Shown here: positions 1 to 40,197 of the stretch, piece after piece | How the letters are laid out: the number at the start of each line of letters is the position of its first letter | Numbering within the stretch: position 1 is the first letter of the stretch | Source of the DNA: a virus | Direction: 5' to 3' (one strand) | Virus record (IMG/VR): IMGVR_UViG_3300021071_000002 | Span: 1 to 40,197 of that record | DNA length: 40,197 nucleotides | Program-made: the position numbers and the translations under genes | Notes under the pieces: model-generated | Databases searched by the model: none | What the model was told of the DNA's origin: nothing | Seen by the model: only the letters and a program-made list of their open reading frames with translations

Positions 1-428
1 CTGAAGTGGCTGTTTGCGCCCACGATCACATGGTCAAGCAGGCTGATCTGGATGATCTTCCCTGCCTCCACGAGCCGCTGGGTAAGCGTGCGGTCTGCCA
101 CGCTCGGACTGGCCTCGCCGCTCGGGTGGTTGTGCATGACGAGCACGGCATACGCCCCTATGGCCACCGCCCCCCGGAACACATCCCGCGCATGGACGAC
201 GCATTCATTCAGCGACCCGATCCCAACGAGCGTGTGACCGATGGCCGAGAGGCGGGTGTTGAGCATGACGGACACGCACATCTCCCGCTCGGGGTCATAC
301 CACGGCATCACCGCGATTTTCTCCTGCCAGTAGGCCGCGGCGGACATCGGATCATCCACGCGCATCGAACCGGGCGTTTCGTTGAGCCGCTGGATGCGGA
401 TCTCAAACGTGGATTTCGAGTAGCGCAT
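1..428 (-). CDS. radC: RadC-like JAB/JAMM domain protein (3' end outside window)
   Basis: Reading the minus strand from the ATG at 428 gives an open frame to the window edge, so only the first 142 or so residues are visible. The metal-binding signature HNHPSGEASPSVAD (HxH...S..D) is followed by LLDHVIVG, which is diagnostic of the RadC family (DUF2466, a JAB-type metalloprotease fold). RadC proteins are common on phages, plasmids and islands, and their biochemical role is unsettled. A purine-rich Shine-Dalgarno site (GGAG) lies just upstream of ATG. The start overlaps the 3' end of the preceding small gene, so it is the last visible gene of the minus-strand operon. Confidence 0.88.
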   Translation of the reverse strand, partial: MRYSKSTFEIRIQRLNETPGSMRVDDPMSAAAYWQEKIAVMPWYDPEREMCVSVMLNTRLSAIGHTLVGIGSLNECVVHARDVFRGAVAIGAYAVLVMHNHPSGEASPSVADRTLTQRLVEAGKIIQISLLDHVIVGANSHF

Positions 429-552
429 GGCCCTCCAGTTTCCGGGCGATCGAGGCGACGGCCTCCGCGCCCTTCTTATATACGACGACCGCAATGAGCG
501 CGTCCCCGCGCCACACCGCCCAGAACCGGTTGTATCGGGCGATGCGGATCAT
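403..552 (-). CDS. 49-aa small protein of the left operon, function unknown
   Basis: The start is the ATG at 552 because it follows a strong AGGAGG-type Shine-Dalgarno site and forms an ATGA overlap with the upstream gene. The product is mostly one hydrophobic-basic stretch (FWAVWRGDALIAVVVYKKGA) followed by a short amphipathic tail. It could be a two-strand beta hairpin plus helix, as in small phage regulatory proteins. No family is recognised. The longer upstream extension of this frame runs antiparallel and parallel to real genes and is not used. The 3' end overlaps the start of the RadC-like gene by 26 nt, which suggests translational coupling. Confidence 0.6.
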   Translation of the reverse strand: MIRIARYNRFWAVWRGDALIAVVVYKKGAEAVASIARKLEGHALLEIHV

Positions 553-737
553 GGCGTTTCCTCCTGCGTTGATGGCGCGCGGCGCTCCCAGTCCAGGGCG
601 GCGGCTTCCGCTTGCGCGTGGGTGGGGAAGTTCTCCCCGACCCACCGCTCGAAAGCCCCGCCCGCATCCCGGCCACCGCGCACAACTGTCCAACCAAGGG
701 CGGCGGGGACAACTTCCGGCTGATGAAGCACGTTCAT
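549..737 (-). CDS. 62-aa small protein of the left operon, function unknown
   Basis: ATG at 737 overlaps the stop of the preceding HTH gene as ATGA, with GGGGTGGGG upstream as a ribosome-binding site. The sequence contains GWTVVRGGRDAGGAFERWVG followed by an alanine-rich helix (AQAEAAALDWERR). That pattern is typical of small phage proteins with one beta hairpin and one helix, in which a W..V.....G...W.G.. core precedes a helix. No function can be assigned. Membership of an operon in which every junction is overlapping is the main support for it being a real gene. Confidence 0.6.
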   Translation of the reverse strand: MNVLHQPEVVPAALGWTVVRGGRDAGGAFERWVGENFPTHAQAEAAALDWERRAPSTQEETP

Positions 738-1324
738 TTTCCCCACCCCTCTCTGCGGATGCGGGCCTTGAGCGTGTTGACCGGCACGTTGAACTGCGCT
801 GCCGTCTGCTTCACGCTCCGGTCGCGCACGTAGCGGCGTTTGATTGCCTTCCAATCCGGTCCGAGGATCGCACGGATTGGGGCTGGAATGCCGCGAATTT
901 CCGCGCGCCGCCGGACGTTTGGGATAGCGATGGAACCGTCGTCCGCGATGCTCTCGGGGAGTTGGGCGTCCGCCATCGGGTTGAACCGCTTGGTTTCCTT
1001 CCGCGTCTCCAGCCGCGACATCCGCTGTTGGATTCCCACAAGTGCCGTGCCCGTCACCGCATTGACCGCCTCACCAACGAGCTTCGGGATGTTCACCGAG
1101 GGCATTCCCCGGCGGGTTGTCGTAATCGCGGCCATCTGCGTGGTCACAATCTCGCGGATCAACTCCAGCGGGATTTCCGTGATCGCATAGACAACTCCCG
1201 TCAGGCTTTCCAGCCCGAGCGACTGTTTCATCTTTTCGCGGGCCTCGCGGGGCGTTTCCGCTTCGAGCCGCTCGTCAAAGACAATCTCGCTCGACCGGCT
1301 TGCCACAAGTTTGAAGAGTTTCAT
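734..1324 (-). CDS. Phage protein with C-terminal helix-turn-helix
   Basis: The 196-aa product starts at ATG 1324, overlapping the stop of the amidotransferase gene as ATGA. Residues 1 to 55 form a compact alpha/beta-looking N-terminal part ending in LTGVVYAITEIP. The middle is helical. The last 45 residues (DWKAIKRRYVRDRSVKQTAA then NVPVNTLKARIRREGW) are a textbook helix-turn-helix of the kind found in terminase small subunits and sigma-like phage regulators. Since a separate terminase small subunit exists at 7.8 kb, a regulatory or DNA-binding role in the early region is more likely. No specific family name is recognised. Confidence 0.75.
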   Translation of the reverse strand: MKLFKLVASRSSEIVFDERLEAETPREAREKMKQSLGLESLTGVVYAITEIPLELIREIVTTQMAAITTTRRGMPSVNIPKLVGEAVNAVTGTALVGIQQRMSRLETRKETKRFNPMADAQLPESIADDGSIAIPNVRRRAEIRGIPAPIRAILGPDWKAIKRRYVRDRSVKQTAAQFNVPVNTLKARIRREGWGK

Positions 1325-1953
1325 GCTACGGCCTCCGTTGCTGCCCAGAGGGCGAGTTGGTCGGTGGGCTTCTTCCTCCAACGAAGATTCCCCGAGCGTT
1401 CGAGCTCGTAGAGGAACCCGAGATTCGAGCACCGCATCCCGTTCCATTCCCGCCAGTCCCCGAAGAGGCTGGTTTTGCTCGCGCTCATGAGCACGAACCG
1501 CCCGTCCACGCTATCGAGCAGATCCGGATCGTGCAGGTGGTTCACCAGCAGCGCCATCACCCGGCTGTCGCTGATCGGCCCGCCGACTTTCCGTTTCTCG
1601 GCTTTTTCGATGTAGGCGAGAGCGTCTTTGAACCCGCCCCACGTCCCATTGTGGAACAGGACGCGGCTTGCTTTCCCCACGAGCGCGGTTTGCGCCGACC
1701 GGTTCACCGGGAACGGGTGGCAGAGCTCCGGACTGATCCCTCCCACGCTCGCCCAACGGAAGTGGATCACGACCTCCCCCTTGAGCTTGCGCAGCAGTTG
1801 ATGAACTTCGATGGGGCCAAGGTTCTTGGCCCACTGCACTTCCCCACCAGCCCGCCATGCCACTCCCGCACCATGCGGGTTGGCAGCAGCGCAGGCCATC
1901 AGGGTATTCAGGCCCGGCCGCACTTTCGGCGGGCACACGATGATAACGCACAT
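1321..1953 (-). CDS. Class II glutamine amidotransferase-like (Ntn hydrolase) protein
   Basis: The 210-aa protein begins MCVIIV, placing a cysteine at residue 2 as the expected N-terminal nucleophile once Met is removed. HFRWASVGG and LFHNGTWGG match the arginine-containing and HNG elements of class II (GATase-2) domains. The family hydrolyses glutamine or acts as an Ntn amidohydrolase. No synthetase domain is attached, so a partner would receive the ammonia or supply the substrate. The amidoligase gene directly upstream is the obvious partner, and such pairings have been described for phage amidoligase clusters. A Shine-Dalgarno site (GGAAAA) precedes ATG 1953. Confidence 0.82.
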   Translation of the reverse strand: MCVIIVCPPKVRPGLNTLMACAAANPHGAGVAWRAGGEVQWAKNLGPIEVHQLLRKLKGEVVIHFRWASVGGISPELCHPFPVNRSAQTALVGKASRVLFHNGTWGGFKDALAYIEKAEKRKVGGPISDSRVMALLVNHLHDPDLLDSVDGRFVLMSASKTSLFGDWREWNGMRCSNLGFLYELERSGNLRWRKKPTDQLALWAATEAVA

Positions 1954-1992
1954 ATTTTCCTTTCTGTTTTGTTGGTTGATTTGTGCCGCCGA

Positions 1993-2009
1993 CTACGCAC
2001 GTTGCGTAG
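1993..2009. repeat. Perfect stem-loop between amidoligase and amidotransferase genes
   Basis: CTACGCA and TGCGTAG form a 7-bp stem with a 3-nt loop (CGT) in the only sizeable gap (72 nt) of the left operon. No T-run follows on the minus strand, so it is not a standard terminator. It could be an mRNA processing or stability element, or an operator. Confidence 0.5.
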
Positions 2010-2025
2010 CCATGAGCACAAAAAG

Positions 2026-2970
2026 TTAGAGATTCGCGTCGGCATATCGTCCGTCGAATTGGCGGCAGAGGCGCAGGGCCTCGCGGCTGTGATTGGCGAA
2101 ATCCGCGTGCAGGCGGCCGAAGAGCCCGAGGGCAACCGGGCGGCTGGATCCTGTCCATCCAAGGTAATCCCAGAGGAACTGCACCGACTCGGCGGCGTTG
2201 CGGGTGCGCGACTGCTGGAGCTTGTTCTTTGTGAACCCGCCGAGGCATTGAACCTCGTGAGCGCGGCGGCAGAGCCCGAGGGCAGTCCCCACGTGATGTT
2301 GGACTTTCGCCAAATTGACCGTGCCGGCGAAGGCGCGGAACTCCACGAGGCCGTGGCTGAAGAGCTTGCGGAAATTCACCATCCCGCGTCCGCACGCCAC
2401 CGCTGCTTGTTCCTTGCGTCTCACATCCGCGTCGTGCTGCATCTTTTTGACGAGCTTTGCCACGTCCTCCGCGAACGTGTGGCTGAAGTGGTTCAGGTGA
2501 CGTCCCGTGCCCGTCTGGCCGTAGATCGCGCGCGCGTGCCACTGGGCGATGTGGGCGAGCTTGCGGGCGAAGTCCGCTCGGGCTTGTGCGTCCGAGGCAC
2601 CGATCACGCTGTCCACGCTCACGGTCACATGACATCCGCAGGAATCGTTGACCCGCGCCCCGATCCCGTTCAGCCAGCCAACGAAGTCGCACATCCCCGC
2701 CACCCCGGCCTCCCCGTGGAGGATGGGCGACACAAACTCGCAGGCCATCTCCCCCGGCTGGCACCGGATCGAGCCGTCGCGTTCGGCGTTCCATTTGGCC
2801 CGGTTGAAGGCGGGGGCGGCAAGGATCGTGGACTCGCCCACGCGAAGTCCTCCGGTCACGGGGCGGCCCCCATGGTAAGATCCAACGGTGATCCCGCTCG
2901 TGGCGGGAATGGCGGTTTCCAGTTCAATCCCGAAGCGGATCTCCGTGGCTTTGATGTCGGCTGGTTTCAT
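2026..2970 (-). CDS. Putative amidoligase (glutamine-synthetase-fold, Amidoligase_2 family)
   Basis: The 314-aa product carries the family hallmarks in order: FGIELET near residue 13 (GxExE strand), ERDGSI and then EFVSP near residues 80 to 100, SCGCHVTVSVD near 130 (GxHVHV-like motif), and VEFRAFAGT near 225 (the EfR element). Amidoligases of this family are predicted to make amide bonds between a carboxylate and an amine using ATP; substrates are mostly unknown. The start ATG 2970 follows GAGGG and lies 2 nt past the stop of the 83-aa small gene, so the two are translationally coupled. The next gene is a glutamine amidotransferase domain. The longer reading frame to 3027 overlaps the upstream gene and is rejected. 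Confidence 0.8.
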   Translation of the reverse strand: MKPADIKATEIRFGIELETAIPATSGITVGSYHGGRPVTGGLRVGESTILAAPAFNRAKWNAERDGSIRCQPGEMACEFVSPILHGEAGVAGMCDFVGWLNGIGARVNDSCGCHVTVSVDSVIGASDAQARADFARKLAHIAQWHARAIYGQTGTGRHLNHFSHTFAEDVAKLVKKMQHDADVRRKEQAAVACGRGMVNFRKLFSHGLVEFRAFAGTVNLAKVQHHVGTALGLCRRAHEVQCLGGFTKNKLQQSRTRNAAESVQFLWDYLGWTGSSRPVALGLFGRLHADFANHSREALRLCRQFDGRYADANL

Positions 2971-2972
2971 AA

Positions 2973-3224
2973 TCAGCCCTCGTAATCGCGGACCCCATGA
3001 ACTTCGGCTCCGGTTTGCTCCACCCACTTGTCGAGGGCAGCGAGGTTTTTGAAGACCAGCCTCCAGCTCGTGCTTTTCATGCCCTTCACCCCATAGGCTT
3101 CCACTCTGGCGGCCAGTTGATTTGATGTTGTCGTTTTCATATAGGTTGTTGCTGAAGTTATTGTTGACTGAGGCTTGAACCTCTTCCGGTCAGCCGCGTA
3201 GTGTCCATCGGAAATGAACGCCAT
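2973..3224 (-). CDS. 83-aa basic small protein, first gene of the amidoligase operon
   Basis: ATG 3224 is chosen because GGGAG sits 8 nt upstream; an internal ATG at 3140 has no Shine-Dalgarno site. The N-terminal third is basic and Thr/Ser-rich, and the C-terminal part (VKGMKSTSWRLVFKN then ALDKWVEQTGAEVHGVRD) looks like a small alpha/beta fold in which a helix ALDKWVE is followed by a strand. From memory similar KGMKST-W small proteins occur in other phages and islands, without assigned function. Its 2-nt spacing from the amidoligase suggests that it could be a partner, regulator or protein substrate. Confidence 0.65.
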   Translation of the reverse strand: MAFISDGHYAADRKRFKPQSTITSATTYMKTTTSNQLAARVEAYGVKGMKSTSWRLVFKNLAALDKWVEQTGAEVHGVRDYEG

Positions 3225-3428
3225 ATTTGTCTCCCATTTTACTTAGGTTCAACGGGTTGGCATGATAGTTGAATAACCCGCACGGTCAGTTCGGACAGCA
3301 TTTATCAGGCGTAGGAATGCGTTTGCTCGTCAGCCTCAAAATGGCCGGAACTTGTGTTGATGCCTCGTGGCGGGCGGGTGCCCTCCGGGGTGGTATAGGG
3401 GGAGGCCGAAAACCGCATTTTCTTCCTG

Positions 3429-3456
3429 TTGCGCGATGTCGGAAAATCCGTAGGGT
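3429..3456 (+). promoter_or_regulatory. Predicted promoter for the YecH-like gene
   Basis: TTGCGC (3429-3434) and TAGGGT (3451-3456) are separated by 16 nt, and ATG 3465 lies 8 nt after the second box, so transcription would begin at or next to the start codon. No Shine-Dalgarno site is present, consistent with a leaderless message. The boxes match the sigma-70 consensus only partly. Confidence 0.35.
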
Positions 3457-3464
3457 GCAGCCCA

Positions 3465-3713
3465 ATGACAACCAACCAAGTCCACGGGCACGAGATCATG
3501 TCGCTCGTCGCCAAATATCCGGAGGGCATTGAGGTCGCCACTCTCAGCGACATCGTTGAGCACGAGTTCGGCTCCGGCACACGCTTCTTCACATGCTCGG
3601 CGGAAGGGATGACGCTCCAAGAGCTCATGACCATCCTGGTCGAGCGAGGCAAATTCCAACTCCGCGACAACCGGCTTTTCCCCGGCGACGCTCCTGCCTG
3701 CAACCACGACTGA
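3465..3713 (+). CDS. YecH-family (DUF2492) probable metal-binding protein
   Basis: The 82-aa protein starts MTTNQVHGHEIM and contains TRFFTCSAEGMTLQELM, ends near GKFQ and finishes in CNHD. The conserved HGHE, FxTCSA, MT..EL and terminal CNH pattern is that of the small YecH/DUF2492 proteins described as probable metal-binding proteins. It is transcribed against all its neighbours and ends 3 nt before the end of the DNA ligase gene on the other strand. This placement inside a phage early region is typical of a moron, an extra gene carried with its own promoter. The role in the phage or host is unknown. ATG 3465 is preferred over upstream GTG or ATG codons because homologues begin at this Met. 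Confidence 0.78.
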   Translation: MTTNQVHGHEIMSLVAKYPEGIEVATLSDIVEHEFGSGTRFFTCSAEGMTLQELMTILVERGKFQLRDNRLFPGDAPACNHD

Positions 3714-3716
3714 GGC

Positions 3717-4652
3717 TCACATATCCCATGCCTCGCGGAACCCGATGAACTTGGGGAACCGGGGGGCGTCTTTGGCTCCGCTTGGCTGGTGGCTGAATTT
3801 GACGAGCTTCCCAATCAATGACTCCTTCCGCAGCCACAGGCTTGCCCGGTCGATGCCGCCGAGCACATGGTTGTAGCCAAGCCGGAATTCCACGCCCGTA
3901 TCAATCACCCGGACGATGAACCCGCCGAGCTCGCCCCGGCCGATCATCCCGGCTTGGGCCATGCTCCGCTTCGTGCGTCCGAAGGCGTCAAGCCCGGCTT
4001 CGTTCTGGTTGGTCATCCCCTCGTAAGGTTCGAGCACAACCGCCTCAGCATCCTCAAACCGCTTGATCTTGAGCAGCCAGCCCTCGCGCTCGGTTGAACG
4101 ACCGCATTTGTATGGCCCCGCAGGATCGCGCACCATCACGCCCTCGTATCCCTCGGCAAGGCATTTTTCCTCATAAGCGGCGAGCTGGGCGGCGTCGGCA
4201 ATTTCCACCGGCAACACCTTCTCGACGTGCTTCCACTCGGGCAGGCGCGCGAGTTCCTGCATCCGGCAGGCATAGGGAACTTCCACGCCCTCGCACACAT
4301 AATCAAAGACGTGGAAGAGGAAATCCGGCTCGCCGCTTTCCCGGCCGATCGCGCTCGTGGTGGCATTGAACGTGCCCCCGCGCAGCATGAGCTCGCCGTC
4401 CACGCCGTCCGGCAGGTTCGCCTCAATCCACTCGCGGGCGAACCGGTTGCTGATCGGCTTGTAGGAACGCGTGAGTGCGCGGCCTCGGATTTTCAGGCAG
4501 CGGATCCCATCCAACTTGGGCGTGGCCAACACCGGAAAGTGCAGGTTCGCCGGGCACTCGCATTTCCCGGCGAGCATCGGCTTGGTGATTTGCGCGGGGT
4601 TCGCCGCGTGCGATCCGGTCTTGTCCGGCGTGGCTATGTTTTGCGTCTTCAC
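3717..4652 (-). CDS. ATP-dependent DNA ligase, phage T7-like
   Basis: The protein contains the nucleotidyltransferase motif I KLDGIR with the adenylated lysine near residue 46. It also carries DGELMLRGG (motif III-like), FHVFDYVCEG, EGYEGVMVRD (motif IV) and WLLKIKRF (motif V), and ends with an OB-fold region containing RGELGGFIVRV. At 311 aa it matches small phage ligases that seal nicks in DNA. GTG 4652 is chosen because it puts the motifs at family positions and sits 37 nt after a 16-bp element also found 36 nt before the RarA-like gene. ATG codons at 4718 and 4763 in the same frame are alternatives but lack good ribosome sites and overlap the divergent promoter. Confidence 0.85.
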   Translation of the reverse strand: MKTQNIATPDKTGSHAANPAQITKPMLAGKCECPANLHFPVLATPKLDGIRCLKIRGRALTRSYKPISNRFAREWIEANLPDGVDGELMLRGGTFNATTSAIGRESGEPDFLFHVFDYVCEGVEVPYACRMQELARLPEWKHVEKVLPVEIADAAQLAAYEEKCLAEGYEGVMVRDPAGPYKCGRSTEREGWLLKIKRFEDAEAVVLEPYEGMTNQNEAGLDAFGRTKRSMAQAGMIGRGELGGFIVRVIDTGVEFRLGYNHVLGGIDRASLWLRKESLIGKLVKFSHQPSGAKDAPRFPKFIGFREAWDM

Positions 4653-4689
4653 CCCTATTTTATCCTGCTCCGATGCCTCGCCGTGGAAG

Positions 4690-4705
4690 CGCTGAATGAC
4701 ACCAT
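4690..4705 (-). promoter_or_regulatory. Shared 16-bp upstream element, copy 1 (DNA ligase)
   Basis: Read on the minus strand, ATGGTGTCATTCAGCG is repeated exactly at 5645-5660. Here it ends 37 nt before GTG 4652. It may be an operator or part of an early promoter; a TAAAAT hexamer lies closer to the start. Confidence 0.5.
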
Positions 4706-4770
4706 AGTTTTCGCCCATTTTGCGCGGACAGCCTGAGTTGGCGCGGAAGTTGAAACCGCTCATTTTGAGA

Positions 4771-4799
4771 CTTTCGCTGGCGCAGGTTCCTGATATACC
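4771..4799 (+). promoter_or_regulatory. Weak predicted promoter for the 72-aa gene
   Basis: An extended -10-like TGATATACC (hexamer TATACC at 4794-4799) ends 6 nt before ATG 4806. The -35 candidate CTTTCG at 4771-4776 is poor. The position implies a leaderless or nearly leaderless transcript. Confidence 0.3.
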
Positions 4800-4805
4800 G
4801 CCCAC

Positions 4806-5024
4806 ATGGATTATGAAGCCGTCAACGCCATGCTCGTCATGTTCGGGCAATCGCCAATTCCGGAGCCGAAAGAAGGATCAGAGAAGGAGAAGCTGACGCA
4901 TCTTCTGGACGTTTATACGGATCGCCTGATTGCCGCCAATCCCGGCAAATACGATTCGATCCCGCGCGATATTATTCCCGAGACCATCATCCAAGGTTTG
5001 CGCACGCGAATCGCCGAACTTTAG
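4806..5024 (+). CDS. 72-aa acidic small protein, unknown
   Basis: The predicted product has an amphipathic helix (NAMLVMFGQSPIPEP) followed by a charged helical stretch (EGSEKEKLTHLLDVYTDRLI) and a short C-terminal helix. The composition looks protein-like, and the frame is open from an ATG with a -10-like box just upstream. The stop codon overlaps the stop of the minus-strand gene downstream (TAG over TTA), so the genes converge exactly. It sits, like the YecH-like gene, in inverse orientation inside the early operon and is probably a moron. No family was recognised. Confidence 0.55.
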   Translation: MDYEAVNAMLVMFGQSPIPEPKEGSEKEKLTHLLDVYTDRLIAANPGKYDSIPRDIIPETIIQGLRTRIAEL

Positions 5025-5608
5025 CCGTCAACCAAATGATCAAAGAGCCCCGGCTGGAATGGCTGGAGGGCGGCATGCTCGGCGTTGAAGAATTGAGCCT
5101 TGGTGGCTCCTGACGCCTTCCCCTTGCGGGTGTGGCAGTCAAACGCATAGTCGGGAATGGGGATGTATTCCGGGGCTTTGCGAAGATCGTCCGCAAGTGT
5201 GCTGGCATCCACTCCCTTCATCTGGTCATAGACGAGATTTTGAAGGTGGTCGGGGTCGCGGCTTTTCTTGACCGCGCAGAGGATGATCACCGCTTTGGAA
5301 ATGAAGATCCTGCCCTTGGCCTTCCGGGCGGGCACGTTGTCGTTCACGATCAGGTAGGAATCGTGGAGCGCCTTGACCTCGGCGGTAATCAGGCCCCAGC
5401 AATCCTCCGCACTCACAGTGAGGAGCCGCTTCCACACGTAGTTGCCAAACCCGCTCGCCCAGAGTTCCAACGCCCAGTATCCGGCAAGCTGGGTGTCGGC
5501 GCGGCGGATTGATTTCTGCATCGCCGACGACACTTCGCTGAATTTGTAGTTCCTGATCGTGCAAAGTTCCATATCAGGTGGCCCAAGGCGGAAGAGTGGC
5601 TTTTCCAT
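5021..5608 (-). CDS. Stand-alone RarA/MgsA C-terminal-domain-like protein
   Basis: The 195-aa protein contains MQKSIRRADTQLAGYWALEL, then KRLLTVSAEDCWGL, a hydrophobic ISKAVIILC segment with KKSRDPDH, and IPIPDYAFDCHTRKGK. This is the order seen in the C-terminal half of RarA/MgsA replication-restart ATPases (pairs of sites worked by one subunit, a SAEDIG-like motif, then K..N, then a P.Y..D..T.KG-like end). The AAA+ ATPase part is absent. Phage and plasmid proteins with only this region exist; they may bind SSB or replication partners. ATG 5608 follows an excellent GAGAGGAGG Shine-Dalgarno site. Confidence 0.62.
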   Translation of the reverse strand: MEKPLFRLGPPDMELCTIRNYKFSEVSSAMQKSIRRADTQLAGYWALELWASGFGNYVWKRLLTVSAEDCWGLITAEVKALHDSYLIVNDNVPARKAKGRIFISKAVIILCAVKKSRDPDHLQNLVYDQMKGVDASTLADDLRKAPEYIPIPDYAFDCHTRKGKASGATKAQFFNAEHAALQPFQPGLFDHLVDG

Positions 5609-5644
5609 GCCTTCCTCCTCTCGTAGAGTAAACGTTATGTAAAT

Positions 5645-5660
5645 CGCTGAATGACACCAT
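5645..5660 (-). promoter_or_regulatory. Shared 16-bp upstream element, copy 2 (RarA-like gene)
   Basis: Identical to the element at 4690-4705 and 36 nt before ATG 5608. The matching distance in both copies argues for a regulatory role in early minus-strand transcription rather than chance. Confidence 0.5.
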
Positions 5661-5740
5661 TTTCTTCATTACAAAAAGAGTATCGCATGGCAGGCGCGGG
5701 GCCGTAGCAGTTCCGGGGGTGCTTTGAGGATGCATCATTT

Positions 5741-6529
5741 TCAGGCGTCCAGGTGAACCGACTGCCGCCTCTTCACGTCCACAACGACGCGATCCTGGCT
5801 TTTGTATTTCTCGAACCGCATGTGCGCTTTCCATTTCGATTTGAGGTAGCGCTTCTCGGCGGCGATGCGTTCCTCCGAGCGGAACAGGGAGTTACCCCCG
5901 AGGTTTTTGTCGCGCTCCTGGGCGAAGCAAAAACGGGCTTCATTCCACACAAGCCGGTTGCGCATCAACTCCGTGAGCGCGGCATCAATGTCGCACTTGC
6001 ACTTGAGGAGCTCATCCCACTTCACTTCTTTTCCGATCACCCCAACTGCCCCGCCCATCCAGTGATGAACGCCAAACGGATCGTTCCTCTGCAAAAGCCG
6101 TGGGTCGCTGCGCTGATGCCAGCCGAATAGCCGCGCACCAGCCCCGAATGCGCATCGGGCGGTATTTTCCACCATGACGGCGGTTTCCTCGACCGAGAGC
6201 TTCCGAACCTTCAGGGCGACCATGCACATTGCTGCCGAAATGTCGTCGTCCATCATGACCAGGCATTCCTCGGGGAAGTGGGCGACGATCCAGTTCCGCG
6301 CGGCACTCACCCCGCTGATCGCGTCGGGAATCCCGACTTTCTCAAGAGGGATGTGCGCGTAACTGGCGATTTCGGATTCCGGCACGACGAGCGTGGCCGA
6401 GGGGAAAAGCCGGTGAGTTGTGATCGAGCGCTGGCGGCTCCGGCTCATGATGACGACGCGGATCGCAATCGCACGGAGTTCCGGGAAATCCACTACAGGG
6501 GCGGGCAGGGTTGCAGGGCCGGGAGTCAT
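5741..6529 (-). CDS. TAGT-like GT-A glycosyltransferase
   Basis: Near the N-terminus the protein has RVVIMSRSRQRSITTH, then LVVPESEIASY, then ISGVSAARNWIV followed by CLVMMDDDIS. The SRGRA-like start, VV.E.E..Y, RNW/RQW and DDD metal-binding motif are what I expect of TET/JBP-associated glycosyltransferases (TAGT), GT-A enzymes predicted to glycosylate hydroxymethylated bases in phage DNA. The 262-aa form from ATG 6529 is given; ATG 6652 would add 41 proline-rich residues overlapping the ParB-like gene by 68 nt. No TET/JBP dioxygenase or hydroxymethyl-nucleotide enzyme is visible here, so the acceptor remains open. Confidence 0.62.
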   Translation of the reverse strand: MTPGPATLPAPVVDFPELRAIAIRVVIMSRSRQRSITTHRLFPSATLVVPESEIASYAHIPLEKVGIPDAISGVSAARNWIVAHFPEECLVMMDDDISAAMCMVALKVRKLSVEETAVMVENTARCAFGAGARLFGWHQRSDPRLLQRNDPFGVHHWMGGAVGVIGKEVKWDELLKCKCDIDAALTELMRNRLVWNEARFCFAQERDKNLGGNSLFRSEERIAAEKRYLKSKWKAHMRFEKYKSQDRVVVDVKRRQSVHLDA

Positions 6530-6584
6530 CTGCCAGTCCGGCTCGGACCCCGGATTTGCGGGGTATGAATCCGCCGTGACGCCA

Positions 6585-7262
6585 CTACCCTGCGGTTGGA
6601 GCGGGGGCGGCACTGGCCGCTTTTTGCGCGAGTTCGATAAGTCTTTTTCCATGGAGGACGCGGCCGATGCCGATTTTCTTGGTTTTGCGGGTGATTGAAT
6701 AATCCACTTCCTTCACGCCGATGAGTTGGAGCGCGAGCATCCAGTCCCGGAGGTCATGGAAGATAAAAACCAGGTAGTCATGGTGCTCGAATGCCTGGCA
6801 TTCCATGAGCGGGATCGTTTCTAGGTCTTCGGCGGGATCAGCGTCTGCGAAAAGTTTGGCGATCTCGTCCTCCATAAATCCGGTCAACTCGATGTCGAAC
6901 GTGGGATCGCTTTCCCGCAATTTATCCACGACCCGCTTGAGATCGTCCTCGTCGAGCTCGGCCAGTTCAGAAAGCCGGTTGTCGGCGAGCAGATCGGCCA
7001 ACTCCGCCGCCTCAGACTCGTAATCCTGGATGTCCACTGGCACGGTTTCGCAACCGATGAGCAGGGCTGCTTCGAGCCGGCCGTGGCCGCGGACGATCAG
7101 CCCGCTCCGTTTGCTCACCGTGATCGGCGACCGCCACCCTTGTTCCTGGATGATCGCGGCCAGAAGCTGGATCTGGTGGGCGCTGTGCCGGTTCGGGTTG
7201 ACCGGGTTCGGTTTGAGTTTCCGGGGATCAACGAGCTGGTTATGGGCGCAATGGACGGTCAC
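6585..7262 (-). CDS. ParB-like nuclease domain protein
   Basis: Residues 12 to 100 show the ParB N-terminal fold: LVDPRKLKPNPVNPNRHS, then GWRSPITVSKRSG, then IVRGHGRLEAALLIG (the GHGR motif), then VPVDIQDYESEAAELADLLA and DNR. Phage ParB-like proteins are DNA-binding or nuclease proteins and are often next to DNA-modification genes. The C-terminal 80 residues (from MECQAFEHHDYLVFIFHDLR) form an additional alpha/beta region found mainly in phage versions. The start is GTG 7262, 14 nt after TTGACA on the minus strand. It is followed by the glycosyltransferase gene and shares a divergent control region with the HTH gene. Confidence 0.82.
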   Translation of the reverse strand: MTVHCAHNQLVDPRKLKPNPVNPNRHSAHQIQLLAAIIQEQGWRSPITVSKRSGLIVRGHGRLEAALLIGCETVPVDIQDYESEAAELADLLADNRLSELAELDEDDLKRVVDKLRESDPTFDIELTGFMEDEIAKLFADADPAEDLETIPLMECQAFEHHDYLVFIFHDLRDWMLALQLIGVKEVDYSITRKTKKIGIGRVLHGKRLIELAQKAASAAPAPTAG

Positions 7263-7282
7263 AGCCTCGCCCGTGCTGTCAA
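7263..7282 (-). promoter_or_regulatory. TTGACA start-associated motif before the ParB-like gene
   Basis: TTGACAG (hexamer at 7282-7277 on the minus strand) is separated by 14 nt from GTG 7262. It is the only minus-strand copy found, and it fixes the GTG as the start. Confidence 0.55.
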
Positions 7283-7292
7283 CCGGCCCGGC

Positions 7293-7323
7293 TTGACACC
7301 CCGGTGCGTGTCTCGCGTAGGAT
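7293..7323 (+). promoter_or_regulatory. Predicted promoter for the HTH regulator
   Basis: TTGACA (7293-7298) and TAGGAT (7318-7323) are 19 nt apart, and ATG 7331 begins 7 nt after the second box, implying a leaderless message like that of lambda cI. Here, unlike the other TTGACA sites, a -10 box can be found and the start codon is more distant. A GTG only 5 nt after the hexamer (7304) is a less likely start. Confidence 0.45.
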
Positions 7324-7330
7324 TGCGCCC

Positions 7331-7519
7331 ATGACGCGGAAGGAATATCAAAAGACCATCCAACGCTGGCGGGCCAAGAACGGATTCACCCAGCAGGATG
7401 CAGCCGATCACCTTGGGATTTCCATCCGCACGCTCCAGAACTGGGAAATCGCTCGGAATATGCCGAACGGGTATGGGCTGAAGGCGATCTTACAGGTGCT
7501 CTCTGGGCGCACAAAGTGA
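7331..7519 (+). CDS. Cro/C1-type helix-turn-helix regulator
   Basis: The 62-aa protein is a single xre-type DNA-binding domain: residues 5 to 58 include QRWRAKNGFTQQDAADHLGI, then SIRTLQNWEIARNMPNGYG, the standard five-helix HTH_3 arrangement. It lies at the divergence point between the minus-strand early genes and the plus-strand late genes, where it could act as Cro or repressor. There is no oligomerisation or protease domain. ATG 7331 is chosen because the domain begins just after it and a -10-like box lies immediately upstream. Confidence 0.82.
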   Translation: MTRKEYQKTIQRWRAKNGFTQQDAADHLGISIRTLQNWEIARNMPNGYGLKAILQVLSGRTK

Positions 7520-7523
7520 ACGA

Positions 7524-7793
7524 GTGGAAATAGATCAAATCTTCAATCTCTGCGAAGGCATCATGTGGGTCGTGATTGCCCTCATCCTTGCAATCAAGGC
7601 GTTGAAGCAACGCCAATACCGCTGCTTTTCCATCTGGGCCTCATTGAGTTTTTTGTTCTTCGGCGTCTCCGACTTCATCGAAATGAAAACTGGTGCATGG
7701 TGGGAGCCATGGCCACTTCTGCTTTTGAAGGCCGTTTGTGTAGCGTCGTTCCTCGCTTGCCTGCTCTCGTATCGCAAATGTAAGGCTGGATAG
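7524..7793 (+). CDS. Small integral membrane protein, likely moron
   Basis: The 89-aa protein starts at GTG 7524, 4 nt after the HTH stop. It has three hydrophobic segments: residues 11 to 27 (GIMWVVIALILAIKAL), 36 to 51 (IWASLSFLFFGVSDFI) and 64 to 82 (LLLLKAVCVASFLACLL), separated by basic and WW-containing loops (MKTGAWWEPWP). I recall similar small proteins in many bacteria without known function. It does not look like a holin in sequence or position, since lysis genes lie at the other end. Confidence 0.62.
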   Translation: MEIDQIFNLCEGIMWVVIALILAIKALKQRQYRCFSIWASLSFLFFGVSDFIEMKTGAWWEPWPLLLLKAVCVASFLACLLSYRKCKAG

Positions 7794-7812
7794 TTGACTC
7801 CATCCAGCGTGG
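7794..7812 (+). promoter_or_regulatory. TTGACT start-associated motif before terminase small subunit
   Basis: TTGACTC begins directly after the TAG of the membrane-protein gene and leaves 13 nt to ATG 7813. It is a one-base variant of the motif. Confidence 0.5.
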
Positions 7813-8424
7813 ATGGAACCGATTCCGCCCGAGGTCGCTCGCAAACTTCTCAACCGTGATTTCACCAACCTGATCCAGCGCGTTCAAGCGGGTGGAAAGC
7901 TCACCCGTTCCGAGCGCAACATGCTTCAGGCGATGGCCTCCGGGTCAGTGGCGAGCGGGATCACGCTCGCGGCGAACTACAACGAGCTGGCCGAGGCACT
8001 CGGGGTGACGCGGCAGGCGATCCACTCTTGGCGGAAGCTCGAAAACGCACCGGAGGCGAACGCGAACGGCACGCATGAGGTGGCAGCCTGGCGGGAGTTC
8101 GTCAAACAGCAAGGGCTCAAAAACGACGAAGACATTTCGGATGTCGAGTCGTCTCTCAAAGCCCGGAAGCTGCTGGCAGAGGTGATGGAGCGTGAGTTCC
8201 GGCTCCAAGTGAAGCAGGGCGAATACGTGCTCCTTGACGATGTGAAGACCCGGTGGGCATACCACGTCGGGCAGGCGGTGGCGCTCCTGCGGAAACGGCT
8301 CGAACAGGAAATCCCACCGATCCTCTCAGGCCTCGATGCGATCGCGATCCGCAAGGAACTCTCGATCGCCGTGGATGAATTCGCGGCACTCCTCCACGAC
8401 GGCCAGAATGAACAAGCTGGATAA
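7813..8424 (+). CDS. Terminase small subunit (Nu1-like)
   Basis: The 203-aa protein contains a winged helix-turn-helix at residues 56 to 78 (YNELAEALGVTRQAIHSWRK), which in terminase small subunits binds the packaging site. A charged coiled-coil follows (SSLKARKLLAEVMEREFRLQ), then a C-terminal helical part that would contact the large subunit. The 3' end overlaps the large-subunit gene by 17 nt, the usual arrangement for lambda-type packaging enzymes. Confidence 0.85.
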   Translation: MEPIPPEVARKLLNRDFTNLIQRVQAGGKLTRSERNMLQAMASGSVASGITLAANYNELAEALGVTRQAIHSWRKLENAPEANANGTHEVAAWREFVKQQGLKNDEDISDVESSLKARKLLAEVMEREFRLQVKQGEYVLLDDVKTRWAYHVGQAVALLRKRLEQEIPPILSGLDAIAIRKELSIAVDEFAALLHDGQNEQAG

Positions 8425-10219
8425 AATCTGGCGTGCTGTCTGGCGTCCGCCCGACCGCAGGCCACCGTGGGCATGGGCGGAGGAGCACATCACCTCGATC
8501 CCGTATTCGCCGGTGCCGGGCAGGTTCCGCTCGGAGCATTCGCCCTGGCTTCGCGAGCCGCTTGAGGCGCTGGTCGATCCGTCCATCCGCATCGTTTCGA
8601 TCATCGCCGCCATCCAGTGCGGCAAGACGAGCGTGGGTGAGATCGGAATTTCCTACATCATTGCGAACCTGCCCGGCCCCGCCCTCTGGCTCGACCAGAC
8701 CGACGAGGACGCCCGCGACCAAAGCGAATCCCGCCTCCAGAAGCTCTTCGATGAATGCGCCCCGGTGCGGGCGCTCTATCCTCGCGACCGGCACAAAAAG
8801 AAAACCGCTGCGATCCAATTTTCCAATGGCATGACGCTCTGGATTCTTGGGGCGCACAACAAAACGAACCTCCAACGCCGGTCGATCCGCTACCTCGTTG
8901 GTGACGAGACATGGAGGTGGCCGACCGGCCACATGGCGGAAGCGGAAGCCCGCGTCGCCGCGTTCGGATGGCTCGGCAAATGCCTCTTCATGAGCCAGGC
9001 CGGAGAGGAGGGCGACGACACATCCCGGAAATTCGAGATGACCGACCAGCGGGAATGGACGTTCGCCTGCCCGAAATGCGGCACGCGCCAGCCGTTCAAA
9101 TGGGAGAATATCGAGTGGAGCAAATCCGCTCGCAGTGACGACTACGACTGGGACTACGGCGAAGTGCAGAAAACCACATCTCTCCACTGCACCGGCTGCA
9201 ATCACTACTTTGAGGATACCGACCGGGTCAGGCGCGAACTCAATGCCACGGGGAAGTTTGTCGCCCAGAACCCGAACGCCTCGCCAGAGAACGCCGGGTT
9301 CCATTGGAATTCCCTCTGTGCGATGAGCTGGGGGCGGCTCGCCGAACTTTACCTGCGGGCGAAGGCGGTTTCCCGGCAGGGCGATTTTTCCCTTCTCCAG
9401 CAATTCTACCAGAAGCGGCTCGCGATCCCGTGGCGCGAGACGAGCGAGGACTACAAACTCGAAATCGAGCGCACCGGCTACCGGAAGGGTGAACTCTGGG
9501 ACGAAGAGGCGGCGTTCGACAAAAACGGCCGCATCATCCCCGGCCCGTATGACCCGGCCGCAATTTCCGCTCCCCTGCGCGTGCTCACCGTGGACGTGCA
9601 GATGGATCACCTCTTCGCCGTGGTGCGGGCATGGAGCGAAAACGGTTCATCCCGACTCATCTGGAACGAGCGGATCCTCACGTTCGAGGACATTCGCACA
9701 TTGCAGGAACGCTTCACGATCCACCCGAACCTCGTGTTCCTCGATGCCGGTCATGCCGCCTACGAGGTCTATCGCCACTGCGGTGACTACGGCTGGACTG
9801 CGCTCATCGGCGACCGCCGCGCCACATTCGTCCACCGCACCCGTGACGGCAAACCTGTCCACCGGTTCTATTCGCCCCGTCGCAAGGTTGTTCTCTCCCA
9901 CAACAAAAGCTGCTCGGTCTTCTACTGGTCGAACCTCAACTGCAAAGACATTCTCGCCCGACTCCGCCGCAACCAACGCCCGGAGAAAGGCTCGACCTGG
10001 GAGGTGCCCGACGACATCGACGATGACTATCTCGCCCAGATGGAGAGCGAGCACCGGGTCAAGGCCGGCGGAAAATGGCTCTGGAAGCAGATCGGCAATC
10101 GCCCAAACCACCTCTGGGACTGCGAGGCCATGCAGGTCGTCGCCGTCGTCATGCTCAAGCTGATCGGGCGGGAGTTTTCGGCGGGGGATATTGAAAAGAA
10201 TCCTGCTCCGCCTGACTGA
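8408..10219 (+). CDS. Terminase large subunit, GpA family
   Basis: The 603-aa protein is the packaging motor with endonuclease. WAEEHITSIPYSPVPGRFRSE near the N-terminus and the ATPase P-loop variant AAIQCGKTS (about residues 67 to 75) are characteristic of the lambda GpA family. A CPKCG...CTGC zinc-binding insertion follows, at about residues 221 to 264. The C-terminal half has LTVDVQMDHLFAVVRAW, the acidic strand of an RNase H-like nuclease, and later LFLDAG-like VFLDAGHAA. ATG 8408 is used because the family begins here; the longer frame overlaps the small subunit. No Shine-Dalgarno site is obvious, in line with translational coupling. Confidence 0.95.
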   Translation: MNKLDKIWRAVWRPPDRRPPWAWAEEHITSIPYSPVPGRFRSEHSPWLREPLEALVDPSIRIVSIIAAIQCGKTSVGEIGISYIIANLPGPALWLDQTDEDARDQSESRLQKLFDECAPVRALYPRDRHKKKTAAIQFSNGMTLWILGAHNKTNLQRRSIRYLVGDETWRWPTGHMAEAEARVAAFGWLGKCLFMSQAGEEGDDTSRKFEMTDQREWTFACPKCGTRQPFKWENIEWSKSARSDDYDWDYGEVQKTTSLHCTGCNHYFEDTDRVRRELNATGKFVAQNPNASPENAGFHWNSLCAMSWGRLAELYLRAKAVSRQGDFSLLQQFYQKRLAIPWRETSEDYKLEIERTGYRKGELWDEEAAFDKNGRIIPGPYDPAAISAPLRVLTVDVQMDHLFAVVRAWSENGSSRLIWNERILTFEDIRTLQERFTIHPNLVFLDAGHAAYEVYRHCGDYGWTALIGDRRATFVHRTRDGKPVHRFYSPRRKVVLSHNKSCSVFYWSNLNCKDILARLRRNQRPEKGSTWEVPDDIDDDYLAQMESEHRVKAGGKWLWKQIGNRPNHLWDCEAMQVVAVVMLKLIGREFSAGDIEKNPAPPD

Positions 10220-11133
10220 TTCTTTAGAGAAATCCAGATGCGAGCACAGCCATGATCGGAAGGGATTCCTTCTTTCATGCGTTGGCGTGATGGGCAATCA
10301 TCGCATTCGATGAAAAATATCTGTTTGAGTTTTTGCGTGGCGATCCTCGCCATGATCTTCTGCGGCAAGGCGGATGCGGTCACTCACGATTGGGCTGCGG
10401 ATCCCCTGAAGGAAGTCCAAATTAACACCGTTGCTTTTCGCGGATGGATTCCGGATACAACGAAACCGCTCTCCGGAGTTCTCGTCTTGATTCCGGGGCG
10501 ACATGGCGACGGCCGGGGGATGGCCGATGCTCCCCAGTGGCAGAAATTGGCGACCGACCTCGACTTCGCCATTCTGGCCTGTCAATTCAGCAACGGAGAA
10601 CCCTTCCCTTACCAGAACGACGCCCACGGAGAAGTGGCCAAATGCATCAACACCGCCGTGGAACATCTCAGCGAGTTGAGCGGCAAAGCGGAGCTCAAAA
10701 AGGCACCGCTTGCGTTTTGGGGCGTGTCGGCTGGCTCGAATGTCTCAGCCCGCTACTGCGTGTTTTTTCCCGAACGCGTGGCGGCGTTCGCGAGCTCGAC
10801 CGGCACATGCGGTCCCGGCGGCGAAATTTCTGTGAAGACATTGGACATCCCGATGGTCTTTGCCATCGGAGGGACGGACAAACCAGACTGGGTCAAAGGC
10901 TCGATTGCCAATGCGGAGCGGGGACAGGGCAAGGCCCCGTGGACGGTTGCGCTGCAAAAGACCCAGGGACATGGGGTAGGCAAGAGCATGGATGTCATCG
11001 TCCCGTTCCTGCTGGCGACGGTCAAACAGCGACTGGGGGTTGCATCGCCGACTCAGACTCCAAGCATCTTCAAAAGTGAGTTGCCAAATATCGGCTCCTC
11101 ATCTCATTCCACTGCCAGCACGCAGAAATCCCT

Positions 11134-11141
11134 GAAAAAAC
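11134..11141. repeat. Target-site duplication, left copy
   Basis: GAAAAAAC directly precedes the left end of the ISL3 element and is repeated exactly at 12588-12595. An 8-bp duplication is the size expected for the ISL3 family. Confidence 0.9.
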
Positions 11142-11164
11142 GGCTCTTCAAAGAAATCTGTGGG
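11142..11164 (+). repeat. ISL3 left inverted repeat
   Basis: It matches the complement of the right end at 16 of 23 positions, with CTGTGGG identical. The first in-frame stop for the interrupted hydrolase (TAA) follows immediately. Confidence 0.8.
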
Positions 11165-11250
11165 TAAAAACGAACCAGTTTGATGGGGGCTGTGCGCCCC
11201 CAAACCCCGCACCGCTCGCCGCGGCAGGCGTTCGGGGGGAGACTTGTTGG

Positions 11251-11336
11251 CGCTTGCCTGGGGCAAGCGTGAAAAAAATGAGGCTGGCGGAGCCCGAAAG
11301 GGCTCCTGTAAACCAGCCGTTATGTGTCACATAACG
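11251..11336 (+). promoter_or_regulatory. Hairpins and palindrome ahead of the transposase start
   Basis: Three structures are stacked here. CGCTTGCC/GGCAAGCG (11251-11269) is the first. GGAGCCC-GAAA-GGGCTCC (11289-11306) follows, enclosed by GGCTGG/CCAGCC (11282-11318). Last comes a perfect 19-bp palindrome, CGTTATGTG-T-CACATAACG (11318-11336), which contains the ATG. Such structures can block ribosomes arriving on read-through transcripts, or can bind the transposase. Confidence 0.6.
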
Positions 11337-12581
11337 TTGAAAACCATACTGAGAGAAGTTCACCCGATCAAGGGCTTTGTCTATCAATCCGTGACGAGGG
11401 ATCCGGTCCGCCCGAAAGCATTTCGGGTGCAAATTGCCGAGCGCCAGGGCTGTTGGGGGATTTGTTCGGGTTGCGGAAAGAAGGGGCCGGGATATGATCG
11501 GCAACCGGAACGCCAATGGGACTTCATTCCCCTCTGGGGCATGGCCGTTTTTCTGGTCTATGCGCCCCGGCGAATAGACTGCAACAAGTGCAGACCGACC
11601 ATCGAGAGGGTTCCTTGGGCCACCGGCAAGCACCAGATCTGCGATGTGTTCCGGCTCTTCCTTGCCCAATGGGCTCGCCTGCTTTCTTGGGCGGAGGTTG
11701 CCAGATGCTTCCGCGTCAGTTGGGCCGACGTGTATGGAGCCGTCAAATGGGTCGTAGAATACGGCATCGAGAACCGCGATCTTTCCGGCGTCCAAGCTCT
11801 CGGTGTGGACGAGATCCATGTGGGCAAGAAAGACAAGTTCTGGACGCTGGTCTATCAGATCGACGACCACTGCAAGCGGCTCCTGTGGATCGGCACCGAC
11901 CGCACCGAGGAGACCTTCAACCTCTTCTTTGAGGTTTTCGGCACCGAGTTCTGCAATGGCATCCGCTTCATCTGTTCGGACATGTGGAAACCCTACATCA
12001 AGGCGGCCGCCGCTCACTTGCCCCACGCACTTCAAATCCTCGACCCCTTCCACATCGTCAAAAAACTCAATGACGCAGTCGATGAGATCCGACGCGAGGA
12101 AACCCGTGCGCGTGTCCAAGCCGGCCTCGAACCCTTGCTCAAAAAAATGCGCTGGGCGTTCTTGAAAAGACGATGCAACTGGACCAAGGGGCAGCGCCGT
12201 CGCATGCGAGAAATTGAGGGCTCTGCTCTGCGCACCCTGCGGGCCTTTCTTCTGGTCGAAGCCTTCAGACACTTCTGGACGTATTGCTCGCCGACTTGGG
12301 CCGGAAAATTTCTTGACGCATGGTGTGAAAAGGTCGCCCGCTCGCGCCTGGATCCGCTCAAAAAAGTTGCCCGCACCCTCCAATCCCACCGAGGTCTTCT
12401 TCTCAACTATTTCAAGGCCGCCAAGCAGTATTCCAGCGGAGTCGTCGAGGGTCTCAACGCCAAGGTGAAATTGACGCTAAAACGCAGCTATGGATTTCGC
12501 ACGGAAAACGCTCGCGAAGTCGCTCTTTATCATTGTCTTGGAAAATTACCCGAACCCAGTTTCACCCACAGTTTTTTTTAG
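11322..12581 (+). CDS. ISL3-family transposase
   Basis: The 419-aa protein has the ISL3 layout: an N-terminal zinc-finger region with CSGCGKKG and later DCNKCR, an HTH region (SWAEVARCFRVSWADVYGAV), then the DDE catalytic core. The core includes ALGVDEIHVG (first Asp), FICSDMWKPYIKAA (second Asp) and SGVVEGLNAKVKLTLKR (Glu), ending in KRSYGFR. The length is usual for the family and no stop or frameshift is seen, so it is probably active. ATG 11322 is the start that fits the domain; the frame is open upstream to 11244 through the hairpins. The stop codon lies within the right inverted repeat. Confidence 0.93.
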   Translation: MCHITLKTILREVHPIKGFVYQSVTRDPVRPKAFRVQIAERQGCWGICSGCGKKGPGYDRQPERQWDFIPLWGMAVFLVYAPRRIDCNKCRPTIERVPWATGKHQICDVFRLFLAQWARLLSWAEVARCFRVSWADVYGAVKWVVEYGIENRDLSGVQALGVDEIHVGKKDKFWTLVYQIDDHCKRLLWIGTDRTEETFNLFFEVFGTEFCNGIRFICSDMWKPYIKAAAAHLPHALQILDPFHIVKKLNDAVDEIRREETRARVQAGLEPLLKKMRWAFLKRRCNWTKGQRRRMREIEGSALRTLRAFLLVEAFRHFWTYCSPTWAGKFLDAWCEKVARSRLDPLKKVARTLQSHRGLLLNYFKAAKQYSSGVVEGLNAKVKLTLKRSYGFRTENAREVALYHCLGKLPEPSFTHSFF

Positions 12582-12587
12582 ACAGGC
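12565..12587 (-). repeat. ISL3 right inverted repeat
   Basis: Read on the minus strand it begins GCCTGTCTA and ends CTGTGGG. It carries the last codons and stop of the transposase. Confidence 0.8.
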
Positions 12588-12595
12588 GAAAAAAC
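12588..12595. repeat. Target-site duplication, right copy
   Basis: GAAAAAAC, identical to 11134-11141. Confidence 0.9.
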
Positions 12596-12741
12596 TAACC
12601 CTCCAGAGTGGATGGCTGGGAAATCCGGACACCTACGATGTGGCTGCTTACGCGGGATACAAAGGAAGCAAATCCAAAGCGATCTGGCTTCCGGATGAGC
12701 CCACCGCGCTGGCATGGCAGGCGTATCTGCGGGGCTCGTAA
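12596..12741 (+). pseudogene. Severed C-terminal end of the alpha/beta hydrolase
   Basis: Directly after the right target duplication the frame continues LTLQSGWLGNPDTYDVAAYA, then KAIWLPDEPTALAWQAYLRG, and stops. Placed after ...STQKSLKK at 11141 it is in the same reading frame as the hydrolase. WLPDE..A.AW..Y is a plausible natural end for this hydrolase type. It has no start of its own except through the transposon frame. Confidence 0.85.
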
Positions 12742-12789
12742 CCTCTTTTTCCAAACATGCCAGTGCGATCAGTCTGTGATCGCTTTCAG

Positions 12790-12808
12790 TTGACGCCGCA
12801 TCGGGTTC
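12790..12808 (+). promoter_or_regulatory. TTGACG start-associated motif before endolysin
   Basis: TTGACG is followed by 13 nt and ATG 12809. It lies in non-coding sequence after the hydrolase remnant, so the motif is not simply a by-product of an upstream stop codon. Confidence 0.5.
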
Positions 12809-13324
12809 ATGGACCCGATCAAGCGACTCCTGGAAATCGCCACCCACGAGGTGGGCACGCACGAGGTAGGCGGCAACAACTGCGGCCCCCGCATCGTGGA
12901 ATATCAATCCGCCACCTGGCTCAATCCCGCCCCGTGGCCATGGTGCGCGGCGTTCATCTGCTGGATTTTGCGCGAATGGCTTCAGTCGCCGGAAGTTCGA
13001 GAGAAATTGTCGTTATGCAACGACATTTCTGTCGAAAACTGGCGTCCGCAGACGGCTGGCGCATTCGACTTCGAACGGTGGGCGAAGGAAAAGGGGCTCC
13101 AAGTTCTGAAAAAGACCGCCCTCGCGAAAGCCGGGGACATCGTGATTTTCGATTTCTCCCACATCGGCATCATCGTGAAGGATCAGATCTCGGCCGACTC
13201 GATTGAAACGATTGAGGGGAACACGAACGGCGGCGGTCAGCGCGACAGCACCACGGGCGATGGCGTGTGGCGCAAACGACGAGCGGCCAGCCTGGTACGC
13301 TCGTTTATCAGGTTGATCCGTTGA
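12809..13324 (+). CDS. CHAP-domain endolysin
   Basis: The 171-aa protein begins MDPIKRLLEIATHEVGTHEV and has WPWCAAFICWIL, supplying the catalytic cysteine, then AGDIVIFDFSHIGIIVKD, with the catalytic His, and IETIEGNTNGGGQRDSTTGD, as in phage CHAP-family (TIGR02594-like) peptidoglycan hydrolases. It cleaves peptidoglycan at lysis. No signal peptide or binding repeat is seen. Its place between terminase and portal is unusual, as the holin-like and spanin genes are 21 kb downstream, so it could alternatively help tail entry. Confidence 0.85.
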   Translation: MDPIKRLLEIATHEVGTHEVGGNNCGPRIVEYQSATWLNPAPWPWCAAFICWILREWLQSPEVREKLSLCNDISVENWRPQTAGAFDFERWAKEKGLQVLKKTALAKAGDIVIFDFSHIGIIVKDQISADSIETIEGNTNGGGQRDSTTGDGVWRKRRAASLVRSFIRLIR

Positions 13325-13339
13325 CACCCGCCGTCCGGC
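13321..13339 (+). promoter_or_regulatory. TTGACAC start-associated motif before the gpW-like gene
   Basis: The TGA of the endolysin stop is inside the hexamer (13322-13324); 13 nt separate it from ATG 13340. Confidence 0.55.
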
Positions 13340-13591
13340 ATGGCTGCCATCGACTACTCGATCGGGTTCACTCGCAAGGAGGTGGAGAAAATCTTCACGA
13401 TCCACAAGGCGGAGTTGGAGAAGACGCTCGCCTCGTGGACGGATTCCGGTTCGGCGGTGACCAAGCGCCGCTTGGACGAAATCCATGTCGTGATCGCGGC
13501 CTGCCAGGACGCCCTTCGCAAACTGGCTCCCGACGACTACGGACGCGGGCGGCGAGTCGTCCAATCCACCGTTGATTTTATCCCAAGATGA
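13340..13591 (+). CDS. gpW-like head-tail joining protein, probable
   Basis: The 83-aa protein has a long amphipathic helical part (TRKEVEKIFTIHKAELEKTL), followed by a second helix (TKRRLDEIHVVIAACQDALR) and a short basic tail with strand-like VVQSTVDFI. In lambda-like phages a small gene of this size (gpW) sits between terminase and portal and stabilises DNA in the head. Position and size fit; sequence similarity to gpW is only suggestive. Its stop overlaps the portal start as ATGA. Confidence 0.6.
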   Translation: MAAIDYSIGFTRKEVEKIFTIHKAELEKTLASWTDSGSAVTKRRLDEIHVVIAACQDALRKLAPDDYGRGRRVVQSTVDFIPR

Positions 13592-15045
13592 ATCTGATCC
13601 CAAAACTCGCCCGCTTCGTTGTCCCGGCCGCATTCCTGCCGAAAGCATGGACGTCTCCCTACGATGCGGCGAACTGGTCGCCCTCGCGCGGTCGTGTGCC
13701 CGGCTCCGCTCCCCGCGATGCCAAGCTCGATTTGTCGCAGGGCATCAGAACCGAACTCGTCCGCCGCTCCCGCTACCTCCATCGGAATTCCGGGTTCGTG
13801 CGTGAGATGGTTTCCAACATGGCAATCTATTCCACGGGCGATGGGATCCGGCCGCAGGCACAATCTCCCGATTCCGAATGGAACCGCCGCGCCGAGGAAA
13901 TCTTCCGCCGGTGGTCGGCACAGTGCGAGGTGACTGGGCGGTTTTCTTTCGAGGAATGCCAGAGCCTCGTCTGCCGCGGGATGGATGTGGACGGCGAGTT
14001 CTTCGTTTTGAAGACCCGCGACCGCAGCGGGCTCGCGAAGATCCAGCTCATCGAAACCCACCGGATCGGCGACGATTCAGCGGAAACATGCGACGGAATT
14101 GGCCTCGCCTCTGACGGATCGCCGGTCTTCTACCGCCTGATTGAAGATTCCGGCACCCGCGACATCCCGGCGGCCTCGATGCTCCACGTTTTTGAACCCG
14201 AGTCCGTGAGTGCGGTTCGCAATGCGCCGACGATCCAGCATTCGATCAATCACATGCTCGACGAGATGGAGCTTCTTGCGCTCGAAAAACATGCCGTGAA
14301 GGACAACGCGGACGTGTCGCGGATCCTCAAAACCGCTCGTGGAGAAATCGATGACACCGGAGACTTTTCCGTTGGCACTCCGTCCAATCCGCCGCAATCA
14401 AGCGATGCCGCCCAGCTCCAGAAAATCATCGGCGGCAAGCTCGTCGCGCTCAAGCCCGACGAATCCCTGGACAGCTTTCAGTCGAACCGTCCGTCGCCCA
14501 CGTTCACAGGATTTTTAAACCATTTAAGACGAGACTCCGCGCTCGGCGTGCTGCCCTACGAATTCGCTGCCGACTCAAGCAGCATCGGCGGGGCGGGCGT
14601 TCGACTGGTCGTAGCGAAAGCGGACAGACGGTTCTCGTATCGGCAGTTGATCCTCATCAACCGGCTGATCGAGCCGGTTTGGGCGTATGTGATCGGCGAT
14701 GCCATTGCCAGGGGCGAACTCGCGGCTCAACCGCAGTGGTGGCGAATATCTTCGACAACTCCGCGCCGGGTCACCGTTGATTCGGGACGCGAATCCCAGC
14801 AGAACCGTGCGGATGTCGAGATGGGTCTCAAAACGATTTCTCAAAGCTACGGTGAACTGGGCCTCGATTTTGAAGAGGAGATGCGGGTGCGTGCCCGCAA
14901 CGCGAGGTTTCTCGTGGATCTGGCGGCAGAGTTTAAGGTGCCTTTGGAGATGCTCTGGAAAACAAGCGGAGGCATTGCCACCACCCCGGCAGTCGGAGAA
15001 ATTCAAGATCAGCCACCAATCTCAGGGGTGCGACAGCCCGGCTGA
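13588..15045 (+). CDS. Portal protein, lambda gpB family
   Basis: The 485-aa protein has the expected N-terminus for this family: AWTSPYDAANW then RELVRRSRYLHRNSGF-like RTELVRRSRYLHRNSGFVRE. It continues with DGEFFVLKTRDRSG and LIETHRIGDD, a HVFEPESVSAVRNAP segment, MELLALEKHAVKDNADV, and the C-terminal crown and clip region. Portals form the dodecameric DNA channel at one head vertex and dock the terminase. Frame and length are complete. It ends 3 nt before a convergent inserted gene. Confidence 0.92.
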   Translation: MNLIPKLARFVVPAAFLPKAWTSPYDAANWSPSRGRVPGSAPRDAKLDLSQGIRTELVRRSRYLHRNSGFVREMVSNMAIYSTGDGIRPQAQSPDSEWNRRAEEIFRRWSAQCEVTGRFSFEECQSLVCRGMDVDGEFFVLKTRDRSGLAKIQLIETHRIGDDSAETCDGIGLASDGSPVFYRLIEDSGTRDIPAASMLHVFEPESVSAVRNAPTIQHSINHMLDEMELLALEKHAVKDNADVSRILKTARGEIDDTGDFSVGTPSNPPQSSDAAQLQKIIGGKLVALKPDESLDSFQSNRPSPTFTGFLNHLRRDSALGVLPYEFAADSSSIGGAGVRLVVAKADRRFSYRQLILINRLIEPVWAYVIGDAIARGELAAQPQWWRISSTTPRRVTVDSGRESQQNRADVEMGLKTISQSYGELGLDFEEEMRVRARNARFLVDLAAEFKVPLEMLWKTSGGIATTPAVGEIQDQPPISGVRQPG

Positions 15046-15048
15046 GTG

Positions 15049-15492
15049 CTATCGCCCAAGGTGTTTCCGCCAAAACTCGGGGATGATTTCGTTTGGAACA
15101 TCCCTTGGTAATTTTCGGTTCATGCTGTCAAACCACGCGTTGTCTGGAACATCCGAGCCTGAGAAATCGGCGATGGCTTCCCATCCTGTGCCCTTTTTTG
15201 CCAAGAGATATTGGTAGGACATATCCGGCAAATAATCTGTCATCGGACTCGTGCCGTCTTCAAAAACCGGAAACCCACTGAAGAATGCGTATTGGCCCTC
15301 AACCTTGAGATAATCGACCTTGAAAACTATGCGTTTGGGCAGTTTTTTCGTTGTCTCATTTTTTCCAACATAGCTTCGCAGCGCATCGCAAATGGCCGTT
15401 CTCTCAGGGGTTCCCAGCTTGGGAGTGTAAGGAGCAGCCTGTGCGTGCAGGCCAACGAGAAACACTGCGACTGAGACGATGACAGTTTTCAT
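15049..15492 (-). CDS. Secreted small protein in reverse orientation (moron)
   Basis: The 147-aa product has a signal peptide (MKTVIVSVAVFLVGLHAQAA, cleavage after AQA). It continues APYTPKLGTPERTAICDALR, and later QYAFFSGFPVFED, SYQYLLAKKGTGW and the C-terminal ...FWRKHLGR. I recall proteins with GTPER..I.DALR and a W-rich beta domain as widespread periplasmic proteins of unknown function. It is transcribed against the late operon between portal and head protease, the classic position of a moron. ATG 15492 is chosen because the signal peptide begins there. Confidence 0.72.
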   Translation of the reverse strand: MKTVIVSVAVFLVGLHAQAAPYTPKLGTPERTAICDALRSYVGKNETTKKLPKRIVFKVDYLKVEGQYAFFSGFPVFEDGTSPMTDYLPDMSYQYLLAKKGTGWEAIADFSGSDVPDNAWFDSMNRKLPRDVPNEIIPEFWRKHLGR

Positions 15493-15534
15493 GGTTCGAA
15501 GCACGCTAGACGCGAATGCGCGTGCCGTCGATAA

Positions 15535-15554
15535 TTGACACGGGGTTCCACGGC
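15535..15554 (+). promoter_or_regulatory. TTGACAC start-associated motif before the head protease
   Basis: TTGACA is followed by 14 nt and GTG 15555, which moves the predicted start 13 codons inside the open frame that begins at ATG 15516. Confidence 0.55.
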
Positions 15555-16955
15555 GTGAACCTCACACTCCTTCAAAAACAGCCATGGCTGATCTCTCCCG
15601 AAGCACTCGGGGCGATGGTCGCCGCCACGAAATCCTTCTTCGACAACACGCCGGATCTTCCTGACCGCCCGATCTCGCCCTGCCTCACATTGGAGGACGG
15701 GGTGGGAATTATTTCGATCACCGGCCCGATGCTCCGCAATCCGGACATCTTCGACCGGATTATCTTCGGGGCCTGCAACACCGGGGAACTCATCACTGCC
15801 GTGGAAGAGGCGGCATCCCGGCCGGACGTCGAGGCGATCTTCCTCGACATCGACAGCCCCGGTGGATCGGTCAACGGCACGCCCGAACTTGCCCAGGCCG
15901 TGGCTGAGGCGAGCAAGGCAAAATACGTCTATGCGTTCAGTGCCGGGCAGATGTGCTCGGCTGCCTACTGGGTCGCGAGTCAGGCGGATGCGATCTACGC
16001 CACCCCGAGCGCACGGATCGGCTCGATTGGCGTGATCCTCCCGGTCGTGGATTCCTCGGCCGCCTTCGAGCAGGCCGGTCTCAAAATCGAAGTCTTTGCG
16101 GCGGGCAAATTCAAAAGCGCGGGCACCCCCGGCACGAGCCTCACCGACGAACAACGCGATTGGCTCCAGTCGGAGGTCGAGGAAACCGCCGGGGATTTTC
16201 ATGCGGCCGTGCTCGCCCGCGGGCGCAAGATCCCCGATGAAGCGATGGAGGGGCAGACGTTTTCCGCGCGGAAGGCGATGCGCTTCAATCTCGCCGGAAT
16301 GGTGGCAAGCCGAGGGGAGGCGCTCTCCCGGTTGCGGAAACTTCATGTCCGTTCGGTTGACACGGATTCCGGTGCAATGAGCGCACCATCCATTGAAAAC
16401 GAACTCGCCCAGGCCCGTGAGCAGATCACCCGACTGGAATCCGACGCCTCCGCTCGGGACGCCCTCCTGACCGAAGCCAACACCAACATCTCCGAGGCCA
16501 CCGAAAACCTGAGCGGCCTGCAAGCCCGGCTCGAAGCACTCGAAGGCGAACACCGGATCGAGGCCGAGTCTCACGTTCAGGCTCGCGCCGATCTTGACGC
16601 TGCCAAGCACTCGATCGCATCGCTCACGAACGACAACTCCGCTCTCGACGGCAGCCTCAAGGAAATTCAGGCACGCAATGCCGCCCTCGATCTCAGCCTC
16701 AAGGAAATCCAGGGGCGCAATGCTGCACTGGAAGCCGCCGAGCAGGATCTCGAAAAGCGGGCCTCCCTCCGCGCCGCCCAGATCGTTGCCGAAACTGGAA
16801 CTCACGCTCCTGCCAACGTCACCCCGAAAGGCGATCCGCAGACCAGCAATCTCATGGAGCGCTTCCGCTCGATCACCAATCCCGGCGATCAGACCGCTTT
16901 CTGGCAGAGCCTCTCCGCAGACCAGAAAAACCAACTCATGTCCTCAACCAAGTAG
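15555..16955 (+). CDS. S49-family prohead protease with C-terminal scaffold region
   Basis: From GTG 15555 the product has 466 aa. The N-terminal 260 residues are a SppA/ClpP-like protease: LDIDSPGGSVNG, then SAGQMCSAAYWVAS with the serine nucleophile, then AAGKFKSAGTPGT with the catalytic lysine. The remainder is a long acidic coiled coil (residues about 275 to 425), such as SLKEIQARNAALDLSLKEIQ. It ends with DLEKRASLRA and a short tail, as in lambda gpC and its nested scaffold Nu3. It cleaves head proteins during maturation, including itself. Confidence 0.92.
   Translation: MNLTLLQKQPWLISPEALGAMVAATKSFFDNTPDLPDRPISPCLTLEDGVGIISITGPMLRNPDIFDRIIFGACNTGELITAVEEAASRPDVEAIFLDIDSPGGSVNGTPELAQAVAEASKAKYVYAFSAGQMCSAAYWVASQADAIYATPSARIGSIGVILPVVDSSAAFEQAGLKIEVFAAGKFKSAGTPGTSLTDEQRDWLQSEVEETAGDFHAAVLARGRKIPDEAMEGQTFSARKAMRFNLAGMVASRGEALSRLRKLHVRSVDTDSGAMSAPSIENELAQAREQITRLESDASARDALLTEANTNISEATENLSGLQARLEALEGEHRIEAESHVQARADLDAAKHSIASLTNDNSALDGSLKEIQARNAALDLSLKEIQGRNAALEAAEQDLEKRASLRAAQIVAETGTHAPANVTPKGDPQTSNLMERFRSITNPGDQTAFWQSLSADQKNQLMSSTK
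16357..16376 (+). promoter_or_regulatory. TTGACAC start motif inside the protease gene
   Basis: TTGACAC encodes part of SVDTD in the protease, yet it lies 14 nt before an in-frame ATG at 16377, where a Nu3-like scaffold would begin. Confidence 0.6.
16377..16955 (+). CDS. Nested in-frame scaffold protein (Nu3-like)
   Basis: The proposed 192-aa product starts at MSAPSIENELAQAREQI and consists almost wholly of heptad-patterned acidic coiled coil followed by a C-terminal helical tail (LMERFRSITNPGDQTAFWQS). In lambda, Nu3 is made from an internal start of gene C and organises capsid assembly. Here the same layout is backed by the start-associated motif 14 nt upstream. No Shine-Dalgarno site is visible. 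This is inferred from sequence and not proven. Confidence 0.68.
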   Translation: MSAPSIENELAQAREQITRLESDASARDALLTEANTNISEATENLSGLQARLEALEGEHRIEAESHVQARADLDAAKHSIASLTNDNSALDGSLKEIQARNAALDLSLKEIQGRNAALEAAEQDLEKRASLRAAQIVAETGTHAPANVTPKGDPQTSNLMERFRSITNPGDQTAFWQSLSADQKNQLMSSTK

Positions 16956-16961
16956 CATCTC

Positions 16962-17855
16962 ATGTCCAACATCCTCACCAACGCAAAAGACGTCAAAGTC
17001 GCGCAGTCGGCCCTCAAGCCGTTCATGGCGACGCTCCTGCCCATGCGGGCATTCTCCAGCAACTTTTCGCCCGAGCCCGCTGACAAGCTCGACACGATCC
17101 GCGTCCCGATCGTGGGCGCACCGAGTCCGGCAAGCGACTTCGGCGGAAGCTACACGACCGACGTGGATTCCTCGATCGACGTGGCTCCCGTGCAACTGAA
17201 CCGGCACAAATACAAGACCGTCCATGTCACAGCCCGCGAGGCGGCCGAGACCGCACTCAACGTGCTGGAAACCCTGGTTGGCAGCGCGGTCAAGCAGCTC
17301 GCCCAGGATGTGCTCCAGGACATCTTCACAGAGATCACGACCGCCAACTACGGCGCACCCGCGATCGCCGCCCTGGCCTCGACCGCCTTCGACTACAAGA
17401 AGGTGCTCGGCGTGCGGGAAGCCTGCGGGGCGGCGAGAATGCCGAGCACAGACCGTGCGCTCGTGCTTGATGCCGCCTACTTCAGCAACCTCCTTGGTGA
17501 CGACATCGTGGCCAAGAGCTTCATGACGCCGGTTGCTCTTCCGGGCGTGGTCGATGGACTCATCCGCCGCCTGGCCGGGTTCGATGTTTATGAAACCACG
17601 ATCCTGCCAAACAGCGACGAGAAGCTGGTCGGATTTGCCGGGCATCCGAGCTGCCTCGCGGTGGCGATGCGCTACCTCCAGCCTGTCGCCCAATACGACG
17701 AGGCTGGCGCGGTCACCGATCCCGAAACCGGGCTCACCTTCGGCTACCTGCGCTACACTGAGACCAGCTCGAACCGGATCTTCGTCACCGTCGAATGCCT
17801 CTACGGCTTCAAGGTGGCGATCCCCGGCGGCCTCAAACGCATCGTCAAACCCTGA
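16962..17855 (+). CDS. Major capsid protein
   Basis: The 297-aa protein follows the protease-scaffold gene by 6 nt, the standard position. It has FMATLLPMRAFSSNFSPEPA at the N-terminus and TIRVPIVGAPSPASDFGG, typical of capsid N-arms and E-loops. Later comes GFDVYETTILPNSDEKLVGF, then FAGHPSCLAVAMRYLQPVAQ and SSNRIFVTVECLYGFKVA, the P-domain-like pattern of many HK97-fold coat proteins. The exact Pfam family is not certain. A strong terminator lies 22 nt downstream, consistent with high expression. Confidence 0.85.
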   Translation: MSNILTNAKDVKVAQSALKPFMATLLPMRAFSSNFSPEPADKLDTIRVPIVGAPSPASDFGGSYTTDVDSSIDVAPVQLNRHKYKTVHVTAREAAETALNVLETLVGSAVKQLAQDVLQDIFTEITTANYGAPAIAALASTAFDYKKVLGVREACGAARMPSTDRALVLDAAYFSNLLGDDIVAKSFMTPVALPGVVDGLIRRLAGFDVYETTILPNSDEKLVGFAGHPSCLAVAMRYLQPVAQYDEAGAVTDPETGLTFGYLRYTETSSNRIFVTVECLYGFKVAIPGGLKRIVKP

Positions 17856-17877
17856 TCTGTAGTTCGGTTGTGCATAG

Positions 17878-17907
17878 CCCCCGCATCAGCAATGGTGCGG
17901 GGGTTTT
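17878..17907 (+). terminator. Rho-independent terminator after the capsid gene
   Basis: CCCCCGCA and TGCGGGGG form an 8-bp GC-rich stem with a 10-nt loop, followed by TTTT. It separates the head operon from the toxin-antitoxin insert. Confidence 0.88.
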
Positions 17908-17929
17908 GTGCGCAAACTCCCGAAAAACG

Positions 17930-17958
17930 TTGCGAGCAAGCAGTGCCCGTGGCAAATT
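17930..17958 (+). promoter_or_regulatory. Predicted promoter of the toxin-antitoxin pair
   Basis: TTGCGA (17930-17935) and CAAATT (17953-17958) are 17 nt apart, and ATG 17966 follows 7 nt later with no Shine-Dalgarno site, which again suggests a leaderless transcript. Confidence 0.35.
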
Positions 17959-17965
17959 GCCCCAC

Positions 17966-18178
17966 ATGAGCGCGCTTGAAGTTCTTGATCATTTGCGGGA
18001 GGCCGATGCCAACGAGTTGGCCATGGTTAGAGACACGGCCGAATCTCTTCTGTCAGTCGCAACACTGACCGCAAGTGAGGATCGGGAAATTGCTGACGCG
18101 CTTGAAGAATCCGAAGCCCAGTTTGCAAGGGGCGAAGGCATCCCCGCGGCTGAAGCCTGGCGGAGACTGGGAATTTGA
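17966..18178 (+). CDS. Antitoxin of a ParE/RelE-type module
   Basis: The 70-aa acidic protein is mostly helical; its C-terminal half, REIADALEESEAQFARGEGI then PAAEAWRRLGI, is the pattern of small antitoxins that pair with RelE/ParE toxins (acidic helix plus a short toxin-wrapping tail). It would neutralise the toxin and repress the pair. The stop overlaps the toxin start (TTGA). It is placed between a terminator and the next tail gene and carried as an extra element. Confidence 0.78.
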   Translation: MSALEVLDHLREADANELAMVRDTAESLLSVATLTASEDREIADALEESEAQFARGEGIPAAEAWRRLGI

Positions 18179-18468
18179 AAAACTTCGCCGTCGAAATCTC
18201 CCCAAGGGCTCTTCGAGACCTTGAGCGTGTAAAACGCGAGGTCTTTGATGCGTCACAAAGCGATTCGATTACAGCAGACTATCTGCGAAGAATTGCCGCC
18301 GAGATAGATGACCTGAGCACAATGCCCACCCGTTTTCCGTTTTGGAAAAACAGCCGGCAATACCGATTCCTAATCGCCGAGAAGTATCTCGCGTTTTTCC
18401 AAATCGAAGGGATGCGGGTGAAAGTCTCCCACGTTCGTTACGCAGGACGAAGGCCGTTTCGAGGATAG
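18175..18468 (+). CDS. ParE/RelE-superfamily toxin
   Basis: The 97-aa protein has the fold markers of this superfamily: NFAVEISPRALRDLERVKRE at the N-terminus, IAAEIDDLSTMPTRFPFWKN in the middle, and RQYRFLIAEKYLAFFQIEGM then VKVSHVRYAGRRPF at the end. The R..L...Y...F.I....V.V..V...R pattern is diagnostic. Such toxins cleave mRNA at ribosomes or poison gyrase. The start is TTG 18175, overlapping the antitoxin stop, so toxin synthesis is coupled and weak. In a prophage it may stabilise the element or block rival phages. Confidence 0.85.
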   Translation: MKNFAVEISPRALRDLERVKREVFDASQSDSITADYLRRIAAEIDDLSTMPTRFPFWKNSRQYRFLIAEKYLAFFQIEGMRVKVSHVRYAGRRPFRG

Positions 18469-18472
18469 CCCG

Positions 18473-18491
18473 TTGACACGCCCGGCGGGGC
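18473..18491 (+). promoter_or_regulatory. TTGACAC start-associated motif before the head-tail gene at 18492
   Basis: TTGACAC begins 4 nt after the toxin stop, and 13 nt separate it from ATG 18492. Confidence 0.55.
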
Positions 18492-18797
18492 ATGTCCATC
18501 TACGATGAATTCGCGTCCGACGCTGCGGAGATCTTCTCCGAGTTCGGCAAGGAAGTTATTTTCAACGCGAGAACGCACTCCGCCCTGATCTCCGAGCCGC
18601 AGGAAACCCTTGAGCTGGGGGCGGGCGGGTTCTCGGCCTCCGGGAATTTCACGATAAAGTTGTTGCGCAACGACATTTCTGCGATTCCGCAGATCGGGCA
18701 GACGATTGCCTACGCCGGAGAAAGTTTTCGCATCGTGCGCGTGGCGAACCGTCCGCCGCATCCTCTCATCACCCTCACTGTGGAGCCGGTCGAATGA
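18492..18797 (+). CDS. Head-tail connector-like protein
   Basis: The 101-aa protein begins MSIYDEFASDAAEIFSEFGK, followed by beta-rich sequence, including IGQTIAYAGESFRIVRVANR and LITLTVEPV at the end. A short N-terminal helix followed by a small beta barrel with a FRIV element is what I expect for lambda gpFII-like attachment proteins, and the position after the capsid gene fits. Sequence similarity to a named family is not strong enough to go further. The stop overlaps the next start as ATGA. Confidence 0.62.
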   Translation: MSIYDEFASDAAEIFSEFGKEVIFNARTHSALISEPQETLELGAGGFSASGNFTIKLLRNDISAIPQIGQTIAYAGESFRIVRVANRPPHPLITLTVEPVE

Positions 18798-19195
18798 ACG
18801 TGGACATCGAGCGTGGATTTGTTGCGGTGATCCAGGCGGCCATGCCGGGCGTGCATGTGCGCGAGGCGACGAGCTCGAAGCCGCATCCCTCGGACGTGCA
18901 GATGGTGATCGTCCAGTGCGCCGAGTGCGAGCATGTGGTCGGCCCGCTCTACCGGGGGACAGTGAAGGCGTTCCTTGGCACTCCCGCATTCGACATGGGC
19001 GAATCCCAGCACCGGGAGGCGGCGGGAATGCTGGCTCTTGCGCTCCTCGACCCGGCGGCTGCGGCGAACCTCTTTAATCCGGTTGCGGGCCATCTCACGC
19101 TTCACGGTTTTCACGTCCGTTCACAGTCCGAGGAAATTGTCGATAACACCTGGCGGGCGACCGTTGAGCTGATCGCGGGCATCCGTTTCGGTTGA
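18794..19195 (+). CDS. Tail completion or minor tail protein, unknown family
   Basis: The 133-aa alpha/beta protein has MNVDIERGFVAVIQAAMPGV, then QMVIVQCAECEHVVGPLYRG, and ends in RSQSEEIVDNTWRATVELIA. An N-terminal helix plus alternating strands resembles tail terminator proteins, which sit at this point of the gene order in lambda-like phages (gpU-like). The stop codon TGA is part of the next start-associated motif. The function is inferred from gene order. Confidence 0.6.
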   Translation: MNVDIERGFVAVIQAAMPGVHVREATSSKPHPSDVQMVIVQCAECEHVVGPLYRGTVKAFLGTPAFDMGESQHREAAGMLALALLDPAAAANLFNPVAGHLTLHGFHVRSQSEEIVDNTWRATVELIAGIRFG

Positions 19196-19210
19196 CACGT
19201 CATCCCGTGC
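19192..19210 (+). promoter_or_regulatory. TTGACAC start-associated motif before the 70-aa gene
   Basis: The motif contains the upstream stop (TGA 19193-19195). 13 nt lie between it and ATG 19211. Confidence 0.55.
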
Positions 19211-19423
19211 ATGGCCGCTGACACACTCGCTCCGAAACCCGAACTTCGCCGCTCCGCCTACGACTTTTGCGAGCAGGCGCTCGCCCGGTTTGACGCGACC
19301 CCGAATGAAACACGTCTGAAGGGATTTTCTATTGCCCGATCGCAGACGATCTCCGGCGACTGTGTCCAGCGATCCTACATTATCAAGTTCGATCTCAAAC
19401 TGACCGGCTGCGAACTCCCCTGA
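19211..19423 (+). CDS. 70-aa tail-region protein, unknown
   Basis: A short protein with one helix (RRSAYDFCEQALARFDATPN) and two strands (SYIIKFDLKLTGCELP). It lies between the tail completion gene and the tandem tail proteins, one base from the next gene. Nothing is recognised; the start is set by the upstream motif. Confidence 0.55.
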   Translation: MAADTLAPKPELRRSAYDFCEQALARFDATPNETRLKGFSIARSQTISGDCVQRSYIIKFDLKLTGCELP

Positions 19424-19424
19424 C

Positions 19425-19733
19425 ATGGCCATCGCGACGATCAATCTCTTTAGCGTGACTGACCCGGCGGGTGGCTACTTACAGGAAACCACCTCGGAAA
19501 AGTCTGTTGATATTGCCACCTGCAAGGACGCAACGGGCGTCACCAAGCTGGCCGTGCCCAAGGGGGTCGTCACGGAAACGATCACGCTGAAAGGCAAAGG
19601 CACATACGCCCCCTCGGTCACCCGCAATTTGTCGGTCGGCGCAACCGCCGTCATCACGTCCGGCAAAACGAGCGAGAGCAACGACGATTTCCCGGACTAC
19701 GAGGTCACGCTCCAGAAATTCTCCGCAACATAA
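19425..19733 (+). CDS. Tail tube-like protein, paralogue A
   Basis: The 102-aa beta-rich protein has no predicted helix except at the start. Its features are KGKGTYAPSV, a VITSGKTSESNDDFPDYEV segment and ATINLFSVTDPAGG at the N-terminus. The next gene is similar in length and pattern. Small beta proteins at this location are usually the tail tube subunit or its decoration. The start ATG 19425 overlaps the preceding stop region by one base, so translation is probably coupled. Confidence 0.62.
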   Translation: MAIATINLFSVTDPAGGYLQETTSEKSVDIATCKDATGVTKLAVPKGVVTETITLKGKGTYAPSVTRNLSVGATAVITSGKTSESNDDFPDYEVTLQKFSAT

Positions 19734-19734
19734 T

Positions 19735-20052
19735 ATGGCCGTTCCCACAGAAATTGGCATCACGTTGGTCACCGAGGCTACCGCCCAATCGGCGGAGTTC
19801 TCGAGCAAGGGCGACGTCAAGATCCTCACCGACAAGAGCGGTGCCTATTCGCAGGCGGCCGTATTGGATCCGACCTTCGAGTTCAGCGTGAAAGGCAAAG
19901 GCATCGCGTGCCCGGTCGCACTCAAGGCGTCCAGCGGTGCTCCCAGCGGAGTATCCGGCAAGATCATCGTCAGCAAAACGAAGGATACGACCTCCAACGA
20001 CGATTGGCCTCAGTGGGAATACTCCGGCACCGGCTACCCGGGCGCCACGTAA
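19735..20052 (+). CDS. Tail tube-like protein, paralogue B
   Basis: The 105-aa protein shows the same layout as its neighbour: ITLVTEATAQSAEFSSKGDV, FEFSVKGKGI, and VSKTKDTTSNDDWPQWEYSG. The shared KGKG and SNDDxPxxE elements suggest a tandem duplication followed by divergence. One copy may be the tube and the other a specialised ring or a replaced domain. Only one base separates the two genes. Confidence 0.62.
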   Translation: MAVPTEIGITLVTEATAQSAEFSSKGDVKILTDKSGAYSQAAVLDPTFEFSVKGKGIACPVALKASSGAPSGVSGKIIVSKTKDTTSNDDWPQWEYSGTGYPGAT

Positions 20053-20079
20053 ACGCTCCATCACCAACCGATCAAAAAT

Positions 20080-20574
20080 ATGCAAAATGGAACCACCTAC
20101 CACTGGGTAGCCGAAGAGGGGAAATCCGAGCAGATGCCGGACGGCAAAGTTCGCTTCGCCAACAACCCGCTCACGAGCCCGAACACACAACTCATCGCCG
20201 CCGCCCTCACAAGCGGGTTCAAGCTCGTCGAGCCCGGCGGTTTCCGAGACACGGTCGAGCAAACCGAACGCGGCCCGCTGCGTCGGGTCGAGTGGTTTAT
20301 TGACGGCGCTTCGCGGGGGATCTTCAAATCCCCGGACGAGGAAATCGAGTTCCCAGAGTTCCGCCGCCGGTTCGAGAGCGAGGCGTGGTGCTTGGCCAAT
20401 CCCGATCACCCGGTTTCCTTTATGCGGTGGGCGTTCCGCGCGCATGGCCAACTTCGCGACCGCATCCGAGACCTCAAGCCAGCCGCCTTGGTGCGCCGGG
20501 GCAACCGGCAAGTCACGCTCCCCGCCAATCTCCCCGAAGACAAACGCCAGCAACTCCTCTCCTACCTAAAATGA
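20080..20574 (+). CDS. Tail-region protein of 164 aa, unknown
   Basis: The N-terminal part is beta-rich (MQNGTTYHWVAEEGKSEQMP). The centre contains ERGPLRRVEWFIDG and a W..F motif (AWCLANPDHPVSFMRWAFRA), and the C-terminal 50 residues are basic helices (LRDRIRDLKPAALVRRG). Its stop overlaps the next start as ATGA. Gene order suggests a tail protein made before the assembly chaperones. No family was recognised. Confidence 0.55.
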   Translation: MQNGTTYHWVAEEGKSEQMPDGKVRFANNPLTSPNTQLIAAALTSGFKLVEPGGFRDTVEQTERGPLRRVEWFIDGASRGIFKSPDEEIEFPEFRRRFESEAWCLANPDHPVSFMRWAFRAHGQLRDRIRDLKPAALVRRGNRQVTLPANLPEDKRQQLLSYLK

Positions 20575-20954
20575 ACAACGACTTCCTTCGCCCCGCCGCC
20601 GATGCGGGATCCATCAAACTGCGTCCGCTTTCCAGCGGTTCATATGCGATCCTTCACCGCACCGGAAACGCTTTCGTCGTTCCGCCAGGCAACACCGCGC
20701 CCGATCATCTCACGGCCGCGCTCGAATACGCCTATATCCACGGCGCGCCATTGGAAGCGGTTCTGCGGGCGGCTTACTCTGCGCCGGATGTCTTTCATGC
20801 CGAGGTATTCCGCTTTTCCCAAGCGATCCCGGTTTCCGACATCACGACGATCATCCGCGAAGTCGAGGCTGGCCTCACTGCCGCTGCCTCGCAGTCGGTG
20901 GACGTGATCCCGCGCCCCGGCTCCGAGGACAAGGACGCGCCCCCAAACTCCTAG
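20571..20954 (+). CDS. Tail assembly chaperone, upstream (G-like) product
   Basis: The 127-aa protein is acidic and mostly helical after a beta-rich start (IKLRPLSSGSYAILHRTGNA), with FHAEVFRFSQAIPVSDIT and IIREVEAGLTAAASQSVDVI. Two overlapping frames before the tape measure gene are the hallmark of long-tailed phages, whose chaperones coat the tape measure. The 3' end carries a -1 slippery heptamer two codons before the stop. A fraction of ribosomes would make the fused 204-aa product. Confidence 0.7.
   Translation: MNNDFLRPAADAGSIKLRPLSSGSYAILHRTGNAFVVPPGNTAPDHLTAALEYAYIHGAPLEAVLRAAYSAPDVFHAEVFRFSQAIPVSDITTIIREVEAGLTAAASQSVDVIPRPGSEDKDAPPNS
20942..20948 (+). other. Programmed -1 frameshift site (CCCAAAC)
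   Basis: The heptamer fits X XXY YYZ in the reading frame of the upstream chaperone (C CCA AAC), two codons before its stop at 20952-20954. It permits re-pairing as CCC AAA in the -1 frame, which is open to 21184. Confidence 0.8.
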
Positions 20955-21184
20955 CGCCAGCGTGGATCGCCTCGCGCGTGTTCACGCTGGCCGAAAAGAC
21001 CGGCTGGCCGGAAGCCTTCATCCTCTGGGAACTCCCGCTCTGGCGGGCACTCGCCTACCAGCATTGCGCGCTCTGGCAATCCGGCGCGTGGACGGTGGCC
21101 CCAGCCCTGCCTGCCGAGGCGCAGGTTGACGCGCTCCTCAATCTCGAAATCGACGATGATGAGCATCGACACCACGAAGTTTGA
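20948..21184 (+). CDS. Tail assembly chaperone, downstream (T-like) region
   Basis: After the slip the frame reads LLAPAWIASRVFTLAEKTGW then AFILWELPLWRALAYQHCAL, ending in DDDEHRHHEV. Tryptophan-rich helices near AEKTGW and LWELPL are typical of gpT-like regions. A separate start at GTG 20978 is possible but would omit the well-formed N-terminal sequence that continues in frame up to the slippery site. This argues for translation only by frameshifting. The gene overlaps the start of the next gene by 29 nt. Confidence 0.75.
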   Translation, partial: LLAPAWIASRVFTLAEKTGWPEAFILWELPLWRALAYQHCALWQSGAWTVAPALPAEAQVDALLNLEIDDDEHRHHEV

Positions 21185-21848
21185 TGCCGCCCTGAAACTC
21201 TTCCGGGCCGAGAGCAAGCGTGCAGCCGGGGTGGTTCTGCGGGAACAGGCAAAAGGAACCCTTGGCAAGATCATCGACTGGACGCCTCCCGGCGGAAAAA
21301 ACGCCACCGGTCAGGCTGCCAAGAAGCGGGGCGAGGCAAAGGTGGAAAGCGATATCCTCAAACTCATGCAGCCAGTGGCTCGCCTCAGTGCTCCTGCCAA
21401 CATTTTGAGAGCGGCGGGCATGTTTGTTGAGGAGGCATCCACCGAATCGCCCGCAGCCATTCACCGCGCCAACCGCTCGCCCACCGGACGCGTGAATCGC
21501 AAGCTCAACCCACGGATCAAAATCAAGGCGTCCGACCTGAAACGCTACATCGCCTCCAAAAAGAAGATGGTCGGATTCCTCGCCTCGGGATGGAAAGCGG
21601 CGGCAACAAAATTCGGTTCCAGCATCCCGGCGTGGATTTCCCGTCATTCGGCACCGGGGGTGGGGAGAATCAAGAGCGACGCGGTTTCCATCGAGGTGAC
21701 GGCCACGAACCAAGTCGTGGGCGCACCCCGGCTCGACATGGAGCGCCGGGTTCAAAGCGCCCTCGATTCCCAGGCGGCCGCCATGATCCGGCGGGTCGAG
21801 AACTTCGCGGTCAGGGAGGCGGCGAAGAGGGCGGGATTTCGCGCCTGA
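21156..21848 (+). CDS. Tail-region protein of 230 aa, unknown
   Basis: A basic protein of helices and coil: IDTTKFDAALKLFRAESKRA, then WTPPGGKNATGQAAKKRGEA, FLASGWKAAATKFGSSIPAW in the middle, and MERRVQSALDSQAAAMIRRV near the end. The internal SGW-AAAxKFGS-like part recalls minor tail or tail completion proteins that enter DNA or bind the tube. Two tandem ATG codons (21156, 21159) are available. The gene comes between the chaperones and the tape measure, where many phages have none, so its role is open. Confidence 0.6.
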   Translation: MMSIDTTKFDAALKLFRAESKRAAGVVLREQAKGTLGKIIDWTPPGGKNATGQAAKKRGEAKVESDILKLMQPVARLSAPANILRAAGMFVEEASTESPAAIHRANRSPTGRVNRKLNPRIKIKASDLKRYIASKKKMVGFLASGWKAAATKFGSSIPAWISRHSAPGVGRIKSDAVSIEVTATNQVVGAPRLDMERRVQSALDSQAAAMIRRVENFAVREAAKRAGFRA

Positions 21849-21867
21849 TTGACACGCCCCCTGCGGC
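21849..21867 (+). promoter_or_regulatory. TTGACAC start-associated motif before the tape measure gene
   Basis: The hexamer directly follows the upstream stop and leaves 13 nt to GTG 21868, supporting GTG as the start. Confidence 0.55.
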
Positions 21868-24270
21868 GTGGCCGACATCACCGCCAGGTTCCGACTCGAT
21901 ATTTCCGGCATTGATGCCGCGCTCGCCCGTGTAGCGGCTGCGACGATTTCCGTGCAGGGCGCATTTGCCGCGGCGAACGCCGCCCTGGCTCCATTCGCGA
22001 GCGCGTTTGCCGCAATCAAAGAATCCCTCGACCTGGGCGGGCATCTCTCCGATATGAGCGCGCAGACCGGGATAGCGGTGGGCGATCTCGTTGTCCTGCG
22101 GCAGGCATTTTCCAATGCGGGCATGGATGCCGATTCCGTCGGCCCCCAGATCAACCGGCTGCAGAAGGCGCTCGGCGGGATCAACGAGGAAGGGGAGCCG
22201 ACGAACAAGGCACTCGCCGCGCTCGGGATTTCGATGAACGAACTTCAGTCGCTCAACCCGGCGGAGCAATTTGCGCGGGTATCGGCAGCGATTGCGAAGA
22301 TCCCGGACACGACCGAGCGGGCGGCAACGGCGATGGGGATCTTCGGGCGCAAGGGGGCCGCATTGCAGGCGATCTTCTTGGACAGCACCGCGATGGAAGT
22401 CGCCCGGCAGCAGGTCGGCGGGCTCGGGGATACGATGCAGGCGAACGCGGCGCGATTCGATGTGATCTCCGACGCCTTCGAATCCGCCCACTTAAAAGGC
22501 CAGCAGCTTGCGGCGGGATTCACGGCGGCGATTGCCCCGGCACTCGAGGTGGTCGGCAACGCGCTCAATGAAACCGACCTCTCGGGCCTTGGAAAATCCC
22601 TTGGTGAAATCGCCGTCGCTGCCATCCGTTTCGGCCAGGCACTATCTGGCATGATCCCGCAGATCCTCGGCGTGGTGGGGGCAATGGCGGCCTACCGCAC
22701 CGGCTTCGATGCGAATCTCGGACGGGCCATGCTCAACATCGGCCCGGTGGCGACCCGCGCATTCGCCCAGGTTCGCGTGGCAATGGCCACGATGAACTTT
22801 TCGAGCGTAGGGACAGCAGCCCGCACCGCCTTTGCAGGCATCGGGGTGGCGGCCCGAACGGCGGCCATCGCGATCAAGAGCGCTGTCATTTCCACCGGCA
22901 TCGGACTTCTTATTGTCGGGATCGCCATGGCCATCGAGGCCGTGATTGCGAAAATCAACCAGACGAAGGAAGCCATCAAGGCGGCGGCAACAGCGACCGG
23001 CGACACGCTCAAGGCCGTGAACTCGGTCGCTGCAGAAATGAAATCCGTGTCGAGCGAGGCGGACAAGGTGGATCTCGGGAACCGCATCGACCAGCAGATC
23101 GAATCCACCAAGGAATCGCTCGCCGGGCTCGCCGACCAGTTCGAGAACCTCACGCCCGAGCAGCGCAACGACATCGCAAGTGAATACCGCAAGCGCATCT
23201 TGCTCCTCGGCCAAATGAAGGAAGTCATGTCCGCGATCACGCCCGAGATCATGGCGCAACGACAAGCCGAGAAAGACCGCGCGGCGGCACTGGCGGAAAG
23301 CCAGCGGAAGGCGGCGGGGCTCAATGCGGAGCTTGGAAAAAACAAGGAGGCACTCGACAAGAAGATTGCTGATGCCGCATTCAGCGACCTTTCTGCCACC
23401 GACCAGAAAGATGTGACACTTGCGGGCGTTGGCTCCTCCTCCACGGCAAACGTGGATGCCGAGATCGCTCTTCTCGCAGCCAAGCGGGAATCCTCATCGC
23501 TCACAACTGACGAGGTGCTCCGCATGCAGGCGCTCATTGATGCGCGGGAAAAACTCATCGGCGTCGAGCGCGACCTCGCCCGTGAACGCGAGCAGGCGGC
23601 GAAGAAGGCCGAGGAGGACGCGAAAAAGGAAGCCGAGGCGACGGCGAAACGCTCGGAGTTCACCCGCGACGTGAACCGGGAAATCGCGCGCGCAAAGGCA
23701 GACGCATCGGGCGACAAAAAAACCGTGGCTCGGCTCGACCACGAGGCGAAACTCGATCAGGAAACCAAGCAGGGGATCTCGGCTGGCCTGGATCCCAAAG
23801 ATGCCGCCCGCCTGGCAAACGAGAAAGTCGGCGCGCTCGACTTGGCTGACGCCTCCAAGAAAGACGAGGAGAACAGAAAGACGCTCACCGCCTTGGATCT
23901 GGAAACCCGACTTGCCGAGGCGAAGGCGGATGGAAACAAAGAAGAGGCCGCCCGGATCGAGTGGCTGCAAAAATACAACTCCGAGCTCGCCCGGCTGCGG
24001 GACGTGATGCCGGAGGCCGATGCCCAAGCGGCTGCCGCACGGCTGGTCAACGCACAGTCAGCCGGTGAACCTAAGGCCGCACAGGAACGAAGCGGCGCGC
24101 TCTATGCGTCTTCGATGGCGCGAATCGGAGCTGGCGGCAATTTTGTTTCCAGCGGATCGGATCCGATCCTGACCGAGAACCGTCGGCAGACAACGATCCT
24201 TGAGCGAATCGCCCGTGCCGTTTCGCGCCAGGACACCCAGAGCATCGAGCTCAACTACACGCTCGCTTGA
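21868..24270 (+). CDS. Tail tape measure protein
   Basis: The 800-aa protein starts with a helical domain rich in alanine (ALARVAAATISVQGAFAAAN). It continues with a lambda gpH-like FGRKGAALQAIF pattern (residues about 150 to 170) and a hydrophobic pair, GMIPQILGVVGAMAAY and TGIGLLIVGIAMAIEAVIAK, likely involved in membrane entry. The rest is a long charged coiled-coil region and a C-terminal tail. It sets tail length and is ejected with the DNA. GTG 21868 is the start because of the upstream motif and the overall fit. Lengthwise it is medium-sized and suggests a tail on the order of 120 nm, assuming 1.5 A per residue. Confidence 0.88.
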   Translation: MADITARFRLDISGIDAALARVAAATISVQGAFAAANAALAPFASAFAAIKESLDLGGHLSDMSAQTGIAVGDLVVLRQAFSNAGMDADSVGPQINRLQKALGGINEEGEPTNKALAALGISMNELQSLNPAEQFARVSAAIAKIPDTTERAATAMGIFGRKGAALQAIFLDSTAMEVARQQVGGLGDTMQANAARFDVISDAFESAHLKGQQLAAGFTAAIAPALEVVGNALNETDLSGLGKSLGEIAVAAIRFGQALSGMIPQILGVVGAMAAYRTGFDANLGRAMLNIGPVATRAFAQVRVAMATMNFSSVGTAARTAFAGIGVAARTAAIAIKSAVISTGIGLLIVGIAMAIEAVIAKINQTKEAIKAAATATGDTLKAVNSVAAEMKSVSSEADKVDLGNRIDQQIESTKESLAGLADQFENLTPEQRNDIASEYRKRILLLGQMKEVMSAITPEIMAQRQAEKDRAAALAESQRKAAGLNAELGKNKEALDKKIADAAFSDLSATDQKDVTLAGVGSSSTANVDAEIALLAAKRESSSLTTDEVLRMQALIDAREKLIGVERDLAREREQAAKKAEEDAKKEAEATAKRSEFTRDVNREIARAKADASGDKKTVARLDHEAKLDQETKQGISAGLDPKDAARLANEKVGALDLADASKKDEENRKTLTALDLETRLAEAKADGNKEEAARIEWLQKYNSELARLRDVMPEADAQAAAARLVNAQSAGEPKAAQERSGALYASSMARIGAGGNFVSSGSDPILTENRRQTTILERIARAVSRQDTQSIELNYTLA

Positions 24271-24285
24271 CACGCCCCGATACCG
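24267..24285 (+). promoter_or_regulatory. TTGACAC start-associated motif before the distal tail gene
   Basis: The motif contains the tape measure stop (TGA 24268-24270); 13 nt separate it from ATG 24286. Confidence 0.55.
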
Positions 24286-24903
24286 ATGGCCGCCGTTCTC
24301 ACAAAATCCGAAACCTCCACCGATTCCAAGGGCAGGGAGATCACCTCCGAGACATGGGAGGCATTCGACGCGCCGCCGAGTGCGCCGAGTGGAGCAAAAA
24401 ACAGCAAGCTCACGCACACCGACGGGAAGTACACGCTCGTTTTCGACACCGCCCCAACCGAAACAAACCCCGGCGACGAATACAGCGTCGAGGGCAGCAT
24501 GAGCCAGGAACCGATCGAGACGCACGAAAAGTTCCAGGGGATTGCGGCGGCAGATTGGAAGAAGTGGAACCTCTGGAAAAACAACTCGAAAGACGAGGAG
24601 CTGGCTGGCTGGAAACCGGATTCGGGAGCGCTTGCCGATCTTGCGGCGCTCTATGAAAAAGGCGTGACCGATTATCTCGTGCCCCGGGCGGTCGTTCGGA
24701 TTACCCGGATTGAAGGATCCTCCCCGCGGCTCTCTCGCCTCGGGAAAATCGACGCCCCATCGGGCGCGCCAACTCTTCCGAGCGGTGCGAACTGGATGCT
24801 CACCGGGGCGAGCGGCAACCGCCAGCAGGACGGCAAGTGGAGCAACTCCTACGAATACATGTCCAGCGGCCCAGCAGGTTGGAATTCCGACATTTACTCA
24901 TGA
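24286..24903 (+). CDS. Distal tail-like protein of 205 aa
   Basis: The first 80 residues are beta-rich with many Thr and Ser (LTKSETSTDSKGREITSETW). A helix (AAADWKKWNLWKNNSKDEEL) lies in the middle, and the rest is beta (RAVVRITRIEGSSPRLSRLG, then ANWMLTGASGNRQQDGKWSN, ending in SNSYEYMSSGPAGWNSDIY). The position after the tape measure suggests a distal tail or hub component. No family was recognised. Its stop overlaps the next start as ATGA. Confidence 0.6.
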   Translation: MAAVLTKSETSTDSKGREITSETWEAFDAPPSAPSGAKNSKLTHTDGKYTLVFDTAPTETNPGDEYSVEGSMSQEPIETHEKFQGIAAADWKKWNLWKNNSKDEELAGWKPDSGALADLAALYEKGVTDYLVPRAVVRITRIEGSSPRLSRLGKIDAPSGAPTLPSGANWMLTGASGNRQQDGKWSNSYEYMSSGPAGWNSDIYS

Positions 24904-26573
24904 CGATCCCAAGTTTCAAAAAAGGCGACAAGCTCTGGGCGGCCGACCTGCAATCCCTCGCCGATGCGGTGCGGGCGAACCGCGTGCTCCCCGGCGCGGG
25001 CATCCGCATCACCGGCAGTCCGAATGGAACCACTGTGGCGGCCAACATCCCTCGCTGGGCAAAATCAGGAACTCTGACCCTCCATCAAGTCGATTTCGAA
25101 GATCTCATTCCCGACCCGTTCAAGATCACGAAGGAGGTGATGGACGAAATTCTCACCAAGTTCTATGAGGCGCTGCCAACGGCCGAAGCCATCGCCGGGG
25201 CGCTTGAGAGCAAACTCATGAACATGGACTCCTACATGCCGACGGCCGAGGCAGTTGGAGCCATCATCCAATCGAGAATCGAATCGTATCTCCTGAGCAG
25301 CGGGGGCGGTGGGCTCTCGTTCGACAGCCTCTTCAGCACTTTTGCAAACTCAGCTCCCGGTGCTGAGGACATCGCCTCCATGTTGATGCCTTACTTCCAG
25401 CCGGCTCTCGATGTCATGGAGGGAATCGACGCGCTCGTGCAGGAAAAGTATGAAGCCTACGCGAACGTGGGAACGCTCATTACCGCGCACTTCGCAGGTG
25501 CGAACGTGGAAGAAGGAGGGGAACAGCCGAGTTCACCGAGCCCGGGCGACTACCTCTATTGCGAGGAGTTCGGCATTCTTTACACGGTGTTTCCCGTTGG
25601 CTACGAGTCGGGCATCCCGACAGCCAACCTGGTTTGGCGGGTTCATTTCCAAATTGGTGACGCCCCATCAAATGGCGAGGAAGACTCCCGCGCATGGTGG
25701 TGCGCCCTGACGACTTTCCCAGCGCCGGATATCGGCGCGATCTGCCGGATGCTGGGCAGGATCGGCGAGGAACTCATCCGGAAGTCGGTCGATCTCATTG
25801 CCGGCCCGGTAGCGGGGCTCACCAAAACATTTGCCGGGTTCATCCAAAAAGCTCTCTCGAAGTTGGATGAAATCCCGGACGCCGTCGGGAAGGCGGTGAA
25901 GGCCGCACTAGATCTGCTCTGGGATGCGCTAAACGCCCTCGCCGCCAGCATCCCCGGCTTGGTCGAAGCGGGGGCTCAAGCCATCTGGAATGAAATCAAT
26001 AGAATGTGGGAAAGCCTCACCTACGCATTGGAGGATCTGACTCTCGTGTGGAGTGAAATCACCAAAGTTTATGAGTCGATCACGTCGGTGCAGGAATCGA
26101 TCACGGAAATCTTAGCGGACATCGCGCTGTTGAAAAACCCGTCGGGCTCCATCACCTATATCGGACATGACGGGCAGATGTATTCCATCCCCACGATGCA
26201 CACTCCAACTTGCCTGGGGATCACCAAGCAGCTGGAGATAAGCTGGATCGCTGTGGATGGCAACGGCCATTCCATGATGATTCTTGTGTGGGACGGCACT
26301 TACCAGGCTGAGGAAATCACCTCCGAGACCATGGATCTGGTGAACTCTGAGGGCGACATCTACGAGTTGCATACTCTTGGAGCTCCGGTCAAAGGAAGCT
26401 CAGTAAAAATAGACGTGAACTACCTTGATATTAACGGTGAACCACAAATGATTGAGGCTTTCGCCGTTCAGGGCTTGAGTGAGTTCGGACTCATCAAAAA
26501 AGAAGGCATCGAAATCTGCGTGGACGGGTCGCCGCAGACCAAGACTTTCCTCGTGCAAGACGCCCCGGGCTGA
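24900..26573 (+). CDS. Tail hub or baseplate protein of 557 aa, unknown
   Basis: Residues 1 to 60 (FKKGDKLWAADLQSLADAVR then PGAGIRITGSPNGTTVAANI) are the kind of N-terminus seen in phage tail proteins with a small beta attachment domain. The centre contains helical arrays (AVGKAVKAALDLLWDALNAL) with long amphipathic helices and coiled coil (SITSVQESITEILADIALLK). The C-terminal 120 residues are beta-rich (GSITYIGHDGQMYSIPTMHT). It may bridge the tail tip to the fibres. Homology is not evident; its role is inferred from position. Confidence 0.6.
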   Translation: MTIPSFKKGDKLWAADLQSLADAVRANRVLPGAGIRITGSPNGTTVAANIPRWAKSGTLTLHQVDFEDLIPDPFKITKEVMDEILTKFYEALPTAEAIAGALESKLMNMDSYMPTAEAVGAIIQSRIESYLLSSGGGGLSFDSLFSTFANSAPGAEDIASMLMPYFQPALDVMEGIDALVQEKYEAYANVGTLITAHFAGANVEEGGEQPSSPSPGDYLYCEEFGILYTVFPVGYESGIPTANLVWRVHFQIGDAPSNGEEDSRAWWCALTTFPAPDIGAICRMLGRIGEELIRKSVDLIAGPVAGLTKTFAGFIQKALSKLDEIPDAVGKAVKAALDLLWDALNALAASIPGLVEAGAQAIWNEINRMWESLTYALEDLTLVWSEITKVYESITSVQESITEILADIALLKNPSGSITYIGHDGQMYSIPTMHTPTCLGITKQLEISWIAVDGNGHSMMILVWDGTYQAEEITSETMDLVNSEGDIYELHTLGAPVKGSSVKIDVNYLDINGEPQMIEAFAVQGLSEFGLIKKEGIEICVDGSPQTKTFLVQDAPG

Positions 26574-26575
26574 AC

Positions 26576-27022
26576 ATGGCGACAAGACTCCTCCATCCAT
26601 CAGAGGACGGCACCTGCGGCGAGTGCGCCGATCAGCCACCTTGCAAGCCAGAATGCAAAACTATTGAGGACGGAGCCACGGCTCAACTGTTTAAGGGGGC
26701 ATGCTACGATTACTCTGCGGGCGTTGGTTCGTGCGCGGACTCAGCGGGGATCACGCTGGCCAACTCGACGGGCTCCGCTTTGAGCGTGGCGGTGTCGGGG
26801 AGCGCGGATGACGAAGTGGTGATCAACGGTTCGGTCTATGAGCCTGGGAGCTACGCCTTCAACTGGAACGACTATGGAAGCCCGTGCGGCAGCACCAACT
26901 CCACGAATGGATCACACAGCTTTGCTTACGCCGGTTCGGTGGAAGTAGGCGGGCAGCTTACCATCAAAGGGCGGGACAACGGCTATGGCGGCTGGATCAC
27001 GGCTCGCGTCACGGCCTCGTAG
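26576..27022 (+). CDS. Cysteine-rich tail protein of 148 aa
   Basis: The N-terminus has paired cysteines (GTCGECADQPPCKPECK) typical of a zinc or disulphide knot, followed by a glycine- and serine-rich beta domain (AGITLANSTGSALSVAVSGS, VYEPGSYAFNWNDYG), ending in VGGQLTIKGRDNGYGGWITA. It begins 2 nt after the previous gene. Such a domain could be a small receptor-binding or tip protein. No name can be given. Confidence 0.58.
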   Translation: MATRLLHPSEDGTCGECADQPPCKPECKTIEDGATAQLFKGACYDYSAGVGSCADSAGITLANSTGSALSVAVSGSADDEVVINGSVYEPGSYAFNWNDYGSPCGSTNSTNGSHSFAYAGSVEVGGQLTIKGRDNGYGGWITARVTAS

Positions 27023-27023
27023 C

Positions 27024-27443
27024 ATGGACTTCGCGCAAACCATCCACTGCAAAAGCCGCTTGCACTGCCACGCTTGCCGAACCAACGAAAGCTGGCGGAA
27101 CGCGCTCGGTGCGCCCGGACAATGCCCGTATGGGGAGGGAGAATCCGCTCCACTTCTGTCTATCCGAAACATGGCAGCGAACCCTGCCCGCCCAGCCGAG
27201 CCGACCGCTTTGGAGCTGGCTTCCAACTTCGCGTCGGCGGTGGCGCGTTGGGCTGCCGCCGGGTTTCAAGTCGCCTCAAGGGAGGCATACGACGGGCGGA
27301 CAGCGGCGTGCGCGGCGTGCGAGTTCTGGGACGGCTCCGCTCGCCTCGGGCTCGGGAAGTGCGCCCACAAGAAGTGCGGCTGCACGAGGTTCAAGCGCTG
27401 GCTCGCCTCGGAAAGATGCCCGCTCGGCAAGTGGCGCGATTGA
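27024..27443 (+). CDS. Zinc-binding phage protein of 139 aa
   Basis: Cysteines and histidines come in metal-site spacing: IHCKSRLHCHACR at the N-terminus, and AACAACEFWD then KCAHKKCGCTRFKRW and CPLGKW at the end. I recall the end motif (CP.GKW) from small phage proteins of unknown function linked to tail fibres. It may fold as two zinc ribbons. ATG 27024 gives a start that matches the first CxxxxxCxxC. Its stop overlaps the next motif. Confidence 0.62.
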   Translation: MDFAQTIHCKSRLHCHACRTNESWRNALGAPGQCPYGEGESAPLLSIRNMAANPARPAEPTALELASNFASAVARWAAAGFQVASREAYDGRTAACAACEFWDGSARLGLGKCAHKKCGCTRFKRWLASERCPLGKWRD

Positions 27444-27459
27444 CACGGGCTCCCATCGC
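27440..27459 (+). promoter_or_regulatory. TTGACAC start-associated motif before the collagen-like fibre
   Basis: The motif contains the upstream stop (TGA 27441-27443); 14 nt separate it from GTG 27460, which sets the fibre start far inside the open frame that runs from 26884. Confidence 0.55.
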
Positions 27460-29943
27460 GTGAAGCTCTTTCTTGATCTCGACTCCCGCACGTTTCTCGA
27501 ATTCCAGCACTCCAGCCGCGCACTTCAATCCATCGTCATGAAACGCCGCGACCGCGTGCCGCTCGACTTGCAGTTCGTCCAAAACGGGAATGTGGTCGAA
27601 CTCGAAGACGGTGCAACCGGCCAGCTCGGGATCAAGGCGGACAACGATTTCTCCGGGCTGTTTGCTGCGTTTTCCGCCCAGTGGACGAAATCCGGAACGG
27701 GCGATGCGGCACTCTACCGGTTCGAGCTGAATCTCAACACGGTGGAAATCGACACGCTGTTTGCGGGCGTTCCCAAGAAGCGGATCTCGCTCATGCTCGA
27801 AACCGAGTGGAGCGAATCGACGTTGCTCACCAGCTCCAACACTCTGCCCGTCACGCTGGAAAATGATGTGGTGCGTGGCGACGAAGGCACTCCGGTCACG
27901 GCGAACAGCACTCGCAAGGCGACATCGCAAGAAGCCGAAGCCGGGACCGACGATGCGAGCTGGATGACTCCTCTGAAAACCAGTTTGGCCATCGCTGCGC
28001 TCGCGGCAACAGGGCCGCAGGGAGAAACTGGTTTGACCGGAGCACCGGGCGAGCAGGGAATCCAGGGGTTGCAGGGCGAGACGGGGCCTTCGGGCAGCGA
28101 TGGCGCACAAGGCCCGCAAGGTGTCATCGGTCCGGCAGGAACGGACGGCGCAACTGGACCGCAGGGCATTCAAGGTGAGCGCGGAGAGCCCGGCGCAGAC
28201 GGACAAGTTGGTATTCCGGGCGAGCAGGGAATCCAAGGGTTGCAGGGGGAAATCGGGCCTTCGGGAAACGATGGCGCACAAGGCCCACAAGGCGAAGTTG
28301 GCCCGGCAGGATCGGATGGCGCAACAGGACCGCAGGGGGAACAAGGCATCCAAGGCGATACCGGTCCGGCGGGTGCAGATGGCGTGGACGGATCTCCCGG
28401 AGCAAAAGGAGACACCGGGGCTACTGGTCAGCAAGGCCCGGCTGGTGCTGATGGTGCAATGGGGCCTCAAGGTCTGCCAGGTGCGGAGGGCGCAATGGGC
28501 GCACAAGGAACGGCTGGAGTTGACGGCGCGGATGGTGCCGTTGGCCCACAAGGCGACCAAGGATTAACTGGCCCCACAGGAGACACGGGAGCGGACGGCC
28601 CAATCGGGCCACAAGGACCGACTGGCGCGGATGGCGCTCCAGGAGATAAAGGCGATATTGGGGAAAGCGGCCCACAGGGATCATCTGGGGCAGACGGGTT
28701 GCCCGGCGTGCCTGGCCCGCAAGGTTCGGCTGGAGCGGATGGCGTGGCCGGGCCAAAGGGGGACACCGGCACAGACGGGGCGGCTGGTCCTCAAGGCCTT
28801 GCGGGAGCGGACGGCGCGCAAGGCATTCCCGGCGAAAGCGGCCCGGCAGGAGCGGATGGAATTTCCGGATCACAAGGAGAACAAGGGCCGCAGGGTGTCC
28901 AAGGAGAAACCGGCCCCGCTGGCGCGGATGGTGACGACTTCGTTTCCGTTTTCTCAGAAACGCCTCCGCTAAATCCCGTCGAAGGAACGCGATGGGTGGA
29001 CTCGAATTCCTTATGCCCCTACGACTTTTACAACGGGGTTTGGGTGGAATCTCCAACCGCCTCAACCGGGCCGCAGGGATCAGCAGGCGCGGATGGGCCG
29101 CAGGGCATTCAGGGAGAGCAAGGTCCGGCCGGAGCCGATGGAGCACAAGGCCCACAGGGCGCAGCCGGCCCAGCGGGAACGACGAGATGGGACGGGATAA
29201 CAGACAAACCCGCCACGTTTGTTCCCGAGTCGCACGCTCATCCCATCTCCTCGATCACCGGCCTGCAATCCGCTCTCGATGCTTCATCGCACACCACCCG
29301 CTACGAGACGTTCGAGCATTTCGAGAACGGAAGGACTGCCCCGAAATGGTCAATGAGCTCGAACGACTCTGGCGGCACGGGACTCACCTACATCGTTGAC
29401 GGAAAGCAGGGCGTGTTCCGGCATTCCACCGGGACGGCCACCGCCGCGAATCAGAGAGCCGGATTGAGCTCGAACGGCTCCGCATTGCATTTAGGGCAAG
29501 GGGCAGCCATGCGCTGCGTGTGGAACATGCGTTTCGCGGCATTGCCTGATGCAGTGAATACGGGTGCGATCCGGCTCGGGTTCATGGACAGTGCCTCAAG
29601 CGAATCAACGGACGGCGCATTTTTCCGGCTCATCGATGCCGGGAACCTCTACGCAGTCACGCGCAGCAACGGTATTGAAACCGCCGTGGATTGCGGGTTC
29701 CGCCCCGATGCTACGACGTGGCATAGCCTTGGAGTGGCCGTCAATGCGGACGGCACATCCGCCGTATTTTCCAACGGTCTCAGCGTCCTCGTAACCATCA
29801 CGACTAACATCCCGTCTGGCCCAGGCAGGCAAACCGGCATCGGCAACTGGATCCTCCGCACTGCGGCGACAGCCTTCGCGCTCAACCTCGATGTCGATTG
29901 GCTCTACGTCAAAATCACCTACCCCTCCGCGCTCGTATTCTGA
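27460..29943 (+). CDS. Collagen-like tail fibre protein
   Basis: The 827-aa protein has a phage-type N-terminal anchor (KLFLDLDSRTFLEFQHSSRA, residues 2 to 21, plus beta structure to about 183). A Gly-X-Y collagen-like region of about 300 residues follows (28009 to 28935), then a short globular part with TPPLNPVEGTRWVDSNSLCP, a second Gly-X-Y block (29071 to 29181) and a C-terminal lectin-like beta domain (TRYETFEHFENGRTAPKWSM to the end). Collagen helices form trimeric fibres. The C-terminal domain is probably the receptor-binding head. GTG 27460 is the start chosen. Confidence 0.85.
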   Translation: MKLFLDLDSRTFLEFQHSSRALQSIVMKRRDRVPLDLQFVQNGNVVELEDGATGQLGIKADNDFSGLFAAFSAQWTKSGTGDAALYRFELNLNTVEIDTLFAGVPKKRISLMLETEWSESTLLTSSNTLPVTLENDVVRGDEGTPVTANSTRKATSQEAEAGTDDASWMTPLKTSLAIAALAATGPQGETGLTGAPGEQGIQGLQGETGPSGSDGAQGPQGVIGPAGTDGATGPQGIQGERGEPGADGQVGIPGEQGIQGLQGEIGPSGNDGAQGPQGEVGPAGSDGATGPQGEQGIQGDTGPAGADGVDGSPGAKGDTGATGQQGPAGADGAMGPQGLPGAEGAMGAQGTAGVDGADGAVGPQGDQGLTGPTGDTGADGPIGPQGPTGADGAPGDKGDIGESGPQGSSGADGLPGVPGPQGSAGADGVAGPKGDTGTDGAAGPQGLAGADGAQGIPGESGPAGADGISGSQGEQGPQGVQGETGPAGADGDDFVSVFSETPPLNPVEGTRWVDSNSLCPYDFYNGVWVESPTASTGPQGSAGADGPQGIQGEQGPAGADGAQGPQGAAGPAGTTRWDGITDKPATFVPESHAHPISSITGLQSALDASSHTTRYETFEHFENGRTAPKWSMSSNDSGGTGLTYIVDGKQGVFRHSTGTATAANQRAGLSSNGSALHLGQGAAMRCVWNMRFAALPDAVNTGAIRLGFMDSASSESTDGAFFRLIDAGNLYAVTRSNGIETAVDCGFRPDATTWHSLGVAVNADGTSAVFSNGLSVLVTITTNIPSGPGRQTGIGNWILRTAATAFALNLDVDWLYVKITYPSALVF

Positions 29944-29999
29944 TTCCAACGACCGAAAGCATCAAGGAACGCCAGGGCAGCACTCAACTCTCATAATCT

Positions 30000-31733
30000 A
30001 TGGCAGCGATCACATTCCCATCCTCACCGACCGTCAACGACACATTCACCGCTTCCGGCAAATCTTGGACATGGACGGGCACCGTCTGGCATGCCAACGC
30101 CACAACGCACTCTGCCACCCACGCCACAGGCGGCGCGGATGAACTTTCTCCAGAAGCCATTGGCGCGGCAAGCATTGAAGAACTTTCCGCATGCGCTTTA
30201 GATATATCACACTATGGCGGCATTGTTAATAGCCTGATGGACGGGTCGGGCTCGGTTGTCTATGCAATGAACGCCAGCGAGGCGAATCACTCGAGATCGG
30301 CAGACAGCGCCACCTACGCTGAGCGGGCAGGGGAAGCCGACAACCCTAGCGCCGGCGGCTCTCTATACATAGCCTGCCAATCGGCATCCACTGCACTGCA
30401 AGACGCATCGGCTTTTGCAACGGCCGAGCAAGGCTTGCGCGCAGATACAGCCGTGCAGCAATCAGACATAGGAATGCTTTTTCTTGGCCCAAACGGAGAC
30501 GGCAGCGGTTTGACGGGGATCACTTTAGCTGCCCATGTGTCGTCCATCGAAGACCATAATGTCAGCGAGTTAAGTAATGATGTCGGTTATGTGAAGACGA
30601 GCGAACTAGCAACTGCCAGTGTTGCTTTCGCTAGCGGTGCAGATGGCGTGAACTACCTGACGGGGCACAGCATATCTGAGCTGTTCAACGATCAAGGCTA
30701 TATCACCATTACAGATGTAGGGAATGCAAACGCTTGGAGCGCAAACTCGGCAGGTACGGCAACCTATGCAGATAGCGCCGGAAGCGCACAGACCTCATCA
30801 ACCCTTGATGGACACTCGGCAAGCGATTTCATTCTTACGTCTGACATTGGATCGTCAGTTCTTGCGCCTACCGGAGACGGCAGCGGGTTGGCTGGGGTGA
30901 GACGACCAGCCTCTTTTGAGCTATCCGCATACGTTCCTGATCCAGCTATTTACTCTAACTGGTATCCAGCCGATATGCTTCATGAGTTTGTTTCGTATGG
31001 CGGCGCGTGGGTCGAGGTATCGAGATCGCGCGATTATGAAACCTCCGGGGGCATCGTCATTGGAAATGGAGGAACTACGTTAATGGCGGTTCCAAATAGC
31101 ACGGATGGGAGCTTTGTCATCCCAGATGGAATAACAGCCATTGCAGCTAATGCGTTTTTCGATTGCGAACACATAACGGAGGTGTCCATTCCTTCTAGCG
31201 TGACAAGCATTGGAGATTTTGCATTTAAGGGATGCAATAGCCTTTCTAGCCTGACAATCCCAGATAGCGTGACCATGATCGGAAACTCTGCTTTCATTGG
31301 GTGCAGCTCTCTCACAAGCATAGTGATCCCCTCCAGCGTAACGCGAATTGAGGCGTCAGCCTTCAATTCTACCGGGCTAACCAGCATAACGATTCCATCA
31401 AGCGTGACCAGCATTGGAGATTTCGCATTCGCCGGAAGCGGCAATCTGACAAGCATCGTGTTTTCTTCTGGCCTGACCAGCATAGGAATCAATGTATTCT
31501 ATGGCTGCACCGGATTAGTTAGCGTCACCTTGCCTGCAACCTTGAGCAGCCTCGGAAACTACTCATTCTCTCATTGCAGCAGCCTGGAATCCGCAACCTT
31601 CGATGGGAATGATCCCGCATATGTAGGGGCGGGAGTGTTTGAGTCTACGCATAGCGGGTTCACCGTCAAATACCACACAGGAGCATTGGGATTCTCGAAT
31701 CCGTGGCACGGATTTCCTTGTGTAGCAATTTAA
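30000..31733 (+). CDS. Tail fibre with BspA-type leucine-rich repeats
   Basis: The 577-aa protein starts like a phage fibre (AAITFPSSPTVNDTFTASGK) with ASGKSWTWTGTVW. Spaced repeats of DGSGLTGI type follow (residues 168 to 173 and 290 to 300), and the C-terminal part has the BspA/LRR_5 repeat LTSITIPSSVTSIGDFAF in about 8 copies with SIPSSVTSIGDFAFKGC style. Base composition in the repeat region is more AT-rich than its neighbours, consistent with recent gain. Such LRR domains bind proteins or surface glycans and may set host range. Confidence 0.82.
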   Translation: MAAITFPSSPTVNDTFTASGKSWTWTGTVWHANATTHSATHATGGADELSPEAIGAASIEELSACALDISHYGGIVNSLMDGSGSVVYAMNASEANHSRSADSATYAERAGEADNPSAGGSLYIACQSASTALQDASAFATAEQGLRADTAVQQSDIGMLFLGPNGDGSGLTGITLAAHVSSIEDHNVSELSNDVGYVKTSELATASVAFASGADGVNYLTGHSISELFNDQGYITITDVGNANAWSANSAGTATYADSAGSAQTSSTLDGHSASDFILTSDIGSSVLAPTGDGSGLAGVRRPASFELSAYVPDPAIYSNWYPADMLHEFVSYGGAWVEVSRSRDYETSGGIVIGNGGTTLMAVPNSTDGSFVIPDGITAIAANAFFDCEHITEVSIPSSVTSIGDFAFKGCNSLSSLTIPDSVTMIGNSAFIGCSSLTSIVIPSSVTRIEASAFNSTGLTSITIPSSVTSIGDFAFAGSGNLTSIVFSSGLTSIGINVFYGCTGLVSVTLPATLSSLGNYSFSHCSSLESATFDGNDPAYVGAGVFESTHSGFTVKYHTGALGFSNPWHGFPCVAI

Positions 31734-31739
31734 TTTACT

Positions 31740-32066
31740 ATGGAAGCTATATCATTCAATCCGGCCCCTGCCATAAACGAAACGCACAGCACGGCAAGTA
31801 GATCGTGGATCTGCACGGCTGTCAGTCCGTATCCTGTATGGTGCATACTATACGACCCGGCACCGCTTAAGGGAGAGGGGAGCCAAATCACAGGCGTTCT
31901 CAAAGACGCATCCGCCTTCGCCCCCGCCATCGTCCCTGCCCAGTTCCGTCTGGATGCCTCAAATGGCATCCAGCTCTTCAATCCCGACACCGGGTCGTGG
32001 CACACGCTCGCAGTGCGAGGACAAGCCGGCCAGCAAACTCTCGAAATCTCACCTGCCATCCCATGA
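31740..32066 (+). CDS. Small fibre-associated protein of 108 aa
   Basis: The N-terminal part (EAISFNPAPAINETHSTASR then SWICTAVSPYPVWCI) resembles the start of the LRR fibre (ITFPSSPTVNDTFTASGKSW), so it may be the remnant or a module of a related fibre. The C-terminal half (FRLDASNGIQLFNPDTGSWH) resembles an end domain with W.TL and ends with TLEISPAIP. Its stop overlaps the next start as ATGA. Confidence 0.55.
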   Translation: MEAISFNPAPAINETHSTASRSWICTAVSPYPVWCILYDPAPLKGEGSQITGVLKDASAFAPAIVPAQFRLDASNGIQLFNPDTGSWHTLAVRGQAGQQTLEISPAIP

Positions 32067-33418
32067 AAATTCCATCCATCATCCTCCTCGCCTCAGCCTC
32101 GTTCGCATTCGCCCAAACTCGATCGGTCATGGTCGATACCAACGGAACGCTTGCCGCCCCTCAGGCGCAGGCTTTCGCGTCGGCCAACGGCCTTCCTACA
32201 CTTTCGGGGTCCAATGCGTTTGCAGGCGACAACTCGTTCTCGGGCGGTTTCCAGGCTGGCGACTTGCACCACGTCGAAGCGCAGGACGAACGGTTCTCGA
32301 TCTCTGTAAACGGCGCGGCATCTATCCTCTATGCGAATGGCTCCACCCTTTCTTCCGGGGACGGAAATAGCCTCTGGGTGATCGACAATGGCACAGAGAC
32401 ATACTACTGGACAGATTCCTGGGGCGGAGGCTGGATGGGGCCATGGGCGACGGCGGAGGAGGGAGCCGCCATGCTCCGTGGTTTCCTTCCTCAGATTCAG
32501 TCCTCCTATGCGACAAGTGGGAGCGGAACTGAGTGCATCGGCACAGTCCAAGGCACGGACATCCCGGACTGGAGCTCTAACTCCGCACTACTGGCTGTCA
32601 CCATCATTCAGCAAGGCAGGGCAGCTGCTTGGGTCGGTGCGGGCGCACTTGTCGCTCCGAGCGGGGACATCACGCTCTCTGGCACGCTGACCTCCTTGGC
32701 AAATTCCGCTCCTCCGCTTCTCGTCAACGATTCGAGCGCCTTCACCAACGTCAAAGAAAACTGGACAGCCCAAGGCTTTTCGATGGCGGGTTCTTCTTAC
32801 CCTCTCGTTGGCATGTGGACAAGCCCCGGCCAGCAGTCGATGGCGATCGGGTTTGGTGGCCACCCGGCGACCGGCGGCGACAACCTTGGTGCCCGCTCAT
32901 GGTCGGCGGTCAATTCGTCTTACGTAGGGCGTATCATGTATCTCGGCTCGGAGGGAAACTTGAACATTGATTCCTCTCCAGCCAGCACCTGGCAGACGGG
33001 GAACTGGAGCCTTTCAAGGGGGTGGTCGTTCCTCTACTCGGGATCGGTCGTGTCTGGCGATGCAACGCCCGGCGGATTCTCCTCTCGGCTACTGGTGTTC
33101 GACGGCGTGGAGACATCGGCGAAAAACCCAGGTGCCTACTATTGGAGCAACCATTCAGCCGTCATGTGGAACGCCGACATCGGCACGGACAAACGCGAAA
33201 TCCGGCTCAAGTTTTTTGGCTCCCCCTCAAGCGGCGGCTATGGCGCTCGAGCGGCATTAACAACCCGTGTGATCGCCTCTACCGAGTGGACATCTTCTCG
33301 CTGGCGCGGCACTGGAGCGAGCGAGCCAACAACTCCGCAGGACGGCGATCTCTTTTTCAACACGGCTACGAGCAAGGTCCGCATCTATGCAGCTGGCTCC
33401 TGGCTGGATCTCAACTGA
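32063..33418 (+). CDS. Tail fibre-like protein with a signal peptide
   Basis: The 451-aa product begins MKIPSIILLASASFAFAQ, a clear Sec signal peptide, then TRSVMVDTNGTLAAPQAQAF. The middle contains AFAGDNSFSGGFQAG of the type found in tail fibres. The C-terminal part contains beta structure with LRYW-like SLSRGWSFLYSGS, EIRLKFFGSPSSGG and a terminal GDLFFNTATSKVRIYAAGSW-type end, which is standard for phage fibre tips. A signal peptide on such a protein is unusual. It could be secreted during infection, or be a fusion of exported and fibre modules. Confidence 0.65.
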   Translation: MKIPSIILLASASFAFAQTRSVMVDTNGTLAAPQAQAFASANGLPTLSGSNAFAGDNSFSGGFQAGDLHHVEAQDERFSISVNGAASILYANGSTLSSGDGNSLWVIDNGTETYYWTDSWGGGWMGPWATAEEGAAMLRGFLPQIQSSYATSGSGTECIGTVQGTDIPDWSSNSALLAVTIIQQGRAAAWVGAGALVAPSGDITLSGTLTSLANSAPPLLVNDSSAFTNVKENWTAQGFSMAGSSYPLVGMWTSPGQQSMAIGFGGHPATGGDNLGARSWSAVNSSYVGRIMYLGSEGNLNIDSSPASTWQTGNWSLSRGWSFLYSGSVVSGDATPGGFSSRLLVFDGVETSAKNPGAYYWSNHSAVMWNADIGTDKREIRLKFFGSPSSGGYGARAALTTRVIASTEWTSSRWRGTGASEPTTPQDGDLFFNTATSKVRIYAAGSWLDLN

Positions 33419-33441
33419 TTGACACGAAAACGATACCAACA
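33419..33441 (+). promoter_or_regulatory. TTGACAC motif, 17-nt spacing
   Basis: The hexamer directly follows the upstream stop (TGA 33416-33418). The spacing to ATG 33442 is 17 nt, longer than in the others. Confidence 0.45.
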
Positions 33442-33771
33442 ATGAAAACTTCCATCGCCGCCATCTTGTCGCTTCTCGCTGCCCTTACGGCCCACGCCGA
33501 TTCGGTCGCCATTCAGTTGGCCGAACAGATCGTAGTGGAACAGCCCATCACCGTTGTGCAGTCGATTTCGGTGTCTTCGGTGCCTGTGCGTAAAGTCACC
33601 TTCGACATGGAAGCTGAAAAGATCGTCTTCCTTTGCTCGATCGGAACTTCTGGAAACGCCACAGTCGAGCTTTCGGGAAGCGAGTTTCAGGCAATCAAGA
33701 CGCAATTCCTGACACCGTTTGCCGCTCAGGTAGCCCCGCTCATTCAAGCCAAACTTTCTGCCAAACCATGA
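33442..33771 (+). CDS. Secreted protein of 109 aa next to lysis genes
   Basis: It has a strong signal peptide (MKTSIAAILSLLAALTAHADS, cleavage after AHA) and a mature part rich in valine and isoleucine strands (IQLAEQIVVEQPITVVQSIS then VPVRKVTFDMEAEKIVFLCS), ending in a helical tail (LTPFAAQVAPLIQAKLSAKP). It would be exported to the periplasm. No family was recognised. ATG 33442 begins the signal peptide exactly, and the stop overlaps the holin-like start as ATGA. Confidence 0.62.
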   Translation: MKTSIAAILSLLAALTAHADSVAIQLAEQIVVEQPITVVQSISVSSVPVRKVTFDMEAEKIVFLCSIGTSGNATVELSGSEFQAIKTQFLTPFAAQVAPLIQAKLSAKP

Positions 33772-34049
33772 GCGAAGAAAACGCGATGTCTGTTCTAGCA
33801 GAACGATGCGAGATCTGTCGCGAATCCGTCCGCGAGCGTCACGCCTCATTCGATCGTCGCCTTCTCGCCCTCGAAATCATTGTCCGCGGCGAAGACGGGC
33901 GCAACGGGATGAAGGCGCAACTCAACGGGCTCTGCGAGAAGTTTGACCAGTTCGAGAAAAAGGCCATCCGGTGGATCGCCATCGGCACCAGTCTTCCGGG
34001 CGTGGTAGTCGGCGTGGTCGCGGTGCTGAAGTTCCTGGGGCGATTGTAA
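33768..34049 (+). CDS. Holin-like or XhlA-like membrane protein
   Basis: The 93-aa protein has an N-terminal CEICR and a charged coiled coil (RHASFDRRLLALEIIVRGED, NGLCEKFDQFEKKAIR), followed by one transmembrane segment near residues 70 to 88 (WIAIGTSLPGVVVGVVAVLK). That layout (coiled coil plus C-terminal helix) resembles haemolysin XhlA-like and other small phage membrane proteins in lysis cassettes. It could be a holin, an antiholin or a membrane anchor. Position next to the spanins supports a lysis role. Confidence 0.62.
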   Translation: MSEENAMSVLAERCEICRESVRERHASFDRRLLALEIIVRGEDGRNGMKAQLNGLCEKFDQFEKKAIRWIAIGTSLPGVVVGVVAVLKFLGRL

Positions 34050-34117
34050 TCGAGCTAGAGATTGCGTTTATCAGCCTGATTTGTCGCGTTGCCGATAACC
34101 GGTTTGGGGAGGGGAAA

Positions 34118-34276
34118 GTGCCGCACGGATGCGCCATGGTTCCGGGCAGCTCTCCGGCAATGAAGGCAAAAAAGAACCTTGAGGCGGCGGAGGCCGCGCT
34201 TTCGTGCGACGGCTTTATGAAACCATTTCCTGCGGGCGATGCAAGACATGCGGTTGACATCGCCTCCGGTGCATGA
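34118..34276 (+). CDS. Possible 52-aa small protein in the lysis region
   Basis: The frame from GTG 34118 (GGGGAGGGGAAA immediately upstream) to the stop at 34276 encodes a helical sequence (AMKAKKNLEAAEAALSCDGF) and shares its stop with the next gene start as ATGA. The strong ribosome-binding site and the overlap support a gene, but nothing is recognised and the next gene has its own start motif, so it may also be leader sequence. Confidence 0.35.
   Translation: MPHGCAMVPGSSPAMKAKKNLEAAEAALSCDGFMKPFPAGDARHAVDIASGA
34254..34272 (+). promoter_or_regulatory. TTGACAT start-associated motif before the 63-aa membrane protein
   Basis: The hexamer lies within the possible 52-aa frame; 13 nt separate it from ATG 34273. 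Confidence 0.5.
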
Positions 34277-34464
34277 ACTTCCTCAAAATTCTCACGCTCG
34301 TCGGCAAGGTTGCCGGGGTCATCGCCGGTCTCAACGTCATCCCGTTTGTCCCGCCGCAATACGGCATCTTCATCTTCGCCGGAGCCTCGATCCTCAAGGA
34401 TGTGGTGAATCGGGTGGGCGACCTCGTGGACGACGGGAAGCAGAACGATTCGTTCAAGGCCTGA
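34273..34464 (+). CDS. Small membrane protein, possible holin
   Basis: The 63-aa protein has two hydrophobic segments near residues 3 to 22 (FLKILTLVGKVAGVIAGLNV) and 25 to 40 (FVPPQYGIFIFAGASI), a proline turn between them, and a charged tail (NRVGDLVDDGKQNDSFKA). Two membrane spans with a short basic or acidic tail are typical of class II holins. It lies right before the spanin genes. The true holin could be this protein or the one at 33768. Confidence 0.6.
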   Translation: MNFLKILTLVGKVAGVIAGLNVIPFVPPQYGIFIFAGASILKDVVNRVGDLVDDGKQNDSFKA

Positions 34465-34469
34465 TCCCC

Positions 34470-34643
34470 ATGTGGACCGCCATCCTCGCCCTCCTGCAAT
34501 CCGTGCCAGTCGTGGCCCGAATTGTGGAAAAGCTCACGCCAACCCGGCGCGAACAGCAGATCGACAAAATCCGCAACGACAAACAGCATGAACGCGAAAA
34601 GATTGACGATTGGATTGATCGGGGCGGCACTCCTCCTCTGTAG
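34470..34643 (+). CDS. Inner-membrane spanin (Rz-like)
   Basis: The 57-aa protein has an N-terminal membrane anchor (WTAILALLQSVPVVARIV) followed by a charged coiled-coil region (RREQQIDKIRNDKQHEREKI), the plan of an i-spanin but short. Its 3' half is overlapped in another frame by a lipoprotein gene, which is the classic Rz/Rz1 arrangement. The pair would bridge inner and outer membranes after endolysin action. Confidence 0.7.
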   Translation: MWTAILALLQSVPVVARIVEKLTPTRREQQIDKIRNDKQHEREKIDDWIDRGGTPPL

Positions 34644-34830
34644 TTGTTGCGTAACGACTTCGAGCGTTCCTCCGCTCCCCGACGGCAATGTTCGCCGCCT
34701 CCTTCAATCCTATCCGCAGGAAGCCGAGAAAGCCCGCGTTGCCGCTCCCGCTTTTACCCGCGACGCTTTGAAGACGATCTCCGGGCTGGAGGAGCAGGTC
34801 TTGGTTCTCGGCGTGCTGCCGGAGCCGTGA
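34588..34830 (+). CDS. Outer-membrane spanin lipoprotein (Rz1-like)
   Basis: The 80-aa product starts with a lipoprotein signal: MNAKRLTIGLIGAALLLCSC, where LCSC is a lipobox and the Cys at about residue 20 would be lipidated. A short proline stretch (SSVPPLPDG) follows, then helices. It begins inside the i-spanin gene in a different frame, overlapping it by 56 nt. The only start that preserves the signal is ATG 34588. It needs an outer membrane, which supports a Gram-negative host. Confidence 0.75.
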   Translation: MNAKRLTIGLIGAALLLCSCCVTTSSVPPLPDGNVRRLLQSYPQEAEKARVAAPAFTRDALKTISGLEEQVLVLGVLPEP

Positions 34831-34833
34831 CGC

Positions 34834-35049
34834 TCACTTCTTGATAAACAACATCGTCTCCTGCTTTACGGCGGCGATCATTTTTTCCGCCCGAACGTCT
34901 GCCAGATGGCTGTTGACCACGAACAGGGCATGCACGACGCCAGGGATCCAGAAACACATCGTCAGGATCAGATTCAGAATCGCCTGAAACGGTTTCCCGC
35001 ACAGGAGCACTGCGACTGGGGGCAACACAATGGCGAGCAGGTAGCGCAT
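34834..35049 (-). CDS. Pmp3/YqaE-family (UPF0057) membrane protein
   Basis: The 71-aa protein has two membrane segments, with LLAIVLPPVAVLLCG (residues 4 to 18) and ILNLILTMCFWIPGVVHALFVV (the IPG..HA motif). These features are diagnostic of the Pmp3/YqaE family, small proteins linked to salt and stress tolerance and membrane potential. The family is frequent on accessory DNA. It is convergent with the spanins and ends 3 nt past the end of the lipoprotein gene. It may benefit the lysogen rather than the phage. Confidence 0.85.
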   Translation of the reverse strand: MRYLLAIVLPPVAVLLCGKPFQAILNLILTMCFWIPGVVHALFVVNSHLADVRAEKMIAAVKQETMLFIKK

Positions 35050-35080
35050 GGGAGTATTCTGGATCCCGGCCCATTTGGGT

Positions 35081-36643
35081 TCAATCGCGATTCTTCAAGG
35101 TTCGTTTCCGCGCTTTTCCTTTTTTCGCGGGGAGGGCTTTCTTCACTCGCCCCGGCTTATCCATTTTCCGTCTGGATACCGGCTCGCTGGAAAGAACCTC
35201 AATCGAACCGCCCTCCTCCGTATAGCGCACTTCCCGGCCATCGAATGTTTTAACGGTGAACCAGCGTTCCTGCGGGTGGACTTCAATTCGTTCAATAATT
35301 GCCCGGGCGTTTTCCTTCAGCTTGGAAGCATCCCGCCAATCAACCTGCTCCAGATCCATGTCGGGGGCAGCGTTATCGACCTTCATCTCCGCAATCCGGC
35401 TCTCCAATTCCTTTTTCTCCGCTTCGAGCAGTCGCAGCTTTTCATGAGCTCCGGCCGAGAACCCATCGGAAATAAAATCGACCAACCGCGGGATCTTTGC
35501 CTCGATCTCGTCTTTGCGTTTGAGGGCATCCTCCAATTCTTGATTCTGTTTTTTGGCGGATGGGGGACATGTCGTGATGGCTTCGCAGGCTCCCATGAGG
35601 GCCTCCAAAAACCGGCCATAGTGCCATGTGATGCGCGGAGCTGCTCCAACCGGGGCGGCGGCATCGACCAAATACGCGTAACCCTTCGCTTCATTGGAAA
35701 CGAGTCGCATCATTTTCCGTCCGGTCATCACGTTGTAGAGCAGGCCCGCTATCGGGTTGCCTTGCCCACGCCCTCGATAGGACGATCGGGTGCGGCGGAT
35801 CCGCTGAACCGTGGAATACAAATCCATCGGGACCACGGCGGGGTAGTATCCCGTCACGGGGTCGCAGAGCACCCGCTTGCCCTCAACCGTGTGGGCCAAC
35901 TGAAATTCTCCAATCACGGCGCGCGAATCCAGGATGTTCTTGATACCCGTCGAATACCACCGGCTCCCTTTACCCATTCGGGAAACATTCTCCCGCTGCA
36001 AAACCTGGGCGATATGAAGCCCACCTTTGCCCTGCGCCGCCATCTGGAAGATCCGCTTCACGATCTTTGCCTTTTCGGGAATCACCTCAAACTTCTTCCG
36101 GTCGGCACTGAGTTTCAACCAGCCGGGGCACAAGGCAGTGATCTTTTCCGTCCCGGCACGCCCCCGCTTCGCTTCCCACGCCTGCGTGCTCCGCATCGAC
36201 TTGATCCGGCTTTCCTCGTTCGCCCGGCTCAGGATCGTCAGGCTGATGATCAGGTCCGTGAAATTCCCATCATTGATCCGCTTTTTGTCGTAGACCCGTT
36301 CGTCAGCCAGCGTCACCACCACGATCCCGGCATTGATGATTCCGAGGAACATCTGCAACGCATACGTGATGTCGGTTCGGGACAGCCGGTCCAGACTTTC
36401 CACGATCAGGTAGGAACCTGGCTCAATGGCCCCGGACTCGACCCGGCTCAGGAACGCCTTGAGCGCCCCCTTGTCCGCATTCTTGCTCCGGAATGCCGAA
36501 ACCCCGAGGTCGCGGTAGTTCTCCACCAGCGGGATGCCGTTCTTCTGGCACCAGTTTTTCGCCAGCGTGGTTTGACGGCGCAGGGAGTCTCCGTGTATTT
36601 GATCAGCAGTGGAAAACCTGAGATACGAATAGGCCTTATGCAT
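35081..36643 (-). CDS. Large serine integrase
   Basis: The 520-aa protein has the resolvase catalytic domain with the serine near residue 11 in YSYLRFSTADQ, plus ESLDRLSR near 100 and the Recombinase domain (GWLKLSADRKKFEVIPEKAK then VSRMGKGSRWYSTGIKNILD). A coiled-coil motif follows near 400 (KRKDEIEAKIPRLVDFIS). The usual zinc-ribbon cysteines appear absent: the matching region reads NVMTGRKMMRLVSNEAKGYA. The basic end (KKALPAKKGKARKRTLKN) may bind DNA. It would recombine attP and attB to insert and release the phage. It is the last phage gene at this end. Confidence 0.9.
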   Translation of the reverse strand: MHKAYSYLRFSTADQIHGDSLRRQTTLAKNWCQKNGIPLVENYRDLGVSAFRSKNADKGALKAFLSRVESGAIEPGSYLIVESLDRLSRTDITYALQMFLGIINAGIVVVTLADERVYDKKRINDGNFTDLIISLTILSRANEESRIKSMRSTQAWEAKRGRAGTEKITALCPGWLKLSADRKKFEVIPEKAKIVKRIFQMAAQGKGGLHIAQVLQRENVSRMGKGSRWYSTGIKNILDSRAVIGEFQLAHTVEGKRVLCDPVTGYYPAVVPMDLYSTVQRIRRTRSSYRGRGQGNPIAGLLYNVMTGRKMMRLVSNEAKGYAYLVDAAAPVGAAPRITWHYGRFLEALMGACEAITTCPPSAKKQNQELEDALKRKDEIEAKIPRLVDFISDGFSAGAHEKLRLLEAEKKELESRIAEMKVDNAAPDMDLEQVDWRDASKLKENARAIIERIEVHPQERWFTVKTFDGREVRYTEEGGSIEVLSSEPVSRRKMDKPGRVKKALPAKKGKARKRTLKNRD

Positions 36644-36737
36644 GAGCTATTTATGCCGCTGATGGATTGTGTGGTAAAGTATAAAGTAGGGAGCAGGCTT
36701 TGGTGCCAGAAGCAGGCAGGAATACCTCATCGGGGAC
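36644..36737. other. Presumed prophage right end (attR region)
   Basis: Between the integrase start and the first integron-type half-site no gene is found. Serine integrases normally act next to their gene, so the crossover is expected here. The sequence includes an AT-rich stretch (GGTAAAGTATAAAGTAGG). The exact core cannot be fixed because the other prophage end is not in the window. Confidence 0.5.
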
Positions 36738-36744
36738 GTTCGAC
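36721..36744. repeat. Right half of an attC site (R' side)
   Basis: AATACCTCATCGGGGACGTTCGAC aligns with the 3' sides of the other attC sites. R' reads GTTCGAC at 36738-36744. No complementary 5' side precedes it within 100 nt, unlike the complete sites, so the site appears to have been cut in two. Confidence 0.5.
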
Positions 36745-36767
36745 GAAAATATCACCCCTTCCATCCA

Positions 36768-37136
36768 ATGAGTCCTGATGAAAAGTTAGACCTCTCGCTG
36801 TGGCGTCAACAGATCGACGAGAGCATACACCAGATGCAAGAGCGCCATAAGTTAGAAGACAAGTATGCGTGGCAATCGGGTCCTGATGATTCGAGCTCTC
36901 CATTTCGACGGCATGCTGAACTTTTAACAGCTTTCGATCTACTGCGCGAGCTATCCACTCACGCGGGCATACCGGAAAGCAGATTCAATTTCGTTGTTCA
37001 TCAACGATTTCTTTATCATTTAGATTCCCTTTATTCTGATATGTCTGATTTATACAAGGAAACTGCGTCGAGAATGGACGACCGGACAGAGGATGAGATT
37101 TACACCGGAGAAGAGCCGCCACAGTTATTTGAATGA
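36768..37136 (+). CDS. Integron cassette protein of 122 aa, unknown
   Basis: The acidic protein is mostly helical: LDLSLWRQQIDESIHQMQER, then SPFRRHAELLTAFDLLRELS and SRFNFVVHQRFLYHLDSLYS. No family was recognised. It is AT-rich compared with phage genes and follows the half attC by 23 nt, the typical start of a cassette gene. Confidence 0.6.
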   Translation: MSPDEKLDLSLWRQQIDESIHQMQERHKLEDKYAWQSGPDDSSSPFRRHAELLTAFDLLRELSTHAGIPESRFNFVVHQRFLYHLDSLYSDMSDLYKETASRMDDRTEDEIYTGEEPPQLFE

Positions 37137-37145
37137 AAAAAAGGA

Positions 37146-37181
37146 GCGAACTGACCCGCTTAGCTGACGAGGACGTGCGGC
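37146..37181. repeat. Short degenerate attC-like site
   Basis: GCGAAC and GTGCGGC flank only 36 bp. GCTGACGAGGACGTGCGG aligns with the 3' side of the site at 38806-38984 (CTGACGAGGGACGTTAG). It is compact and could be a decayed attC with a deleted loop. Confidence 0.45.
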
Positions 37182-37187
37182 AATAAT

Positions 37188-37772
37188 ATGAAAAAAGAAT
37201 CCCTCAAGCGATACTTTAGGCCGCATTCGATTTATCGCGGTAGGAAGACCACTATGGCTGGCGCATTTGCCCATAGTATTGCGCCTGTTGATGATTTCGA
37301 TTCCGCGAAAGCGGATGCCGCTCTTCGCATGCTTGGACAAGATCCGTCTACGGAATTAATTTGCGTATATTGCACTAAGCCAGCCCAAACGTGGGATCAT
37401 TTATTGAGCATTGTTAAAGACGGTGAGTTTCGAGGTTATGGACATCAACTCGGAAATCTTGTCCCTTGCTGTAAGGACTGTAATTCCGGAAAAGGAGGAA
37501 AGAGCTTTGAGGATTTTATTATTCAATCGCATGGCAATAATTCCAAATCGCGTGAAAAAATTAAACTGCTAGAGTCCTATTCTCAGATGTTTGCAAGGTT
37601 TGTTGATAATTCTGCCCTTGATAAGAGTTTTCCCGCTGAAATTATGCGCTACCGAGAAATACGGTCTAAGATTTATAAGTTGATGCAGGAAGCCGATGTT
37701 ATTGCGCATGACATCCGTGCTAAAACTAAAGGATCAATGACAGGAACTACAGAGTTCAACCAAAGCGTATGA
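37188..37772 (+). CDS. HNH endonuclease-like cassette protein
   Basis: The 194-aa protein has a zinc-bound HNH domain: ICVYCTKPAQTWDHLLSIVK (CxxC then WDH) followed by GNLVPCCKDCNSGKGGKSFE (N, CxxC, N, K). The C-terminal part is helical (LLESYSQMFARFVDNSALDK). HNH nucleases cut DNA and occur in restriction or phage defence. A cassette location with attC on both sides indicates mobility. The GC content is low. The start is ATG 37188. Confidence 0.82.
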   Translation: MKKESLKRYFRPHSIYRGRKTTMAGAFAHSIAPVDDFDSAKADAALRMLGQDPSTELICVYCTKPAQTWDHLLSIVKDGEFRGYGHQLGNLVPCCKDCNSGKGGKSFEDFIIQSHGNNSKSREKIKLLESYSQMFARFVDNSALDKSFPAEIMRYREIRSKIYKLMQEADVIAHDIRAKTKGSMTGTTEFNQSV

Positions 37773-37806
37773 ATATCTCTGGAGTCAGAAACGGAAAAAA
37801 TATACA

Positions 37807-37898
37807 GCCGAACTGGTCAGTCGACCGAATGGCGGGAACGCGCCTAGTTGGACCGCGACGCCTCTCCGCCCGCCATCCGGTCACTTTGGACGTTCGGC
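37807..37898. repeat. attC site of the HNH cassette
   Basis: GCCGAAC and GTTCGGC form the outer pair. GACCGAATGGCGGG and CCCGCCATCCGGTC form the second arm, with one bulge. The site lies 34 nt after the HNH stop and is followed 6 nt later by the next ATG. Confidence 0.75.
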
Positions 37899-37904
37899 AA
37901 CAAA

Positions 37905-38312
37905 ATGAATCCGCTCGCACGCCTTTTTCACAAACCTCCGGCTTCTCCAGCAGAATTGTGGGTTGGCTTGCTTGCAGCCGTCCGCGACAGTAACACAGAG
38001 AGAGTAAAGGAGATTTTATCAGATCATCCGGAGATGATTTCAAGGACAGACGACAAAGGAATGACTGCCTTGCACTGGGCTGCCCAATATCAGACTCTCG
38101 CAAGCACGGCCTGCCTGATCGATCATGGTGCTAACCCCCATATCAAAGACAACCTTGGCTACGTTCCTCGTCAAGTTGCACAATGGTATGGGGAGTATCG
38201 AATGGGAGCGTATACCGAGAGTTGCCTGAAAATAGTTGATAGAATAAAAAAGGCCGAACGGGACAGCCCACCCAACGACTCCCCGTCGGTTGTCGACGAA
38301 AGCTCACCATGA
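37905..38312 (+). CDS. Ankyrin-repeat cassette protein
   Basis: The 135-aa protein contains two or three ankyrin repeats: LLAAVRDSNTERVKEILSDH, then DDKGMTALHWAAQYQTLAST, then ACLIDHGANPHIKDNLGYVP. These are protein-binding modules. A short helical tail ends within the attC. The start ATG 37905 lies just after the R' box; a longer frame from 37848 would run through the attC and is rejected. Its function is unknown. Confidence 0.78.
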   Translation: MNPLARLFHKPPASPAELWVGLLAAVRDSNTERVKEILSDHPEMISRTDDKGMTALHWAAQYQTLASTACLIDHGANPHIKDNLGYVPRQVAQWYGEYRMGAYTESCLKIVDRIKKAERDSPPNDSPSVVDESSP

Positions 38313-38376
38313 CAAAATTACCAGCCAGCATCCACGCGCCGCTTCCGGGGAGTCGTTGGTGGCTTTGACGTTCGGC
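38253..38376. repeat. attC site of the ankyrin cassette
   Basis: GCCGAAC and GTTCGGC are the outer boxes. Long arms CCCACCCAACGACTCCCCG and CGGGGAGTCGTTGGTGG pair almost perfectly. The site overlaps the 3' end of the ankyrin gene. Confidence 0.78.
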
Positions 38377-38384
38377 AAACAAAT

Positions 38385-38828
38385 ATGACCATTCCTAATT
38401 CCATCACTGCCATCCAAAGTCGTGGGAGGACATTTTACATTTGTGCCCTTTTGCTATCCGCCGTCATGCTTTTTGAGCCCATTTTTTCCTCGCTGATTTT
38501 CTTGCTTGTATTTAATGTCGCCCTCAGGAATGGCTTCTTTTCCCTGCAAATAGCAAAAGGGCGCTTTGTGATCATCGCCGAGATAATTGTTATTGCTATT
38601 ATGTTAGTCAGCATTGGCATGTCTGTTGCAAAACCATCACCAAGCATCCGATTAGATTCCGATCCACTTAGCGATTACTTGAAGGTGATCGCCCTCCTTT
38701 ACATAGTGTGGGTTTTGATTTTTTCGAAATCCGTAAAGGAGTTCATTATTTACCAAATAAAGTATTTCCGCGCGCGTGAGATGAAACAGATCCAAGATGA
38801 TATAGGCCGAACTGGCTCGTCCAGCTAA
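38385..38828 (+). CDS. Membrane protein cassette, three to four spans
   Basis: The 147-aa protein has hydrophobic segments near residues 18 to 33 (YICALLLSAVMLFEPI), 36 to 48, 62 to 82 (FVIIAEIIVIAIMLVSIGMS) and 102 to 118 (VIALLYIVWVLIFS), with a charged helical tail. No function is known. The 3' end lies in the next attC. Codon use is AT-rich. Confidence 0.65.
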   Translation: MTIPNSITAIQSRGRTFYICALLLSAVMLFEPIFSSLIFLLVFNVALRNGFFSLQIAKGRFVIIAEIIVIAIMLVSIGMSVAKPSPSIRLDSDPLSDYLKVIALLYIVWVLIFSKSVKEFIIYQIKYFRAREMKQIQDDIGRTGSSS

Positions 38829-38984
38829 TCGCTGGCCGTCAGGAGTTTCGATGAACACCGATTTGACGTTCCACCGCTCAGGCACAGGGCCTGCTGGCAG
38901 AAGAGCAGGTCGAGTGCCTTCGCTCCCGATGCGTGCGAGCCACATGCACCGCCAGCCAGCGATACCTGACGAGGGACGTTAGCA
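38806..38984. repeat. Long attC site of the membrane cassette
   Basis: GCCGAAC (38806) and GTTAGCA (38978) are the outer boxes. CTCGTCCAGCTAATCGCTGG pairs with CCAGCGATACCTGACGAG. The site is 179 bp, with a further arm of GC-rich sequence between, and no other gene in it. Confidence 0.72.
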
Positions 38985-39002
38985 GAACAAATACTACTCT
39001 CT

Positions 39003-39701
39003 ATGCCACGCAAAACCAATTTTCGATTCGCAACCCGATTTGGGAGTGGAAGCTTATCAATGACGCCGGAGGCCCTTCCGCAGGGGCTCCAGTTTCTGAT
39101 TCTGATGAATGCTGCAGTAGATATTCCGCTCCAGATGTTGCGTCGTGGAGGCATTGTTGCGATACTCGGCTTATGTCTGTTCCCCATCATGATTGCCCTT
39201 GTCGCGATCCCATTTCTCTTAGTTGTGATTTATAAGGTTATCGCTTATCTAATTGCAATATTTCAACCAAATCTACCAGATCAACACTCCTTATTACCTA
39301 TGAACCAAAACATTCAGACGGAACCCTTGCCAGCCCCTGACTCGCCACTTTCAAAGTTTATCGGAGCAATTACCTGGACATACCTGAGCGACAAGCCAGA
39401 TGACAAGTATCCTGTCCGTCGAGCAATTTTTGATGGCAACAAAATGACCGTTGATTGCAATACGGGATCCAAGATGAAGCCCTATGTCTTTACGATCATT
39501 TTATATACGGAGAATGGCAAGCATTTCAAAGGGACTTTTGTAGGAGGATCTCCTCCGAATAATACGGATGGATCTGCCGAGGGCACACTTCAACGAGTTT
39601 CTAATGGAGTGATCTTAAGTGGGACATGGATCGAACAGGGAGAAGAAAGCAAATGGCTTATGGCACTAAAGCACGTTGATAAGTTTCCAGACGAAATCTA
39701 G
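39003..39701 (+). CDS. Cassette protein with two membrane spans and a beta domain
   Basis: The 232-aa protein has a basic start (PRKTNFRFATRFGSG), a hydrophobic region near residues 48 to 90 (GGIVAILGLCLFPIMIALVA then IPFLLVVIYKVIAYLIAIF), then a soluble domain (AITWTYLSDKPDDKYPVRRA, YTENGKHFKGTFVGGSPPNN, NGVILSGTWIEQGEESKW). No family was recognised. It starts 18 nt after the attC R' box and has AT-rich codons. Confidence 0.62.
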   Translation: MPRKTNFRFATRFGSGSLSMTPEALPQGLQFLILMNAAVDIPLQMLRRGGIVAILGLCLFPIMIALVAIPFLLVVIYKVIAYLIAIFQPNLPDQHSLLPMNQNIQTEPLPAPDSPLSKFIGAITWTYLSDKPDDKYPVRRAIFDGNKMTVDCNTGSKMKPYVFTIILYTENGKHFKGTFVGGSPPNNTDGSAEGTLQRVSNGVILSGTWIEQGEESKWLMALKHVDKFPDEI

Positions 39702-39728
39702 TTATAACCTCAAATAGACATATATTTT

Positions 39729-39872
39729 ATGGCAAGGATGAAATGGGACATGCAGAGTTACGGCTATCACCGAAAGAGCTCAAGAAAAGCAAAGGGGTGT
39801 CTAATTATTATTGGCGCATTGATTGCTCTAGGCGTGGGATCTTCATGCATTATAGCTCAAATCATAAAATAG
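39729..39872 (+). CDS. 47-aa single-span membrane protein
   Basis: MARMKWDMQSYGYHRKSSRK is a basic cytoplasmic start, followed by one hydrophobic segment (CLIIIGALIALGVGSSCIIA) and a short end. It is the second gene of the same cassette, 27 nt after the previous stop and before the attC, too short to be found by length alone. Confidence 0.5.
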   Translation: MARMKWDMQSYGYHRKSSRKAKGCLIIIGALIALGVGSSCIIAQIIK

Positions 39873-39875
39873 AAA

Positions 39876-39999
39876 GCTAACGAGCCAGTTGACCTAATCC
39901 CTGTCCCTTCGGGACTTTCGGCATACCTCCTGCTGATCCGCTTCGCGGGCAGGAGGAATGCCGAAAGCAAGCAGGGATAGGTCACTGGGGACGTTCGGC
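39876..39999. repeat. Highly structured attC site
   Basis: GCTAACG and CGTTCGGC are the outer boxes. TGACCTAATCCCTG pairs with CAGGGATAGGTCA. An inner palindrome (CTTTCGGCAT...ATGCCGAAAG, with CCTCCTGC/GCAGGAGG) forms a long stem, and GTCCCTTCGGGAC a further small hairpin. Confidence 0.8.
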
Positions 40000-40008
40000 A
40001 AAGAAAAT

Positions 40009-40197
40009 ATGAAGCTCTCTGCCAATGCGGTCGCCGTTCTATTTATCCTGATACTTGTCGCTTCAGGATTCATGCTCATGTCAACACCCTATGGTCGCGC
40101 TTGGTTCTGGTTGTTTTTAGCTTTGTATCCGAGTAGCAATATTGATTCATCAGTTGGCTTGGCTGTTTTTGGTCTTTTTATGGCAGCCGTTTATTTC
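40009..40197 (+). CDS. Membrane protein cassette, cut by the window end
   Basis: Starting at ATG 40009, 9 nt after the attC, the frame is open to the last base (63 residues). It encodes a hydrophobic start (LSANAVAVLFILILVASGFM) followed by WFWLFLALYPS and SSVGLAVFGLFMAAVYF, so two membrane spans are visible. No function can be given. Confidence 0.6.
   Translation, partial: MKLSANAVAVLFILILVASGFMLMSTPYGRAWFWLFLALYPSSNIDSSVGLAVFGLFMAAVYF

Follow-up and report, generated by a model that had tools for sequence, protein, structure and literature searches.

We analysed a 40,197-nucleotide stretch of viral DNA (IMG/VR record IMGVR_UViG_3300021071_000002; "the window"), from a virus whose host group is the Verrucomicrobiota bacteria. 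It carries an amidoligase gene and a class II glutamine amidotransferase gene, which are early-region genes in a temperate phage family of Verrucomicrobiota. All genes of the original prediction, which described an overlapping operon of an 83-aa small protein, an amidoligase and an amidotransferase, lie on the minus strand. A phage DNA search with the first half of the window gave no match. The features discussed here are as follows.

403-552, minus: small ORF of 49 aa, conserved after the HTH gene
549-737, minus: small overlapping ORF of 62 aa (orf549), found in close relatives only
734-1324, minus: gene for a 196-aa protein with a C-terminal helix-turn-helix (the HTH gene); weak HTH/sigma-r4-like matches, all below cut-off
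1321-1953, minus: stand-alone class II glutamine amidotransferase (GAT; Ntn hydrolase), 210 aa, recognised by motifs and fold
2026-2970, minus: predicted GS-fold amidoligase (Amidoligase_2), 314 aa, recognised by PF12224 match, motifs and model
2973-3224, minus: 83-aa ORF, judged to be outside the system
3717-4763, minus: context, ATP-dependent DNA ligase (phrog_114, 185 bits)
5021-5608, minus: context, RarA/MgsA C-terminal-like protein (phrog_16866, 216 bits)
5741-6652, minus: context, TAGT-like glycosyltransferase (PF20691, 32.8 bits; cut-off 27.5)
6585-7262, minus: context, ParB-like protein (phrog_620 ParB-like, 112 bits)

The ATGA overlaps first proposed to couple the later genes exist between GAT and the HTH gene (1321-1324) and between the HTH gene and orf549 (734-737), and an additional 4-base overlap is found at 549-552. 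Further up there are gaps instead, of 72 bases from the amidoligase to GAT and of 2 bases from the 83-aa ORF to the amidoligase.

Both enzyme genes of the original prediction are real. The amidoligase scored 39.6 bits against PF12224 (Amidoligase_2; cut-off 22) and 50.6 bits against phrog_2443 (amidoligase). Its motif residues are present: G14, E16, E18, D65, S67, E78, C111, G112, H114, E210, R212, G216 and T217, covering the motifs GxExE, DxS, E, CGxH and ExR, are invariant in all 25 aligned relatives. An AlphaFold2 (AF2) model (pLDDT 92.7) has glutamate-cysteine ligases and glutamine synthetases as its nearest fold matches (Z 10-12), among them a 1-naphthylamine glutamine synthetase; the best VIA-align matches are YbdK (Z 12.1) and a plant glutamate-cysteine ligase (Z 11.9). 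A dN/dS of 0.16-0.25 indicates purifying selection. Searching PDB sequences with the profile of the amidoligase gave no related entry. By profile match, motifs and model, this protein is a GS-fold member of Amidoligase_2, predicted to form amide bonds at the expense of ATP.

GAT scored 14.8 bits against GATase_4 (PF13230), below the cut-off of 23, and we therefore base its class II assignment on motifs and fold and do not count it as a GATase_4 member; a Bifidobacterium phage homologue exceeds that cut-off (27.8 bits). The N-terminal Cys (Cys2) and the HFR, HPF, HNG and SD motifs are kept throughout, with no change at C2, R66, H79-P80-F81, H101-N102-G103 or S128-D129 in any of the 25 aligned relatives. 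The AF2 model (pLDDT 90.3) ranks the GlmS glutaminase domain at the top in VIA-align (Z 14.3, rmsd 3.4, 168 residues) and also matches EgtC (Z 13.6). This gene, too, is under purifying selection (dN/dS 0.15-0.33). With a profile of the family only, the best hit among PDB sequences had an E-value of 0.24. A broader GAT profile matched GFAT, a GlmS-type glutaminase (24.7 bits), 3mdn, another class II domain (23.4 bits), and 1te5. Neither the amidoligase nor GAT was matched by NCBIfam or PADLOC models, and the TAGT-like protein likewise had no NCBIfam match.

We then investigated whether the two genes travel together, as the co-occurrence check suggested by the original prediction had proposed for all three. 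GAT lies downstream of the amidoligase in all 45 viral loci that extend 1 kb or more beyond the amidoligase, and in 29 of the 35 genome loci whose flank is long enough; several of the six others hold partial amidoligase matches only, and one is the planctomycete locus L102. L102 and a Porphyromonas phage (L057) carry an amidoligase with no GAT nearby. Outside the family, an amidoligase-like gene lies on the same strand within 3.2 kb upstream of GAT in 40 of the 42 loci that have 1.5 kb or more of upstream sequence, a count that draws on the best 80 of 148 GAT relatives, on a search query derived from GATs already known beside an amidoligase, and on amidoligase-like models built from those upstream genes themselves. 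Counted by clusters at 90% identity, the linkage in distant loci is 29/30. Of the two misses, L056 has its amidoligase broken across two frames, and L223 offers about 1.5 kb of upstream sequence. Within the Verrucomicrobiota family, 24 further apparent misses were read as an artefact of overlapping stop-to-stop frames, and each of these loci holds one amidoligase match. Independent support for the distant upstream genes comes from PF12224, which matched 14 of 30 at E 0.01, and from hhalign (E 2e-6, 1e-4 and 3e-4) together with the motifs. In phage C75C1, a GAT homologue is fused to a GGACT/AIG2 domain (76.8 bits) and adjoins an Amidoligase_2 gene (106 bits). The same fusion is seen in 13 of 46 distant loci, a figure inflated by 12 loci that were fetched with the fusion protein as query. 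These data strongly support the proposed compact, transferable amide-forming cassette, an amidoligase plus a class II GAT that recurs in unrelated phages.

The third proposed member did not survive this comparison. tblastn found homologues of the 83-aa ORF in none of 98 related loci, and the ORF matched no PHROG and no Pfam model above cut-off. Among the closest relatives, the 24 codons that open this ORF continue in frame into the amidoligase, and by alignment and a weak search this 24-codon leader is the only conserved part of the ORF. It looks as though a window-specific insertion separated the amidoligase frame from its conserved leader, giving rise to the 83-aa ORF. We therefore rejected it as a partner.

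The upstream neighbours are frequent in the viral loci: the RarA/MgsA-like protein is present in all 50, the TAGT-like glycosyltransferase in 48 and the ATP-dependent DNA ligase in 33 of the 50 with at least 4.5 kb upstream, and the ParB-like protein in 44 of 48 with at least 4.9 kb. Two of the assignments have sub-threshold matches: residues 125-218 of a RarA model align with the 5021-5608 protein at E 0.004, far below cut-off, and the ParB-like protein scored 22.5 bits against ParB_N (cut-off 26.3). We rejected TAGT, ParB and the RarA half as core partners because none of them was found near the pair in any of 46 distant loci.

Many phages were already known to pair an amidoligase with a GAT. 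Years ago, cassettes combining amidoligase, GAT, ATP-grasp and GGCT genes were predicted in LUZ24-like, phiEco32-like and marine phages, usually with peptidoglycan modification as their supposed role; the accounts we draw on describe a "peptidoglycan modification" cassette in LUZ24-like, phiEco32-like and RIO-1-like phages and cite Iyer 2009 and Hardies 2013 (PMC5498523, PMC3890496). The suggestion of an undescribed pathway is not supported: published work has already predicted and discussed cassettes of this type, either for peptidoglycan modification or as metabolic genes. We found no experimental test of these phage cassettes in the literature searched. As in the window, the early region of LUZ24 has a class II GAT immediately after an Amidoligase_2 gene (gp18-gp19). 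LUZ24 differs in having a GGCT gene near the pair, whereas a GGACT/AIG2 domain was detected in none of 16 records (the window and 15 related records) although 9 of 14 control genomes matched, in agreement with the initial remark that no AIG2-like cyclotransferase is visible. The GAT of LUZ24 is also a longer, GATase_6-type protein, unlike the one described here. A phmmer search at E 0.01 with the LUZ24 cassette proteins, including the COOH-NH2 ligase and ATP-grasp partners, had no matches in the window and six relative records (five complete and one nearly complete). PF14395 was silent in the 16 records and in the controls alike. The OM43 phages likewise have a two-gene set of just PF12224 and a GATase; they belong to another phage lineage, and their GATase was assigned to PF13522, as opposed to the weak PF13230 similarity of ours (PMC10580990).

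The near-constant two-gene unit in very different phages points to one shared reaction, and the Verrucomicrobiota pair is a minimal form of this unit. At stake are glutamyl amides on the host wall, on a metabolite or on the phages' own DNA. We tentatively favour a minimal cassette that would form gamma-glutamyl amides on an amine and also take them off again. From folds and families, the amidoligase would use ATP to activate the gamma-carboxyl of glutamate as gamma-glutamyl phosphate and would join the activated gamma-glutamyl group to an amine. The GAT pocket would require a free alpha-amino acid end, and the N-terminal Cys would cleave gamma-glutamyl amides, so that the mark may be trimmed or removed. 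Our guess is that the amine belongs to a cell wall peptide or a small metabolite, and that the change might protect the lysogen or infected cell from other phages; the cell wall is possibly the site, an idea that derives from the earlier published predictions. EgtA and EgtC follow the same make-then-cleave logic, as do pairs of gamma-glutamylamine synthetase and hydrolase. EgtA is a GS/GCL-fold gamma-glutamyl ligase and EgtC a class II Ntn gamma-glutamyl hydrolase, as proposed for the pair here, and they serve ergothioneine synthesis, a bacterial metabolite pathway in which further enzymes take part. The make-and-remove reading is supported by the invariant motifs, the GCL/GS and GlmS/EgtC folds, purifying selection, the linkage, the C75C1 fusion and the LUZ24 gene order with GGCT nearby. 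Against it, the C75C1 fusion would hold two partly redundant gamma-glutamyl-cleaving domains, and L057 and L102 have amidoligases with no GAT nearby.

The main rival, which we consider somewhat unlikely, is a glutamine-dependent amide synthetase in which GAT frees ammonia from glutamine and the amidoligase uses this ammonia, together with ATP, to convert a carboxylate to its amide, for instance in a cell-wall peptide. The GAT profile scores GFAT and 3mdn alike, and an ammonia-feeding role is therefore equally compatible with it; the top rank of GlmS and the tight gene pairing also fit. GlmS, PurF and AsnB, however, have the ammonia-feeding glutaminase fused to its synthase, unlike the separate GAT here, and the group with a GAT fused to the gamma-glutamyl-cleaving GGACT domain argues against ammonia feeding. 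Amidoligase and GAT protein distances correlate strongly (r 0.95 over 2850 pairs), but this is not specific to the pair because almost every gene of the block correlates well with the amidoligase (0.76-0.94 for the others). The outcome would resemble that of MurT/GatD, a ligase and GAT described as making an amide in peptidoglycan. A purely metabolic role, in which the pair reshapes the nitrogen or the glutamate-derived small molecules of the host as auxiliary metabolic genes and has no macromolecular target, seems improbable. Fold relatives of the amidoligase make small gamma-glutamyl compounds, and such a role was proposed for Phage-ZRK32, which has amidoligase, GAT, glutathione synthase and GGCT genes; as presented in the portion of the paper relied on, that proposal was built on growth effects and annotation, not on enzyme assays (PMC10945688).

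Phage DNA was among the targets first suggested, and the neighbouring TAGT-like gene lends this weak support as a local idea only. In this reading the ParB-like and TAGT-like proteins would help to install a base or sugar, and the pair would add an amide-linked group to it or trim one from it; we consider this quite improbable. The frequency of these two genes in the viral loci favours it, and so does the CmoA/CmoX/CmoY carboxymethylcytosine system of DNA hypermodification, in which a phage-borne amide ligase with ParB-type neighbours places an amide on a phage DNA base and some clusters carry a glutamine-hydrolysing domain (PMC12783734). On the same account, CmoY is homologous to asparagine synthetase, in contrast to the GS-fold amidoligase here (PMC12783734), and a CmoX-like cytosine C5 methyltransferase (PF00145) was not found in the 16 records, apart from one 28-column fragment with an internal stop in a single record. 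Against DNA as target stand the missing TAGT, ParB and RarA half in distant loci, the lack of TAGT genome-wide in 5 of 11 amidoligase-holding, perhaps incomplete, Verrucomicrobiota genomes, and the absence of thymidylate synthase/hydroxymethylase (PF00303) from all 16 records, with 9 of 14 controls matched; TET (PF12851) was also absent from the 16, with silent controls. We regard it as highly unlikely that the whole block (ParB, TAGT, RarA halves, ligase, amidoligase and GAT) is a single DNA hypermodification system of Verrucomicrobiota phages. The amidoligase would then install a gamma-glutamyl or carboxamide group on a sugar or base, GAT would trim it, and the base precursor would come from an enzyme that has yet to be recognised.

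Downstream of the pair, the HTH gene (dN/dS 0.23-0.44) is present in 30 of the 32 viral loci whose downstream flank reaches 3 kb or more, and it probably encodes a regulator or DNA-binding accessory protein rather than an enzyme. orf549 occurs in 6 of 53 loci, all close relatives (dN/dS 0.13-0.16), and the 49-aa ORF in 36 of 52 viral loci (dN/dS 0.08-0.17).

We found that the amidoligase and the stand-alone class II glutamine amidotransferase (GAT) of the window make up a genuine phage cassette that is both conserved and transferable. The window (40,197 bases, 58% G+C) is a single IMG/VR virus record and carries the following genes.

Gene layout of the window, minus-strand genes in reading order
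6585-7262, minus strand: ParB-like gene, first in reading order
5741-6652, minus strand: TAGT-like glycosyltransferase (PF20691), second in reading order
5021-5608, minus strand: RarA C-half-like protein, after TAGT
3717-4763, minus strand: DNA ligase, between the RarA C-half-like gene and the 83-aa ORF
2973-3224, minus strand: 83-aa ORF, directly before the amidoligase
2026-2970, minus strand: amidoligase
1321-1953, minus strand: GAT, after the amidoligase
734-1324, minus strand: helix-turn-helix (HTH) gene, after GAT
beyond the HTH gene, minus strand: two small ORFs, then a RadC-like gene truncated at the end of the window
past the minus-strand genes, plus strand: terminase, portal, S49 protease, capsid and tape measure genes
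near the right end, minus strand: serine recombinase

The tailed-phage genes, the recombinase and the relatives in Verrucomicrobiota contigs mark the window as a temperate tailed phage or prophage from the phylum Verrucomicrobiota. Among the 46 loci from the genome collection, 45 are titled Verrucomicrobiota and the remaining one is a planctomycete. No tRNA genes were found in the window. Inserted DNA interrupts the late operon at 10310-12581, where the terminase and endolysin genes are separated by an alpha/beta-hydrolase-like gene and an ISL3-type transposase. The ORFs past the serine recombinase (36768-40197) have a lower GC3 and are perhaps host DNA; the three tested there have no Pfam match.

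In the 52 viral loci of this phage family, which were found by their amidoligase, GAT is present in 51, including all 45 whose downstream flank reaches 1 kb. The HTH gene follows in 30 of 32 loci with at least 3 kb downstream, and an AAA protein resembling the RarA N half in 22 of 24 with at least 5 kb. On the other side, given at least 4.5 kb upstream, the RarA C half is found in 50/50 loci, TAGT in 48/50 and DNA ligase in 33/50, while ParB is found in 44 of 48 with at least 4.9 kb. The order is rearranged in one relative (L041), yet amidoligase, GAT and HTH genes still adjoin. Among the genome loci with sufficient flank, 29 of 35 carry GAT and 10 of 23 carry TAGT. A whole-genome search of 12 genomes, which may be incomplete, found TAGT in six, two of them with only a short piece (55 or 59 residues), and not in the planctomycete or in five of the 11 Verrucomicrobiota genomes. 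RarA seemingly forms two genes in the family, the AAA N half downstream of HTH/orf403 and the C half beside TAGT; RarA halves were seen at 5021-5608 of the window and 6203-6820 of L107, a related record. L107 is also the record of locus L052, where a stop codon interrupts the amidoligase (8349-9368); this prophage seems to recur as L082 (Chthoniobacter flavus Ellin428). In another relative (L113), an NAD-dependent sugar epimerase-like gene at 17023-17895 (PF01370, 196 bits), with relatives in 3/6 related records, might supply a sugar donor for TAGT.

The original prediction counted the 83-aa protein as a third member of the system. tblastn gave no match to it in any of the 98 loci (52 viral and 46 from the genome collection), and when the four closest relatives (L002-L005) were aligned with it at the DNA level, just the first part of the ORF proved common. 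There, 24 leader codons continue in frame into the amidoligase; the leader is also present in L085. In the window, extra DNA separates the leader from the amidoligase and gives it an 83-codon frame of its own, stopping two bases ahead of the amidoligase start. The ORF is therefore judged not to be part of the cassette.

We then investigated GAT in distant phages. A profile search of viral contigs gave 148 relatives, of which the best 80 were used, and two single-protein searches added 10 and 12; 46 loci fell outside the family, 42 of them with at least 1.5 kb upstream. In this set, drawn in part from the best 80 of 148, an amidoligase-like gene lies upstream of GAT, within 3.2 kb and on the same strand, in 40 of the 42 loci and in 29 of 30 clusters at 90% identity. 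These upstream genes are highly diverged: 14/30 match PF12224 at E 0.01, and three groups gave E values of 2e-6, 1e-4 and 3e-4 against the amidoligase profile in single hhalign comparisons. The marine-phage amidoligases ahead of GAT (L185-L198) carry a long insert, rich in Cys and apparently metal-binding. In one record, a Bifidobacterium phage (L056 1944-3553), the amidoligase-like gene just upstream of GAT spans two reading frames and is either broken or frameshifted. The reverse linkage is not strict: no GAT match lies near the amidoligase of a Porphyromonas phage or near that of the planctomycete locus.

The amidoligase scores above the Pfam cut-off for Amidoligase_2 and GAT below its own. 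The amidoligase motif residues are retained in 25/25 aligned relatives, and so are Cys2 (after the start Met), R66, HPF, HNG and SD of GAT. The amidoligase fold is predicted with high confidence (pLDDT 92.7). Its best structural matches are YbdK (Z 12.1, rmsd 4.7 over 240 residues), plant glutamate-cysteine ligase (Z 11.9, rmsd 4.2 over 235 residues) and a 1-naphthylamine glutamine synthetase (Z 11.5, rmsd 4.2 over 228 residues), where differences of up to 1 in Z count as ties; glutamine synthetases are also among the best matches. The GAT model (pLDDT 90.3) resembles the glutaminase domain of GlmS (Z 14.3, rmsd 3.4 over 168 residues) as well as EgtC (Z 13.6, rmsd 3.2 over 160 residues). Against five relatives, the amidoligase has a dN/dS of 0.16-0.25 and GAT one of 0.15-0.33; the values obtainable for ParB, TAGT, ligase and the RarA half lie at 0.04-0.17. 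By these values, both enzymes are maintained as proteins, yet evolve faster than their neighbours.

Known GS-fold ligases activate the gamma-carboxyl of glutamate. The pocket residues of class II GATs select for a free alpha-amino acid end; the GAT substrate would accordingly be glutamine or another gamma-glutamyl amide. The GGACT domain cleaves gamma-glutamyl amines, and in Phage C75C1 a GGACT/AIG2 domain (76.8 bits) forms one fusion protein with GAT, downstream of an Amidoligase_2 gene. A cassette in which the amidoligase makes a gamma-glutamyl amide and GAT removes it would accord with the ligase chemistry, the GAT pocket and the GGACT fusion together. Glutamine-dependent amidation by the two enzymes is a possible reading close behind, because GAT matches the ammonia-feeding GlmS-type domains equally well. 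DNA modification, in turn, rests on the adjoining TAGT and ParB genes; these are outside the conserved core, TAGT, ParB and the RarA half having no nearby match in any of the 46 distant loci, and a thymidylate-synthase-type hydroxymethylase was found in 0/16 records. A TET search with silent controls gave 0/16.

The window's cassette belongs to a predicted kind already in print, and the 'undescribed pathway' of the original prediction gives way to it. LUZ24-like and RIO-1-like podoviruses carry amidoligase and GAT alongside ATP-grasp, COOH-NH2 ligase and GGCT genes, a cassette interpreted as peptidoglycan modification that may stop superinfection (PMC5498523, PMC3890496; the cassette is also described in PMC3517423, PMC6209634 and PMC11945000). 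OM43 phages carry the pair (PMC10580990), and an early paper placed such ligases beside GAT-like peptidases or AIG2 proteins (PMC2588565). The parts seen of these published accounts, mostly open literature, report no enzyme assay of an amidoligase-GAT pair. In LUZ24, the gp18 amidoligase immediately precedes the gp19 GAT, the same order as in the window; at E 0.01, none of the LUZ24 cassette proteins is matched in the window or six related records (five complete, one nearly).

Both TAGT and the RarA C half are matched in 56 Microbacterium phages. In phage Quhwah (L058 25536-28597), ParB, a glycosyltransferase, a UDP-glucose dehydrogenase-like gene and the RarA C half stand in a row with no amidoligase match; this row may be a DNA glycosylation unit.

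Follow-up and report, generated by a model that had tools for sequence, protein, structure and literature searches.

How can a single phage reading frame yield two proteins, and what marks the second start when neither a Shine–Dalgarno (SD) sequence nor the stop codon of an upstream gene is there to mark it? The window studied here (the whole stretch of DNA that was analyzed, 40,197 bases long, a tailed-phage record from a phage of Verrucomicrobiota bacteria) raises this question inside its head-protease gene, where the word TTGACAC lies within the coding sequence. The original prediction was that this word announces a nested scaffold, in the manner of lambda C/Nu3. How start codons are chosen in SD-poor bacteria is an open question, and TTGAC offers it a sharp, testable word. 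Well over a hundred phage loci have starts marked in this way, some of them internal starts that no upstream stop can assist.

Results

One Frame with Two Starts

The genes of the head region run in the order TerL, gpW-like, portal, protease/scaffold, and capsid (Table 1). The Peptidase_S49 domain and the match to the PHROG head maturation protease are carried by an ORF listed as 15516-16955. Judging from the sequence, its true start is most likely GTG 15555 and not ATG 15516, because TTGACA at 15535 sits 14 nt upstream of that GTG and the motif holds this place in 54 of 55 distinct relatives. The protease is 29% identical to lambda C across 218 aligned residues; its S135 and K187 align opposite lambda S166 and K218 and, by that alignment, would form the catalytic pair.

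Some of the neighborhood deserves mention in its own right. An ISL3-family transposase gene (11244-12581) lies in the phage structural region, with TerL on one side and the endolysin gene on the other, and an opposite-strand ORF of 151 aa (15049-15504, minus strand) between portal and protease has no family match and resembles a late insertion. A ParE-like toxin gene (18175-18468) lies between the capsid and Hc1 genes, with a small overlapping ORF upstream as a possible antitoxin; neither of the two carries the TTGAC motif. Downstream of the collagen-like fiber is a BspA-type leucine-rich-repeat protein (30000-31733), for which a surface or adhesion function is likely.

Within the protease gene, the hexamer TTGACA at 16357 stands 14 nt before an ATG (16377-16379) that is in frame with the protease ORF, just as had been predicted. 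The frame passes through the motif as GTT-GAC-ACG (Val-Asp-Thr, V-D-T), which bears out the further claim that no upstream stop is involved here. Nor is there a purine-rich complement of CCUCC 5–10 nt upstream of 16377. A product begun at this ATG (MSAPSIENELAQ...) would have 192 aa, a mass of 20,685 Da, and a pI of 4.8, and it would end at TAG 16953-16955. Its AlphaFold model (pLDDT 90) has one long helix (residues 6–140) followed by three small C-terminal helices, the form expected of a coiled-coil scaffold; the modeled structure fits a scaffold role, and a fold search using it gave no meaningful match.

What should one ask of a locus of the lambda C/Nu3 type? It should have an S49-type protease with a catalytic serine and lysine, placed between the portal and capsid genes, and its 3′ end should encode, without a change of frame, a helical coiled-coil scaffold with an internal ATG. 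Both are met, and gene order, the alignment with lambda C, the Ser/Lys pair, and the predicted helical scaffold together support the organization that had been proposed.

Table 1. Positions in the window of the head genes and of the motif copies that precede start codons
Feature	Position	Strand	Match or remark
gpW-like gene signal, TTGACA 13 nt before ATG 13340	13321..13326	+	Stop of the upstream endolysin gene lies inside the motif
Protease start signal, TTGACA 14 nt before GTG 15555	15535..15540	+
S49 head-maturation protease fused to scaffold, full length, 466 aa	15555..16955	+	Pfam Peptidase_S49, E=2.6e-27; PHROG head maturation protease
Putative internal start signal, TTGACAC	16357..16363	+	Within the protease frame (V-D-T codons)
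Possible hairpin, start codon in loop (GGTGC-aATGagc-GCACC, outer pairs GGAT/ATCC)	16364..16393	+	Minority of sites only
Putative nested scaffold, 192 aa, start ATG 16377	16377..16955	+
Major capsid protein	16962..17855	+	PHROG major head protein; starts 6 nt past the scaffold stop, without TTGAC motif
TTGACA 13 nt before ATG 18492 (head closure Hc1)	18473..18478	+
TTGACA 13 nt before ATG 19211	19192..19197	+
TTGACA 13 nt before GTG 21868 (tape measure)	21849..21854	+
TTGACA 13 nt before ATG 24286	24267..24272	+
TTGACA 14 nt before GTG 27460 (collagen-like fiber)	27440..27445	+
TTGACA 17 nt before ATG 33442	33419..33424	+
TTGACA 13 nt before ATG 34273	34254..34259	+

A Word at a Near-Fixed Distance from Start Codons

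The window contains 10 copies of TTGACAC, all on the plus strand, where 3.3 would be expected on both strands together and where none of 100 shuffles reached 10; 9 of the 11 plus-strand TTGACA sites fall 13–14 nt before an ATG or GTG. For the collagen-like fiber ORF, which was listed from 26884, the probable true start is GTG 27460, behind its TTGACA. Presence of the motif follows the spacing of genes: it is found at all six genes with gaps of 15–23 nt and at none of the eight with gaps of about −5 to +6 nt (Fisher p=0.0003, from small numbers, one genome, and hand-made gene calls). The portal start, for instance, overlaps the stop of the gene upstream. The sole TTGACAC that is not near a start codon (7293-7299) has TAGGAT about 19 nt farther on and resembles an ordinary promoter.

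We fetched 79 related viral loci and 32 loci from bacterial genomes. Bacterial-genome matches above 35% identity belong to Verrucomicrobiota (one bin being named only “bacterium”), and the distant ones come from Desulfoluna and a Fibrobacteres bin. Besides the protease, the motif precedes the starts of Hc1 (29/33), terS (21/24), the gpW-like gene (30/43), endolysin (6/6), and tape measure (8/10) among these relatives, and it precedes none of 31 portal and none of 29 capsid starts. On the coding strand of this family, TTGACA is followed by ATG or GTG 151 times at 13 nt and 85 times at 14 nt, over a background of 7.4 per distance. The sixth base may be A, G, or T; TTGACC has no spacing peak, either here or in the second family described below. 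Aligned sites read TTGACAC, a C-rich stretch, GGC, and then the start codon.

The motif-bearing phages have no clear SD spacing peak, and there is no clear excess of pairing for a hairpin inside the spacer. Hairpins around the start codon, with 5-bp stems, occur at a frequency of 0.11 (0.023 expected) and in the second family at 0.17 (0.04 expected), both from small numbers. The start codon lies in such a predicted loop in the window (16364-16393) and at roughly 10–20% of motif sites, above recombined controls, with possible compensatory changes between relatives; we keep this as a side observation.

In the LW23 lineage (L062, L063, L099, and L100), TTGACT stands at the protease start as well as at the nested one, and it occurs at 20 forward and 0 reverse sites (the four loci include near-copies). 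The idea that TTGACT is a dialect specific to this lineage was weakened by the presence of TTGACT or TTGACG at particular genes elsewhere. Strain LW23 itself holds prophages that differ: the L099/L100 lineage uses TTGACT and has no TTGACA at 13/14 nt, and the L089/L090 lineage has mostly TTGACA.

The Junction Is Conserved as Nucleotides

If the internal word were only a stretch of protein, one would expect it to stay in frame. In 95 related loci, the motif and an ATG are found at the junction of protease and scaffold; 68 of these have the two parts fused and 27 have them as separate genes. The fused genes space motif and ATG by 14 nt (39 loci), 17 nt (7), or 23 nt (22, largely one closely related group), and the split genes do so by 15–17 nt, or by 20–21 nt in one distant group. 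In the split relatives, too, this motif precedes the start of the scaffold ORF, which frequently lies in a different frame, and the TGA within TTGACA is the protease stop in 18 of the 27; since this ORF is a separate one, that start must work there. Judged by such comparison, the junction motif is not retained for the protein's sake, because it survives changes of frame. The fused genes themselves carry the same mark: among 446 four-codon windows compared for synonymous conservation across 34 representatives, the top ones fall on the motif, whose Val is encoded by GTT every time (31 of 31). Two Akkermansia prophage loci (L102 and L104) and L076 lack the motif at the junction; six other loci gave no junction call, in most cases owing to a contig that stops short.

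A second family carries the same arrangement independently. Searching other portals in the same class turned up L276, whose head protease belongs to the ClpP family (Pfam CLP_protease, E=1.5e-31) and whose TerL and portal are 30% and 26% identical to those of the window. In L276, too, protease and scaffold form one fused gene, whose junction reads TTGACA-14-ATG; at the equivalent place in its viral relatives (L278–L357), TTGACA is followed by an in-frame ATG without exception (80 of 80 loci), at a distance of 14, 20, or 23 nt. Across these 80 loci, TTGACA is found 490 times on the coding strand and 48 times on the other; 271 copies lie at a spacing of 13–14 nt (207 and 64, respectively, over a background of 4.9 per distance). 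From the same nucleotides this family encodes F-D, not V-D.

Hosts and an Outgroup

At the same internal junction, Desulfoluna prophages (33–34% identity) carry AGGAGG 8 nt upstream of an ATG that is in frame. They thus share the internal start and mark it with an SD signal, an argument for TTGAC as a functional stand-in for SD. A reversed-pattern control proved unsuitable, Desulfoluna scoring high as well, and we therefore used spacing spectra instead.

In sampled stretches of three verrucomicrobial host genomes, there is no TTGAC peak at 13/14 nt, and the motif as a host-wide signal was rejected on that ground. The sampled host stretches also have no SD spacing peak, in agreement with the listing of Akkermansia as SD-scarce (PMC10783764). 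A search of 16S rRNA from two host genomes turned up no complement of TTGACAC. Nor is the motif a rule for all phages of the class, since it is missing from prophages with HK97-type portals in other genomes of that class. An SD-rich reading of other verrucomicrobial prophages, drawn from strand counts, was dropped when the spacing test gave no SD peak.

Discussion

We think it most likely that UUGAC is a phage-specific, SD-independent translation-start element that here drives a nested scaffold like that of lambda C/Nu3, a reading for which there are no expression data. One frame would then give two proteins, with GTG 15555 starting the protease–scaffold fusion and internal initiation at ATG 16377 yielding a free scaffold of 192 aa. 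UUGAC(A/G/U), with the end of the hexamer 13–14 nt before the start codon, would direct initiation at both, and it would replace SD in a phage group whose hosts use SD little. The capsid gene begins 6 nt past the scaffold stop without a signal of its own, and so ribosomes leaving the scaffold would probably feed capsid synthesis as well. To this explanation as a whole (two in-frame proteins, UUGAC-directed initiation in place of SD, and a coupled capsid gene) we assign a probability of roughly three in four. The motif, its position, its conservation, and the constraint on its nucleotides can be read from the compared loci; its role in translation, an excess of scaffold, the coupling of the capsid gene, and the use of a separate scaffold product in capsid assembly are inferred.

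Could TTGAC be a DNA element instead? TTGACA is, after all, identical to the sigma-70 −35 consensus, and a phage late promoter, perhaps served by a phage factor, could give the scaffold and other genes separate, nearly leaderless transcripts. Such a promoter would suit the strict strand bias and the use of the word at many late genes, its restriction to phages, the somewhat loose spacing at the scaffold, and one minus-strand protein with a sub-threshold sigma region-4-like match. It suits less well the aligned sites, which have no −10 box about 17 nt after TTGACA and a GC-rich spacer where melting would occur, or a position tied to the start codon at 13–14 nt. Why, moreover, should a promoter be missing from precisely those genes whose starts are coupled to the stop of the gene upstream, and why should an SD sequence take its place at the same internal start in Desulfoluna? 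We regard a promoter as less likely than a translation element, indeed as unlikely, and it is not excluded.

One might also suppose that there is no internal start, that scaffold is freed only by proteolysis, and that V-D-T is kept for the sake of the protein, for instance as a cleavage site. Head proteases are able to process their own scaffold, and V-D-T is conserved in the fused relatives, but the constraint lies on nucleotides beyond the residues, split relatives read the motif in another frame with its TGA as the stop and the scaffold as a separate gene, and the ClpP family makes F-D of the same letters; we give this account very little credence. A chance −35-like word beside a random ATG is conceivable for so short a hexamer, which does turn up by chance elsewhere, and is already contradicted by the 95 loci that conserve the word and by an independent family, leaving it next to no standing. 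The translation-start element remains our preferred reading, and the original claim that the motif is a start signal gains support from nucleotide-level conservation in different frames and from the separate scaffold genes that begin behind it in 27 relatives. Some points speak against it. The spacing at nested starts (14, 17, 20, or 23 nt) is loose for a ribosome signal, three loci (L102, L104, and L076) are without the motif at the junction, the 16S rRNA of two host genomes offers no complement, host genes lack the signal and so leave its reader unexplained, and no RNA, ribosome-profiling, or protein data stand behind it.

A larger claim is that a large group of Verrucomicrobiota phages possesses its own SD-independent start word, UUGAC(A/G/U) at 13–14 nt upstream, which host genes do not use, which would imply a factor supplied or recruited by the phage, and on which the nested starts of two protease families depend. 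Toward this we lean only slightly. Were it true, the annotated starts of many phage genes would need correction, and a recognition factor as yet unknown would be implied.

How much of this is new? The nested protease–scaffold organization is already known from lambda C/Nu3. The TTGAC start signal appears to be undescribed so far: we found no description of it in the open literature, a search that left out subscription papers and preprints and that is not proof of novelty.

Comparison with Known Systems

Lambda C/Nu3 is likewise an in-frame fusion, an S49 protease followed by a C-terminal scaffold that has its own in-frame start inside the gene; its order A-W-B-C/Nu3-D-E matches that of the window, and the catalytic Ser and Lys align. 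The window differs in that its start is marked by TTGAC and not by SD, in that its scaffold part has no detectable sequence similarity to that of lambda, and in that some of its relatives keep protease and scaffold as separate genes. TTGAC resembles the SD sequence itself in being a short word that keeps a near-fixed distance from the start codon downstream of it and is used inside genes too, but it is another sequence, it lies farther upstream (ending 13–14 nt from the start), and it has no 16S rRNA complement that we could find. ACA translation-enhancer motifs of enteric bacteria, which act together with SD and without a strict position (PMC3879156), are also short upstream sequences that raise initiation, and UUGACA contains ACA; the phage signal, however, also takes the forms TTGACG and TTGACT, keeps a near-fixed position, and does without SD. 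A further comparison is with the SD-less initiation of Bacteroidota (PMC6847099) and of SD-scarce Akkermansia (PMC10783764), which occurs, as here, in bacteria that retain CCUCC. In Flavobacterium, what tunes such initiation is mRNA structure together with single bases close to the start (PMC6847099), whereas the phages studied here have a specific word, in a GC-rich context, that is confined to phages.
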